Of a stretch of 64,000 nt of DNA, positions 1 to 64,000 are shown one piece after another. The notes below the pieces were generated by a model. That model saw nothing but the letters and a program-made list of their open reading frames with translations, searched no databases and was not told the origin of the DNA. Within the stretch, counting starts at the first letter, position 1. Each line of letters begins with the position of its first letter. Source of the DNA: Salana multivorans (GTDB taxonomy: Bacteria > Actinomycetota > Actinomycetes > Actinomycetales > Beutenbergiaceae); NCBI RefSeq assembly GCF_003751805.1, contig NZ_RKHQ01000002.1:806001-870000 (forward strand), written 5' to 3'. A program made the position numbers and the translations under genes.

Positions 1-1210
1 CGTAGGAACGTGCGGACCGCTCACCCTCACGACGAGGGCCGCGCTCCTCGTACGGACGCTTCGGACGGTCATCACCGTAGGAACGACGGGGACGCTCGTC
101 ACCGTCACGACGAGGGCTGCGGTCGTCGTAGGAACGCTTCGGACGGTCATCACCGTAGGAGCGCGCGGGTCGGTCAGCACCGTCACGACGCGGACCACGG
201 TCGTCGCCGTACGAGCGACGCGGACGGTCATCACCATAGGAACGCGCGGGACGCTCGCCCTCACGACGCGGACCACGGTCCTCGTAGGAACGCTTGGGCC
301 GGTCGTCGTAAGAACGACGGGGACGCTCGTCACCGTCGCGACGCGGGCCACGGTCCTCATAGGGACGCTTGGGGCGGTCATCACCGTACGAGCGGCGCGG
401 CCGGTCTTCGCCCTCACGGCGCGGACCGCGGTCGTCGTAGGAACGCGCGGGCCGGTCAGCACCGTCGCGACGCGGACCGCGGTCCTCGTACGGACGCTTG
501 GGCCGGTCGTCGTAGGAACGCGCGGGCCGGTCACCCTCGCGGCGCGGACCACGGTCCTCGTACGGACGCTTCGGACGGTCGTCGTAGGAACGCGCGGGCC
601 GGTCACCCTCGCGACGGGGACCGCGGTCGTCGTAGGAACGCTTCGGACGGTCAGCACCGTCACGACGCGGACCACGGTCCTCGTACGGACGCTTCGGACG
701 GTCGTCGTAGGAACGCGCGGGCCGGTCACCCTCGCGGCGAGGACCACGGTCCTCGTAGGAACGCTTCGGACGGTCAGCACCGTCACGACGCGGACCACGG
801 TCCTCGTACGGACGCTTCGGACGGTCGTCGTAGGAACGCGCGGGACGGTCACCCTCGCGGCGAGGACCACGGTCCTCGTAGGAACGCTTCGGACGGTCAG
901 CACCGTCACGACGCGGACCGCGCTCCTCGTACGGACGCTTCGGACGGTCGTCGTAGGAACGCGCGGGACGGTCACCCTCGCGACGCGGCGCCCGGTCGTC
1001 GTAGGAACGACGAGGACGCTCGTCACCATCGCGACGCGGTCGCGAGTCGTAGCTGCGGCCGGCTCGGTCACCCTCGCGGCGGGGCCCGCGGTCGTCGTAG
1101 GAGCGCTTCGGACGCTCGCCCGAGGACCGCTGCGGTCGGTCGTCGTAGGAACGCTTGGGGCGATCGGCTCCGTCGCGGCGCTTGCCGGGGTCACCGGTAC
1201 GGTCTGACAC
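1..1210 (-). CDS. Arg/Asp-rich tandem-repeat protein, N-terminal part (runs off the window edge)
   Basis: An open frame starts at GTG 1210 ([14 protein letters not shown]...), preceded by AGGAG about 6 nt upstream, and continues without a stop to position 1, giving at least 403 residues. Almost all of it is built from variants of short motifs such as [15 protein letters not shown] and PRRDGADRP, so it is highly charged and surely disordered. Codon-level drift among repeats with the reading frame kept supports real coding. Such Arg/Asp/Gly-rich extensions are seen on RNA-modifying or RNA-remodelling proteins of high-GC actinobacteria (pseudouridine synthases, DEAD-box helicases), so an RNA-binding role is possible, but the folded domain lies outside the window and I cannot name the product. 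Confidence 0.75.
661..1029 (-). repeat. 123-bp near-identical tandem repeat inside the repeat protein gene
   Basis: The motif beginning cacgacgcgg recurs at 661, 784 and 907, exactly 123 bp apart (41 codons), with only a few substitutions between copies. Shorter 12-30 bp units fill the rest of 1-1180. The period is a multiple of three, so copy-number change would alter length without shifting frame. Confidence 0.8.
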
Positions 1211-1406
1211 GTCTTCTCCTGTTCCAGGCGAACCGATCGGCTCGAGCCTGCACGTACTTCCCGCTGGGATCAACAGGACCGCTCCACGATACCGGGCGTT
1301 GCCGCCGGGCATCGCATCCGACCTCGGTCGGCGTGGTCGTGTGGGTCACGTGACCGCGGTGCGGATCGGGCTCGTCGATCGTGGGGCTGGGTGCCCTGGG
1401 GAATGC

Positions 1407-1443
1407 GAAAGACCCCCAGCACGCGTGGTGCTGGGGGTCTTTC
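1407..1443 (-). terminator. Intrinsic terminator of the rRNA operon
   Basis: A perfect 16-bp stem (1407-1422 with 1428-1443) encloses a 5-nt loop just downstream of 5S rRNA. The stem ends in TCTTTC on the transcribed minus strand. It is the only strong hairpin between 5S and the next minus-strand gene. Confidence 0.85.
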
Positions 1444-1452
1444 GTGGTTGGG

Positions 1453-1573
1453 GTGGCGGCGGTGTCCTACTCTCCCACACCCTGGCGGGTGCAGTACCAT
1501 CGGCGCTGAGGGGCTTAGCTTCCGGGTTCGGAATGGGACCGGGCGTTTCCCGCCTCGCTGTGGCCGCCGCCAC
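1453..1573 (-). rRNA. rrf: 5S ribosomal RNA
   Basis: The minus strand begins GTGGCGGCGGCCACAGCG and ends GAGTAGGACACCGCCGCCAC, so the two ends form the terminal helix I of 5S rRNA. The internal CCCATTCCGAACCCGGAAG loop is characteristic of bacterial 5S rRNA. Length of about 120 nt is normal. The ends are exact only to a few nucleotides. It lies last in the 16S-23S-5S operon. Confidence 0.95.
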
Positions 1574-1619
1574 GACTGTATGAACTTCTCAACCCGTGCA
1601 CCCCAGGGGGTGGGTTGGT

Positions 1620-1666
1620 GGTTCGGGAACCGCACAGTGGACGCGTAGCACAACTCTTGATCTTTG
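1620..1666 (-). other. 23S-5S spacer: 3' arm of the 23S rRNA processing stem
   Basis: On the RNA strand this spacer contains CGCGTCCACTGTGCGGTT. It pairs over 18 bases (one G-U) with AACTGCACAGTGGACGCG in the 16S-23S spacer at about 4808-4828. The two arms flank 23S rRNA, as expected for the long precursor stem cut by RNase III. Confidence 0.8.
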
Positions 1667-1675
1667 GTTGTGGGT

Positions 1676-6597
<4,922 letters not shown>

Positions 6598-6740
6598 AAA
6601 CATTCAACAAAAGAGAGCAAGAAAACAAGCTCCAAACCCATCCACCCAGAAACGAGGAACCAGGCAGACAAGCAAAACAACAAACAACCACACCCACGAC
6701 AAAACATGAGCATGATCAAATGGCATCATTCGTCACAAAC

Positions 6741-6763
6741 ACACTGTTGAGTTCTCAAACAAC
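6741..6763 (-). promoter_or_regulatory. rRNA leader boxA-like element and 16S processing arm
   Basis: The transcribed leader (about 6598-6971) contains TTGTTTGAGAACTCAACAGTG, closely matching the box repeated in the 16S-23S spacer. Sequences of this type act as antitermination and processing signals in actinobacterial rrn leaders. Closer to 16S, at 6706-6715, the 10-mer catgagcatg is complementary to the spacer element near 4921. The leader is markedly A/C-rich on the plus strand compared with the rest of the window. Confidence 0.6.
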
Positions 6764-6978
6764 ACACCCCACACAGACAAACCCAACCAACCAAAGCCAG
6801 CCAGACCCACCCGGGGCAACCTCTCCACCCTACACACTCGACTCGCTCTAGGCAAATCGACCGTCTCGCAGGAGGGAGTGGTCTGGGATCTCCGACCGGC
6901 TCGATGGCCGTTCGTTCCGATCCCCCGCCGCCACTCGCTCTCCGGCTTTCGCTCGGCCTCGCGGGGCAACGGGTAGAT

Positions 6979-7008
6979 AACTTACGCGGGTCTCGGCGTC
7001 CGGCGCAA
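6979..7008 (-). promoter_or_regulatory. Probable rRNA operon promoter
   Basis: On the minus strand TTGCGC (7008-7003) and TAAGTT (6984-6979) are separated by 18 bp. They are followed by ATCTACCCGTTGCC, a composition typical of actinobacterial rrn promoters. Transcription would start near 6971, leaving a leader of about 370 nt. Further upstream promoters are possible. Confidence 0.6.
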
Positions 7009-7257
7009 ATCGGCTGACGCCCGGGCGTGTCGCACCCGTCGAAGCGCCTTTGACCTGCGACAACGCTACCGGAGCGCCCTCTGAGCTCCAGCCGGGGGCC
7101 GACCGGTCGGAGTTCCTCCCGGTGTGGCCTGGACCACGTCCGACGCTTCACCTCTCCCGTGCGGTTCCTTGCGGGCGGGCGGACGTGGGGAGGCGGAGAC
7201 GGGCACCCGCCGAACCCGCCGCCGACGACGGCCGATCCGACCCCGGCGCACCCGGCG

Positions 7258-7695
7258 GCCCCCGGCTGCTCCAGGCCGCGGCGAGCACCGTCGTCGTGGC
7301 GCCCCCCGCGGGGACCACGGCCGTGGTTGCTGCAGGTGGCCGAGCACGGGCTCGTCAGAACGCCTCCGCGACCACCGGCCCGCGGCGGCTCCGGACCACT
7401 GCGTGACACCCCGTGCGGACCCCGGCCCGCGTCGCTGCGCGCAACCGAACGCGGACCCGCCACGACACCCCACGCGACCACCGCCCCGCGGTCGCTTCTG
7501 TGACCACCGTCGTCGGGACACCCGTGTGGACCCCGGCCCGCCATTGATGCGGGCAACCGAGCGCGGACCCGCCACGACACCCCGCGCGACCACCTGCCCG
7601 CGGCGGCTCCGGACCGCTGCGAGCACGCCCGCGCACGCCACGGCCCGCGGTTGCTGCAGGTAGTCGGGCACCGGCCCGTTACGACGCCCCGCGCC
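7258..7695. repeat. Four degenerate ~110-bp tandem repeats upstream of the rRNA promoter
   Basis: Units begin at about 7258, 7369, 7475 and 7587 (111, 106, 112 and ~109 bp). Units 2-4 start with cgaccacc followed by a gcccgcgg-type core. Units 2 and 3 share cgcggacccgccacgacacc at their ends, and units 1 and 4 share ggttgctgcaggt with similar flanks. The region is about 80% GC. Frames open on both strands, but none has a ribosome binding site or recognisable product, so I treat 7066-7900 as non-coding. Confidence 0.7.
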
Positions 7696-7900
7696 GGCAG
7701 TACGAGGACGTCGGGCGCCACGGTGCCCGCCCCCGTCCTGCCGACTCCCACGCGTCGTCACCGGCGACGCCGCGATCCGAGGACCACGACCGCTGCACCG
7801 GGCTCTCCGCGCCCCGCGCGACGTACCTCCGACCGGCAGCTAGCCCGCGCGCGCCGCCCCACACACCCAGCTCGACGGGTCCCGTCGGTACCGTGACGGG

Positions 7901-8635
7901 ATGACGACGGTCGAGGGCGACGTGTTCGCGAGCTACCAGCAGATCGAGCTGCACCCGGGGGACGACGGGACGGCACCGGTCGGACTCGACGTGGGACTGG
8001 CGACGACGATGGGCGAGGCGCCCTACGTCACCCTCCTGGTCCCCGTCCACACCGCAACCGTGCGCGTCACCGGTGTCCTCACCTCGTCGCCCCCACCGCC
8101 GGAGGACTGGGAGTGCGCCGTGGAGCTCTCCGTGCTGGCCGACCCGAGGATCGTCGTCACCGGGTGGGCCGGCGGCGGCGTGCTGGAGCTTCCCGACGTG
8201 GAGCCGGGCTGGTACCGCGTGCGCTACGTCGTGCCCGACGGACAGGCGTGGCAGGACGCGGACGAGCGCGGCGAGGAGTACCCGGGCACCTGCGTGCTCC
8301 AGCTCTGGCCCGCGCCACCGGCCCCACCGGAGATCCTGGCGAGCCGGGTGCCGTGGAGCCACTACTGGACGTACGGACCGGAGGCGCGCCACGCCGCCGA
8401 CGCGGCCCGCGCCGCGCACCCCACCGACCCGGCGGAGCAGCTCACCCTGGTCATCGACCTCGCGCTCTCGCGCCACCCGGAGGTCGCCGACCGCATCGCG
8501 GCCGGCGACCTCCGGTACCAGCTCGGCGTCATCCGGTACGTCCAGGCGCTGCGCTCCGGCCCCGGTGCGTACGACCCCGACGCCGTGGCGGACCTCATCA
8601 CCGAGCGCGCCCGCCTCGGCCGACCGGGCGGGTAG
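7901..8635 (+). CDS. Conserved-looking hypothetical protein, 244 aa
   Basis: ATG start, good actinobacterial codon use and no signal peptide or membrane segment. The N-terminal ~150 residues are beta-rich (VTLLVPVHTATVRVTGVL, YRVRYVVPDG) and end in CVLQLWPAPPAPPE. This Trp-Pro-Ala-Pro-Pro signature occurs in uncharacterised actinobacterial proteins that begin with a similar beta domain. The C-terminal ~75 residues are helical and acidic. It is alone on the plus strand and converges on tyrS. I do not recognise a family and assign no function. Confidence 0.7.
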   Translation: MTTVEGDVFASYQQIELHPGDDGTAPVGLDVGLATTMGEAPYVTLLVPVHTATVRVTGVLTSSPPPPEDWECAVELSVLADPRIVVTGWAGGGVLELPDVEPGWYRVRYVVPDGQAWQDADERGEEYPGTCVLQLWPAPPAPPEILASRVPWSHYWTYGPEARHAADAARAAHPTDPAEQLTLVIDLALSRHPEVADRIAAGDLRYQLGVIRYVQALRSGPGAYDPDAVADLITERARLGRPGG

Positions 8636-8802
8636 AGGGGCGACGGACCGCGACCCGGGGCAAACCGCCAGCCGACCGGCGCAGCGCCGCGGGTCGCGCC
8701 GAGCGCGCCCGAGGAACCGCCTCGTCGGGTCACCAGCATCCGCCCCGGAGCGAGACCCCGACCCGGAACGGGACCTGCGTGCCGCCGCTCCCCCGCCCCG
8801 GC

Positions 8803-10119
8803 TCAGCCCTCGGCCGTCACGACCCCGAGCGTCCGCCGGCCCCGGCGCACGAGCGCGTGCCGGCCGTGCAGCAGGTCGCCGGTCTCGATGACCCGCTCCT
8901 CGTCGCCGACCTTGACGTTGTTGAGGGACGCGCCACCCTCGCCGATGGCCCGCCGAGCCTCGTTGCGGCCCTTGACCAGACCGGTCCCCACGAGCGCGTC
9001 GACGATGGTCATGCCGGGCTGGTACGGCGTGGACGGCAGCTCGGCGACGGCCGCGTCGAGCACGTCGGCGCCCAGCTCCGACACCTCCCCGCGCCCGAAC
9101 AGCGCGGCGGACGCGGCGATCGCGGCCTCGGTCGCGGCGGCGCCGTGAACGAGCGTCGTGACGTCCTGGGCGAGCGTGCGCTGCGCGAGCCGCAGGTGCG
9201 GCGCCTCGCCGTGCTGGCGCCCGATCGCCACGATCTCCTCCGGCGAGCGGAACGTGAACGTCCGCAGCCAGCGCACGGCGTCGGCGTCGGCCGCGTTCAC
9301 CCAGAACTGGTAGAAGGCGTACGGCGTCATCATGTCCGGCGCGAGCCAGACGGCACCGCCCTCGGTCTTGCCGAACTTGGTCCCGTCGGCCTTGGTGATG
9401 AGCGGCGTCGTCCACGCGTGCACGCTCGCCCCGTCGGCCTTGCGAATGAGCTCGACGCCGGCCAGCAGGTTGCCCCACTGGTCGTTGCCACCCGTCTGCA
9501 GCGTGACGCCGTACCGGTTGCGCAGCTCCCGGAAGTCGTTGCCCTGGAGGAGCTGGTAGCTGAACTCGGTGAACGAGATGCCCTCGTCGGACGCGAGCCG
9601 GCGGGCGACGGTCTCCTTGGCGAGCATCGTCCCGAGCCGGAAGTGCTTGCCGATCGAGCGCAGGAGGTCGATCGCGGTCAGCTCGCCCGTCCAGTCGAGG
9701 TTGTTGACCATCCGCGCGGCGTTCTCCCCCTCGAACGAGAGGAACGGCTCGATCTGCGCGCGCAGCCGCTCGGCCCAGTCGGCGACGACGTCCTCGGAGT
9801 TGAGCACGCGCTCCCCCGACTGGCGCGGGTCGCCGATGAGCCCGGTCGCCCCGCCGACCAGCGCGATCGGCCGGTGTCCGGCGAGCTGGAGGTGGCGCAG
9901 CAGGATGAGCTGGACGAGGTGGCCGTGGTGCAGGCTCGCGGCCGTCGGGTCGAACCCGCAGTAGTAGGTGACCGGACCCGCGGCGAGCGCGGTGCGCAGC
10001 GCGTCGATGTCGGTGTGCTGCTGCAGCAGGCCGCGCCAGCGCAGCTCGTCGACGAGGTCGTCGCCGGGCAGGACGTCGGCCTCGCTGACCTCGGTCGTCT
10101 CCGTGGTGATGTCGGACAT
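8803..10119 (-). CDS. tyrS: Tyrosyl-tRNA synthetase
   Basis: A class I aminoacyl-tRNA synthetase of 438 aa that charges tRNA-Tyr in the cytosol. The HIGH-type signature is HHGH at residues 64-67, after YCGFDPTAASL. The KMSKS-type loop is KFGKT at about residue 246. The tyrosine-binding region QGNDFRELRNRYG precedes QTGGNDQWGN. The last ~70 residues form an S4 RNA-binding domain (SLNNVKVGDEE). Length matches the bacterial TyrS family. A G-rich sequence precedes ATG 10119 and the gene appears monocistronic. Confidence 0.97.
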   Translation of the reverse strand: MSDITTETTEVSEADVLPGDDLVDELRWRGLLQQHTDIDALRTALAAGPVTYYCGFDPTAASLHHGHLVQLILLRHLQLAGHRPIALVGGATGLIGDPRQSGERVLNSEDVVADWAERLRAQIEPFLSFEGENAARMVNNLDWTGELTAIDLLRSIGKHFRLGTMLAKETVARRLASDEGISFTEFSYQLLQGNDFRELRNRYGVTLQTGGNDQWGNLLAGVELIRKADGASVHAWTTPLITKADGTKFGKTEGGAVWLAPDMMTPYAFYQFWVNAADADAVRWLRTFTFRSPEEIVAIGRQHGEAPHLRLAQRTLAQDVTTLVHGAAATEAAIAASAALFGRGEVSELGADVLDAAVAELPSTPYQPGMTIVDALVGTGLVKGRNEARRAIGEGGASLNNVKVGDEERVIETGDLLHGRHALVRRGRRTLGVVTAEG

Positions 10120-10186
10120 GGTGGATCCTCGGCTGGGTCGTTCGGAAGAGGTGGGTTGGTGCGCGCCGCGTCCCGCGGCGCCGGGC

Positions 10187-10831
10187 TCACGCGGCGCGAT
10201 ATCGCGAGACGGTCGGGTCCCCGGCGATCCAGTAGCGCCAGGGGAACTCCGCGGCCGATCCGCCCGGACCGCTCACGCCGGTGCGCGGCCCGCGCTCCCA
10301 CGCCGTGACGCCCGCGGGCGCCGCCCGCAGCTCCACGACCATCGACCCGGTCCCAGCAGCAGCCGCGCCGCCGATCTCGAGACCGTCGTGCTCACCGGTC
10401 AGGCCGAGCGCCTTGGCCAGTCGCGCGGGGCCGCTCGCGAGGTCGCGGTCGGACCGCGAGGACGGCCGACGACGACGCGCGAGCTCCAGTCCCTCAATCA
10501 CCTCGCCGGCGCGGAGCAGCACGGCCGACCCCTCGCCCTCGGGACCCGTGACGAGGTTGGCGCACCAGTGCATGCCGTAGGTGAAGTAGACGTAGACGCG
10601 GCCGGCCGAGGCGAACATCGAGGCGTTGCGGGCGGTCGGCCCGCGCCGCGCGTGCGAGCCGGGGTCCTCGGCACCGCCGTAGGCCTCGACCTCGGTGAGG
10701 CGTACGGTCACCGTTCCCTCGGCCGTCGTCGCGCTCAGCTCGGCGCCGAGCAGGTCGCGCGCCACCTCGTTGACGTCGCGCGCGAACCACTCCGCCGGCA
10801 GCGGAGTGACGTCGAGCGAGAGGTTGGGCAC
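10187..10831 (-). CDS. 3-methyladenine DNA glycosylase (AAG/Mpg family)
   Basis: Base-excision repair glycosylase of the AAG/MPG fold. The conserved block RLTEVEAYGG carries the Glu expected to activate water, followed by HARRGPTARNASMF and the YVYFTYGMHWCANLV signature. DNA glycosylases of this family remove alkylated purines. I chose GTG 10831 (MPNLSLDV), preceded by GGAGG about 8 nt upstream. A longer frame to 10900 adds 23 residues unlike the family. The product is then 214 aa, the usual size. It lies between the arg operon and tyrS on the same strand, probably as its own unit. Confidence 0.92.
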   Translation of the reverse strand: MPNLSLDVTPLPAEWFARDVNEVARDLLGAELSATTAEGTVTVRLTEVEAYGGAEDPGSHARRGPTARNASMFASAGRVYVYFTYGMHWCANLVTGPEGEGSAVLLRAGEVIEGLELARRRRPSSRSDRDLASGPARLAKALGLTGEHDGLEIGGAAAAGTGSMVVELRAAPAGVTAWERGPRTGVSGPGGSAAEFPWRYWIAGDPTVSRYRAA

Positions 10832-10916
10832 GCCCCCGATCCTCCCACACGGGCACGCGGCGGGCCTCCCCGCCTCGCCCGCCCCGACACCGCGGCGCAC
10901 CGTCCGTCGCGCCTGG

Positions 10917-11696
10917 TCAGTCGCGTCCCGCCGTGGCGGTCACCACCATGAGGCGCTCGTCCCCCGTGAACGCGGTCCCGGCCCAGTCGCCGTCGATCCG
11001 CACGGCACCGAACCCCGCGCGGGCGAGCTGCCGCTCGATGGTCGCGCGGTCGCGAAAGACGAGCGTCTCCTCCCGCGTGAGCGTCTCGCCGAGGTCGAGG
11101 AGCTCGTTCCGCCAGACGAGCCGGACGAGCCCGCCGCCCAGATCCGTCACGTCGAGACCCTCGCGGAGCCGTCCGCTGGGCGTCGCGCGCGTCGTGATCG
11201 GCCACGTCGCCCACTCCTCCCACGCGCGCCGCGCCGGGTTGCGCGACTCGAACGCCACGACGCCGCCGTCCGCCATCGCGCGGCGCAGGTCGAGGAGCGT
11301 CAGCTCCCACGCAGGATCGAGGATGTGCTGGGCGACGTTGCCGGTCATCACGGCCAGGTCGACCGGGTCACCACCGGCGCGGTCGCCACCCGCGCGGTCG
11401 CCACCGGCCCGGTCACGGCGCAGGACGCCGCTGTCCCCCTCGATCCAGGTGACGGCGTCCGCGCCGTCCCTCGCGCGCGCCGCCCCGAGCATCGCCCGGG
11501 ACGGATCGATACCGACGACGCGGCGGTCGTGGTCGTCCGCGGCGAGCGCGACGGTGAGCAGCCCGGTCCCGCAGCCGAGGTCGACCACGTGCCGCGCGCC
11601 GATCCGCCGCGCGAGGGCGCGGTAGAAGTCGTGGTCCTCACCGGCGGGGTTGTCCTCGTCGTAGAGCGCCACGAGGCGCGGGTCGTAGTCGGTCAC
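10917..11696 (-). CDS. Class I SAM-dependent methyltransferase
   Basis: A 259-aa Rossmann-fold methyltransferase. Motif I is VVDLGCGTG, followed by the acidic end of strand 2 (VVGIDPS) and motif-III-like WIEGD. The substrate is unknown. A low-complexity insertion of three RAGGD units sits after motif III and comes from three 15-bp repeats in the DNA. The start lies only 4 nt after the stop of the kinase gene, so it is probably the last cistron of the arginine operon transcript. Its link to arginine synthesis is positional only. Confidence 0.85.
   Translation of the reverse strand: MTDYDPRLVALYDEDNPAGEDHDFYRALARRIGARHVVDLGCGTGLLTVALAADDHDRRVVGIDPSRAMLGAARARDGADAVTWIEGDSGVLRRDRAGGDRAGGDRAGGDPVDLAVMTGNVAQHILDPAWELTLLDLRRAMADGGVVAFESRNPARRAWEEWATWPITTRATPSGRLREGLDVTDLGGGLVRLVWRNELLDLGETLTREETLVFRDRATIERQLARAGFGAVRIDGDWAGTAFTGDERLMVVTATAGRD
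11371..11415 (-). repeat. Three 15-bp tandem repeats in the methyltransferase gene
   Basis: Copies at 11371-11385, 11386-11400 and 11401-11415 differ at one or two positions and encode RAGGD three times. The unit is in frame, so expansion or loss would keep the gene open. Confidence 0.85.
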
Positions 11697-11700
11697 CGCG

Positions 11701-15407
<3,707 letters not shown>

Positions 15408-15411
<4 letters not shown>

Positions 15412-16688
15412 GCTGGGGTCTCCCGGGAGGGGGCGGCCGACGCCGCCCGGACTGCTGCGTCGACGAAACCGGGCAGGGCCGCCGTGAAGCTCTCGGCCTG
15501 CTCCGCCGTGAGGACGAGCGGCGGCGCGAGCCGCAGCGAGGTGGGCGTGGGGGCGTTGACGACGAAGCCCGCGTCCAGCGCGCGACGCTGGACGTCGGCC
15601 GCCACCGGCTCGGTCAGCTCGACCGCGACGAGCAGCCCCTCGCCGCGGGCCTCGGCCACCCCGGGCACCGCGGCCAGCGCGGCCCGCCAGGACTCGCCGA
15701 GCCGCGCGACGTGCGCGAGCAGGCCGTCCCGCTCGATGACGTGGAGCGTCGCCAGCGCGGCCGCGGCTGCCACGGGGTTGCCGCCGAAGGTCGTGCCGTG
15801 GTTGCCGGGGCCGAACAGCGCACCGGCCTCGCCGTAGCCGATCACCGCGCCGATCGGGAAGCCGCCGCCGAGGCCCTTGGCGAGGGTGACGACGTCGGGG
15901 ACGATCCCGCCGCCGAGCTGCGGGAGCTGGTGCGCGAGCCACGCGCCGCAGCGTCCGATGCCGGTCTGGACCTCGTCGAGCACGAGGAGCGCCCCGTGCT
16001 GCCGCGTCAGCTCGCGCGCCGCGGCGAGGTAGCCGGGCGGGAGCGGCCGGACGCCGGCCTCGCCCTGCACCGGCTCGGCGAACAGCGCGGCCACGCCCCC
16101 GGCCTCCAGCGCCGTCCGGAGCGCCTCGACGTCGCCGGCGGGGATGAACTCCACCCCGCCGGGAAGCGGCTCGAACGGTTCGCGGTAGGCGGCCTTCGAG
16201 GTGAGCGAGAGCGCCCCCATCGTGCGGCCGTGGAAGGAGTGCTCGAGCGCGAGCACCCGCGTCGCGCCCGTGGCACGGCCGTGCAGCCGGGCCATCTTGA
16301 GCGCGGCCTCGTTGGCCTCGGTGCCGGAGTTGGTGAAGAACACGCGCGTCCCAGCGGGCGGCTGGGCCCCCTCGACGACGGACAGCTCGAGCAGCAGCTC
16401 CGCGAGCGCGACCTGCGTCGGCGTCGCGAAGAAGTTCGAGACGTGGCCGAGCGTGCCGAGCTGCGCCGCGATGGCCGAGACCAGCGTCGGGTGGGCGTGA
16501 CCGAGCGCGTTGACCGCGATCCCCGCGAGGAGATCGAGGTAGCGGTTGCCGTCCGCGTCCCACACGTACGCGCCCTCGCCACGCACCAGCACGCGCTGGG
16601 GTGCGCCGAACGTGTTCATCAGGGCGCCCGAGTACCGCTCGGCGAGCTCGAGGCCCGTGGCGCCCTGCGTCGTCGTCATGGTGGTCAT
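15408..16688 (-). CDS. argD: Acetylornithine aminotransferase
   Basis: PLP enzyme of the class III (omega) aminotransferase family, converting N-acetylglutamate semialdehyde to N-acetylornithine. 426 aa. [14 protein letters not shown] is the phosphate-binding loop, [13 protein letters not shown] the cofactor strand with its Asp, and [13 protein letters not shown] holds the Schiff-base Lys. The start at ATG 16688 overlaps the argB stop by 4 nt. A second ATG 9 nt further in (MTTTQGATG) is also possible. Confidence 0.95.
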
Positions 16689-17698
16689 GCGTTCCCTCCC
16701 GCAGCTCCCGCGCCGCCAACGACGGGCGCGGCGTGCCGCCCGCCCCCGGCGTCGAACTCCGGCTCGCGCGAGCCGGGCAGCACCATCGTGCCCACACCGT
16801 CGGAGGTGAAGATCTCCAGCAGCAGGGCGTGCGGGCTGCGTCCGTCGATGACGTGCGCCTGCGGCACGCCGCCCTGGACGGCGCGCAGGCACGCCTCCAT
16901 CTTCGGGACCATGCCGGACTGCAGGCCCGGCAGCAGGTCGGCGAGCTGGACCTCGCCGAGCCGGCGCACGAGTGATGACCGGTCCGGCCAGCTCGCGTAG
17001 AGCCCCTCGACGTCGGTGAGCACGACGAGCTTCGTCGCGCCGAGCGCGACGGCCAGGGCTGCGGCCGCGGTGTCCGCGTTGACGTTGAGCACCTGGCTCG
17101 GGTCGGCGGCGTCGACCGCGATCGTCGAGACGACGGGGACGCGGCCGGCGTCGAGCAGGTCCTGGACGGCGGCGGGATCGACCGACGTGACGTCCCCGAC
17201 CTGGCCGAGGTCGACCTCGACGCCGTCCACGACCGTGCCGCGCGGCGTGCCGAGGAACAGGCCGCCGTCCTCGCCGGACAGGCCGACCGCGTAGGGGCCG
17301 CGCTCGTTGAGCATCGTGACGAGGCGGCGCTGCACCTGGCCGGTCAGCACCATCCGGACGACGTCCATCGCCTCGGGCGTCGTGACGCGCAGGCCTCCGC
17401 GGAACTCGGACGCGATGCCGAGCCGGCTCAGCATCTCGCTGATCTGCGGGCCACCGCCGTGGACGACGACCGGTCGAAGCCCGACGCGACGCAGGAACAC
17501 GACGTCGTCGGCGAAGGCGCGCTCCAGGTCGGGGTCGACCATCGCGTTGCCGCCGAACTTGATGACGACGATCGCGCCGGCGAACTTCTCCAGCCACGGC
17601 AGGGCCTGGATGAGGACCTCGGCCTTCTGGAAGGCGCGCAGGTCGCGCGCGGTGTCGAGCCCAAGCGTGTCGATGGGGTCGTGGGTCGGTTCGCTCAT
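16685..17698 (-). CDS. argB: Acetylglutamate kinase
   Basis: Phosphorylates N-acetylglutamate; usually the arginine-inhibited control point. Amino-acid kinase fold with [10 protein letters not shown] at the N-terminal glycine loop, VVHGGGPQI, and [13 protein letters not shown] in the nucleotide domain. The N-terminal helix ([14 protein letters not shown]) is the kind that links dimers into the arginine-sensitive hexamer. At 337 aa it is about 35 residues longer than usual because of a Gly/Ala-rich C-terminal tail. ATG 17698 overlaps the argJ stop. Confidence 0.96.
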
Positions 17699-18894
17699 GT
17701 GGAGTACGCGCTGTTCTCGTGGACGTAGTCGTGGGTGAGGTCGTTGGTCCAGACGGTCGCCTCGGCGTCGCCGGCGTGCAGGTCGAGCTCGACGCGCACC
17801 TCGCGCGCACCGGCCAGGTCGACGAGCGTGCGGTCCTCGCCGACGCCGCCGGCGCGGCAGACCTGGACGCCGTTGATGCTGACGTCGAGCGTCAGCGGGT
17901 CGTACGGCGCGACGCTCTCGGGCACCGTGCCGGCGGCGGCGAGGACGCGGCCCCAGTTCGGGTCGTTGCCGAAGATCGCGGCCTTGAACAGGTTCGACCG
18001 GGTGACGGCGCGCGCGACCGCGACCGCGGCGTCCTCGCTGCTGGCGTTGCGCACGGTGACCGCGATGTCGTGGCTCGCGCCCTCGGCATCCGCGACGAGC
18101 GCGCGGGCCAGCTTGGCGCAGGCCAGCTCGAGCGCGGCCTCGAGCTCGCCGGCACCGGGGGTGACGCCGCTCGCACCCGAGGCGAGGAGCAGGACGGTGT
18201 CGTTCGTCGACATGCAGCCGTCGGAGTCGACTCGGTCGAACGTGCGCCGGGTGGCGCCGCGCAGGGCGGCGTCGGCGCGCTCGGCGTCGACGACGGCGTC
18301 CGTCGTGAGGACGACCAGCATGGTGGCGAGGCCGGGCGCGAGCATGCCGGCGCCCTTGGCCATGCCGCCGACGCTCCAGGCGGGACCGGTGGCGTCGTCG
18401 CTGGCGTCGGGGCCGGGGACGTGGACGGTCTTGGCGACGGTGTCGGTCGTCATGATGGCGGCGGCCGCCGCGTCGCCGCCGTCCGTCGAGCGGTCGGCGA
18501 CGGCCGCGACCGCGGCGTCGATGCCCGCGAGGAGCTTCTCCATCGGCAGGCGCTCACCGATGAGCCCGGTCGAGCAGACGAGCACGTCCTGCGAGTCGAT
18601 CCCGAGCGCGGCGGCGAGGTGCTCGGCGGTGCGGTGGGTGTCGGCGAAGCCCTCGGGACCCGTGCACGCGTTGGCGCCGCCGGAGTTGAGGACGACCGCG
18701 CGGGCCACACCGTCGGCCACGGCCGTGCGCGACCAGACGACCGGTGCCGCGACGACACGGTTGGTCGTGAAGACGCCGGCCGCGACGGCCAGCGGGCCGT
18801 CGTTGACCACGAGCGCGAGGTCGCTGCGGCCGGACGGCTTCAGGCCGGCCGTGACGCCGGCGGCGCGGAAGCCGGCGGGGGTGGTGACGGTCAT
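17695..18894 (-). CDS. argJ: Glutamate N-acetyltransferase / amino-acid acetyltransferase (ArgJ)
   Basis: Recycles the acetyl group from acetylornithine to glutamate; bifunctional members also start the pathway from acetyl-CoA. 399 aa. The precursor self-cleaves before the Thr of the [14 protein letters not shown] block, which is intact. [10 protein letters not shown] and the C-terminal [13 protein letters not shown] are conserved family blocks. ATG 18894 has GAGGAG about 8 nt upstream. It follows argC by 28 nt. Confidence 0.95.
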
Positions 18895-18922
18895 GCGGTG
18901 CTCCTCACGGGGCTCGACGTGC

Positions 18923-20017
18923 TCACGGGGCGACTCCGGTGACCGGCAGGCCGGCGGTCTCGGGGAGCCCGAGGGCGAGGTTGAGGGACTGCACGGCGGC
19001 GCCGGCCGTCCCCTTGACGAGGTTGTCGATGGCGCAGGTGACGACGACACGGCCGGCGCGCTCGTCCACCTCGACCGCCATGATCGCGGTGTTGGCGCCG
19101 AGGGTGCTCGCGGACGTCGGCTGCGCGCCGGCGGGGAGGACGTGGACGAAGGCCTCGTCGTCGTACGCGGCACCCCAGGCGGCCCGCAGGTCCGCCTCGG
19201 TGACGCCCGGCCGGATCGGGGCCGTCACCGTGGCGAGGATGCCGCGCGACATGGGGACGAGGACGGGGGTGAAGCTGAGCCGGACGTCCGCCAGCCCGTC
19301 CCGCCCCGCGCCGGCGACGCGCAGGTTCTGCACGATCTCCGGGTTGTGCCGGTGCCCGCCGCCGACGCCGTAGGGAACCGCCGCGCCGGCCGCCTCGCTC
19401 GCGAGCAGGTGGGTCTTGGCCGTCTTGCCCGCGCCGGAGTAGCCGACGGCGAGCACGGCCACGACGTCGCCCGGGTCGACGAGCCCGGCGGCGACGCCCG
19501 GCTGGAGGGCGAGCGTGACGGCGGTGACGTTGCAGCCGGGGACGGCGACGCGACGGGTCGCGGCCAGCGCGGCGCGCTGGGCCGAGGCCGAGGACTCCCC
19601 CGCGTGCAGCAGCTCCGGCATGCCGTAGGTCCAGGTGCCGGCGTGCTCACTGCCGTAGTAGTGCCGCCAGTCGTCGGGGTCGACGAGCCGGTGGTCGGCT
19701 CCGACGTCGATGACGAGGACGTCCGGGTCGACGGCCTGGAGCGCGGCGGCGACCTCGCCCGAGGCCCCGTGCGGGAGCGCGAGGAACACGACGTCGTGAC
19801 CCGCGAGCGCCTCGGGCGTCGTCGGGGCGAAGACGCGGCCGGCGATCGCCGGGTGGGCCGCGAGGTGCGGCTGCTGGGCGGCGACCGGCTCCCCGGCGTT
19901 CGAGTGCGCCGTGAGGGCGCCGAGCGTCAGCCCGGGGTGGTCGAGCGCGAGGCGAGCGAGCTCGCCGCCCGCGTAGCCGCTCGCGCCGGCGATGGCAACG
20001 GATACAGTCACCCGCAT
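18923..20017 (-). CDS. argC: N-acetyl-gamma-glutamyl-phosphate reductase
   Basis: NADPH-dependent reductase, first gene of the arg operon. [13 protein letters not shown] is the dinucleotide loop. VPGCNVTAV carries the catalytic Cys, and [10 protein letters not shown] the active-site His region. The product is 364 aa from ATG 20017. GTG 20011 (MTVSVAIAG) is a serious alternative start. Neither has a ribosome binding site, and promoter-like sequence abuts both, so the mRNA is probably leaderless. Confidence 0.95.
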
Positions 20018-20034
20018 AACTATACATAGTGCTG
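20018..20034 (-). promoter_or_regulatory. Candidate ArgR operator overlapping the argC promoter
   Basis: The minus strand reads ACTATGTATAGT at 20030-20019, an inverted repeat (ACTAT/ATAGT, 2-nt centre) that is A/T-rich amid very GC-rich DNA. It contains TATAGT (20024-20019), a near-consensus -10. TTCACG at 20052-20047 could serve as a -35 for the overlapping TATGTA. An operator across the -10 would block argC transcription when ArgR-arginine binds. ArgR binding itself is inferred. Confidence 0.55.
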
Positions 20035-20091
20035 ACCGGGCGGACGCGTGAACCACCGGACGGCGGCCGGCTCCGCGGGTAGGTTCGAGGC

Positions 20092-21075
20092 ATGCGCGCG
20101 ATCCAGGCAACCACGGCAGGCGGTCCCGACGTCCTCGAGCTGGTCGAGCTGCCGGACCCGGTCCCGGGGCCCGGCGAGGTGCTCGTCCGGGTGGCGGCGG
20201 CCGGGGTCAACTTCATCGACACCTACCGCCGCGGCGGGGTCTACCCGATGCCGTTCCCGCACGTCGTCGGCTCCGAGGGGGCCGGTGTCGTCGAGCGGAT
20301 CGGTGACGACGCGAGCGACGTCGAGGTCGGCGACCACGTCGCGTGGTCCGACGCGCCCGGCTCCTACGCCGAGCTGGTCGTCGTGCCCGCGGCCAGGACG
20401 CTGCCCGTGCCCGCCGACGTGCCGCTCGACGTCGCGGCGGCGCTGCCGCTCCAGGGGATGACGGCGCACTACCTCGCGTGCTCGACCTACCCGGTGCAGC
20501 CGGGTGACGTCGCGCTCGTGCACGCCGGCGCCGGCGGTGTCGGCCTGCTGCTGACCCAGCTCGTCGTCGCACGCGGCGGACGCGTCGTCTCGACCGTCTC
20601 GACGCCCGAGAAGGCCGAGCTGTCCCGGGCGGCGGGGGCCGAGCACGTCATCCGGTACGACGAGCTGGACGACCTCGCGACACAGCTCCCGGCGCTCGTG
20701 CGGGAGGCGACCGGCGGCGACGGCGTGAGCGTCGTCTACGACGGGGTAGGCCGGTCGACGTTCGACGCGTCGCTCGCCTCGCTGCGCCGCCGCGGGATGC
20801 TCGTGCTGTTCGGCGGCGCGAGCGGCCAGGTTCCGCCGTTCGACCTGCAGCGGCTGAACTCGGGCGGCTCGCTCTACGTCACCCGCCCGACGCTGGCCGA
20901 CTACGTCGCCACGCGCGAGGAGCTCGTCGACCGGGCAGACGACCTGTTCCGCCGGGTCGAGGACGGGACGCTGGACGTCCGGATCGGGGCGCGCTTCCCG
21001 CTCGCCGAGGCCGCGGCGGCCCACCGGGCGCTGGAGGGGCGGGAGACGACGGGCAAGGTGCTGCTCGAGGTCTGA
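20092..21075 (+). CDS. NADPH:quinone oxidoreductase (zeta-crystallin-like MDR)
   Basis: A zinc-free medium-chain dehydrogenase/reductase of 327 aa. The N-terminal GroES-like domain has [20 protein letters not shown]. The Rossmann loop is [11 protein letters not shown], and the C-terminal substrate strand is [11 protein letters not shown]. These match quinone reductase Qor-type enzymes reducing quinones or enones with NADPH. It is divergent from argC. TAGGTT ends 6 nt before the ATG, so the transcript may be leaderless. It marks the left conserved border of the accessory island. Confidence 0.92.
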
Positions 21076-21199
21076 GGCCGACGATCACCGTCGGCATTCG
21101 CGTGGCTCGACGATGGCCGAGTCCGTTGTGCGCGTGATCGAAAGATCGACGATGCCTAGACTCCATACGACTCTCCCCACCGATGGAGCCAGATTCGCC

Positions 21200-24061
21200 G
21201 TGACCGACACCGCCGTCCCCGCTTCGCGTCCTACGTTCGCCCCCGGGAGCACGGTCGTCGTGCGCGACGAGGACTGGCTCGTCCAGAACGTCGAGCAGGT
21301 GTCCGAGCACGAGGTACACCTTGCCGTGCGCGGTATCAGCGGCATCACCCGCGACACCGAGGCGATCTTCTCCACGGCGATCGACCACATCGAACCGGTT
21401 GATCCGCGCAGGACCGCCGTCCGCCCCGACCCCTCTCCCGGCTTCCGAACCAGCCGGCTCTGGCTCGAGTCGATGATCCGCCGGACGCCGGTACCAGTGG
21501 CCCATCCGCACCTGACGGCATCGACAGGTGCGCTCGCCACCGTCCTGCCGTTCCAGCGCTCGGCCGTGCATCAGGCGCTCGACCCGGAGAACCTGCGTCC
21601 ACGGATTCTGCTCGCCGACGCCGTCGGGCTCGGCAAGACGGTCGAGATCGGCATGATCCTCTCGGAGCTCGTCCGCCGGGGACGCGGGGAGCGCATCCTC
21701 GTGGTCACTCCCAAGCATGTGCTGGAGCAGACGCAGTTCGAGCTGTGGACACGGTTCGCCCTTCCCTTCGTCCGACTCGACTCGGTGGGGATCCAGCGCA
21801 TCCGGCAGCAGCTCCCGGCGGGGCGCAATCCCTTCACGTTCTACAAGCGCGTCATCATCTCGATCGACACCCTGAAGTCCGATCAGTACATCCCGCACCT
21901 GCGCCACCAGTCCTGGGACGCCGTGGTGATCGACGAGTCCCACAACGTGACCAACTCGAGCACCAAGAACAACCGCCTCGCTGAGCTGCTCTCCCAGCGG
22001 ACGGACGCCCTCATCCTCGCCAGCGCCACCCCGCACAACGGCAGGGCCGAGTCGTTCGCCGAGCTGGTGCGGATGCTGGAACCCAGTGCCGTGCTCCCCG
22101 ACGGCACCCTGAACGAGGAGCTGGTGAAGCGTCTCGTGATCCGGCGTCACCGCCACTCCCCTGAGGTCGCCAGCGCCGTCGGCGCCGACTGGGCCGAGCG
22201 CCTCCCCCCTGACAACCGCGAGGTTCCGGCCTCCCCGATCGAGAACGAGATCGCCGCGGAGCTCGAGAGCACGTGGCTCTGGCCGGAGGGCGAGCCGCCG
22301 ACCGCGAACCGTCTGTTCCCCTGGACACTCGCCAAGGCGTTCCTTTCCTCGCCGAGGGCACTGGAGGCCACCATCGCCGAGCGGCTCGGGCGACTGCCGC
22401 AGACACCGGCATCGGTACCGGAGCGCACGGCTCTGGAGCACCTGGGCATCCTCAATCGTCGCGCACTCGCCGAACCCAGCGCCAAGTACGGTGCGCTCCT
22501 CGACCGTCTGCGTGAGATCGGGGTGTCCCCGTCGTCGGAGGCGCGCGCGGTGGTGTTCGCCGAGCGCGTGCCAACGCTGCTGTGGCTGCAGGAAAAGCTA
22601 CGGCGGGATCTGACACTTCCCGCCGAAGCGGTGGCTGTGCTGCACGGAGGACTGTCCGACGTGGAGCAGCAGGAGATCGTCGAGTCCTTCAAGCTCGCGG
22701 CCTCACCGATCCGAGTGCTCGTCACCGGCGATGTCGCGTCCGAGGGCGTCAACCTCCACGCCCAGTGTCACCACCTCATCCACTTCGACATCCCGTGGTC
22801 ACTGATCAGGATCGAGCAGCGCAACGGCCGAATCGACCGGTACGGCCAACGTCGTCAACCGCAGATCACCACGCTGCTTCTGAAGCCCACCAGCGAACGG
22901 TTCGCCGGCGACTTCCGGGTGCTAACCCGGTTGGTCGAGCGGGAGCACGAGGCACACCGGGCGCTCGGGGACTCCGCCTCGCTCATGGGCACTTACTCAG
23001 TGCGCGCCGAGGAGGATGCTGTGCTCGACGTCGTTCGAGGAGCGCGGCAGTTCGACGCCGTGGTTCGCACGGTCGAGCAGGTCACCAGCGATGCGTCCCC
23101 GAACGGTCTGCTCGCCAGACTTCTCGCGCTGGGGACGCAGTCCGAACAGTCGACCGCCCCGACCACGAACGACACCGGGGCCGGAGCGACGTCCGGGCTC
23201 TACGCCCACGACCTCGACTTCCTGAGAGACGCGTTGATGCACGCGTACCACGGCACACCGAGCAACTCCTCGGCGGCCGGTGGCGTTGCCTGGACCGAGC
23301 ACACGCGCCACTCACTTGCCAGTCTGGAACCTCCGCGCGACCTGAAGCAGCGCCTGCGCGTGCTTCCGGAGAGCTACCTGAGATCACGGCGAGTCACCGA
23401 ACGGCTCATGCTCGCCACGACGAGCGACAAGGGCTCCAGCGAGATCGCGGCCGCCAGGGAGGCACGGGGCGACACCGCCTCTACCTCATGGCCGGAGGCG
23501 CACTACCTCGCGCCCCTCCACCCCGTCCTGGAGTGGGCGGCGGACCGAGCACTGGCGGCGCTGAGCAGAGGCCAGGTGTTCGCCGTCACCGGCGCCGTCG
23601 AGGAGATCACGGTACTCCTGCAGGGCACGCTCACCAACAAACGAGGCCAGGTGGTGGCCGGGAGCTATCTGACCGTTGGTTTCTCAGGTGGGCCGGGGTT
23701 CGGCGCTGTCACCGCACATACCTCGGCCCAGGCTGCCATCGCCTCGCTCGGCGTCTCCGCCGTCAACCGCGGAACTCTCGTCGGAGACGAACTGGATCGC
23801 TACATCTCGACCGCCGTCGATGCGGCTGCGGCGGCAGTCGATGTCCAGGTCAACGCCATCCGCGCCCAGACGAGTGAGCGTGTCAACCGGTGGCAGCAGC
23901 GCGTGCACGACTGGGAGAAGCAGGCCGAGGGTCGCACGCTCTTCACAGCTCTGCGGGAACGACGCGGCGTGATCGAGCAGGAACGTCGCCTTGCCGACTC
24001 GATGCTGCCGGACCGCACCCTGATCCGACCTCTGCTGGTCGTCGTCCCCGAGGAGTCCTGA
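21200..24061 (+). CDS. SNF2-like (RapA/HepA-type) helicase, DrmD-like defense protein
   Basis: A superfamily 2 ATPase of about 953 aa. Walker A is ADAVGLGKTVEIG (about residues 138-150). Motif II is DESH (~244), motif III LASATPHNG, and the C-terminal lobe has VASEGVNLHAQC (~512) and QRNGRIDRYGQ (~540). A C-terminal ~350-residue extension carries no motif I know. This layout matches the DrmD helicase of class 1 DISARM, which also precedes a methyltransferase. GTG 21200 (MTDTAVPASR) is my start; ATG 21152 is the alternative. The stop is 1 nt before the methyltransferase start, so the two are surely co-translated. Confidence 0.85.
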   Translation: MTDTAVPASRPTFAPGSTVVVRDEDWLVQNVEQVSEHEVHLAVRGISGITRDTEAIFSTAIDHIEPVDPRRTAVRPDPSPGFRTSRLWLESMIRRTPVPVAHPHLTASTGALATVLPFQRSAVHQALDPENLRPRILLADAVGLGKTVEIGMILSELVRRGRGERILVVTPKHVLEQTQFELWTRFALPFVRLDSVGIQRIRQQLPAGRNPFTFYKRVIISIDTLKSDQYIPHLRHQSWDAVVIDESHNVTNSSTKNNRLAELLSQRTDALILASATPHNGRAESFAELVRMLEPSAVLPDGTLNEELVKRLVIRRHRHSPEVASAVGADWAERLPPDNREVPASPIENEIAAELESTWLWPEGEPPTANRLFPWTLAKAFLSSPRALEATIAERLGRLPQTPASVPERTALEHLGILNRRALAEPSAKYGALLDRLREIGVSPSSEARAVVFAERVPTLLWLQEKLRRDLTLPAEAVAVLHGGLSDVEQQEIVESFKLAASPIRVLVTGDVASEGVNLHAQCHHLIHFDIPWSLIRIEQRNGRIDRYGQRRQPQITTLLLKPTSERFAGDFRVLTRLVEREHEAHRALGDSASLMGTYSVRAEEDAVLDVVRGARQFDAVVRTVEQVTSDASPNGLLARLLALGTQSEQSTAPTTNDTGAGATSGLYAHDLDFLRDALMHAYHGTPSNSSAAGGVAWTEHTRHSLASLEPPRDLKQRLRVLPESYLRSRRVTERLMLATTSDKGSSEIAAAREARGDTASTSWPEAHYLAPLHPVLEWAADRALAALSRGQVFAVTGAVEEITVLLQGTLTNKRGQVVAGSYLTVGFSGGPGFGAVTAHTSAQAAIASLGVSAVNRGTLVGDELDRYISTAVDAAAAAVDVQVNAIRAQTSERVNRWQQRVHDWEKQAEGRTLFTALRERRGVIEQERRLADSMLPDRTLIRPLLVVVPEES

Positions 24062-24062
24062 C

Positions 24063-27000
24063 GTGACCACCGACGCCATCACGAACGGGGAGAGCTTTCT
24101 CTCCGAGCACTTCCTCGCCGCCTCGGGCAGCCAGTCGTTCCAGGGCAGGGTCACAGACCGCCGCAAGGTCTGGGATGCCTCTAGCAAGGACGGCGAAGAG
24201 ACTCCGCGCACCCGGTTCGCCGCGAGCCGACAGACTCTGATCTCCCAGCTCGCGGAGGTCTCCGGCGCCATCACCGAGCGGGAGGGTCGCGGCGGCGATG
24301 GTGACCGCGCTGATCTCGTCGCGAAGATCCGCCCCCACCACCTGAGCTGGCGTGCCGTGCTCGGCTTTGAACGAATCGGACTTGTTCACCGCACCGAGGG
24401 TCCCGTCCACTGGATCAGCGCCGCCGGTCTCTCGGGTGCTACCCCGCTGGCCATCGTCGAGGCACTTCCAGGCGATCTGGAGTCGCTCTTGGCAAAGGAC
24501 TCGGTCAACTTGATCGAACCGTTCGAGGTCGACGAGAAGCTGCACCTGGTGTCGGTCTCGCGCCTGCTCTCACACCTGTTCACGCTTGCGGAGGCGCCGT
24601 CGTTCGCGCTGGTGCAGGCAGGCCCGCTGGCGCTCCTGGCCGAGCAGTCCCGGTGGCACGAGGGTCGGTACCTCGCCGTCGACCTCCAGCTCGTCGCCGA
24701 CCGCAACGACGGCAAACGGGGCGGTGAGATCGACCAGGCCCTCACGACGCTCGCGGCCGAGTCACTGGCGCCCGATGCCGAGGGCTCGATCTGGTGGGCC
24801 GACCTCCTGGAGGAGTCCGTCAAGAACACCGTCGGAGTCTCGAAGGACCTCCGCGAGGGCGTTCGACTCTCCATCGAGATCATCGCCAACGAAGTCGTGC
24901 GTCGACGCACGGATCAGGGCCTTCCCTCACTGCCGCCGGATCAGGCGCAGCGGCTGGCGAAGGAGTCGCTCCGGTTCCTGTACCGGATCCTCTTCCTGCT
25001 GTATGCCGAATCCTCACCGCACCTTCAGGTGCTCCCGACAGGGGTTACGGCCTACGACCGTGGCTACGGGCTCGACCGACTGCGCGAGCTCACCCTCGTG
25101 GAGATCGAGGACGAGCGCGACCGGCGAGGCTCGCACCTGTATGACTCGCTCGCGGTGCTCTTCCGGATGGTCGACGAAGGCCACGACGGGACAGTCGATG
25201 CCCAGGACGACCTGGTCCGGGAGCAGCCGCTCTCGTTCGCCCCACTCAAAGCGGACCTGTTCAAGCCGGACGCCGTAGAGCTGATCACCGAGGTGGGCCT
25301 TGGCAACGAGGCCATGCAGCGGGTGTTGCGCCACCTCCTGCTGACCAAGCAGGGCAAACGCAAGCGCGACGAACGCGGCTTCATCTCCTACGCCGACCTT
25401 GGCATCAACCAGCTCGGAGCGGTCTACGAGGGCCTCATGTCCTACTCCGGCTTCTTTGCCGACGAGGACCTGTTCGAGGTGGCCAAGGACGGCAACTCCG
25501 AGAAGGGTTCCTGGGTCGTTCCGGTCGACAGGTCGGACGAGATCGCGGACAAGGACTTCGTCACTGCCGAAGACCCGTTCACCGGGGAACGACGACGGGT
25601 GCTTCACTCCCGCGGGACCTTCGTCTACCGTCTCGCCGGGCGGGAACGGCAGCAGTCGGCGAGCTACTACACCCCCGAGGTGCTGACCCGCTTCACGGTG
25701 AGCCAGGCGCTGGAGGAGCTCCTCGACCAGAACGGAACGAAGACCAGCGCGCGGGAGATCCTCGACCTGACGGTCTGTGAGCCGGCGCTCGGCAGCGGCG
25801 CGTTCGCCATCGAAGCGGTGCGCCAGCTGGCGGGCGAGTACCTGCAGCGACGCCAGGACGAGCTCGGGACTCGGATCGACCCCGATGCCTACCCGGCCGA
25901 GCTGCAGAAGGTGAAGGCGTACCTGGCGTTGCACAACGTCTACGGCGTGGACCTCAACGCAACGGCGGTGGAGCTCGCTGAGATCTCGCTGTGGCTCGAC
26001 ACGATGGGCCAGGGACTTCAGGCGCCGTGGTTCGGGCTGCACCTACGCCGCGGGAACTCCCTCATCGGCGCGCGCCGGGCGGTGTTCCGGCGCGACCAGG
26101 TGGCGGCGAAGACGTGGTTCACGGACATGCCCCAGGATCTTCCTCTGACGTCGAGCGACGGTATCGGTGACGGGGTTCATCACTTCCTGCTGCCCGCGGA
26201 GGGCTGGGGCAGCGCGATCAACGCGAAGGAGGCGAAGAACCTTGCGCCCGAGGCGCTGGCACGACTCAAGGCGTGGCGCAGATCAGTCCTGGTGAAGCCC
26301 ACGCGTCAGCAGGTCGACCAGCTCGGGAAGCTCGCCCAGCGCGTTGAGGTGCTGTGGCGGCATGCGCTACAGCGCCTCACCATCGCGGAGGAACAGATCC
26401 GGCGTTCGATCGACGTGTGGGGAGCAGAGGACCTGCCAGTCGGTGGGGCCGTCACGCGCCAGGAGATCGAGGAGTCCCTCGTCGACGCGCGAGGGGCGTA
26501 CCAGCGACTCAAGACCGTGATGGATGCGTGGAATGCACTGTGGTTCTGGCCGCTGACCGACGAGCTCATCTCGCGAGTCGTGGTGTCCGACGACGGCTCG
26601 CAGCGGGTGGAGCGAGTTCTCCCACCGTCCCTGGACCAGTGGATCGACGGGCTGCGTGGACTGCTCGGGTGGAGGTCCGAGGAGTCCAGCACCGGGCGGG
26701 GTCGCCGCTGGCAGGGGGGCGATCAGACCCTTGCCGCGGGCGCGGAGTGGGCTGAGCTCGCGGTGGCCGAGACGACCGACCTCGCGTTCGCCGGCGCCGA
26801 GACCGACCTCCCGGCGCTGTACGGCAGACACCGGTGGCTCGAGGTCTGTGCGGCGATCGCCGCGCAACAGGGCTTCTTCCACTGGGACCTCATGTTCGCC
26901 CCCGTGTTCGCCCAGCGGGGCGGGTTCGACCTCCAGGTGGGAAACCCGCCGTGGGTGCGGCCGCGGTCAGACGTCGACGCGCTGCTCGCCGAGGGCGACC

Positions 27001-28886
27001 CGTGGTTCCAGCTCGCAGTGAAGCCGACGCAGGCCGAGGTGAAGCGCCATCGGGACGCAGCACTCGCCCTGCCCGGGATCGAGACGCTCGTCATCGACGG
27101 CACGGCGGACGTTGCCGTCACCGCCGCGTACCTCGGTAGCAAGCAGCAGTACCCCCACCTCGTGGGTCTTCAGCCCGACCTCTACCGCTGCTTCATGGAG
27201 CAGACCTGGAGAGCAGCCAGACCCACGGGTTCAGGGGTGCCAAGCGAGTCGAGGGTTCCGTCCGTTGCGCCCGGCGAAAATGCTGGAGGCACGGTCGGGC
27301 TCATCCATCTGGAGTCGCACTTCACCGATGAAGGAGCTGGCCCACTACGGGCCGCCACCTACCGTCGATTACGACGACATGCACAATTCGTCAACGAGAC
27401 GAAGCTCTTTCCAGAAATTCAGAATCAGAAGCGATATGGAGTCGCGGTCTACGGCAGCGCTAGGACCCCGGGCTTCATTCAGGCCACGAGTCTGTACTCG
27501 CCAGCAACCTTCGCCAGCTCGTTGCGGCATGATGGTGGTGGTCCGGAGCCAGGGATCAAGGACGAGGATGGGAACTGGGATCTGCGGCCCCATGCCGCCC
27601 GGATCGAGCGGGTCGACCTGGAGGTACTGCGGGCGTGGCACGGGCTCCTGGAGGACGATACGACCCCCGTTGAGCAGACGCGGATGGTCTACACGGTCAA
27701 CCGGGCGGCTTCGAGCGTGCTGACCAAGCTAGCGCGCGCCCCACGACTTGGAACCATCGGGTTCAGGTTCTCAAGGGGGTGGGACGAGAGCATTGACCGA
27801 AAAAGGGGGCGTTTTGAGACGTTATGGGGTGTGCCTGAATCGTGGGATCAGGTCATCCTGCAGGGGCCACACCTCTACGTCGGCAACCCCTTCTACAAAG
27901 CTCCAAACAAGAGTATGAAGAACCACCTCGACTGGACGCCGGTCGATCTGGAGGCACTCCCAGCGGACGCGATTCCCACGACATCGTACAAGCCAGCCGG
28001 CGACGAGTACGAATACGACTGCGCCTACACCGACTGGGGCACAGAGGAAAACCCCGACCCAGCCCGAGACCACTACCGAATCGCCTGGCGAAACATGGCG
28101 GCAAACACCGGAGAACGCACGCTCATACCAGCACTAATCCCCCCCGGAGCGACCCATATCCACGGGCTGTCTTCGATCGGTTTCCCCGGCGATCCTCTCA
28201 CCACTCTCGCCGCCTCAGCTATATTAGGCTCGTTGTTGAGTGACTTTATTGTGCGCGCAGCACCAAAGTCAACGATCACTGCGGGTGTTGTTGGGAGGCT
28301 AGCGTATCCAGTCGGAAGCGGCGTCGTTGCCGAACTCGCCTTGCGAGCCGCAGGATTGCAGCTATTGACCAAGGATTACGCGTCTCTTTGGGATGAGGCT
28401 ACTAGCGATAGCCAAGCCTTGTCGGACGAAACCGGGCGTGGCGGCGTGTTGGAGCGACCGACATGTTCCGCGACCGCAAGACTAAGCAACCCGGTTCCGT
28501 TGCGTCGGGCGAGTGATCGTCGGCAGGCTTTGATCGAGATTGATGCGCTAGTTGCGCTTGCGCTTGGAGTGACGGCGGATGAGTGGTGCACGATATATCG
28601 TACTCAGTTTCCTGTACTGTACGGATACGACCGAAACACCTACTACTATGACGCCAACGGCAGACTCGTTCCCACCTCCGTACTACAGGCCTGGCGTAAG
28701 AAGGGCAACGCCATCACCGGCAGTGAAAGAACCCATGTGCACCCGGGTAGCGGCGTTTCCTACACATATGAGCCCCCGTTCATCACTCTCGATCGCGAGG
28801 CCGACTTCCGCGAGTCCTACCACCGCTTTACGCAGGGGGATTTTCGATTAGGTCTGCCTGAGATCATTGATCTACGGCTCGTCTGA
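24063..28886 (+). CDS. Adenine-specific DNA methyltransferase with invertible C-terminal recognition region (PglX/DrmMI-like)
   Basis: A 1607-aa gamma-class N6-adenine methyltransferase. The SAM-binding motif I is EPALGSGAF near residue 573. The catalytic NPPW is near residue 960. SYYTPEVLTRFTV just before motif I is typical of PglX and type IIG-like enzymes. The N-terminal ~500 residues are helical with no identified nuclease. In DISARM and BREX such enzymes mark host DNA as self. Residues ~1054-1589 lie in a segment duplicated in inverted orientation at 29098-30717, so the specificity part is exchangeable. DNA of the variable segments is visibly less GC-rich. GTG start 1 nt after the helicase stop. 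Confidence 0.88.
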   Translation: MTTDAITNGESFLSEHFLAASGSQSFQGRVTDRRKVWDASSKDGEETPRTRFAASRQTLISQLAEVSGAITEREGRGGDGDRADLVAKIRPHHLSWRAVLGFERIGLVHRTEGPVHWISAAGLSGATPLAIVEALPGDLESLLAKDSVNLIEPFEVDEKLHLVSVSRLLSHLFTLAEAPSFALVQAGPLALLAEQSRWHEGRYLAVDLQLVADRNDGKRGGEIDQALTTLAAESLAPDAEGSIWWADLLEESVKNTVGVSKDLREGVRLSIEIIANEVVRRRTDQGLPSLPPDQAQRLAKESLRFLYRILFLLYAESSPHLQVLPTGVTAYDRGYGLDRLRELTLVEIEDERDRRGSHLYDSLAVLFRMVDEGHDGTVDAQDDLVREQPLSFAPLKADLFKPDAVELITEVGLGNEAMQRVLRHLLLTKQGKRKRDERGFISYADLGINQLGAVYEGLMSYSGFFADEDLFEVAKDGNSEKGSWVVPVDRSDEIADKDFVTAEDPFTGERRRVLHSRGTFVYRLAGRERQQSASYYTPEVLTRFTVSQALEELLDQNGTKTSAREILDLTVCEPALGSGAFAIEAVRQLAGEYLQRRQDELGTRIDPDAYPAELQKVKAYLALHNVYGVDLNATAVELAEISLWLDTMGQGLQAPWFGLHLRRGNSLIGARRAVFRRDQVAAKTWFTDMPQDLPLTSSDGIGDGVHHFLLPAEGWGSAINAKEAKNLAPEALARLKAWRRSVLVKPTRQQVDQLGKLAQRVEVLWRHALQRLTIAEEQIRRSIDVWGAEDLPVGGAVTRQEIEESLVDARGAYQRLKTVMDAWNALWFWPLTDELISRVVVSDDGSQRVERVLPPSLDQWIDGLRGLLGWRSEESSTGRGRRWQGGDQTLAAGAEWAELAVAETTDLAFAGAETDLPALYGRHRWLEVCAAIAAQQGFFHWDLMFAPVFAQRGGFDLQVGNPPWVRPRSDVDALLAEGDPWFQLAVKPTQAEVKRHRDAALALPGIETLVIDGTADVAVTAAYLGSKQQYPHLVGLQPDLYRCFMEQTWRAARPTGSGVPSESRVPSVAPGENAGGTVGLIHLESHFTDEGAGPLRAATYRRLRRHAQFVNETKLFPEIQNQKRYGVAVYGSARTPGFIQATSLYSPATFASSLRHDGGGPEPGIKDEDGNWDLRPHAARIERVDLEVLRAWHGLLEDDTTPVEQTRMVYTVNRAASSVLTKLARAPRLGTIGFRFSRGWDESIDRKRGRFETLWGVPESWDQVILQGPHLYVGNPFYKAPNKSMKNHLDWTPVDLEALPADAIPTTSYKPAGDEYEYDCAYTDWGTEENPDPARDHYRIAWRNMAANTGERTLIPALIPPGATHIHGLSSIGFPGDPLTTLAASAILGSLLSDFIVRAAPKSTITAGVVGRLAYPVGSGVVAELALRAAGLQLLTKDYASLWDEATSDSQALSDETGRGGVLERPTCSATARLSNPVPLRRASDRRQALIEIDALVALALGVTADEWCTIYRTQFPVLYGYDRNTYYYDANGRLVPTSVLQAWRKKGNAITGSERTHVHPGSGVSYTYEPPFITLDREADFRESYHRFTQGDFRLGLPEIIDLRLV

Positions 28887-30717
28887 CCCCTGGCATCTCC
28901 TGGGGTGCGGCACTCAAAACCGAACTCGTTGCAGCCGCGCCAGGGCAGAGGGGCCCGGGATGTCCGAGATAGCTTGCCCTCCTCGGCGACCTACGCGGCT
29001 TGAGTAGGGCCATCCCTCCAAAACCTCCATTCGGAACATCTCCTGAACCAGAGAATCCCTCGGCGTGAGATCAATCGACGTCAACAATCAGTTGAGCAAA
29101 GCGGTGGTAGGACTCGCGGAAGTCGGCCTCGCGATCGAGAGTGATGAACGGGGGCTCATATGTGTAGGAAACGCCGCTACCCGGGTGCACATGGGTTCTT
29201 TCACTGCCGGTGATGGCGTTGCCCTTCTTACGCCAGGCCTGTAGTACGGAGGTGGGAACGAGTCTGCCGTTGGCGTCATAGTAGTAGGTGTTTCGGTCGT
29301 ATCCGTACAGTACAGGAAACTGAGTACGATATATCGTGCACCACTCATCCGCCGTCACTCCAAGCGCAAGCGCAACTAGCGCATCAATCTCGATCAAAGC
29401 CTGCCGACGATCACTCGCCCGACGCAACGGAAAAGCCCATGTCCAGGCAGACGTATCGACTTCCAATTCTGGCCTGCCCGCGTAATCAAGCCCCCCGGCC
29501 CACGGCGAAGTGAACGTGCCGCTCAGTTCCTCATGGACGGCGACTCGTGCGCGATCCCATTCCTTTGAGACGAACCCTATCCGGGCGGCTCGGATCAGAA
29601 GCTCACTCCGGAGCTTTGCGTTGGGTGAGTAGGGGAGGCGCTCGAGCGTCGAATAAAGGATGTCGTTCTTTGGGGCAGACCGCACGACAAAGTCTGCGAG
29701 CAGTGTCGACGCGAAGGCAAGGGCCACTGTTGTCATACTTGCTCGATGTGATCCGGCGCTCGCCGAGTAGATGAGATGAGTGTGGGCAGACCCGGGAGGG
29801 ATCAATGTGGCGACTAGTGTGCGTTCGCCAGTATTGGCAGCCATCCGTCGCCAGGCGATTCGGTAGTGGTCTCGGGCTGGGTCGGGGTTTTCCTCTGTGC
29901 CCCAGTCGGTGTAGGCGCAGTCGTATTCGTACTCGTCGCCGGCTGGCTTGTACGATGTCGTGGGAATCGCGTCCGCTGGGAGTGCCTCCAGATCGACCGG
30001 CGTCCAGTCGAGGTGGTTCTTCATACTCTTGTTTGGAGCTTTGTAGAAGGGGTTGCCGACGTAGAGGTGTGGCCCCTGCAGGATGACCTGATCCCACGAT
30101 TCAGGCACACCCCAGTCCACGTCGAAGTACCCACGCGTTCGATCGTTCGTCTCGTGCCATCCCGGTGAGAACCTGAACCCGATGGTTCCAAGTCGTGGGG
30201 CGCGCGCTAGCTTGGTCAGCACGCTCGAAGCCGCCCGGTTGACCGTGTAGACCATCCGCGTCTGCTCAACGGGGGTCGTATCGTCCTCCAGGAGCCCGTG
30301 CCACGCCCGCAGTACCTCCAGGTCGACCCGCTCGATCCGGGCGGCATGGGGCCGCAGATCCCAGTTCCCATCCTCGTCCTTGATCCCTGGCTCCGGACCA
30401 CCACCATCATGCCGCAACGAATTTACCGCGGTCGCAGGCGAGTAGAGCGAGCACGCACCAACGTAATTAGGTTCTGCCCGTTCCGTGCCGTAGACGTTTA
30501 TCCCGTAGCGCTTTTGGTGCTGTATCTCAAAATACTGCAGCTCATTGATGAACTGCCAGTGTCGTCGTAATCGACGGTAGGTGGCGGCCCGTAGTGGGCC
30601 AGCTCCTTCATCGGTGAAGTGCGACTCCAGATGGATGAGCCCGACCGTGCCTCCAGCATTTTCGCCGGGCGCAACGGACGGAACCCTCGACTCGCTTGGC
30701 ACCCCTGAACCCGTGGG
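27222..30717. repeat. Invertible locus: four-block inverted repeat across the methyltransferase 3' end and its silent copy
   Basis: Blocks identical on opposite strands: B1 27222-27379 with 30560-30717 (158 bp); B2 27519-27773 with 30166-30420 (255 bp); B3 27825-28091 with 29848-30114 (267 bp); B4 28495-28829 with 29098-29432 (335 bp). Between them lie variable segments V1 (139 bp in both), V2 (51 bp in both) and V3 (403 versus 415 bp). Distinct tails follow B4. Coordinates of paired bases sum to 57939 through B3 and 57927 in B4, as expected for one 12-bp length difference in V3. Crossover at B1 swaps everything distal; at B4 only the tail. Confidence 0.92.
28887..29070. other. Spacer between the two convergent methyltransferase tails
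   Basis: 184 bp in the centre of the invertible locus. I see no gene, terminator or obvious recombination site in it. Confidence 0.5.
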
Positions 30718-30741
30718 CCATCTGATTAGTTCATCCGTCAT
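29071..30741 (-). pseudogene. Silent inverted methyltransferase C-terminal cassette (alternative recognition segments)
   Basis: An uninterrupted minus-strand frame encodes a second version of methyltransferase residues ~1054 to the end. Identical blocks alternate with different segments, for example FINELQYFEIQHQ in place of FVNETKLFPEIQN in V1. It lacks the catalytic domain and any ribosome binding site. ATG 30741 (MTDELIRW) lies only 24 bp outside B1, and an open frame extends to 30822 into the recombinase gene. It is therefore a donor cassette rather than an independent gene. The open frame without decay suggests it is regularly selected in the expressed position. The tail ends AQLIVDVD instead of the active copy's longer tail. 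Confidence 0.88.
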
Positions 30742-30783
30742 ACGAACTGTATTCCGGAGGCGTGAGGCGGCAGGCTGACCTGC

Positions 30784-31656
30784 ATGGACGCGATCACCGC
30801 TGGCACTGCCCCTGCCACACAACTACTCCCCTGGCCCTCCGAGATCGCGGCCTTCTGCACCGCGATGGCGGCGCGCCGTCTATCGCCGGAGACCATCACC
30901 CTCCGTCGGTACCACCTCCAACGCCTCGCCCGCGAGATCGGTACGGAGACTCCGTGGACCCTCACCGCAGACGACCTCCTGCAGTGGACCGGCGAACATG
31001 ACTGGAAGCGCGAGACCGCTCGTGCCGTACGGTCCTCGCTCCGGCGCTTCTGGGACTGGGGTCACACCACCGGCCGCACTCAGACGAATCCCGCTGCCCT
31101 CCTGCCCGCCATCCGACCCGACCAGCCCACGCCACGTCCCGCGACGCCCGGCACGGTCAACCGGGCCCTGAAGAAGGCCACCGCTCGCGTCGAGCTCATG
31201 CTCCGGTTCGCCAACGAGCTCGGCATGCGCCGGGGCGAAGTAGCCCGCATCCACCCGCACGATGACCTGATCCGCACGGCCTCGGGCTGGTCCCTCGTGG
31301 TCCACGGCAAGGGTGATCGGGAGCGAACACTGCCGCTCCCCACGGATCTGGCCAAGGTGCTCAGAGATGCGCCCGACGGCTACCTCTTCCCCGGAGCGGA
31401 GAACGGCCACGTCTCGGCCCACTGGGTCGGCACCCTCGTCTCGCGCGCCCTCGGCGATGGCACGACGATGCATCAGCTCCGGCACCTTTGTGCGACGGAG
31501 ATCCACGACCAGACGCGCGACCTCCGACTCGTCCAAACCCTGCTGGGCCACGCCTCTCTCGCCACGACCCAGCGCTACATCGCCGTCGACGACAAGGCTA
31601 TGCGCCGTGCCGTCGCCGCGCGCTCACGCCGATGGAACCCGACCGAGCACGCCTGA
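30784..31656 (+). CDS. Tyrosine site-specific recombinase (Xer/integrase family)
   Basis: 290 aa. The N-terminal SAM-like core-binding domain covers about 15-100. The catalytic domain has all expected residues: Arg149 (GMRRGE), Lys176 (HGKGDR), His230 and Arg233 (HQLRH), His256 (LLGHASLATTQRY) and nucleophile Tyr265. It should therefore be active. It starts 66 bp outside the outermost inverted repeat and is divergent from the silent cassette, an arrangement like recombinases that invert hsdS or phase-variable promoters. I infer that it inverts the adjacent methyltransferase segment. An integrase role for the whole island is the alternative, but no flanking att repeats were found. Confidence 0.9.
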   Translation: MDAITAGTAPATQLLPWPSEIAAFCTAMAARRLSPETITLRRYHLQRLAREIGTETPWTLTADDLLQWTGEHDWKRETARAVRSSLRRFWDWGHTTGRTQTNPAALLPAIRPDQPTPRPATPGTVNRALKKATARVELMLRFANELGMRRGEVARIHPHDDLIRTASGWSLVVHGKGDRERTLPLPTDLAKVLRDAPDGYLFPGAENGHVSAHWVGTLVSRALGDGTTMHQLRHLCATEIHDQTRDLRLVQTLLGHASLATTQRYIAVDDKAMRRAVAARSRRWNPTEHA

Positions 31657-31660
31657 ACAA

Positions 31661-31672
31661 CTGTGTACACAG
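31661..31672. promoter_or_regulatory. 12-bp perfect palindrome downstream of the recombinase gene
   Basis: CTGTGTACACAG lies 5 nt after the recombinase stop, in the 334-bp gap before the DUF1998 helicase start used here. It could be an operator for the downstream two-gene unit or a protein-binding site of the recombinase. I found nothing else convincing in this gap: an open frame on the minus strand has no recognisable product. Confidence 0.35.
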
Positions 31673-31990
31673 ATCGACTTGATCGTCCTCCGCCAAGCAG
31701 ATCCGAGAGCTGCCAACGGCCGAACGCATCCGCGTACAAGCGGCGTGCGCGCCTCTTGCCGAGGATCCGCGCCCCTCGGGTGCCTGCAAGCTCGTCGGGA
31801 CGCACGCAGCATGGCGGATTCAAGTCGACAGCTATCCGATCAGCTAGGAGGTGACGGATGGCTAGCTGCTCATCCTTGTTCTTCGCGCGACCCACCGCCA
31901 AGAGGCATACCAAGACTGAGTCGCTGACTGTCGGAGGTCGTGAGTAGGGTCAGAAACGTCAGCATCGAACGGCCAGCGGGGGCATCCATC

Positions 31991-34900
31991 GTGACCGAAC
32001 TTCTCCCGCTCGAACAGGCTGCCGCGCTACAGCGCAACCTGCTCGAGTACCTCGGCACCACCTTTGCCCTCAGCGACCCCACCACCCGCCAGGCGCTGAC
32101 CGCGTTCCTGGACGACGCCGACTCCGGGCTCTTCCGTGGCCCCTACGTTCGCGCTCGCCTCCCGTTCCGGGTGGCCGAGCAGGACTGGCGCGACCACCTC
32201 GACGTCTACAACGGACCGGCCCCGTACGGGCACCAAGCGCGTGCCTTCGAACGTCTGAGCACCAAGCATCGTTCGCGTCCGCTCCCCACCGTGCTCACCA
32301 CGGGCACCGGGTCGGGGAAGACCGAGGCATTCCTCGCCCCGATCCTCGATCACGTGGTGCGCGCCAAGCGGGCCGGAATCGCGGGGACGAAGGCGCTGAT
32401 CCTCTACCCGATGAACGCTCTCGCCAACGATCAGGCGCAACGCATCGCGACGGCCATCACCTCGACCCGGGAGCTCGCGGGAGTCACCGGAGCCCTCTAC
32501 ACGGGTGACGCCGGCGCTGCCACGACCTCGCGCACCCGCGTCGGCCCTGATGGTCTGATCACCGATCGCGACCTGATCCGGGACACCGCACCGGACATCC
32601 TGCTCACCAACTACAAGATGCTCGACCAGCTGCTGCTGCGAGCGGCCGATGCCCCGATCTGGCGGCAGTCGGCGCTCTCGCTGCGCTACCTCGTGATCGA
32701 CGAGTTCCACACCTACGACGGAGCTCAGGGCACCGACGTCGCTCTGCTCCTGCGGCGCCTGGCACTGACGCTGGCCAGCCATTGGCCGGCCGAGCACCCC
32801 GACCTCACCCCGCAGGTCCGCGAGCGCCCGCTGGGTCTGCTCACGCCCGTCGCCACCTCCGCGACCCTGGGCGATCAGGACGACCCCAGCACCATGCGTA
32901 CGTTCGCCGCAACGGTCACCGGCGTGGAGTTCGAGCCCGAGGCAGTCATCACGGAGTCACGCCAAGCGCTCGAAGAGTGGATCGACGACGCACGGGACCG
33001 GGTGGCCGCCCGTGGTCTGACGCCGTTGCCGGTCGATCCCACCCTCATCCACGACGTCGATGCCACGCTGCGAGCGCACGAGCGAGAGCACGAGGGTTCG
33101 GCAGTTCAGATAGCCGGTAATGCCGACGACGCGACCCGGGCCCTTCTGAGTCATCTCTACCGACAGGTGCCCGACGGTCAGACTGCTCATGCCGTGGCCC
33201 GCGACTGGGCGGCACCCGATCTCACAACCGCCTCCCTGGAGGAACTGGTCGACCTCGTCAAGGCTCACCCGTTCCTGAACACACTGGTCGAGGAAGCCAC
33301 CGGCGCCGTGGAGCTCTCCGCGCTCACTCGCACACTCCTGCCAACCCTTCGGCTGCGCGGTGGTCGCACAGCCGACCCGGCGATCTTCCTCACGGTCTGT
33401 CTCTCCGTTCTCAGCCATCTCCGCGCGGCGGTGGGCCGCGCCATGCCCTCGATCGAGGCACATCTGTGGGTGCGCGAGCTGACCCGGATCGACCGCTATG
33501 CCGCCCCCACCCCCTCCTTCCGCTGGCACGACGACGGCGGACTCACGGGATCGGCGCCGGACGCCGAGCAGCCTCACACCCTGCCGGCCATCTACTGCCG
33601 TCACTGCGGCCGGTCCGGATGGGGCGTCCTCCTGACCCCGACCGGCACCAGCCTCGAGAGTGAGATCGATCCCCGTGGGGCGCACGCCGGGCGCAACGAC
33701 CGGTTCCGACCGTTGATCTTCGCGCCACGCGAGGCGGACGACGCGGAGCGGCAGGACGGTCAGCCGCGCCCCGGTCTGCAGTGGCTCAACGTCTCGGAGC
33801 ACTACCTCATGTCTCGCCCACCGATGCAGGAGGACGTGGTGCGAGACGCCGTCCTGCCCGTCCTCACCCATACCGGCGACGACGCGGCGCGGAGCTCCAC
33901 CGCAGACACCTGCCCCGCGTGCGATGCGCCGGACGGGATCCGATTCCTGGGATCGGCGATCGCCACCATGCTGTCGGTGGGGCTCTCCGGTCTCTTCGGC
34001 GACGCGCAGCTCGACGAGCGCGAAAAGAAGGCCCTGGTCTTCACCGACTCCGTGCAGGACGCCGCCCACCGCGCCGGCTTCGTCCAGTCCCGCTCCCACG
34101 TGCTCACCCTGCGCTCCGTGCTGCGCGAGGCGATCCCGGAGGACGAGGTGATCAACCTCGTGACGCTGCGTGACGAGGTCCTTCGGCTGGCCGGCGATGA
34201 CCCGATCCGTCGATACCGCCTGCTGCATCCCACGCTCGCCGATCGCGAGCAGTTCGCCAAGTTCTGGCGGGAACCCGGCCGCCTGAACTCCAGGGTGCGA
34301 GGCCGGGTCGCGAAACGACTCGACCTCGACATCGCCATGGAGCTGGGGCTACGCAGCACCGTCGGTCGGACCCTGGAGGAGACCTCGACCGTCCTGGTGG
34401 ACGTCGACGCACCGCTCGTGACAGCCCTGGCAGCGGCCCGGGACGCCCTCACCGCCGTCGGCAGCCAACAGCTCGGTGGACTCGACCCCGATGCGACTGA
34501 TCTCACGCACTGGGTCATGGGCGTGCTGTGGCGCATGCGCACTCGCGGGGCGATCGCCCACCCCTGGTTTGAGGAGTTCCGTCGCGAGGACGGCAACCGG
34601 TGGCGAATCTGGGGCGGTCGGGCGCGCGCCGAGGGGATGCCGGGGTTCGGGCCGGGGCAGTCGGCTCCCGGATACCCCTACATCGGCGGGAAGGCCAAGG
34701 GAGAGGATCTCGAACCGGCATCCTCTGCGCGAGGTTGGTACGCCGGGTGGACCGTGAAGACGCTCCAGGTTGATCGAGCTGCGGGGGCGGCCCTTTCCCG
34801 CGCACTGCTGGTCGAGCTGGCCAAGCGTGGCCTCATCGGTCAGCAGGCAGCGAGTAGCGGACTGACCACGTTCCACCTCGACCCGAGCCGGGTCGTCGTG

Positions 34901-37900
34901 GGGAGGGCGCACCTGGAGGACATGCACGCGCACAGGACCCTCCTGGGCTGCCAGACCTGCGGCGGCCACGTCCGTGGTGGTCCCGATCTGGTGGAGCGCC
35001 TGACCGGGGCGCCCTGCGTGGTGGACCGATGCACCGGTCGCCTGGAATCGAGCCGCGCCGAGGACAACTACTACCGCCGGTTGTATGGCGGCAGTAGTAC
35101 CCGTCGCATCGTTGCCCGGGAGCACACCAGCCTGCTGCCGACCGACGTCCGGCTCGACTACGAGACCCGCTTCAAGTCCAGCGACACACGTCCGGACGCC
35201 CCGAACGTGCTCGTCGCGACTCCGACCCTCGAGATGGGCATCGACATCGGTGACCTCTCCACCGTCGTCCTCGCCTCGCTGCCCCGCTCCGTAGCCTCCT
35301 ATCTGCAGCGGGTGGGGCGGGCAGGACGCCTCACGGGAAACGCGCTCACGGTGGCGTTCGTGACAGGGAGGGGGCAGGCCCTCCGCCGACTCGGCATGCC
35401 CCTGGAAACCATCAGTGGTGCCGTCCGGCCGCCGGCCACCTACCTCTCGGCCCTCGAGATCCTGCGCCGCCAGTACCTCGCCAGCGCCGCCGATGTCATG
35501 GCTCGAACCCCCGGTGCTGCGCACCCGAGAACCGCGATCGACGCTCTCGACCTCGCGGCCGATGACGGCTACCTGCGACAGCTGATCGAGCTGGCCGAGC
35601 TCCCCGCGGCCATGGACCGGTTCTGCGCCACACTTCCGCAGCTGGGCGAGTCGCTCGCCGCTCTTCGCGACTGGGCCACCCCGAGGACCGAGAACAGCGT
35701 CGCCATCCCGGGGACAAGCGAGCTTGCCGAGCGCTGCCGTCTCGCCGCGAGCTCGTTCCAGGCCCAGGTTGACGAGCTCACCTTTCGGATCCGCGACCTC
35801 GAGACCGCGCTGCCGGAGCTCCAGCGGATCGCTGAGACCCCGGCCGCCAGCGAGAGCGAGACGGAGGACCTGCGGACGACGTACGCCTCGCTGCGCCTGG
35901 CCAGGCGGCGACGGGCCGACCTGACCGGGAAGCACTGGATCGCCGTGATGGAGCAGGCTGGGCTCTTCCCGAACTACACACTCCTGGACGACGCGGTCGA
36001 GCTCAACGTCGCGCTGTCCTGGCTCGACCCCGAGACCGATGAGTACGAGCACGAGGACCTCACCCTCGAACGGGCCTCCGCGCGGGCGCTCCGAGAGTTT
36101 GCCCCTGGAGCCACCTTCTACGGGCGCGGGTACGGCATCCGGATTGACGCTGTCGACCTCGGCCGCGACGGTGAGGCGATCGAGATCTGGCAGTGCTGCC
36201 CTGACTGCGGCTACGTGGCGGTTCACCAGCGTGGCCGGGCGACCGCGATCGGCCGCTGTCCCCGGTGCCGCAGTGAGGCGATCGCCGACGTCTCCCAGCA
36301 GCTCGAGACGATCGTCCTGACCGAGGTCTCCTCGACGATGCGGCGCGACGACGCAGTGATCGACGACCGCCGCGACGAACGTCGGGCAGAGTCGTTCACG
36401 GTCCGGACCCTCGCCGACATCGACGCCGACGCGTGCACCTCATGGTTCGCCGAGAACACCGGTTTCGGGGTCCGCCATGCGCGGGACCTCACACTCCGCT
36501 GGGTGAACCTCGGACGGGGGGCCTCGCGCGGCGCTGCTTACACCCTCGCGGGTTCTCGGAGCGAGGCACCGCTGTTCCGAGTCTGTGCTCGGTGCGGCCA
36601 GCTCGATGGCGAGAGCGGCGCCAACAGCCGGCGCGAGCACCGCCCGTGGTGCCCACAGCGCAAGGAGACGACCGAGAACACGGTCTCCATCGCGCTCGGT
36701 CGTGTGCTCGTCACCGAAGGGCTGCTGCTCCGGCTGCCCGAACGGCTCACGCTCGGCGAGCGGCTCGCCCTGCCCTCGCTGATGGCTGCCGTCCGTCTTG
36801 CGCTGCGCGAGCACCTGGGTGGGGACCCCGACCACCTGGCAGTCAGCATCGTCGTGGACCCCTCCCCCGACGGCGGCACCGCCGATGCCCTTCTCGTGCA
36901 CGACACGGTGCCTGGCGGGACGGGGTACGTCGAGGCGCTGGCACATGCTCCCCGGCTCTGGGACGTGCTGCACGAGACCTGGGCGTTGCTGCGGGACTGC
37001 CCCTGTGGCACCGAGGAGCGTCCGTGCTGCGAGCGCTGCTTGCTGCCCTACGCCCCGACCAACGCGATCGAGACGGTCTCCCGCGCCGTAGCAGAGCGAT
37101 TGCTCCGTAACCTCCTGATCGGCACCGCCGATGCTGAACCCGAGGCGAGCATGGGGTGGACCATCACGCGCGACGAGCCTCGGCCAGAGGATCCGGAGTC
37201 TCACCTGGAGCAGCTCTTCCGCGAGGTGCTGAGGCAGCGCCTCGAAGCACTTGGGGCCACCATCCGGGAGACGCCCGGTCCCTACGGGACAGCGTGGCAG
37301 ATCAACCTGCCTGCCGGGGGCAGATGGCGGCTGGAGCCCCAACCATTCCTCCACGGCTCGCGGCCGGACTTCGTGCTCACCAGTGCTCGCGGTGATGTAC
37401 CCCCCACAGCAGTCTTCACCGACGGCTACCGCTACCACGCGATACCGGGGCGCAACCGGCTCGCCGACGACGCCGAGAAGCGCGAACGTCTGCGAGCCCA
37501 TGGGTACCGCGTGCTGTCGCTGACGTGGCAGGACCTGCGCACTCCCGGTGACACGCCGGTGAGCGTTCCTTGGTACGCGGACCTGGCCCGCCAGACCGTC
37601 CAGGCCGCCGCCGGGCATCGGCTCGATCCCCACGCCCTCGACCTCGTCACCCGATCCCCGTTCGAGCTCCTCATCGACTGGCTGCACGAGCCCGACGCCA
37701 CGGAGTGGGAGGGCGTGGCGCAGTGGCTGCCCTGGCTCGTCGCGGCGAGGTCGACGCCTGTGCTGGTCGATGAGCAGGCCGATCTGGCCGGGGTTGCGCT
37801 CGCCGTGCTGCGCTCCCAGACGCCCCCGGGAGGCACCTCGGTCACCCTGACCTGGAAGCATGGCCAGCTTGCGCTTGCCTTGCGTCCGCGCGACGAGAGC

Positions 37901-38401
37901 ACCGGGACGATCGCGGTGGCGGCCGTGCTCGACGATGCGGACAGCGCCTTCGACGACGCACACCAGGAGAGCTGGCAGGAGTGGCTGAGACTGTCCAACC
38001 TGCTGAACTTCCGGTATGCCGAGACTGCCATCGTGACCTCGTCCCAGGTCGAGTCGGGTCACCTGGTGCTGCCTGCGCCGGCGGAGACCGTCATCGCGAC
38101 CGACAGCGCGGCAGAGTTCGAGGTGGCGGAGTGGGAGGAAGCCCTTGCTGACGCCGAGGAGAGCGTGCGTCGGGTTCTGCTGGGTCTCGTCGACCTTCAG
38201 CACGCAGTACCGGGGCCGGTGGTGGGGCTGGAGGTCGGTGACGGCATACCCATCGATCTCGCCTGGGAGAAGCACCACGTCATCGCGCACGACGGCGACC
38301 TCGCCGACGGCGAACGCGCTGACCTCCTTGTCCAGGGGTGGCGGATCGTGCCGCTCTCGGCCGACGCGATCCGCGAGGCTCTGGGCCTCGCGCTGTCATG
38401 A
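31991..38401 (+). CDS. Giant DUF1998 superfamily 2 helicase with nuclease-like C-terminus (DrmA/DrmB-like)
   Basis: About 2136 aa. Helicase lobe 1 has YGHQARAFERL, Walker A TTGTGSGKTEAF (~102-113), DEFH (~236) and TSATLG. Lobe 2 has LEMGIDIGDL (~1080) and QRVGRAGR (~1105). Cys pairs suggesting Zn ribbons occur at CRHCG, CPAC, CQTCGG and CCPDCG...CPRCRS. The DUF1998 block has VPGGTGYVEAL (~1640) and a Cys cluster CPCGTEERPCCERC (~1670). Near residue 1790, RPDFVL followed by FTDGYRYH resembles DUF559/Vsr-type endonuclease cores. In DISARM the helicase (DrmA) and DUF1998 protein (DrmB) are separate; here both features are in one chain. GTG 31991 is chosen; GTG 31940 is possible. Confidence 0.82.
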   Translation: MTELLPLEQAAALQRNLLEYLGTTFALSDPTTRQALTAFLDDADSGLFRGPYVRARLPFRVAEQDWRDHLDVYNGPAPYGHQARAFERLSTKHRSRPLPTVLTTGTGSGKTEAFLAPILDHVVRAKRAGIAGTKALILYPMNALANDQAQRIATAITSTRELAGVTGALYTGDAGAATTSRTRVGPDGLITDRDLIRDTAPDILLTNYKMLDQLLLRAADAPIWRQSALSLRYLVIDEFHTYDGAQGTDVALLLRRLALTLASHWPAEHPDLTPQVRERPLGLLTPVATSATLGDQDDPSTMRTFAATVTGVEFEPEAVITESRQALEEWIDDARDRVAARGLTPLPVDPTLIHDVDATLRAHEREHEGSAVQIAGNADDATRALLSHLYRQVPDGQTAHAVARDWAAPDLTTASLEELVDLVKAHPFLNTLVEEATGAVELSALTRTLLPTLRLRGGRTADPAIFLTVCLSVLSHLRAAVGRAMPSIEAHLWVRELTRIDRYAAPTPSFRWHDDGGLTGSAPDAEQPHTLPAIYCRHCGRSGWGVLLTPTGTSLESEIDPRGAHAGRNDRFRPLIFAPREADDAERQDGQPRPGLQWLNVSEHYLMSRPPMQEDVVRDAVLPVLTHTGDDAARSSTADTCPACDAPDGIRFLGSAIATMLSVGLSGLFGDAQLDEREKKALVFTDSVQDAAHRAGFVQSRSHVLTLRSVLREAIPEDEVINLVTLRDEVLRLAGDDPIRRYRLLHPTLADREQFAKFWREPGRLNSRVRGRVAKRLDLDIAMELGLRSTVGRTLEETSTVLVDVDAPLVTALAAARDALTAVGSQQLGGLDPDATDLTHWVMGVLWRMRTRGAIAHPWFEEFRREDGNRWRIWGGRARAEGMPGFGPGQSAPGYPYIGGKAKGEDLEPASSARGWYAGWTVKTLQVDRAAGAALSRALLVELAKRGLIGQQAASSGLTTFHLDPSRVVVGRAHLEDMHAHRTLLGCQTCGGHVRGGPDLVERLTGAPCVVDRCTGRLESSRAEDNYYRRLYGGSSTRRIVAREHTSLLPTDVRLDYETRFKSSDTRPDAPNVLVATPTLEMGIDIGDLSTVVLASLPRSVASYLQRVGRAGRLTGNALTVAFVTGRGQALRRLGMPLETISGAVRPPATYLSALEILRRQYLASAADVMARTPGAAHPRTAIDALDLAADDGYLRQLIELAELPAAMDRFCATLPQLGESLAALRDWATPRTENSVAIPGTSELAERCRLAASSFQAQVDELTFRIRDLETALPELQRIAETPAASESETEDLRTTYASLRLARRRRADLTGKHWIAVMEQAGLFPNYTLLDDAVELNVALSWLDPETDEYEHEDLTLERASARALREFAPGATFYGRGYGIRIDAVDLGRDGEAIEIWQCCPDCGYVAVHQRGRATAIGRCPRCRSEAIADVSQQLETIVLTEVSSTMRRDDAVIDDRRDERRAESFTVRTLADIDADACTSWFAENTGFGVRHARDLTLRWVNLGRGASRGAAYTLAGSRSEAPLFRVCARCGQLDGESGANSRREHRPWCPQRKETTENTVSIALGRVLVTEGLLLRLPERLTLGERLALPSLMAAVRLALREHLGGDPDHLAVSIVVDPSPDGGTADALLVHDTVPGGTGYVEALAHAPRLWDVLHETWALLRDCPCGTEERPCCERCLLPYAPTNAIETVSRAVAERLLRNLLIGTADAEPEASMGWTITRDEPRPEDPESHLEQLFREVLRQRLEALGATIRETPGPYGTAWQINLPAGGRWRLEPQPFLHGSRPDFVLTSARGDVPPTAVFTDGYRYHAIPGRNRLADDAEKRERLRAHGYRVLSLTWQDLRTPGDTPVSVPWYADLARQTVQAAAGHRLDPHALDLVTRSPFELLIDWLHEPDATEWEGVAQWLPWLVAARSTPVLVDEQADLAGVALAVLRSQTPPGGTSVTLTWKHGQLALALRPRDESTGTIAVAAVLDDADSAFDDAHQESWQEWLRLSNLLNFRYAETAIVTSSQVESGHLVLPAPAETVIATDSAAEFEVAEWEEALADAEESVRRVLLGLVDLQHAVPGPVVGLEVGDGIPIDLAWEKHHVIAHDGDLADGERADLLVQGWRIVPLSADAIREALGLALS

Positions 38402-38455
38402 CCAGTCGATAGGGTCAAGAAGTCGCCCACTCGGCAGAATCGGAGATCGTCAGCA

Positions 38456-40783
38456 ATGGCACAGATCATTCTCGGACCGCACCCCAAGCTGGACGGGAGT
38501 GTGAAGAAGGCCGCCTACACCTTCCTAGAGAAGATCCAGACCGACGACTCCGCCCCCGGGCTGCACATCGAACCGATCGCGGGGTCCCTCGACCCGCGTG
38601 TCCGGACCGGTCGCGTCGACCAGTTCTACCGCGCCGTGCTGGTCAAGCTGCAGGGGCAGGCAGACACAGCCACCTACGTGTACCTCGGTACCTACCCACA
38701 CGACGAGGCGATCGCGAAAGCCAAGACCTCCAGCATCACGATCAACCCGCTCAACGGTGTGGCTGAGCTCGTCACCCTGACTCCTCCAGTCAGTCCCGCG
38801 GCCGCCACCCCGACCTACGATCCGTCGGTGCGAGCGCGCTCGGACGAGGCGCCAGCTGCCGCGCCGCGCAGACCCTCCACTGGTCCCGAATACCCGGTGC
38901 TCGGTTCGCGGGGCCTCGGACTCTCGGACCTGCGCGCTCTCGGCTTCGCCGAGGAGTTCGCGCGAGCCGCGATGGCCATCCGCACCCAGGACGATCTGCT
39001 CGATCTTGCCGCGAACGAGGCACCGGCCTCCTGGCAGGGCGAGGCTGTGCTGGACCTCGCCTTCGGGGCCAGCGTGGCAGAGGTCCGTCTTCGCTACGGC
39101 TTCACCTCGGAGGCCGAGCAGGAGGACGGTGACGAGGCGACGCCCGACATCGAGCTCGCCGGCGACCCCGCCGTGGACTCCGATGTTCTGCGAGCCCTGG
39201 AGCGGCCCGCCTCACGGATGGAGTTCCAGCTCATAGATCCGGGCGCAGCGGGGAACGAGGAGCTCCGTGCCGCCATCGAGGACGGCGACTTCGCCGCCTG
39301 GCGGACCTTCCTACATCCTCAGCAGCGCGCCTACGCCGAGCGCAGCCGCAACGGCGCCTTTCGCCTTACCGGAGGTGCGGGTACAGGCAAGACCGTGGTG
39401 CTGCTCCACCGTGCTCGGCACCTCGCGAACCAAGACCCGAGAGCCCGCCTGGTGCTCACCACGTTCAACCGCACGCTCGCGAACGGTCTGCGCACTCAGC
39501 TCGAGAGTCTGGACGCCACACTGACCCCGGCGGCGCTCGGCGAAGCCGGCGTGTGCGTGGCGGGTGTAGATCAGCTCGTCCATCGGGTGTTGAGCTCGGC
39601 GGGTGAACAGGCACTCGGTGCTGGGTCGAGTCAGCAAGGTGCCGTCCAGCGGGTGCTCGGCGACCGCACTCCGCGAATCCTCGACTCCACTTCACCCAGC
39701 GCATGGGTCGAGGCGATCGCCCTGGTACCCGAGCTCCCGGCACACCTCGCCCGGTCCGCCTTCTTCGAAGCCGAGTACGGACTCGTCATCCTCCCCGCCC
39801 GGATCACCAAGGTCGAGGAGTACCTCGCGGCTCGGCGCCCCGGCCGCGGCGTAGCACTGACTCGCTCGATGCGGCGCCTGGTATGGCAGGTGGTGAGCCA
39901 CTACCGGGCGAGCGCTGCGGCTGCGGGAACCACCGACTGGGACGAGAAGGCACTCATCGCGGCCACCTTTCTCGACGGCGAGGTGGCCAACGGTCGTCAG
40001 CGTCCCGCAGATCACGTGCTCGTCGACGAGGCGCAGGACCTCACCCCATCACGGTTGCTGTTCCTCCGTGCTCTCGTCAGTCCCGGACGCAACGACCTCT
40101 TCCTTGCCGAGGACGCTCACCAGCGGATCTATGGTCGCCCTGTCGTTCTGTCCCGTCTGGGCATCGCGATCCGTGGGCGATCGAGACGGCTCTGGCTCAA
40201 CTACCGGACCACCCTCCAGAACCTCCGCTACGCCCTCGGTGTGCTCGAGGCAGAGGATGTCGCGTTCGAGGACACCGAGGGCGAGGTGGTTGACACCTCC
40301 GGGTACCGCTCATCCCGCCGGGGTCCAAGTCCGAGACGGCTCGGTCTCAGGTCACTCGCCGAGGAGTACGACACCGTCTCAGATCTCGCGAGGGAGTGGA
40401 TCGAGGCCGGGGTTGAACCCGCTGACATCGGCATCCTCTGCGTCTCCACCTACGCCGGGACGAAGCTCGTCGGTGCGCTTCAGGAACGTGGAGTCGCCGC
40501 AAAGCTCGTCGATCGTGACGCAGTCCCATCGACTGGTCTCGTCACGGTCATGACGATGCACCGGGCGAAAGGCATGGAGTTTCCTCGCGCGGTGCTGTTC
40601 GGCGCCAACGCTGCGGCGACGATCGGTGCCAAGGACCACAGCACGCTCACGGAGGACGAGCGAGCTGAGAACGATCTACTAGTCCGCTCGGTCCTGTACG
40701 TCGCTGCCACACGTGCTCGCGACGAGCTCGTTGTGATCTGGCATGGGGAGCCTCATCCGGCTCTACCCGCTGTCGCCGGATAG
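38456..40783 (+). CDS. UvrD/Rep-like helicase with N-terminal RelE/ParE-like domain
   Basis: 775 aa. Residues ~1-105 resemble RelE/ParE toxin folds: KKAAYTFLEKIQ, PGLHIEPIAGSLDPRVRTGR, then FYRAVLVK and YLGTYPHDEAIAKAK. An SF1 helicase follows: GGAGTGKTVVLLHRA (Walker A, ~305), VDEAQD (~523), NYRTT, MTMHRAKGMEF (~700) and YVAATRARDEL. It starts 54 nt after the DUF1998 helicase stop, so it is probably the last gene of the island operon. Whether the RelE-like part cuts RNA is unknown; fusions of this type occur in actinobacterial helicases. Its presence in place of a DrmC phospholipase-D protein distinguishes this island from canonical DISARM. Confidence 0.82.
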   Translation: MAQIILGPHPKLDGSVKKAAYTFLEKIQTDDSAPGLHIEPIAGSLDPRVRTGRVDQFYRAVLVKLQGQADTATYVYLGTYPHDEAIAKAKTSSITINPLNGVAELVTLTPPVSPAAATPTYDPSVRARSDEAPAAAPRRPSTGPEYPVLGSRGLGLSDLRALGFAEEFARAAMAIRTQDDLLDLAANEAPASWQGEAVLDLAFGASVAEVRLRYGFTSEAEQEDGDEATPDIELAGDPAVDSDVLRALERPASRMEFQLIDPGAAGNEELRAAIEDGDFAAWRTFLHPQQRAYAERSRNGAFRLTGGAGTGKTVVLLHRARHLANQDPRARLVLTTFNRTLANGLRTQLESLDATLTPAALGEAGVCVAGVDQLVHRVLSSAGEQALGAGSSQQGAVQRVLGDRTPRILDSTSPSAWVEAIALVPELPAHLARSAFFEAEYGLVILPARITKVEEYLAARRPGRGVALTRSMRRLVWQVVSHYRASAAAAGTTDWDEKALIAATFLDGEVANGRQRPADHVLVDEAQDLTPSRLLFLRALVSPGRNDLFLAEDAHQRIYGRPVVLSRLGIAIRGRSRRLWLNYRTTLQNLRYALGVLEAEDVAFEDTEGEVVDTSGYRSSRRGPSPRRLGLRSLAEEYDTVSDLAREWIEAGVEPADIGILCVSTYAGTKLVGALQERGVAAKLVDRDAVPSTGLVTVMTMHRAKGMEFPRAVLFGANAAATIGAKDHSTLTEDERAENDLLVRSVLYVAATRARDELVVIWHGEPHPALPAVAG

Positions 40784-40808
40784 ACGCCGCCTCGCCGAGT
40801 GCCGATGT

Positions 40809-41330
40809 TCAGCGGTCGGGCCGGGCCTGTGGGGTCGCGCGCGCGAGGTCGGCGGCGACACCCGTCGCCCAGGCCTCGACGCCCTCCCACTCGGTGTACT
40901 CGCCGTCCTTGGCCCGCACGGCCGCCAGGAGCGACTTCTCGCGCATGGACAGCCCGTCCCGCGTGATCCGGCCGCCGAAGACGACGCGCTCGCCGGCGTT
41001 CTCCACCGTGCGCGCCGCCGTCCAGCGCGGGTCGCCCGGGTCCGGGGTCAGCTCGAGCACCCCGACCGCGAAGGCGTAGACCCGCACGCCGCGGTCGAGC
41101 AGCAGCTCCTGGGCCTGGGTCGCGCGGGAGAGCCAGGTCTTCGTGTAGACCGAGCCGCCGACGACGACCGCGTCGTAGCCCGTGGCGTCGACGACGTCGC
41201 CGACGACGTCCCTCTCGTCGATGGACCGGCGCGTCACGTCGTGGCCCGCGGCACGCAGAACGTCAGCGACCGCGTCCCCGACGCGGGAGGTCCACCCATG
41301 CCGCGACGCCGTCGTCACGAGGATCTTCAT
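40809..41330 (-). CDS. Flavodoxin-domain protein (HemG-like)
   Basis: 173 aa from ATG 41330 (MKILVTTASRHG). The FMN-binding first loop has TTASRHGWTSRVG and the second loop VVGGSVYTKTW, as in flavodoxin-like menaquinone-dependent protoporphyrinogen oxidases (HemG/YkuN-type). The C-terminus has FGGRITRDGLSMREK, a region shared by that group. The reaction is not certain. A longer frame to 41414 is not supported by a ribosome binding site. It converges on the last island gene with a 25-bp gap and marks the right border of the accessory region. Confidence 0.82.
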   Translation of the reverse strand: MKILVTTASRHGWTSRVGDAVADVLRAAGHDVTRRSIDERDVVGDVVDATGYDAVVVGGSVYTKTWLSRATQAQELLLDRGVRVYAFAVGVLELTPDPGDPRWTAARTVENAGERVVFGGRITRDGLSMREKSLLAAVRAKDGEYTEWEGVEAWATGVAADLARATPQARPDR

Positions 41331-41421
41331 GTGGCAACTTTCCCCGGACGACGCCGTGGAAAGGTAGGCCCGAGGTCCCGGGTGCCCCGGACGACGATGT
41401 GCTTGAACCGTCAACCAGCAC

Positions 41422-41450
41422 GAAAACGCCCGGCCGCCGCGGCCGGCCGC
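41422..41450 (-). terminator. Intrinsic terminator after the pheST-SDR operon
   Basis: The minus strand has a stem CCGGCCG-CGG-CGGCCGG (41446-41430) followed by GCGTTTTCG, a GC-rich hairpin with a short U-run. It lies 20-50 nt after the SDR stop codon. Confidence 0.65.
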
Positions 41451-41471
41451 GAGGACGGGGAGCGCCGCGTC

Positions 41472-42326
41472 TCAGTCCGCGAGCGGGTCGTCGCTCTCCC
41501 AGGCCAGTCCCCAGGGCAGGACGCCGAGCGTCCGGTCGCGCGGGCCGGGCGCACCGTGGGCCGCGAGCGTCTCCGGGGTGTCGTGCGTGACGCGCAGGTA
41601 CCGCCCCGACCACGCATCGAGCTCGCCGCCCGCGATCGCCCGGACGAGGTCGACGACGCGCTCCACGGGCGTGAACTCCGTCCGTCCGGCGTGCATCCGC
41701 ATGCCCGTCGACATGTCGGTCGCCACGACCCCCGGCGCGACCGCGAAGGCCCGCAGTCCCAGGGCGTGCCCCGCGAGGTGGACTCCCCCGACCGTCCGGA
41801 TGAGCGCCGCCTTCGAGGCCGTGTAGGCGCTGGCGACGGCCAGGTCCTTGGCCCCGGCGCCGGACGCGAGCTCGACGCTCCGGCCGCCGCCGCGCTCGAC
41901 CATCGAGGCCAGCACGACGCGGGAGACGTGGAACGAGCCGACCAGGTTGGTCTCGACCACGCGGCGCCACTGCGCGGGGTCGGCCTCCCACAGGGGCACC
42001 TCGTCGTCGATCACCCCGGCGTTGTCGACCAGCAGGTCGATCGGTCCGAGCTCGGCGACCAGCCGACCGACCGCCGACGTCACGGCCGCGAGCTCCGTGA
42101 CGTCGGCGACGGCGCGTGCGGCACGTCCGCCGGCCGCCTCGATCTCCTCGACGACGAGGTCGAGCGCCTCGCCGTCTCGCGCCAGCAGGCCGACGGCCAG
42201 CCCGTCGGCGGCGAGGCCGAGCGCGAGCGCCCGGCCGATGCCGCGCGAGGCCCCGGTGACGAGCGCGACGCGCGCCGGGGCGGGATCACCGGTCGACGCG
42301 CCGACCACGCCGGTCACCTCGCTCAC
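41472..42326 (-). CDS. Short-chain dehydrogenase/reductase
   Basis: 284 aa classical SDR. The cofactor loop is TGASRGIG, NNAG-type sequence is DNAGV, and the catalytic pair is YTASK with an upstream Ser (LASGAGAK). Substrate unknown. GTG 42326 overlaps the pheT stop by 4 nt (GTGA), so it is translationally coupled to pheT. A functional connection to phenylalanyl-tRNA synthetase is not evident. Confidence 0.9.
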   Translation of the reverse strand: MSEVTGVVGASTGDPAPARVALVTGASRGIGRALALGLAADGLAVGLLARDGEALDLVVEEIEAAGGRAARAVADVTELAAVTSAVGRLVAELGPIDLLVDNAGVIDDEVPLWEADPAQWRRVVETNLVGSFHVSRVVLASMVERGGGRSVELASGAGAKDLAVASAYTASKAALIRTVGGVHLAGHALGLRAFAVAPGVVATDMSTGMRMHAGRTEFTPVERVVDLVRAIAGGELDAWSGRYLRVTHDTPETLAAHGAPGPRDRTLGVLPWGLAWESDDPLAD

Positions 42327-44949
42327 GCCCGCAGCTCTCCGCCCAGCCGCTCCGCCACGAGCGCGACGGCCGCCTCGCGCACCGCGGCCGTCTCGGCGGC
42401 CGTCAGCGTGTGGTCACCGGCGCGCAGCCGCAGCGCGAAGGCGAGCGAGCGCCGGCCCTCGCCGACCTGCTCCCCCTCGTAGACGTCGAACAGCTCGACG
42501 CTCTCGGCGAGGTCACCGGCCGCCTCGAGGATCGTCCGGCGCACCGTCTCGGCCGGCACGCGGGCGTCCACGGCGAACGCGAGGTCCTCCTTCGCGAGCG
42601 GGAAGGTCGAGAGCTTGCCGACCGGACCGGCCGCGAGGCCGTTCCCGGCCGCGGTGACGAGCGCGCCGAGGTCGAGCTCGAGCGCGGCGGGGCGCGCCCC
42701 GAGCCCGAACGCCCTCGCGACCGACGGCGCCAGCTCGCCGGCGTGCCCGAGGACGAAGCCGTCGGGCGTCGTCAGCTCGGCGCAGCGCCCCGGGTGGAAC
42801 GGCGCGCGCGGGGAGCTGACGGGGCGCGCGTGGACCTCGACGACTGTGCCGAGCGAGGACGCGAGCCGCACGGCGAGCGCGATCGCGGTCTCGGCACTCT
42901 CGGCGCCGGACCCCGCCCGACCGGCCGAGGCGAGCACCGCGGCGGCGTGCTCCTCCTGCTCCGGGACCGACTTCAGCAGCGCGGCCACGACGTCCTCGCC
43001 CGGGTAGCTGCCCCCCGCGGGGAGCAGCCCGGGGCCGCCGGGGCGCGTGCGGGTCACCATGCCGACCTCGTAGACCGCGACCTCGCCGGCACCGCGCGCG
43101 AGGTTGCGGGCCGCGATGGGCAGCAGCGTCGCGAGCAGGCTCGTGCGCAGCTCGGGGGCGTCGTCCGCCATGGGGTTCGCGAGACGCTCGGCGGACCGCC
43201 GCTCGTCCCCGACCGGCTCGCCGAGGTCGTCGTGCACCTGCGGCGAGACGAACGGGAAGCTGAGCACCTGGACGAGACCCGCCTCGGCGAGCGTCCGCTG
43301 GGCACCCCGGCGCAGCCGCTGCTCGCGCGTGAGACCGTGCCCGACCGCCGCGTGCGGCAGCACCGACGGCACGGCGTCGTAGCCGCGCAGACGCACGACC
43401 TCCTCGATCAGGTCCTCCGGCGCCGTGAGGTCGGGCCGCCAGGTCGGCGGCGTCACGAGCAGCTCGTGGGTGACCGAGGAGTCCTCGCCCGAGCTGAGGA
43501 TCGCCTGGACGTCGGCCCCGATCTCGACGAGTGTGTCGTGCACCTCGTCCTCGGTGTAGTCGACGCCGACGAGCGCGGAGACCGCCGCCGGGTCGAGCAC
43601 GATCGGCGCGGCGGCCGTCGTCACCCCGACGTCGCCCACCCGGGCGTCGTCCGCGGTGCCGCCGCCGTAGGTGACGAGGAGGCCGACGACCCGCTGCGCC
43701 GCGATCGCCTGCAGCCGCGTGTCGACGCCGCGCTCGAACCGCCGCGAGGCCTCGCTCGGCAGCTTGTGCCGACGGGCGGAGCGCGCGATCGTCACGGGGT
43801 CGAAGTGGGCCGCCTCGACGAGCACGTCCGTCGTGGCGTCCGAGACCTCGGTGCTCGCCCCGCCCATGACACCGCCGATGCCGATGGGGCGTGCGCCCCG
43901 CACCCCGTCGGGCGAGTCGGTGATGAGGAGGTCCTCGGCGTCGAGCGCGCGGTCGGCGTCGTCGAGCGTCACGAGCCGCTCGCCGGCGCGCGCGCGGCGC
44001 ACCACGATCGGCTCGTGCACCCGCGCGAGGTCGTAGGCGTGCAGCGGCTGCCCGAGGTCGAGCATGACGTAGTTCGTCGCGTCGACCGCGAGGGAGATCG
44101 GGCGCATGCCGGCCTTGCGCAGCCGCTCCTGCAGCCACTGCGGGCTCGGGGCGGCCGGGTCGACGCCGCGGACGACGCGCGTGACGAACCGGTCGCAGCC
44201 GACGACGCCGTGGATGGGCGCGTCGTCGTCGATCTCGACGACGAACGCCTCGGTCGTCGGCTCGGGTGTCGCCGGCGCGCTGCCGGCCGGGGCCGGTAGG
44301 CCGGGGTCGGTGAACCGTGCCCCCGTCGCGTGGGCGTACTCGCGGGCCACCCCGCGCACGCTGAAGCAGTAGCCGCGGTCCGGCGTCACGTTGATCTCGA
44401 GGACCTCGTCGGCCAGGCCGAGGAGCGCGAGGGCGTCCGTCCCGGGGGCGAGGTGGGCCGAGTCGGCCGAGTCGTCGGCGAGCTCGGCCGCCGTCGCGAG
44501 GACGATGATCCCGTCACCGGCGTAGCGCGGGTCGTCGGCGAGACCGAGCTCCTCGGCCGAGCAGATCATGCCGTTCGAGACGTGGCCGTAGGTCTTGCGC
44601 GACGCGATGACGAAGTCGCCCGGCAGGACGGCCCCGGGCAGCGCGACGACGACCGCGTCCCCCACCTCGAAGTTGTGGGCACCGCAGATGACGCCGCGCG
44701 GGACGACCTCGCCGTCCTCCGTCCGCTCGCCGGTGTCGAGCTGGCACCAGTTGATGACCTTGCCGTTCTTCTGCGGCTCGGGCGTGCGCTCGAGGACGCG
44801 TCCGACCACGAGCGGGCCGGTGACGCCGCTGGAGTGGATCGCCTCCTCCTCCAGCCCGACCCGGACGAGGTCGGCCGCGAGGCGCTCGGCTGTCAGGTCC
44901 TTCGGCAGCTCGACGTGCTCGCCGAGCCAGGGCATGACGACGTACGGCA

Positions 44950-44950
<1 letters not shown>
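42323..44950 (-). CDS. pheT: Phenylalanyl-tRNA synthetase beta subunit
   Basis: 875 aa. The N-terminal tRNA-binding (EMAP/OB) domain contains CGAHNFEVGD and PGAVLPGDF. The B3/4 editing domain holds FVTRVVRGV and VDATNYVMLDLGQPLHAYDL. B5, the catalytic-like domain and the C-terminal anticodon-binding FDX domain (STFPLAKEDLAF...) follow in order. With PheS it forms the alpha2-beta2 enzyme. ATG 44950 overlaps the pheS stop by 1 nt (TGATG). Confidence 0.97.
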
Positions 44951-46188
<1,238 letters not shown>

Positions 46189-46355
46189 TCACGGTGGACC
46201 CGGGTCATCCCTCGCGCGGCGGCGGATGAGAGCCCGGGCTACCGAAATCGGCGTGCGACACGTGGGCTGGACACGGGTCAATCCTGCCACGTCGGACCCC
46301 GCGACCGTTCCGCCTGTGGACGACGGGCTATGGACTAGAGGCTCGCCCGGGCGGC

Positions 46356-47195
46356 TCAGCGGCCGGCGTGCGCGCGCGAGGACGCGTACAGCACGACCGT
46401 GGCCGCCATCGCGACGTTGAGGCTCTCGGCGTGGCCGCGCAGCGGGATCGACACGACGGCGTCGGCCATCCCCCGCGCGTCGTCCGAGATGCCGTGCGCC
46501 TCGTTCCCCATGACCCAGGCGGTCGGGCGGCTCAGCAGGTCGGTGGTCTCGACGTCCACGGCTCCGTCGCCGTCCGCGGCGAGGATCGTGAGGCCGGCGC
46601 CCCGCAGCGCATCGACCGTCTCGGCCAGACCGGGCCCGCGCACGACGGGCAGGTGGAACACCGATCCCGCGCTGGACCGGACGACCTTGGGGGACGTGAC
46701 GTCGACGCTGCCGGCCGTGAGGACGACGCCGTCGGCCCCGGCGGCGTCGGCCGCGCGGATGATCGTCCCGGCGTTGCCAGGGTCGGCCAGGGCCTCGCAC
46801 ACCACGACGAGCCGGGGGCCGTCCGCCGGCTCAGCGTCGCGGCCTCCCCCGTCGGTGCCGGCCGCCAGGACGTCCGCCAGCGTCGCCTCCGCCCGATCGA
46901 CGACGGCGAGGATCCCCTGCGCGTCGCCTGACATGCGCACGAGGACCTCGGGGTCGCACGGGTGGACGTAGAGGTCGGCGGCCAGCGCCTCGTCGATGAT
47001 CTCCCGCCACCGGGTCAGCGCGTCGGAACCGACGTACAGGTCGCGGACGCGAGCCGCGGCGAACCGGACGGCCTCGCGGACGGCCTGCGGGCCCTCGACG
47101 AGCATGCGCCCCGACCTGTCGCGGGCCGCGCGCTGGGCGAGCTGGCCGACGGCGCGGACACGCTCGGCGCGCGGGTTGGTCAGGGGCGAGGTCAT
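46356..47195 (-). CDS. SpoU/TrmH-family RNA 2'-O-methyltransferase
   Basis: 279 aa SPOUT methyltransferase. An N-terminal substrate-binding domain (RSGRMLVEGPQAVREAV) precedes the knotted SAM domain: ALADPGNAGTIIRAADA (motif 1), WVMGNEAHGIS (motif 2) and IPLRGHAESLNVAMA (motif 3). These match the 23S rRNA 2'-O-methyltransferase group (RlmB/TsnR-like); the target nucleotide is unknown. It is placed downstream of rplT, as in many actinobacteria. ATG 47195 is used; GTG 47201, better spaced from GGAAG, adds two residues. Confidence 0.92.
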   Translation of the reverse strand: MTSPLTNPRAERVRAVGQLAQRAARDRSGRMLVEGPQAVREAVRFAAARVRDLYVGSDALTRWREIIDEALAADLYVHPCDPEVLVRMSGDAQGILAVVDRAEATLADVLAAGTDGGGRDAEPADGPRLVVVCEALADPGNAGTIIRAADAAGADGVVLTAGSVDVTSPKVVRSSAGSVFHLPVVRGPGLAETVDALRGAGLTILAADGDGAVDVETTDLLSRPTAWVMGNEAHGISDDARGMADAVVSIPLRGHAESLNVAMAATVVLYASSRAHAGR

Positions 47196-47255
47196 GGGCA
47201 CGGGAGCAGTCTTCCATCCCGCCCCGGCGCCGCCGTCGACGTCGCCCGCACACGA

Positions 47256-47290
47256 ACGCGGCCCGCCCCCGGGGTGGGGACGGGCCGCGT
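47256..47290 (-). terminator. Hairpin terminator after rplT
   Basis: A 10-bp stem (47256-47265 with 47281-47290) sits 33 nt downstream of the rplT stop. It lacks a U-run, as is common in high-GC genomes. Confidence 0.55.
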
Positions 47291-47322
47291 CGATGGCGCT
47301 GGTGCGCTGGAGCTCTCGGAGC

Positions 47323-47709
47323 TCAGGCCGCCGACCTCGGAGCGTTGACGTCCTCGGGGAGCGCCGCCTTGGCGAGCTCGACGAGGGCCGTGAACGCGGC
47401 CGCGTCGTTGACCGCGAGCTCGGCGAGCATGCGACGGTCGACCTCGATCTCCGCGGCCTTGAGGCCCTGGATGAACCGGTTGTAGGTGATGCCGTTGGCG
47501 CGGGCCGCAGCGTTGACACGCTGGATCCACAGCCGGCGGAAGTCACCCTTGCGGGCGCGACGGTCCCGGTAGGCGTAGCCGAGCGAGTGGGTGACCTGCT
47601 CCTTGGCCTTGCGGTACAGGCGCGACCGCTGACCGCGGTAGCCGGAGGCCTGCTCGAGAACGACCCGGCGCTTCTTCTGGGCGTTGACCGCCCGCTTCAC
47701 GCGTGCCAC
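47323..47709 (-). CDS. rplT: 50S ribosomal protein L20
   Basis: 128 aa, highly basic. It has the universal [15 protein letters not shown] start, then [16 protein letters not shown] and [15 protein letters not shown]20 nucleates early 50S assembly by binding 23S rRNA, and in several bacteria also represses its own operon by binding mRNA. GTG 47709 has AGGAG 6 nt upstream. It follows rpmI by 32 nt. Confidence 0.98.
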
Positions 47710-47741
47710 GTGAGTCTCCTTCTTCTAGTCTCAGGCCCGCG

Positions 47742-47936
47742 TCAGCGGCCGAGAAGCTTCTTGGCCTTGCGGACGTCTGCAGCGTCGACGACGACATCGG
47801 AGGACAGCCGGCGCTTCCGAGTCGAGGTCTTGTGCTCGTTGAGGTGACGCACACCCGTCTGCTCGCGCATGATCTTGCCGCTCCCCGTCACGCGGAAGCG
47901 CTTCTTCGCACCGGAGTGCGTCTTGTTCTTCGGCAT
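47742..47936 (-). CDS. rpmI: 50S ribosomal protein L35
   Basis: 64 aa, basic. The signature is MPKNKTHSGAKKRFRVTGSG, with HLNEHKTSTRKRRL following. AGGAA lies about 9 nt before ATG. It is preceded by an unusually long structured spacer after infC. Confidence 0.97.
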   Translation of the reverse strand: MPKNKTHSGAKKRFRVTGSGKIMREQTGVRHLNEHKTSTRKRRLSSDVVVDAADVRKAKKLLGR

Positions 47937-47961
47937 CTCGCCATTCCTGTCGTCCTGGCAC

Positions 47962-48093
47962 CCGGAGGAGACCCTCCGGATGCACGTCGTGCTGGTCCTG
48001 CTGTGGTCCCGCCAGCACGGGCGGGACCGCGTCCTCGTGGCTGCGTCGAGGCGGACCTCGACGCGGCCGGTGCACCGTCGATGCCGACGGTGC
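47962..48093 (-). promoter_or_regulatory. Four consecutive hairpins in the infC-rpmI spacer
   Basis: Stems: 48072-48080 with 48085-48093 (9 bp, 4-nt loop); 48043-48051 with 48056-48064 (9 bp, 4-nt loop); 48005-48013 with 48020-48028 (9 bp, 6-nt loop); 47962-47968 with 47973-47979 (7 bp, 4-nt loop). All are perfect and fill most of the 175-nt spacer before rpmI. L20 is known to repress rpmI-rplT translation through RNA structure in E. coli, so this is a candidate autoregulatory RNA. A cluster of RNA processing or termination hairpins is the alternative. Confidence 0.6.
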
Positions 48094-48111
48094 GGGTGTC
48101 GTCGCGTGCCG

Positions 48112-49119
48112 TCAGGCGCGCGGACCGGGCTTCGGCGAACCCGTCGCGGAGCTCGAGCGCGGGGCGGCCGGAGCCGCCTTCGGCTTCGGCGCCGCCGGTC
48201 GGGGTGCGGCCGCGGGCTTGGGCGTCGCGGGCGTGCCCGTCCCGGCAGCCTCGGTCGCGTCGGACTCCTTCGGAGCCTTCGCCGCTGCGGGCTTGGCGGC
48301 GGCGGCTCGGGGCGCTGCGGCCCGCGGAGCCGCGGGAGCCTTAGCTGCCCTGGGGGCTGCCGGAGCCTTCGGAGCCGCGGACTCGGCCGGCGCCGTCTCC
48401 GCCGGAGCAGCCGCGACCGGGGCCGGCGCCTGGTTCTCCACCACCTCGACCGACTCGATCACCTCGCGGGTGGCCTCGGCCGCCTCGGGCGTCTCGTCGG
48501 CGCGCTGGTCCTGCCCGGCCTGGCGCTCGGCCCGGCCGTGCCGCGGAGCCTGCTCACGCTCGGCCTGGCGCTCGGCCCGGACCTTGCGCTGCTCCTGCAT
48601 CGCCTCCACCTTGCGCTTGGTCGGCGCGATGACCATCGTCATGTTGCGGCCGTCGAGTCGCGGCGAGGACTCGACGGTCCCGAGCTCGGCGATCTCCTCG
48701 GCCAGCCGCTGCAGCAGCCGCATGCCCATCTCCGGGCGGGACTGCTCCCGGCCGCGGAACATGATCATGACCTTGACCTTGTCCCCCGCCTTGAGGAACC
48801 GCTCGACGTGGCCCTTCTTGGTGGCGTAGTCGTGCGGATCGATCTTGAGCCGGAACCGGATCTCCTTCAGCACGGTGTTGGCCTGGTTGCGTCGCGCGTC
48901 GCGCGCCTTCTGGGCCGCCTCGTACTTGAACTTGCCGAAGTCCATGAGCTTGCAGACCGGGGGTCGCGCGTCCGGGGCGACCTCGACGAGGTCGAGGTCG
49001 GCCTCCTCGGCCAGGCGAAGCGCGTCCTCGACGCGAACGATGCCGACCTGCTCACCGTTCGGGCCGACCAGACGTACCTCCGGCACGCGGATCCGATCGT
49101 TGATGCGGGGCTCGCTGAT
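48112..49119 (-). CDS. infC: Translation initiation factor IF-3 with long Ala/Pro-rich tail and ATC start
   Basis: IF-3 prevents premature subunit joining and checks the start codon. The true start is ATC 49119 ([11 protein letters not shown]...), 6 nt after AGGAG. A later GTG at 49086 would remove conserved residues. Non-canonical starts in infC allow IF-3 to repress its own translation by start-codon discrimination. The N-domain ([14 protein letters not shown]), linker and C-domain ([16 protein letters not shown]) end near residue 185. The remaining ~150 residues are Ala/Pro/Lys-rich and disordered, making 335 aa against ~180 in E. coli. Confidence 0.96.
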
Positions 49120-49164
49120 GCTGTGCTCCTAGGGGTCTCGTGATCGATCGACCCCGCACACGGG

Positions 49165-49230
49165 AAAGGCCCCCGGGTGCGAGCGCACGCGGAGGCCTTC
49201 AGGTCGTGTTCCCACCGCGGTGGGAACACG
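49165..49230 (-). promoter_or_regulatory. infC leader: 26-nt perfect palindrome and a second hairpin
   Basis: 49205-49230 is a perfect 13-bp inverted repeat (CGTGTTCCCACCG and complement). Next, 49165-49199 folds as AAGGCC...GGCCTT with an internal GTGCG/CGCAC pairing, followed by TTTCCC on the transcribed strand. Together they look like an anti-terminator/terminator or ribosomal-protein leader ahead of infC. As DNA, the palindrome could instead be an operator between infC and the divergent DUF1844 gene. Confidence 0.5.
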
Positions 49231-49403
49231 TGGACGACCGGTGGCGACGAGGCCGCCGGGCCGTCCGACCTGGGACCTGCTCCCGGGACGGGAACGAGGT
49301 GGGAGGATCTCCGCTTGCGCACCGACGCGGCTGGGCTCTCACGTGGCGTGCACGTCGAGCACCCGGCCGATGATCGGCTGGTCAACGTGAAAGACTACCA
49401 GAC

Positions 49404-49763
49404 GTGACCGACCCCACCGAGCTGCCCGACTCCCCCACCATCGACATCGCGGAGGCCACCGCCGTCGAGATCATCGGGTCCGCCGCGATCCACCTCATGA
49501 GCGCCGCCGCCGTCAAGTGCGGGCTCGCGCCCGACGAGGACGGCGTGCGAGGCGAGGACCTCAAGGATCTCGCCGAGGCCCGCAAGATCATCACGGCGCT
49601 CGCCGGGCTGGTCACGGCCGGCGCTCCCGAGATCGGCGACCGGCACGCCCGCCCGATCCGGGACGGGCTGCGCTCGCTCCAGCTCGCGTTCCGCGAGGCC
49701 TCCCCCTTCCCCGACGCCCCCGGCGACGGCCCGGGCGAGAAGTGGACCGGCCCCGTCAGCTGA
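49404..49763 (+). CDS. DUF1844 family protein
   Basis: 119 aa, helical and acidic. HLMSAAAVKCGLA, EARKIITALAGLV and LQLAFREASPFPD are the family's conserved blocks. The function is unknown; in actinobacteria the gene is commonly found divergent from infC, as here. GTG start without an obvious ribosome binding site. Its last bases overlap the convergent esterase gene by 8 bp. Confidence 0.88.
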   Translation: MTDPTELPDSPTIDIAEATAVEIIGSAAIHLMSAAAVKCGLAPDEDGVRGEDLKDLAEARKIITALAGLVTAGAPEIGDRHARPIRDGLRSLQLAFREASPFPDAPGDGPGEKWTGPVS

Positions 49764-50532
49764 CGCCTGCCGCGTCCTCGTCCCGCCGGCCGGCTCGGCT
49801 GCGGATCGGCAGCCAGTCGAGGACGTCCTGGATCCGCGCGTCCCAGTAGGGCCAGTCGTGCTCGCCCGCGCTCCACAGGTGCGTGACGTCGAGCCCGCGC
49901 GCCCTGGCGGCATCGACGAACGGCTGCTGCATCCCCCACAGGTCGTCCTCCGTCCCGCACGCGACGAACAGCCGGGGCGTGTCCGCCGGCGTCGCCCGCG
50001 CCAGGAGCGCGTGGAGGTCGGCGTCCGTCCCCGCGATCTCCCGGCCGCCGAACGCGTTCTCGTACAGGTCGGGGCGCTGACGCGGCATCTCCGGGTCGGC
50101 CATGTCGAGCGCCCCGGACAGGCTCGCGGCCGCCGCGAACAGCTCCGGCCGCAGGAGCGCCAGCCGCATCGCCCCGTAGCCGCCCATCGAGAGACCGGCG
50201 ACGAAGGTGTCCTCGCGGCGGTCGGAGACCCGGAACAGGCTCCGGACGATCCGGGGCAGCTCCTCGCTCACGTACGTCCAGTACCGCTCGCCGTGCGCCA
50301 TGTCCTGGTAGAAGCTCCGCTCGACGCGCGGCATGACGACCGCGATCCCCCGGTCCTGCGCGTACCGCTCGATCGACGAGCGGCGCACCCACGCCGTGTC
50401 GTCGTCCGACAGCCCGTGCAGCAGGTAGAGGACGGGCGGGGGCTCGACCGACTCCGTCTGGGGCAGCACGACCGCGAGGGACGTGCTCATGAGAAGGGCG
50501 TCGGACGTGACATGGGTGAGCGCGAGGGCCAT
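49756..50532 (-). CDS. Alpha/beta-hydrolase esterase (esterase D-like)
   Basis: 258 aa, no signal peptide. Oxyanion strand VLYLLHGLSDDDTAW, nucleophile elbow GLSMGGYGAM, acid region VACGTEDD and the His in SAGEHDWPYW form the expected triad. Closest in pattern to the putative-esterase family (tributyrin esterase/S-formylglutathione hydrolase relatives). The start at ATG 50532 (MALALTHV) is the family-like one; upstream residues to 50724 look non-coding. Confidence 0.86.
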   Translation of the reverse strand: MALALTHVTSDALLMSTSLAVVLPQTESVEPPPVLYLLHGLSDDDTAWVRRSSIERYAQDRGIAVVMPRVERSFYQDMAHGERYWTYVSEELPRIVRSLFRVSDRREDTFVAGLSMGGYGAMRLALLRPELFAAAASLSGALDMADPEMPRQRPDLYENAFGGREIAGTDADLHALLARATPADTPRLFVACGTEDDLWGMQQPFVDAARARGLDVTHLWSAGEHDWPYWDARIQDVLDWLPIRSRAGRRDEDAAGVS

Positions 50533-50683
50533 GCCAGGAGTCTCGCGCATCGCGTCCGCTCGGTCGGCTCGCGGGCGGCGGCTCACGGACGCGCGGCGGT
50601 TCTCCGCGTGTGTGTCGGACGCAGCGGCTAGCCTCGGCCGCGTAGCCGCACCGCCGCCCGTCACCGTCGTCCCGGAGGTCCCG

Positions 50684-51469
50684 ATGTCCCTCGCAGCCCT
50701 CGCCCGCCCGCTCATCGCGCTCACCGAGGCCGCGTCGAAGGCGCTCAGCGTGAGCCGCGTCTACGGCGAGCCGATCACGGCCGGCGAGACCACGATCATC
50801 CCCGTCGCGACGGTCATCGGCGCCCACGGCTTCGGCGGCGGGGAGGGCGAGCCCGACCGCGCCGCGACCCCGGACGGCGACCCGGCCGAGGGCGTCCCTG
50901 CGGACGGCGACGACATCGCCGGGGGCAGCGGCGTCGGGGGCGGCTTCGGTGTCCTCGGCTGGCCAGCGGGCGCCTACGTCGTCGAGAACGGCCGGACGAC
51001 CTGGAAGCCGGCGGTGGACGCGAACCTCGTCATCCTCGGGGCGGCGGCGCTTGCCTCCTGCGTCGTCGCGGCGATCGCCTCCGTGGCCGTGGCCCGCTCG
51101 GTCACGGGCGGGGCGACCCGGATGGCCGACACGGCGGCGAGCACGATGACCACGCTCGGCGGCCAGGCCGCCGGAGCGTTCGGGCGGGCCGTCGAGGCCA
51201 CCTCCACCACCGTCGACGCGGCGATCGGCGCGGCGGCCGACACGGCGAGCACGGTGGCGACGGCGACGAGCTCGGCCTTCGCCTCGGCGGCAGGGACGAC
51301 CGCCGGCGCGTTCGGGGCGTTCGCGCGCCGGGCAACCGACGCGGCCGTCGACGGGGCGCGGATCGCCTCCGCCACGGCGCTCGAGCTCGGTGGTCTCGGG
51401 GCCAGGGCCGTCGGCGAGACGGTCGGGGCGACCGAGCGCACGATCCTCGGCACGCTCGGCGCCAGGTAG
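50684..51469 (+). CDS. GerW/YtfJ-family protein with C-terminal membrane segment
   Basis: 261 aa. The N-terminal half has RVYGEPITAGETTIIPVA and GFGGGEGE, the hallmark of the YtfJ/GerW family first described in spore-forming Bacillus. NLVILGAAALASCVVAAIAS is a predicted transmembrane helix near residue 120. The remaining ~120 residues are an Ala/Thr/Gly-rich helical tail without known motif. GGAGG lies 5 nt before ATG 50684. Its role in a non-sporulating actinobacterium is unknown. Confidence 0.82.
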   Translation: MSLAALARPLIALTEAASKALSVSRVYGEPITAGETTIIPVATVIGAHGFGGGEGEPDRAATPDGDPAEGVPADGDDIAGGSGVGGGFGVLGWPAGAYVVENGRTTWKPAVDANLVILGAAALASCVVAAIASVAVARSVTGGATRMADTAASTMTTLGGQAAGAFGRAVEATSTTVDAAIGAAADTASTVATATSSAFASAAGTTAGAFGAFARRATDAAVDGARIASATALELGGLGARAVGETVGATERTILGTLGAR

Positions 51470-51528
51470 CACCGGACGGCCCGCCCGCCCGCGTCCACCG
51501 GAGACCGGCCGGAGCGGGTCCGCCCGGA

Positions 51529-52404
51529 TCAGGCGGTGGTGAGCGCCAGCTCCAGGGAGTCGACCCGCTCCGCGACGACGACGCTCTCCCCCAGCGCGGA
51601 CGCGACCGCGCCGGCCACGTGCTGCACCTGCTCGCGGGTGAGCCCCGGGACGACGCCCAGCACGACCTTGACCTCGGCCCGCGCGCCGGGCTCGACCGCG
51701 GCGTGCCGGACGCCCGGCACCGCCAGCACGGTGGAGCGGACGGCCTCGACCACACCGGCGTCCTCGACGGCCGGCACCCACTCCTCGCCGCGCGCGAGCG
51801 CCCAGACCGCCGGTCGGGGCACCAGGACGGGGGACGGCGAGCCGGCGTCGATCACGAGCACGCCGCCCGCCTCGTCGACGGCCGCCATCGCGGCCCGGAC
51901 GGCCGTGTGCGGCGTGGGGCGGGCGTCCCGGCGCCACCGGCCCAGCGCGGCCACCGAGCTGAACACGGGCAGCGCCTCGCGACCGTCGGGCGTGCGGACC
52001 GTCACCATCGACGCGGAGGCCCGGCGCTCGCCGTCGTGGCAGCTCGCGGCCTCCTCCTGCGCGCCGGGAGCCGCTGCCTCCAGCGCCGTCGCGTCCCCGT
52101 CGGCCGAGCCGCCGGTGTCGTCCAGCACGACGAGACCGGCGGACCGGCGCCGCTCGCGATGACCGGTGAGCCGCTCGCGCACGTCGGCGTCGTGGTCGCT
52201 CTCCTCGTGCGCGACGACCGGCACGAGCACCCGCGCCGAGGCGAGGGCCGCGACGACGGCGCGCAGCCGCTCGGCGCCGGTCAGGGCCAAGGCGGCGGCG
52301 AGCTCGGCCGGGCAGGACCCGTCGTCGCCGGCGAACGGCGAGACCGGCGGCAGCTCCTTGCCGCGCTCCTGACCCGTCCGGGGCAGGAAGTCAGCGAGCG
52401 GCAT
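51529..52404 (-). CDS. SseB-like domain protein
   Basis: 291 aa. The middle part ([39 protein letters not shown]) matches the SseB N-terminal domain. The C-terminal part ([19 protein letters not shown]) resembles the SseB C-terminal enhancing domain. Function in actinobacteria is not established. The first codons overlap the hisA stop by 14 nt, so it is co-expressed with the his genes. Confidence 0.82.
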
Positions 52405-53161
52405 CGTCGGCCCCCACGGGTCCCTCGGCGACCTCGATCGCCTCCTCGATCGTGAACGCCCCGGCGTACAGCGCCGTCCCGACGATCGCGCCCTCGACGC
52501 CGATCGGGACGAGCGTGCGGATCTGGCGCAGGTCCTCCAGCGTCGAGACGCCGCCGGAGGCGACGACCGGGGAGTCCGTGCGCTCGCAGACGTAGCGCAG
52601 GAGGTCGAGGTTCGGTCCGCGCAGCGTGCCGTCCTTCGTCACGTCGGTGACGACGTAGCGCGCGCACCCGGCGGCCTCGAGCTGGCCCAGCACGTCGTCC
52701 AGCTCCCCGCCCTCGCGGGTCCAGCCGCGCGCGGCGAGCCGCGTGCCGCGGACGTCGAGCCCGATGGCGATGCGGTCGCCGAACTCGCCGATGACGCGGG
52801 CGGTCCACTCCGGGTCCTCGAGCGCGGCCGTCCCGATGTTGACCCGGCGCACGCCCGTCCCGAGCGCCCGGCGCAGCGAGGCGTCGTCCCGGATGCCGCC
52901 CGAGAGCTCCACCTGGATGCGGTCGGAGAGCCGCTCGACGATCGTGGCGAGGAGCTCGTGGTTCGACCCGCGGCCGAAGGCGGCGTCGAGGTCGACGAGG
53001 TGCAGCCACGGCGCGCCGGCGTCGACCCAGCGCAGGGCGGCCTCGTACGGGTCGCCGTAGTCCCCCCCGCTGCCGGCGACGCCCTGGACGAGCTGGACGG
53101 CTCGCCCCTCGGTGACGTCGACGGCCGGGAGCAGCTCGAGAACCGGCGCTGGCGTGGTCAT
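52391..53161 (-). CDS. priA: Phosphoribosyl isomerase HisA/PriA
   Basis: 256-aa TIM barrel. Catalytic strand 1 is [15 protein letters not shown] with its Asp, and strand 5 has the partner Asp in [16 protein letters not shown] and ASGGVS are the phosphate loops. In actinobacteria this enzyme usually serves both histidine (ProFAR isomerase) and tryptophan (PRA isomerase) synthesis. ATG 53161 is chosen; a frame extends to 53281 without support. It follows hisH by 67 nt. Confidence 0.94.
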
Positions 53162-53228
53162 GCGGTGGACATCCTTCGTCGTCGTGGTCGTGGTGGTACT
53201 GCGTGGTCGGGGCGCGGTCGCGCTCCGG

Positions 53229-53903
53229 TCAGGGGAGGAGCCCCTCGACCCAGTTGCGCAGGAGGCGGGCCCCCGCGTCACCGGACTTCTCGGGGTGGAA
53301 CTGCGTCGCGGCGAGCGGTCCGTTCTCGACCGCGGCGACGAACCGGCTGGAGCGTCCGGGAACGCCGTGCTCGGCCCAGGTGACCAGCGGGAGCCGCAGC
53401 GGCGACTCGCCCTGCGCGGCGAACGCGGCCGCGGGGTCGGTCTGCACGCCGTAGGAGTGCACGAAGTAGAACCGCTCGTCCTCGATCCCCCGGAACAGGC
53501 GCGAGTCCGGCGCGGCCTCGACGGTCGACCAGCCCATGTGCGGCACGATCGGCGCGTCGAGCAGCTCGACCACGCCCGGCCACTGCGCGAGGCCGTCGCT
53601 CTGCTCGCCGTGCTCGACCCCGGACACGAACATCACCTGCATGCCGACGCAGATCCCGAGGACCGGGCGGCCGCCGGCAAGCCGGCGCTCGATCATCCGC
53701 GGGCCGCCGACCGCGGCCAGCTGCTCCATGACGGCGGCGAACGCGCCGACCCCCGGCACGACGAGGCCGTCGGCCCGCGCGACGAGCTCGGGGTCCGCCG
53801 TCAGGGTGACGTCGGCGCCGGCGCGCTCCAGCGCGCGCACGGCCGAGTGCGTGTTGCCCGAGCCGTAGTCGAGAACGACGACGCCGGGGCGGGCGCGGCT
53901 CAC
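53229..53903 (-). CDS. hisH: Imidazole glycerol phosphate synthase glutaminase subunit
   Basis: 224 aa class I glutamine amidotransferase. Nucleophile Cys in GICVGMQVM, His in [10 protein letters not shown] with the following Glu. [12 protein letters not shown] at the N-terminus is the HisH signature. It supplies ammonia to HisF, which is not in this window. GTG 53903 overlaps the previous stop by 4 nt. Confidence 0.96.
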
Positions 53904-54676
53904 GCCTCCTCCTCGCCGCGACGGCGCCGACCGAAGAACGAGCGGCCGGGGCGCGGGGAGCCGGACGAGCCGAGGTCGGTCGAGCTGATGTAGCCGGCGA
54001 CCTCGGGCGCCTGGACCACCCCGATGAGGAGGCGCTCGGCCACCGCGTCGGCGCCGGCCAGCACGAGCCCCGGCGGGGGCTCCTGGACGATCTGGCCGCC
54101 GCGGTAGGCGCGGGCGCGGACCTGGCCGGTGATCTCGCCGTCGACGTCGTTGACGCGGGCCGCGAGCAGCACCGTCTCGGCGCGCGTCGCGACCGAGAGC
54201 GCGGCGCCCAGCGCCTCGGCCTCGACCGGGATGCCGCTGAGGGCCTCGGCCGGGCCGACGTCCGCCGCGTCCTGCTCGACGTAGCGCACGGCGATCGCTC
54301 CGCGGGTCGAGGGGACGACGGCGGCGTCGATCCCCGCGAGCGCCATGAGGCCGGCGAGCACCTTCGCCTGCTTGACGCGGGTGAGGACGACGGCGGTCGT
54401 CCGCACGACCGGCTCGGCGTCAGCGGCCGGGTCGGCCGGGTCGCCGTCCGCGGCGGCGGCCGCGCTCCCGGGTGCCGGGTCGACCGGGTCGGCGGTTGCG
54501 CTCCCGGGTGCCGGGTCGGGCGTACCGGTCGGTCGGGCGGCGTCGCCCCCGTCACCGTCGGTCTCGTCGGCGAACAGCGCGGAGAGGTCGTCCGGCACGA
54601 CGATGTCGTCCGGCCACCCCGGGAGCTCCGGCAGGTCGCCGGAGCCCGTGGGGTCGTCGGGGGGTGATGCTGTCAT
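53900..54676 (-). CDS. Hypothetical protein in the his cluster
   Basis: 258 aa. Residues ~30-90 are a low-complexity Asp/Pro/Ala region with PAPGSA repeats. Residues ~95-235 form a compact alpha/beta domain ([29 protein letters not shown], shown only as its two halves' ends TTAVVLTRV and IDAAVV). The C-terminus is basic (RRRRGEEEA). No family recognised. Position between hisB and hisH, with 4-nt overlap into hisH, suggests co-expression with histidine synthesis; no enzymatic role can be read from it. Confidence 0.75.
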
Positions 54677-54695
54677 GCGGGTCCTTGCCGGGTCG

Positions 54696-55043
54696 TCAGT
54701 CGCTGTCAGCGAGGGCGAGCAGCTCGCGGGCCACCGAGGCGATGCCGTCGTGGTCCCACTGCGCGGCGCGCTCCTGCGCGGCCAGCAGACCGGAGGTGTG
54801 CACGTCCTCGAAGTCGCCGTACGGGAAAGAGTAGGCGGCCTTCGTCTCCGGGTCCGCCCCGGGGTCGATCCCGAGGTGCCACCGGCCATAGGCAGCGTAG
54901 CCGTGCCGCTCGATGAAGGCATCAGCCGTCGCGGCGTCCGGGTTCACCGCGCGCCAGTCGTCACGGTCGCGGACGACGCGGCCCGCCTCGATGAGCCCGC
55001 GGGCGTGCTCGACGCCCGCCTCGTTCACTGTGATGTCGCTCAT
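54696..55043 (-). CDS. Small conserved-looking hypothetical protein
   Basis: 115 aa. Aromatic-rich core with FIERHGYAAYGRWHLGID and YSFPYGDFEDVHTSGLLAA, a pattern I have seen in uncharacterised actinobacterial proteins. No signal peptide or membrane helix. It is 69 nt after hisB and 19 nt before the next gene. Function unknown. Confidence 0.78.
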   Translation of the reverse strand: MSDITVNEAGVEHARGLIEAGRVVRDRDDWRAVNPDAATADAFIERHGYAAYGRWHLGIDPGADPETKAAYSFPYGDFEDVHTSGLLAAQERAAQWDHDGIASVARELLALADSD

Positions 55044-55112
55044 CCCGTCACCGTACGCCCGTCAGAGACGCCCCGCGGGGGCCGTGGCACGCGTCCCGCG
55101 CGCCGCCGGTCG

Positions 55113-55787
55113 CTACAGGGCGCCCTTGGTCGAGGGCACGCCGACGACGCGCTCGTCGGGCGCGACGGCGGCGCGCAGCGCGCGGGCGAGCGCCTTGAAC
55201 TGGGCCTCGACGATGTGGTGGGGGTCGCGGCCGGCCAGCACCCGCACGTGGAGGCAGATGCCGGCGTGCAGGGCGAGCGACTCCAGGACGTGCCGCGTGA
55301 GCGAGCCCGTGAAGTGACCGCCGATGAGGTGGTACTCCTGCCCCTCCGGCTCGCCGGAGTGGACGCAGTAGGGCCGGCCCGAGATGTCGACGACGGCCTG
55401 GGCGAGCGCCTCGTCGAGCGGCACGAGCGCGTCGCCGAAGCGCGCGATGCCCTGCTTGTCACCGAGCGCGAGCCGCAGCGCGTCGCCGAGCACGATCGCG
55501 GTGTCCTCGACGGTGTGGTGGACGTCGATGTGCGTGTCGCCGCTCGCGCGCACGCGCAGGTCGAACCGCGCGTGCGTCCCGAGCGCCGTGAGCATGTGGT
55601 CCCAGAACCCGACCGTCGTCTCGATGTCGCACTGACCGGTGCCGTCGAGATCGAGCTCGACGAGCACGGTCGACTCGCGCGTCACCCGCTCCACCCGCGC
55701 GACGCGGTGCGCGCGACCGTCGACGACGGCCTCCCGCGCGACTCCGGCCTCGATGGCCTCGACGGCCCGTCCGTCCTGCTCGCTCAT
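55113..55787 (-). CDS. hisB: Imidazoleglycerol-phosphate dehydratase
   Basis: 224 aa monofunctional HisB. Metal-binding His clusters [27 protein letters not shown] and the second-half pair [13 protein letters not shown] and [12 protein letters not shown] are intact. GFWDHM and HHxxE-type signatures identify the family. It lacks the phosphatase half of enterobacterial HisB. ATG 55787 overlaps the hisC stop (ATGA). Confidence 0.96.
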
Positions 55788-56959
55788 GCGCCCAGCACCT
55801 CCACCAGGGCCGCCTTGAAGGCGGCCGTCTCCTCGGGCGTCCCGACGGACACCCGTAGCCAGCCGTCCGGACCGCTCTGCCGGATGAGCACTCCCAGCTC
55901 CAGCAGCCGCGTCCACACGGCGTCCCTGTCCGCGAACCTACCGAACAGGACGAAGTTCGCGTCGCTCGGCACGGCGTCGAGGCCCTGCTCGGCGAACCAG
56001 TCGACGAGCGCGTCACGCTCCGCGCGGAGCCCCGCGACCTGGCCCATGAGCTCGTCGGTGTGCGCCAGCGCGGCCAGCGCGACGGCCTGCGTCACCGCGC
56101 TCAGGTGATAGGGCAGGCGCACGATCCGGAGGGCGTCGACGAGGGCCGGGGCCGCCGCGAGGTAGCCGAGCCGGGCGCCGGCCATCCCGAAGGCCTTCGA
56201 CATCGTGCGCGTGACCGCCAGGTGCGGGTTGTCGGCCAGGAGCGTGAGCGCGCTCGGCGTGCCCTCCCGCCGGAACTCGGCGTACGCCTCGTCGATGACG
56301 ACGACGGTGGACGTCGCCGGGAGGTCCGCGGCGTCGGTGGCACCGGCCGTCCCGTCGAGCGGGCCGGAGGTGCGCGCGACGTCGAGGATCCGCCGGACGG
56401 TCTCCAGCGGGAGCGCCGTTCCGGTCGGGTTGTTCGGGCTCGGCAGGAGGACGACGGAGGGGCGCACCCGCGCGATCAGCTCGCAGGCGTGGTCGGCGTC
56501 GAGCGTGAAGTCCTCCGCGCGCCGGCCGGCGACCCACGCCGTGCTCGTGTCGCGCGCGTACTCGGGGTACATCGAGTAGGTCGGCGCGAAGCTGAGCGCG
56601 GTGCGGCCGGGGCCGCCGAAGGCCTGGAGCAGGTGGAGCATCACCTCGTTGGAGCCGTTGGCCGCCCAGAGGTGGTCGGCGTCGAGGCCGGTGACGCCCG
56701 CCTCGCGCTCGAGGTAGACCGCGAGCGCCGAGCGCAGCGCCCGGAACTCGCGGTCGGGGTAGCGGTTGAGCCCCCGGGCCGCCTCGGTGACGGCGGCCGC
56801 GACCGAGGCGACGACGGCGTCGCTCGGCGGGTAGGGGTTCTCGTTGACGTTGAGCTGCACCGGGACGTCGAGCTGCGGGGCGCCGTAGGGCTCCTCGCCC
56901 ACGATCTCGGGACGCAGCGGCAGGCTCGCGGCGGGGACGGTCTCGGGCTGCGTGCTCAC
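55784..56959 (-). CDS. hisC: Histidinol-phosphate aminotransferase
   Basis: 391 aa fold-type I PLP enzyme. [11 protein letters not shown] at the N-terminus is typical of HisC. PSPNNPTG binds the cofactor, [10 protein letters not shown] has the pyridoxal Asp/Tyr, and [13 protein letters not shown] carries the Schiff-base Lys. It heads the hisC-hisB-hisH-hisA transcript; the 138-bp gap to the divergent recQ gene must hold its promoter, which I could not define. Confidence 0.95.
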
Positions 56960-57097
56960 GGTCGGACAGTCTAGGCGGGGACGATCCCCGGGCCGCGCGC
57001 TGTCCGCAGGGCGTCACGACGGCGCCCGACGGGGCGTCGTCCACGGCCCGGGCGACATCGGCGCCGTCGTGTCGGAGGTGCCCCGTACGGTCGTGTC

Positions 57098-59512
57098 ATG
57101 ACGAGAACGACGACGAACGCTGCGGCCCCCGGCCCGACCGACTCCACCGGCGGCGCGCGTCCCGACGCGGGCGTGGGAGACGACGGACTGCGCGAGCGGG
57201 CCGAGGCCGCGCTCCGGGCGCTGGTCGGACGCGACGACGCCCGCCTGCGGGAGGACCAGTGGCGCGCGATCGAGGCACTCGTGGCCGGGCACCGGCGTGC
57301 GCTCGTCGTCCAGCGCACCGGATGGGGCAAGTCGGCCGTCTACTTCGTGGCGACCGCCCTGCTGCGCCGGGCGGGGGCCGGTCCCACCGTCATCGTCTCC
57401 CCGCTGCTCGCGCTCATGCGGGACCAGGTCGCCGCCGCGTCGCGCGCCGGCATCCGCGCCGTCACGATCAACTCCGCCAACGTGACCGAGTGGGACGGGA
57501 TCCACGACGCGATCGCCGCCGGCGAGGTCGACGTCCTGCTGTGCTCGCCCGAGCGGCTGAACAACCCGGCCTTCCGGACCGAGGTCCTCCCCCGGCTCGC
57601 CGCGGACGCCGGGCTGGTCGTGGTGGACGAGGCGCACTGCGTCTCCGACTGGGGGCACGACTTCCGTCCCGACTACCGGCGCATCCGCACGCTGCTCGCC
57701 CAGCTCCCGCAGGGGACGCCCGTGCTCGCGACGACGGCCACCGCCAACGAGCGCGTCAGCCACGACGTGGCGGAGCAGCTCGCGAGCGGGCTGGGCCCGG
57801 GCGCGACGGGCGAGGGGCCGGGTGGCCCAGGTGGCCCAGGTGGCCCGGTCGGCGGCACGGACGAGAACACGGCGGGCAGTCGGCGGGAGGCGGAGGTGCT
57901 GGTGCTGCGCGGCTCGCTCGACCGCGAGTCGCTGCGCCTGGGCGTCCTCCCGCGGGCCGACTCCGCCGTGCGCGTGGCGTGGCTGCGCTCCTACCTGGCG
58001 GCGACGCCCGGGTCGGGCATCGTGTACTGCCTCACGGTCGCGGCGGCCGAGGAGGTGGCGAGCCAGCTCCGGGCCGCCGGGCTCGAGGTCGCCGCCTACA
58101 CCGGCCGGACGGACCCGGCCGAGCGGGAGCAGCTCGAGGCCGACCTGCTGCACAACCGGGTCAAGGCGCTCGTGGCGACGTCGGCGCTCGGGATGGGCTT
58201 CGACAAGGGCGACCTCGCGTTCGTCGTGCACCTCGGGGCGCCCTCCTCCCCCATCGCGTACTACCAGCAGATCGGCCGCGCCGGCCGCGCGGTCGAGCGG
58301 GCCGACGTCATCCTCGCCCCGGGTCCCGAGGACCGGGCGATCTGGGAGTACTTCGGCTCCCTCGCCTTCCCGCCGGAGGACACCGTGCGCGGTGTGCTCG
58401 CCGCACTGGATGCCGCGCCGGACCAGGTGGCCTCGACGGCCCGGCTGGAGACGGAGACCGATCTGCGTCGCACGCGCCTGGAGATGGTGCTCTCGGTGCT
58501 CGACGTCGACGACGCGGTGGAGAAGGTTCGCGGAGGCTGGCGCGCGACCGGTCGGCCGTGGGTCTACGACGCCGACCGGTACGCGCGGGTGGCCGCGGCC
58601 CGCGTGGCCGAGCAGCGGGCGATGCTGGCCTACGAGGCGCTCGGCTCGCGGGGCGGCGGTGACCGGAGCTCACCGGAGACCGCCGGAGGCCACGGCACGA
58701 TCGAGGGGACGGGCACGAGCGGGAACGTGGCACCGGGCGGTGCCGCGCACTCGGGCGCGGACGCGTGCCGGCTAGCGTTCCTGCGCGCGCAGCTCGACGA
58801 CCCCGATCTGACGCCCGGCTGGCGGTGCGGGCGCTGCGACCTGTGCGCCGGTCCCTGGTTCCCGGCGCCGCCGACGGGCGAGGAGGTCGAGGAGACGCGG
58901 GTCGCGATGGCCAGGGCCGGGGTCGAGCTGACGCCGCGGCGGCAGTGGCCGACCGGGATGTCGACGCTGGGGCTGGACCTCGCGGGCCGGATCGACGCGG
59001 ACGAACGGGCCGAGACGGGGTGCGCGGTGGCCCGGCTCGACGGCCTCGGGCTCTCGGGGGCCGTGCGGGACGCCGTGGGACCAGCGGCCGGCGACGGTGA
59101 CGTCCCGGCCGGGCTCCGGCCGGCGGTACGGGCGGTCGTCGAGGGGCTCGTCGCGCAGGGGGTCCGGATCGACGGCGTGGTGTCGGTCGCCTCGACGACG
59201 CGACCGCGGCTGGTCGAGCACCTGGCCAGGGGCGCCGCCGGGATCCTCGGGGTGCCCGTCGTCGGGCAGGTGGTCCCGCGGGAGGAGCTGCCGCCCGGCC
59301 GGCACGACGTGAACTCGGCGCAGCGACTCGCCTCGGTGGCGCGCCGGTTGGAGCTGGGTCTTGCGGACGCCGCGCTGCACGGGCTGCCGGGGCGGACCGT
59401 CCTGCTCGTCGACGACTACACGGACTCGGGGTGGACGCTCGCCGTCGCCGCCCGGCTGCTGCGCCGTGCCGGGGCCGCCGGCGTCGTCCCGTTCGTCCTC
59501 GGGGTGCGGTGA
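57098..59512 (+). CDS. RecQ-family helicase with C-terminal phosphoribosyltransferase-like domain
   Basis: 804 aa. Motifs: QRTGWGKSAVYF (Walker A), DEAHCVSDWGHDFRPDY (motif II and aromatic loop), ATTATAN, and YYQQIGRAGR. A Zn-binding-like CGRCDLC follows the helicase core. A Gly/Pro-rich insert lies at about 240-260. The last ~200 residues end in GRTVLLVDDYTDSGWTLAVAARLLR, the PRPP-loop pattern of type I phosphoribosyltransferases (ComF-like). The standard HRDC domain is not apparent. It is transcribed against the his genes on both sides. Confidence 0.88.
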   Translation: MTRTTTNAAAPGPTDSTGGARPDAGVGDDGLRERAEAALRALVGRDDARLREDQWRAIEALVAGHRRALVVQRTGWGKSAVYFVATALLRRAGAGPTVIVSPLLALMRDQVAAASRAGIRAVTINSANVTEWDGIHDAIAAGEVDVLLCSPERLNNPAFRTEVLPRLAADAGLVVVDEAHCVSDWGHDFRPDYRRIRTLLAQLPQGTPVLATTATANERVSHDVAEQLASGLGPGATGEGPGGPGGPGGPVGGTDENTAGSRREAEVLVLRGSLDRESLRLGVLPRADSAVRVAWLRSYLAATPGSGIVYCLTVAAAEEVASQLRAAGLEVAAYTGRTDPAEREQLEADLLHNRVKALVATSALGMGFDKGDLAFVVHLGAPSSPIAYYQQIGRAGRAVERADVILAPGPEDRAIWEYFGSLAFPPEDTVRGVLAALDAAPDQVASTARLETETDLRRTRLEMVLSVLDVDDAVEKVRGGWRATGRPWVYDADRYARVAAARVAEQRAMLAYEALGSRGGGDRSSPETAGGHGTIEGTGTSGNVAPGGAAHSGADACRLAFLRAQLDDPDLTPGWRCGRCDLCAGPWFPAPPTGEEVEETRVAMARAGVELTPRRQWPTGMSTLGLDLAGRIDADERAETGCAVARLDGLGLSGAVRDAVGPAAGDGDVPAGLRPAVRAVVEGLVAQGVRIDGVVSVASTTRPRLVEHLARGAAGILGVPVVGQVVPREELPPGRHDVNSAQRLASVARRLELGLADAALHGLPGRTVLLVDDYTDSGWTLAVAARLLRRAGAAGVVPFVLGVR

Positions 59513-59583
59513 CGCTCGAGCGCGGCGCCGTCGGCAGCGCGTGACCGCCGGCGACGGTCGGGCGCCGCCGGCGGCGTCAGGCC

Positions 59584-59985
59584 TCAGCGGTCCTGGGCGT
59601 ACGGGACGTTCTGGACGCCCTCGGGGAGGTCGAGCGAGGACGGCGGCGTCGGCATGGGCGCCGGGGCCGCTGGCTGGGCCGGCGTGGGCTGGGCCGGCGT
59701 CGTCGGGTACTGGGGCGCCGCGGCCGTCCCCGTCGTGCCGACGCCGACGCTCGCCAGGAACGTCTGAGCGGGGATCGACCCGTCCTGGGCCGGGGTGAGG
59801 ATCCACACGACCAGGTACACCGCAAGGGGCAGCCCGGCGAAGATCATGAGCGCGACGACGATGAGCCGCACCAGGTTCGCCTCGATGCCGAGGGTGCGGG
59901 CGATGCCCGCGCACACGCCGCCGAGGACGGGCTTGGGGCCGCGGCGGAAGCCGGTGGAACGAATGGCGTTGAAGATGCTGTCCAT
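59584..59985 (-). CDS. PspC-domain membrane protein
   Basis: 133 aa. The PspC domain comprises KPVLGGVCAGIARTLGIE, followed by the transmembrane helix LIVVALMIFAGLPLAVYLVV. The cytosolic or external tail of ~60 residues is Pro/Ala/Thr-rich (PTTPAQPTPAQ). PspC proteins take part in envelope-stress responses. Short gene, ATG at 59985, monocistronic or grouped with the upstream ABM gene. Confidence 0.88.
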   Translation of the reverse strand: MDSIFNAIRSTGFRRGPKPVLGGVCAGIARTLGIEANLVRLIVVALMIFAGLPLAVYLVVWILTPAQDGSIPAQTFLASVGVGTTGTAAAPQYPTTPAQPTPAQPAAPAPMPTPPSSLDLPEGVQNVPYAQDR

Positions 59986-60152
59986 GGCTACGACGCTACG
60001 GCCAGCTCCGCCCCGCGGCCATCAGGTACTCCCCTGACTCGACCCTGATCTTCGGCCCCACACCGGATGATCCTGGTTCGCTGGGAGTCGGCGCCTGGAG
60101 CGTGCGCTGCCCACCGACCGCCCACCGTGGGCACCACGTCACCGGACGCGGC

Positions 60153-60428
60153 TCAGCGCGAGACGACGTACCGCCGCTCAATCCCCGTCGTGGCGCGACC
60201 CCACTCGCTCGCGGCGGCCCGGACGGTGTGCGCCTCGAACGCCTCGGCGTCGACGAACAGCTCCTCCACGAGCCAGACCAGCGGGTCGGCGGTCGCGCGG
60301 ACCTCGAAGCTCACGCAACCCGGCTCGGCGCGGGTCAGCTCGAGGTGGTGAGGCAGCCCGTCCCGCACGGCAGCCGCCTCGACCTCGTCCCGGCACACGA
60401 GGCGGCCGCTCAGGAGCACGGCGGGCAC
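60153..60428 (-). CDS. ABM-type (antibiotic biosynthesis monooxygenase-like) small protein
   Basis: 91 aa. A single ferredoxin-like fold with LTRAEPGCVSFEVRATADP and WLVEELFVDAEAFEAHT, characteristic of ABM/YgiN-like dimeric alpha-beta-barrel proteins. These include cofactor-free monooxygenases and quinol oxygenases; the activity here is unknown. GTG 60428 starts 4 nt after the hisD stop, so it is probably co-transcribed with hisD. Confidence 0.82.
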   Translation of the reverse strand: MPAVLLSGRLVCRDEVEAAAVRDGLPHHLELTRAEPGCVSFEVRATADPLVWLVEELFVDAEAFEAHTVRAAASEWGRATTGIERRYVVSR

Positions 60429-60432
60429 GTGG

Positions 60433-61770
60433 TCAGGCCTCCCGGGGCAGGCGCGCCTGGGCCGCCTCGCCGTGGGCCGGCAGGTCCTCGGCGGCCGACA
60501 GCGCGACCAGCGGCGCGGTGACCTCGGCCAGCGCGTCGCGCGTGTACTCGATGACCTGGACCGACTTCATGAAGCTCATGACGCCGAGACCCGAGGAGAA
60601 GTGCGCGCACCCACCCGTCGGCAGGACGTGGTTCGACCCCGCGACGTAGTCGCCGAGCGACACCGGCGAGTAGGGGCCGACGAAGATCGCCCCGGCCGAG
60701 CGCACGCGCTCGGCGAGCGCCGCGGCATCGGCCGTCTGGATCTCCAGGTGCTCAGCCGCGTAGGCGTCGACGACGGCCAGGCCCTGCTCGACGTCGTCCA
60801 CGAGCACGATCGCCGACTGCGGACCGCCGAGGGCGGCGCGCACCCGGTCGGAGTGCTTCGTCGCGGCCACGCGCTCGACGAGCCGCTCCTCCACCGCGGC
60901 CGCGAGCGCCTCGGAGTTGGTCACCAGCACGGACGCCGCGTTCGGGTCGTGCTCGGCCTGGGACACGAGGTCGGCGGCGACGTGGTCCGCGTCGGCGGTG
61001 GCGTCGGCGAGGATCGCGATCTCCGTGGGACCGGCCTCCGCGTCGATGCCGACGACCCCCCGGACGGCGCGCTTGGCCGCGGCGACGTAGACGTTGCCCG
61101 GGCCGGTGATGACGTCGACCGGTGCGCACAGCTCGCCGGCACCGTCCGCCGCGTCCTCACCGGCGACGCCGTACGCGAACATGGCGATCGCCTGGGCACC
61201 GCCGACCGCGTAGACCTCGTCCACGCCGAGCAGCGCGCACGCGGCCAGCACGGTCGGGTCGGGCAGGCCGTCGTTGTCCTTCTGCGGCGGGCTCGCGACG
61301 GCGAGGCCCTCGACGCCCGCGACCTGGGCCGCGACGACGTTCATGACGACGCTCGACGGGTACAGCGCGAGCCCGCCCGGGGCGTACAGCCCGACGCGGC
61401 GCACCGGCACCCAGCGCTGACGCACCTGCGCCCCCGGACCGAGGTCGACCGAGCGCTCCTGCGGGAGCTGCGCCGTGTGTCCGGCGCGCACGCGGGTGAT
61501 CGCCAGCTCCAGCGCCGCGCGCAGCTCCGGGTCGAGGGACGCGAGCGCGTCGGCCAGCGCCTCGGGCGGCACGCGCAGGTGCTCGGGGCGGACGCCGTCG
61601 AACCGCTCGGCGAGGTCGCGCAGCTCCGCGGCACCGCGCTCGCGGACGGCGGCGATGATCGGCTCGACGGCGCCGGTGGCCGTCTCGACGTCCAGCTCCG
61701 CGCGCGGGACGGCCCGGCGCAGCTGCGCCGAGGTGAGCGTGCGGCCGCGAAGATCGATTCGGGAGATCAC
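60433..61770 (-). CDS. hisD: Histidinol dehydrogenase
   Basis: 445 aa, last two steps of histidine synthesis. The family signature region [15 protein letters not shown] is followed by [27 protein letters not shown] and NHVLPTGG are also conserved. Residues for Zn binding (Gln/His in SQAEHD and later Asp/His) are intact. GTG 61770 start. It is separated from hisC by 3.5 kb containing ABM, pspC and the opposing recQ genes. Confidence 0.96.
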
Positions 61771-61881
61771 GGATCAGCAGTCTAGCGGCGGGGCCGCGCG
61801 CGGATCGGGTCGTCTCAGCCCCGCCCGGGGCCGTCCCGCGGCTTCGTCGGGCCGAGCCGGCCGGACCGCCAGAATGGAGCG

Positions 61882-62835
61882 ATGAGAATCGTGGTCGCGG
61901 GCGGCTCGGGCGCGCTCGGCCGGGCGCTGTGCGGGGACCTCGCGGCGCGCGGTCACGACGTCGTCGTCCTCACCCGGAGCCCGTCGCGGGACCTGCCGCA
62001 CCGGCAGGTGGTCTGGGACGGGCGCACGGTCGGCCCCTGGGCCGCGGAGCTCGAGGCCGAGCCCGCGGCCGGCGGCGACCCGGCGTCGGACGTCGCGGTC
62101 GTCAACCTCGCCGGGCGCCTCGTCGACGCCCGGCCGACCGCACGGAACATCGCCGACCTGCGCGGCTCGCGCGTCGACGCCACCCGCGCCCTCGTCGCGG
62201 CGAGCACCGGGGCCGGACGGCCGGTCGCCCGGTGGCTGCAGGCCAGCACGACCGCCATCTGGTCGGACGCCGGCGAGCGCCGGCTCGACGAGCGCTCACC
62301 CCTGCCGGAGCCCGGGCTGGCGCAGATGACCGGGGTCGCGCGCCCCTGGGAGGCGAGCGTCGAGGGCGCCGCGACCCAGCACCTGGTCGTCCTGCGCACG
62401 TCGATCGTCCTCGCCCCCGGGACACCCGCGCTCGACCGGCTCCTGCTCCTGAGCCGGCTCGGGCTCGGCGGCCCGGTCGGGTCGGGCCGGCAGTGGTTCT
62501 CCTGGATCCACCTGGACGACTGGCTCGCCGTCGCACGCTCGGCGCTCGGCCTCGGCCCGGTCGAGCTGCCGGACGGCGTCGTCGTCGCGGCGGCCCCGCA
62601 CCCGGTGCGCAATGCCGAGCTCATGGCCGGCCTGCGTCGCGTCGTCGGTCGCCGGGTCGGCCTCCCGACGCCGTCGTGGCTGCTGCGGCTCGGCGCGCTC
62701 GCGCTGCGCACGGACCCCGAGCTCGCCCTGACGGGCCGCAGCTGCACGTCGGCGGTGCTGGCGGCGGCGGGATTCCGATTCCGGTTCGACCACCTCGACG
62801 AGGCCCTCGCGGACGTCGTCGGCCCGGCCGCCTGA
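61882..62835 (+). CDS. NAD-dependent epimerase (SDR39U1/YfcH-like, DUF1731 tail)
   Basis: 317 aa extended SDR. GGSGALGRALCGDL is the dinucleotide loop, VNLAGRLVDARPT the family-specific substrate region. QASTTAIWSD lies at the catalytic Ser position, but the usual YxxxK is replaced, as is common in this group. The C-terminal PSWLLRLGALALRTDPEL with SAVLAAAGFRFRF matches the DUF1731 extension. Substrate unknown. Good start with ATG 61882, divergent from hisD. Confidence 0.86.
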   Translation: MRIVVAGGSGALGRALCGDLAARGHDVVVLTRSPSRDLPHRQVVWDGRTVGPWAAELEAEPAAGGDPASDVAVVNLAGRLVDARPTARNIADLRGSRVDATRALVAASTGAGRPVARWLQASTTAIWSDAGERRLDERSPLPEPGLAQMTGVARPWEASVEGAATQHLVVLRTSIVLAPGTPALDRLLLLSRLGLGGPVGSGRQWFSWIHLDDWLAVARSALGLGPVELPDGVVVAAAPHPVRNAELMAGLRRVVGRRVGLPTPSWLLRLGALALRTDPELALTGRSCTSAVLAAAGFRFRFDHLDEALADVVGPAA

Positions 62836-62891
62836 GACACCGACCGCGCGCCGGAGGGGACGCGCCCCACCCCGCGTCGACGGACCCCGGC

Positions 62892-63512
62892 TCAGCCGAG
62901 CGGACGCAGCGACGCGAGCCACGCGTCGACCGCCCGCTGCCCGGACAGCCGCAGCCAGTGCGGGTCCGCCGCCCGCAGGGCCATCAGCTCCCGCTGGGCC
63001 GGGTGCTGCCGCCAGGCGAACAGCATGACGTTGTCGTCGGTGCTCCGGCTCAGCCACGTCGCCGGCCGCTCGCGGTTGCCGTGCCACAGCTCCTCGCGCG
63101 TGACCCCGCGCCGCAGCGTGCGAGCGACCACCCGCGCCATCGTCCGGACGCGCGAGTGGTCGAGCCAGACGACGAGGTCGGCTCCCCCGGGCGTCCCCGG
63201 ATCGAGCAGCCCACCGAGCCGCGTGCTCCAGTTGCCGTCGGCCACCCAGCCCTCCGGGTGCGCGGCGGCGAACTCGGTCACCAGCCGTCGGGCGTCCGCC
63301 AGGTCGCGGAAGGTCCACTCCCGGTCCCAGAACGTCGCGTCGAGCTCGAGGTGGGCCACCCCGAGGCGGCGCGCCGCCTCGCGCGCGAGGGTCGTCTTGC
63401 CCGAGCCCGAGGCCCCGACGATCCGGATCCTCCGCGGCCGGTCGGGTGAGCCGCGACGCGCGTCACCCGCGTCGCCCGTCCCGTCGTCGACGCCCTCGTC
63501 CGTCCCAGCCAC
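62892..63512 (-). CDS. P-loop NTPase, adenylate kinase/shikimate kinase-like
   Basis: About 206 aa from GTG 63512. RIRIVGASGSGKTTLAREAA is Walker A. HLELDATFWDREW and GWVADGNWS follow, a layout seen in FlaR-like or topology-modulating P-loop proteins of unknown substrate. DHSRVRTMARVVARTLRR is the arginine-rich lid region. The start is uncertain: the frame continues to 63848 and the ribosome binding site is weak. Confidence 0.78.
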   Translation of the reverse strand: MAGTDEGVDDGTGDAGDARRGSPDRPRRIRIVGASGSGKTTLAREAARRLGVAHLELDATFWDREWTFRDLADARRLVTEFAAAHPEGWVADGNWSTRLGGLLDPGTPGGADLVVWLDHSRVRTMARVVARTLRRGVTREELWHGNRERPATWLSRSTDDNVMLFAWRQHPAQRELMALRAADPHWLRLSGQRAVDAWLASLRPLG

Positions 63513-63581
63513 GCGTGCGAGCGTAGACGAGGAGGAGGCCTCGTCGCCGGGGCAACGCCCGGGGACTGGGAGAATGACCCC

Positions 63582-63827
63582 ATGACGCAGGAGCACGCGA
63601 CGACCACCGAGGTGCCGATCCGGGACGAGACCATCCGGCTCGGCCAGCTCCTCAAGCTCGCCGGCGTCGTCGACGACGGCACGGACGCCAAGTTCCTGCT
63701 CGCCGACGAGGCCGTCCGCGTCAACGGCGAGGTGGACGAGCGGCGCGGGCGCCAGGTCCGCCGCGGCGACACCGTCGAGGTGAGCCTGCCGCGCGGGGTC
63801 GTCGTCGTCCGCGTCACCGGGGGCTGA
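63582..63827 (+). CDS. Small S4-domain RNA-binding protein (YbcJ/YaaA-like)
   Basis: 81 aa. IRLGQLLKLAGVVDDG, VRVNGEVDERRGRQVRRGD and a C-terminal beta strand give a stand-alone S4 domain. Such proteins bind structured RNA or ribosomes. ATG 63582 lies in the gap between the P-loop gene and the next minus-strand gene. Confidence 0.88.
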   Translation: MTQEHATTTEVPIRDETIRLGQLLKLAGVVDDGTDAKFLLADEAVRVNGEVDERRGRQVRRGDTVEVSLPRGVVVVRVTGG

Positions 63828-63875
63828 GGCCCGGCCCGCGGGCGTCACCGGCGCGCTGGCCGCGCGACCGGCGCG

Positions 63876-64000
63876 CTAGCCGACGGCGAGGCAGTTCGGC
63901 CCGAGCAGGGCCTTGAGGTCCCCGAACAGCGCCGACGACCGCTCGACCCGGAACGGGTCGAGCCGCATGACGGTCGTCCCCTGCGGCTGGGCGACGTGCA
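63876..64000 (-). CDS. dnaE: DNA polymerase III alpha subunit, C-terminal fragment (probable)
   Basis: The last 41 codons of a minus-strand gene end at TAG 63876. The residues FGDLKALLGPNCL near the C-terminus closely resemble the end of actinobacterial DnaE replicative polymerase. The rest lies beyond the window, so the call depends on this short tail. Confidence 0.6.
   Translation of the reverse strand, partial: HVAQPQGTTVMRLDPFRVERSSALFGDLKALLGPNCLAVG

Follow-up and report, generated by a model that had tools for sequence, protein, structure and literature searches.

A putative invertible specificity cassette in an ARMADA Type II defense locus of Salana multivorans

The stretch of DNA analyzed (64,000 nt, hereafter the window) comes from Salana multivorans and corresponds to positions 806,001 to 870,000 of the forward strand of NZ_RKHQ01000002.1. 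It encodes four defense genes, armA to armD, and a tyrosine recombinase. The 3' end of the methyltransferase gene armB and a silent inverted copy of it share four inverted blocks of 100% identity (158, 255, 267 and 335 bp), with three divergent islands between them. The features, numbered along the window, are as follows:

21113..24061, + strand: armA, SNF2/RapA-like (DrmD/BrxH-like) helicase, 982 aa (Pfam SNF2-rel_dom and Helicase_C; 35% identity to the ATCC 8739 homolog over residues 38-858)
24063..28886, + strand: armB, active copy, PglX-like adenine methyltransferase, 1607 aa, NPPW at 961 (Pfam Eco57I; PADLOC PDLC03611, 1354 bits)
27222..27379, + strand: block B1, active, 158 bp, with ACGGGTTCAGGGG at its outer edge
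27380..27518, + strand: island V1, active, 139 bp
27519..27773, + strand: block B2, active, 255 bp
27774..27824, + strand: island V2, active, 51 bp
27825..28091, + strand: block B3, active, 267 bp
28092..28494, + strand: island V3, active, 403 bp, the most divergent (33% amino acid identity to silent V3)
28495..28829, + strand: block B4, active, 335 bp
28830..28886, + strand: tail, active, 57 bp (18 codons and stop)
28887..29070: central spacer separating both tails, with GGTTCAG on the minus strand at 29043
29071..30822, - strand: silent cassette, open over 583 codons and homologous to the ArmB C-terminus
29098..29432, - strand: block B4, silent, 335 bp
29433..29847, - strand: island V3, silent, 415 bp
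29848..30114, - strand: block B3, silent, 267 bp
30115..30165, - strand: island V2, silent, 51 bp
30166..30420, - strand: block B2, silent, 255 bp
30421..30559, - strand: island V1, silent, 139 bp
30560..30717, - strand: block B1, silent, 158 bp
30784..31656, + strand: tyrosine recombinase, 290 aa (Pfam Phage_integrase, 1.9e-19)
31940..38401, + strand: armC, YprA-like (DruE-like) helicase, 2153 aa (DruE3, 294 bits; 28% identity to the ATCC 8739 homolog over residues 37-2109)
38456..40783, + strand: armD, UvrD/GajB-like helicase, 775 aa (Pfam and PADLOC; 30% identity to the ATCC 8739 homolog over residues 5-772)

The arm genes follow the order armA-armB-armC-armD of Escherichia coli ATCC 8739, a strain whose ARMADA Type II was tested (PMC12458937), with identities of 28-35% and alignments covering most of each length. 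ArmB is 33% identical to its ATCC 8739 homolog over residues 168-1591, and the homolog carries NPPW at 971. A 2025 preprint introduced ARMADA as a broad anti-phage defense, its Type II consisting of the same four genes in the same order with an armB-type methyltransferase bearing NPPW (PMC12458937), and the PADLOC models matched in the window are DrmD/BrxH, MTase, DruE and GajB. The methyltransferase had been called DISARM-type in the first-pass annotation; gene content and order assign the locus instead to ARMADA Type II. A class 1 DISARM, with separate drmA, drmB and drmC (PLD) genes, was rejected, as ArmC matches DruE best and DrmA at 58 bits; DrmB and DrmC are absent among the PADLOC matches listed for eight proteins, the lists of two of these covering the best 25 of 37 and the best 25 of 44 matches. 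A BREX locus was likewise rejected, the best BREX PglX match reaching 25 bits against a cut-off of 400. In ArmD, Pfam marks no domain before residue 287 of 775, the part in which the RelE-like N-terminal domain of an ARMADA Type II ArmD would lie, and ArmB receives the PADLOC name REase_MTase_IIG, yet has no Pfam nuclease domain such as the N-terminal PD-(D/E)XK nuclease of Type IIG enzymes.

The direct armB-armC succession of ARMADA Type II is interrupted by 3.05 kb (28887-31939) comprising the silent cassette and the recombinase. This segment is regarded as an insertion because the armB-armC gap is at most 120 bp in 36 of 52 relatives with both genes (132-471 bp in 4, above 1 kb in 12). The preprint describes a strict gene order, whereas in the window armB and armC are kept apart by the silent cassette and the recombinase; the terms 'phase variation', 'inverted' and 'methylat' have no occurrence in its main text, and its accessible parts state nothing about the target choice of the methyltransferase (PMC12458937). 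A literature search, which missed most subscription papers, returned no report of inversion in ARMADA.

The four identical inverted blocks described in the first-pass annotation were exactly right in coordinates and lengths, and the three divergent segments and distinct tails were also borne out, the islands V1, V2 and V3 having pS values of 0.84, 0.79 and 0.77 (77-84% of synonymous sites changed) between active and silent copies and the tails measuring 57 and 27 bp. Length differences between active and silent islands (139/139, 51/51 and 403/415 bp) are all multiples of three. The blocks show no change at about 248 synonymous sites and, set against the saturated islands, their identity is not due to chance. 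Amino acid identity between the two copies is 59% in V1, 47% in V2 and 33% in V3, and the active copy has mean identities of 45% (highest 63), 48% and 33%, respectively, to orthologs, all from other genera. Protein conservation does not simply explain the blocks either, since in all pairs of 59 orthologs B2 (mean 43%) is about as variable as V1 (45%), yet it is identical between the window copies; these orthologs are those kept from 61 loci after dropping two without a usable C-terminal frame. In the silent copy the 583-codon frame is open and pN is well below pS, as would be expected if it were periodically expressed. Site-specific recombination by itself would not be expected to keep such long blocks perfectly identical, an indication that gene conversion or homologous exchange contributes as well.

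All 16 inversion states generated in silico have open, full-length frames (1597-1611 aa) and constitute 16 distinct mosaics. The anatomy backs the earlier proposal that inversion at each block would swap everything distal, and the anticipated 2^4 = 16 variants are all open and distinct, with about 8 recognition mosaics being likely to matter, since a B4 crossover exchanges just a tail of 8-18 residues. The locus contains what hsdS/pglX-type invertible loci contain, namely a silent inverted copy, repeats in common with the expressed gene, a reading frame preserved in every state and a site-specific recombinase gene, the latter found also in a related locus from another family (G090).

Thirteen enterobacterial armB alleles were compared. 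Mean pairwise identity is 100% in the N-terminus, 88% in B1 (lowest pair 52) and 98% in B4, against 51% in V1 and 52% in V3; variability extends beyond the islands, B2 (61%) being as variable as V2 (62%). V1 and V3 identities are hardly correlated (Spearman 0.10): the pair L194/L203 has 98, 100 and 47% identity in V1, V2 and V3, and the pair L198/L202 has 97% in V3 and 56% in V1. V1 and V3 diverge and reassort independently, as recognition modules would, which supports the earlier proposal of the variable part as a putative recognition part. The alleles were picked by hand: 7 of the 20 plasmid matches listed, of which L191 and L196, cut by the record start, were excluded, and 8 of the 60 E. 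coli rows listed (from a search yielding 528 places in 519 genomes), selected for differences in length and coverage. No ArmB relatives were found in the PDB by sequence or by profile, and an AlphaFold model built from 3 sequences (mean pLDDT 34) offers no structural support for a recognition role.

The recombinase gene adjoins silent B1. Its product is XerC/XerA-like by models, with scores below the equivalog cut-offs, its best solved chain is 5vfz Gp33, and it contains the motifs RRGE, KGDRE, HQLRH, GHASL and QRY, which we take to match the tyrosine-recombinase catalytic signature, the presumed catalytic Tyr being residue 265. At 20 other loci of related recombinases (39-50% identity) no inverted repeat of at least 50 bp occurs in the stretches scanned; this is a weak control, as in 8 of these loci a contig end is no more than 2 kb away and the partner could have been lost. 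The window, used as positive control, was detected with longer stretches and missed with 1.5-kb flanks.

A recombination core common to the blocks was also sought. The best 15-mer has 11 mismatches in total over the four blocks, a score reached by none (one strand) and by a fraction of 0.075 (both strands) of 40 mononucleotide shuffles each. When 57 of the 59 orthologs, possibly including G285 with its own inverted copy, served as controls, 6, 8, 4 and 4 of them scored as well at 10, 12, 15 and 16 bases, and with 4 of the 57 matching or beating a score of 11 the 15-mer was rejected as evidence for a core. The four identical inverted blocks of the first-pass annotation stand, but since no core common to them beats the controls, a recombinase site in each of the four is unproven. 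The heptamer GGTTCAG marks the outer B1 edge both in the window and in G090; it recurs at the right B2 edge and within the spacer, and none of 23 ortholog linkers scanned contains it (the other 36 of 59 lack an anchor). Picked after inspection, it is a candidate edge motif and no more than a lead. Two further candidates were rejected: allowing up to 2 mismatches, the window has 20 copies of ACGGGTTCAGG against an expected 21 and so no enrichment, and CCGTTGCGNCGGGCGA with up to 3 mismatches is found 25 times against 17 expected, with 8 of 100 shuffles giving as many.

In G090 the locus is spread over two contigs: armA-armB runs as far as B1 on the first, B1'-recombinase-armC-armD is on the second, and an exact 114-bp stretch of B1 is common to the two contig ends; B1 alone is confirmed there, the interior being absent from the assembly. 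Identity to the window is 63-64% for the recombinase, about 52% for ArmB and 40% for armC. With ArmB so divergent, the association of recombinase and cassette is either old or recurrent. Because the gene-order and class searches scored 2-3 candidates per genome, second copies were sought in 61 stretches, some of them cut by contig ends. The arrangement proved rare: one locus (G285) has an inverted armB copy, which is shorter, with arms 81% identical overall and no recombinase match in the 18.5 kb examined; at 1e-6, none of the 61 loci has a recombinase match. Further candidates were dismissed: in G519, an interruption of about 1 kb divides armB at the border of B1 and V1, and its opposite strand is transposase-like (presumably an IS30-type transposase), and in L099 and L114 the contigs end inside armB, but armB runs straight into armC without the module. 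The 22 stretches of viral contigs that matched a pattern include no relative. Among plasmids no near DNA match to the locus turned up; a relative of the C-terminus is present in 30 records, at a single place in each.

Taken together, the locus is probably an invertible specificity cassette of ARMADA Type II; from a single assembly with one known arrangement, we infer that inversion takes place, that the tyrosine recombinase performs it and that specificity shifts. The silent copy would be a store of alternative recognition modules (V1', V2', V3' and tail'), and an inversion pairing an active block with its silent counterpart would place all that lies distal to it in the expressed armB frame. 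The resulting ArmB would be intact, with another mosaic and, presumably, another sequence for methylation and self-recognition. Most likely the neighboring recombinase drives the inversion, probably via a site on the outer B1 edge, and inner exchanges may occur by homologous recombination. Repeated exchange through the long blocks, whether by the recombinase or by homologous recombination with gene conversion, would keep the blocks identical and reassort V1, V2 and V3.

Gene conversion would directly explain perfectly identical blocks of 158-335 bp, and RecA-type homologous recombination or gene conversion might do all of the exchange, the recombinase being a neighbor, for instance left over from a mobile element on which the cassette arrived. 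The failure of any core motif in the four blocks to beat the ortholog controls and the reported independence of pneumococcal spnIII switching from known recombinases (PMC6620402) would fit. This seems doubtful, however, given the conserved recombinase at the same position in G090, beside a duplicated B1 and in a locus whose armC is far less conserved, the lack of comparable inverted repeats at the 20 other recombinase loci (within the limits of contig ends given above), and the weaker identity of the arms in G285, where no recombinase was matched in 18.5 kb. Nor is the cassette likely to be a dead duplicate, i.e. a single inverted duplication homogenized by chance conversion tracts and rearranging no more. 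The one known arrangement, the decayed look of the G285 copy and its being the only inverted copy among the 61 loci speak for such a history, but the silent copy retains an uninterrupted frame of 583 codons in which pN is far below pS, the blocks are unchanged at synonymous sites, the recombinase motifs are intact and the architecture of G090 matches.

A phase switch turning defense on and off, instead of a change of specificity, is improbable. With the cassette located within the operon, armB on one side and armC on the other, flips could change antisense or read-through transcription, and the spacer GGTTCAG (29043), if a core, could permit a truncating inversion; yet ArmB is full-length in all 16 block-to-block states, so that the reading frames lend no support to the toggling of defense suggested earlier, and natural alleles vary and reassort in V1 and V3 as recognition modules would. 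A collapsed or chimeric inverted repeat, conceivable for a structure known from one assembly, is scarcely credible, since a fold-back cannot yield three divergent, in-frame, homologous islands within the repeat, both copies carry family-like alleles and the G090 contig break falls exactly at B1.

If the invertible cassette is compared with known switching systems, several likenesses emerge. The R64 shufflon, with its tyrosine recombinase Rci, reassorts the 3' end of a gene by multiple crossovers at short identical sfx repeats; the layout of the locus is alike, but no such short repeat common to the four blocks was found. In BREX, duplication or phase variation of pglX was reportedly described by Goldfarb in 2015. 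The window shares with such loci a PglX-like methyltransferase and a duplicated gene, but it is not BREX; pglX is mentioned as duplicated or phase-variable in some BREX clusters (PMC11842806). Related in principle are the pneumococcal cod/spnIII hsdS loci with PsrA, which likewise have inverted specificity sequences repeating the expressed gene, a tyrosine recombinase and mosaic specificity proteins; there the target is HsdS, a subunit of its own in a Type I RM system, and each of the three repeat pairs has IR1-like sequences (PMC7096588, PMC6620402), whereas in the window it is a single-chain methyltransferase of a helicase defense system, with four blocks and no common core found.

We tentatively propose that a single-gene, four-crossover shufflon could reset the self mark of the whole multi-helicase defense, a dedicated tyrosine recombinase and four blocks yielding as many as 16 mosaic forms of ArmB, about 8 of them distinct in their recognition modules, and sister cells with mutually incompatible self marks against escaped or modified phage. 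If inversion is real, the ARMADA self mark could change within one clone, a phage carrying one self mark could meet sister cells with another, and a multi-helicase defense would join the specificity switching known in Type I RM and suspected in BREX. The window locus and the enterobacterial alleles point to V1(-V2) and V3 as interchangeable recognition modules, of which the locus, as a natural experiment, would provide 16 ready-made combinations.

The 3' end of armB, the gene of the PglX-like adenine methyltransferase (MTase) ArmB, faces a silent inverted copy of itself, and the features of the locus are as follows.

24063-28886: armB, 1607 codons
28887-31939: inserted module of 3.05 kb, made up of spacer, silent cassette and tyrosine recombinase
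29071-30822: silent cassette, inverted relative to the armB 3' part, open frame of 583 codons

The two copies hold in common four blocks (B1-B4) of 158, 255, 267 and 335 bp, each 100% identical when identity is extended outward from within each match. These are separated by three divergent islands (V1 139/139 bp, V2 51/51, V3 403/415) and end in unlike tails of 57 and 27 bp, matching to the base the arrangement of blocks, islands and tails described in the first-pass annotation.

Synonymous divergence between the copies is 0 in the four blocks, at about 248 synonymous sites, and reaches 0.84, 0.79 and 0.77 in V1, V2 and V3 (nonsynonymous 0.30, 0.32 and 0.46; protein identity 59, 47 and 33%, respectively). 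Mean island identities of the window armB to its orthologs, every one of them from another genus, are 45% (V1, highest 63), 48% (V2) and 33% (V3), so that the two copies differ in V2 and V3 as much as genera do, and their V1 identity falls towards the top of the ortholog range. Across 59 orthologs B2 is about as variable as V1 (all-pairs means 43% vs 45%), and the window copies are nonetheless identical in B2. The blocks are not merely conserved protein parts; they must have been homogenised or spread by recombination between the copies, different island alleles being retained. The silent frame remains open and bears the mark of purifying selection, which occasional expression would explain.

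Upstream of armB lies a gene for a DrmD/BrxH-like SNF2 helicase, and downstream genes for a DruE-like helicase of 2153 residues and a UvrD/GajB-like helicase. Among 61 fetched loci (L009, L065-L124; stretches of 9.5-25 kb, some ending at contig ends), the first helicase precedes the MTase in 58, the order helicase-MTase-DruE-like is found in 50, and the UvrD gene also follows in 41. Passages of a 2025 preprint (PMC12458937) designate this gene set ARMADA Type II (ArmA to ArmD), report that phage defence in E. coli depends on each of the four genes and on NPPW, a motif in ArmB, and place ARMADA Type II beside Druantia Type III in strain ATCC 8739. The four window proteins match the four genes of the ATCC 8739 record in the same order (35, 33, 28 and 30% identity), with NPPW at position 961 in the window ArmB vs 971 in its homolog. 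The initial description of a DISARM-type methyltransferase named close kin, yet the gene set is that of ARMADA Type II. The DruE-like gene matches the DISARM protein DrmA weakly (58 bits), and DrmB and DrmC are absent among the matches listed for the window proteins (for two proteins, the best 25 listed).

The distance between armB and armC, taken as the gap between tblastn match ends in 52 loci with both genes, is at most 120 bp in 36 loci, 132-471 bp in another 4 and above 1 kb in the other 12; in the window this gap houses the 3.05-kb module. Motifs of the window recombinase fit the catalytic signature of the tyrosine recombinase family; the protein (290 residues) is of the XerC/XerA type, its best solved match being phage protein Gp33 (5vfz). 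Leaving G090, a genome of another family, for separate treatment, an inverted armB copy occurs in one of the 61 loci (genome G285, a third family) and a recombinase match at 1e-6 in none. In G090, contig C5 ends at B1 of the MTase gene, and contig C13 opens on a B1 fragment in inverted orientation; next come a recombinase (63-64% identity to that of the window) and homologs of armC and armD. An exact 114-bp stretch is common to both contig ends, preceded by differing sequence, which is how an assembly would be expected to break at two inverted copies of B1. With 9 of 9 candidates scored, these two matches were the only ones at E 0.01, and the interior between the B1 copies was not found in this assembly. 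Given that window and G090 proteins are about 52% (ArmB) and 40% (ArmC) identical, the association is old or recurrent. The G285 inverted copy is shorter, comprising the end of B3, V3 and B4 at 81% overall identity, with its variable part also within V3; its 18.5 kb gave no match to a recombinase of the window's kind. A 581-residue AAA-type ATPase frame (L075 8633-10378, minus strand) lies between its active and silent arms, where the recombinase would be. The gene is present in 14 of 200 genomes of the G285 family, with a second copy in G285 only, and each of 30 plasmid records has a single place. In a further relative (G519, L113 about 5570-6636, armB on the plus strand), about 1 kb interrupts armB at the B1/V1 border; this insert, on the other strand, resembles an IS30-type transposase.

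Site-specific and homologous engines of exchange are both possible, perhaps jointly. The recombinase occupies the same place, beside a duplicated B1, in two families, and in both recombinase-bearing loci the identity of the copies starts at AC[GA]GGTTCAG[GT]GG; GGTTCAG is found in none of the 23 scannable linkers of the 59 orthologs, though the motif was picked after inspection and is therefore a lead only. A precedent for a site-specific engine is pneumococcal PsrA, for which PMC7096588 describes a 15-bp repeat as target, along with similar sequences within two other repeats. On the homologous side, a search for a motif present in all four blocks gave none that outperforms 57 control orthologs, and 1015 bp of perfect identity calls for gene conversion or a similar process. 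Another 20 loci with related recombinases (39-50% identity) show inverted repeats in 0 of 20 cases within the fetched stretches, the window serving as working positive control; in 8 of them a contig end is no more than 2 kb away, and a repeat partner may have been lost there. Our best estimate is that the recombinase would drive inversion, most likely at B1, and that homologous exchange would contribute at the inner blocks. A third GGTTCAG lies in the spacer that separates the tails (29043, minus strand) and, if a real core, would permit further, truncating inversions with those at B1 and B2. Two tandem recombinases related to that of the window, with an 84% direct repeat in common, occur in L215 (4.4-kb contig C4 of G119).

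Natural variation in armB was assessed in 13 hand-picked enterobacterial alleles (5 plasmid, 8 chromosomal; 78 pairs). Mean pairwise identity is 100% in the N-terminus, 96 in the MTase, 88 in B1 (lowest pair 52), 51 in V1, 61 in B2, 62 in V2, 80 in B3, 52 in V3 and 98 in B4, the drop extending from window residue about 1110 (V1 start 1106) to near 1450 (V3 end 1478). B2 varies too within this drop, above all in its first 40 residues, so natural variability extends beyond the islands defined in the window. Reassortment is seen between V1 and V3 types: the pair L194/L203 agrees in V1 (98%) and V2 (100%) and differs in V3 (47%), the pair L198/L202 agrees in V3 (97%) and differs in V1 (56%), and Spearman correlations of pairwise identities are 0.06 (V1-V2), 0.10 (V1-V3) and -0.05 (V2-V3). 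Such reassortment would be the pattern of separately exchangeable target-recognition modules, and the window appears to hold two such alleles at one locus, set for exchange within one genome. In the related BrxX family the recognition domain directly follows the methyltransferase domain and is the most variable part, according to sections of PMC11842806. A predicted structure, with a pLDDT of 34, gave no support for the recognition role. ArmB of E. coli and Klebsiella (L189, L192-L195, L197-L204) is the product of a modular, hypervariable gene, and 475 of 5426 E. coli genomes have one place covering at least 80% of the query armB allele.

A script simulated inversion of the window sequence for each of the 16 combinations, with breakpoints at the midpoints of paired blocks. 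armB stays open throughout (1597-1611 codons), and each state yields a distinct V1/V2/V3/tail mosaic. The 16 variants first proposed thus exist in silico as open mosaics; as a B4 crossover alters just the 8-18-residue tail, about eight differ in recognition modules. With no truncating state among the 16, the reading frame predicts specificity variants and lends no support to the suggested defence toggle. What we infer from the sequence is that inversion occurs, that the recombinase has a part in it and that specificity changes.

Among hsdS loci, silent specificity cassettes in inverted orientation, accompanied by recombinases, are already known. For BREX, PMC11842806 mentions that pglX can be duplicated or undergo phase variation. 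No such cassette was found for ARMADA in the literature searched, 'phase variation' and 'inverted' both having 0 occurrences in the main text of PMC12458937.

No tRNA genes were found in the window. The end of armD is overlapped by a frame of 579 codons (40743-42482) for which Pfam, PADLOC and NCBIfam give no match. The defence island is flanked on one side by the gene of an alcohol dehydrogenase (20092-21075) and on the other by pheT/pheS-like genes (42323-46119). Further upstream, GC content is 57% at 2001-6000, vs 59-77% in other 2-kb steps, and only one frame of at least 150 codons lies between 1354 and 6725.
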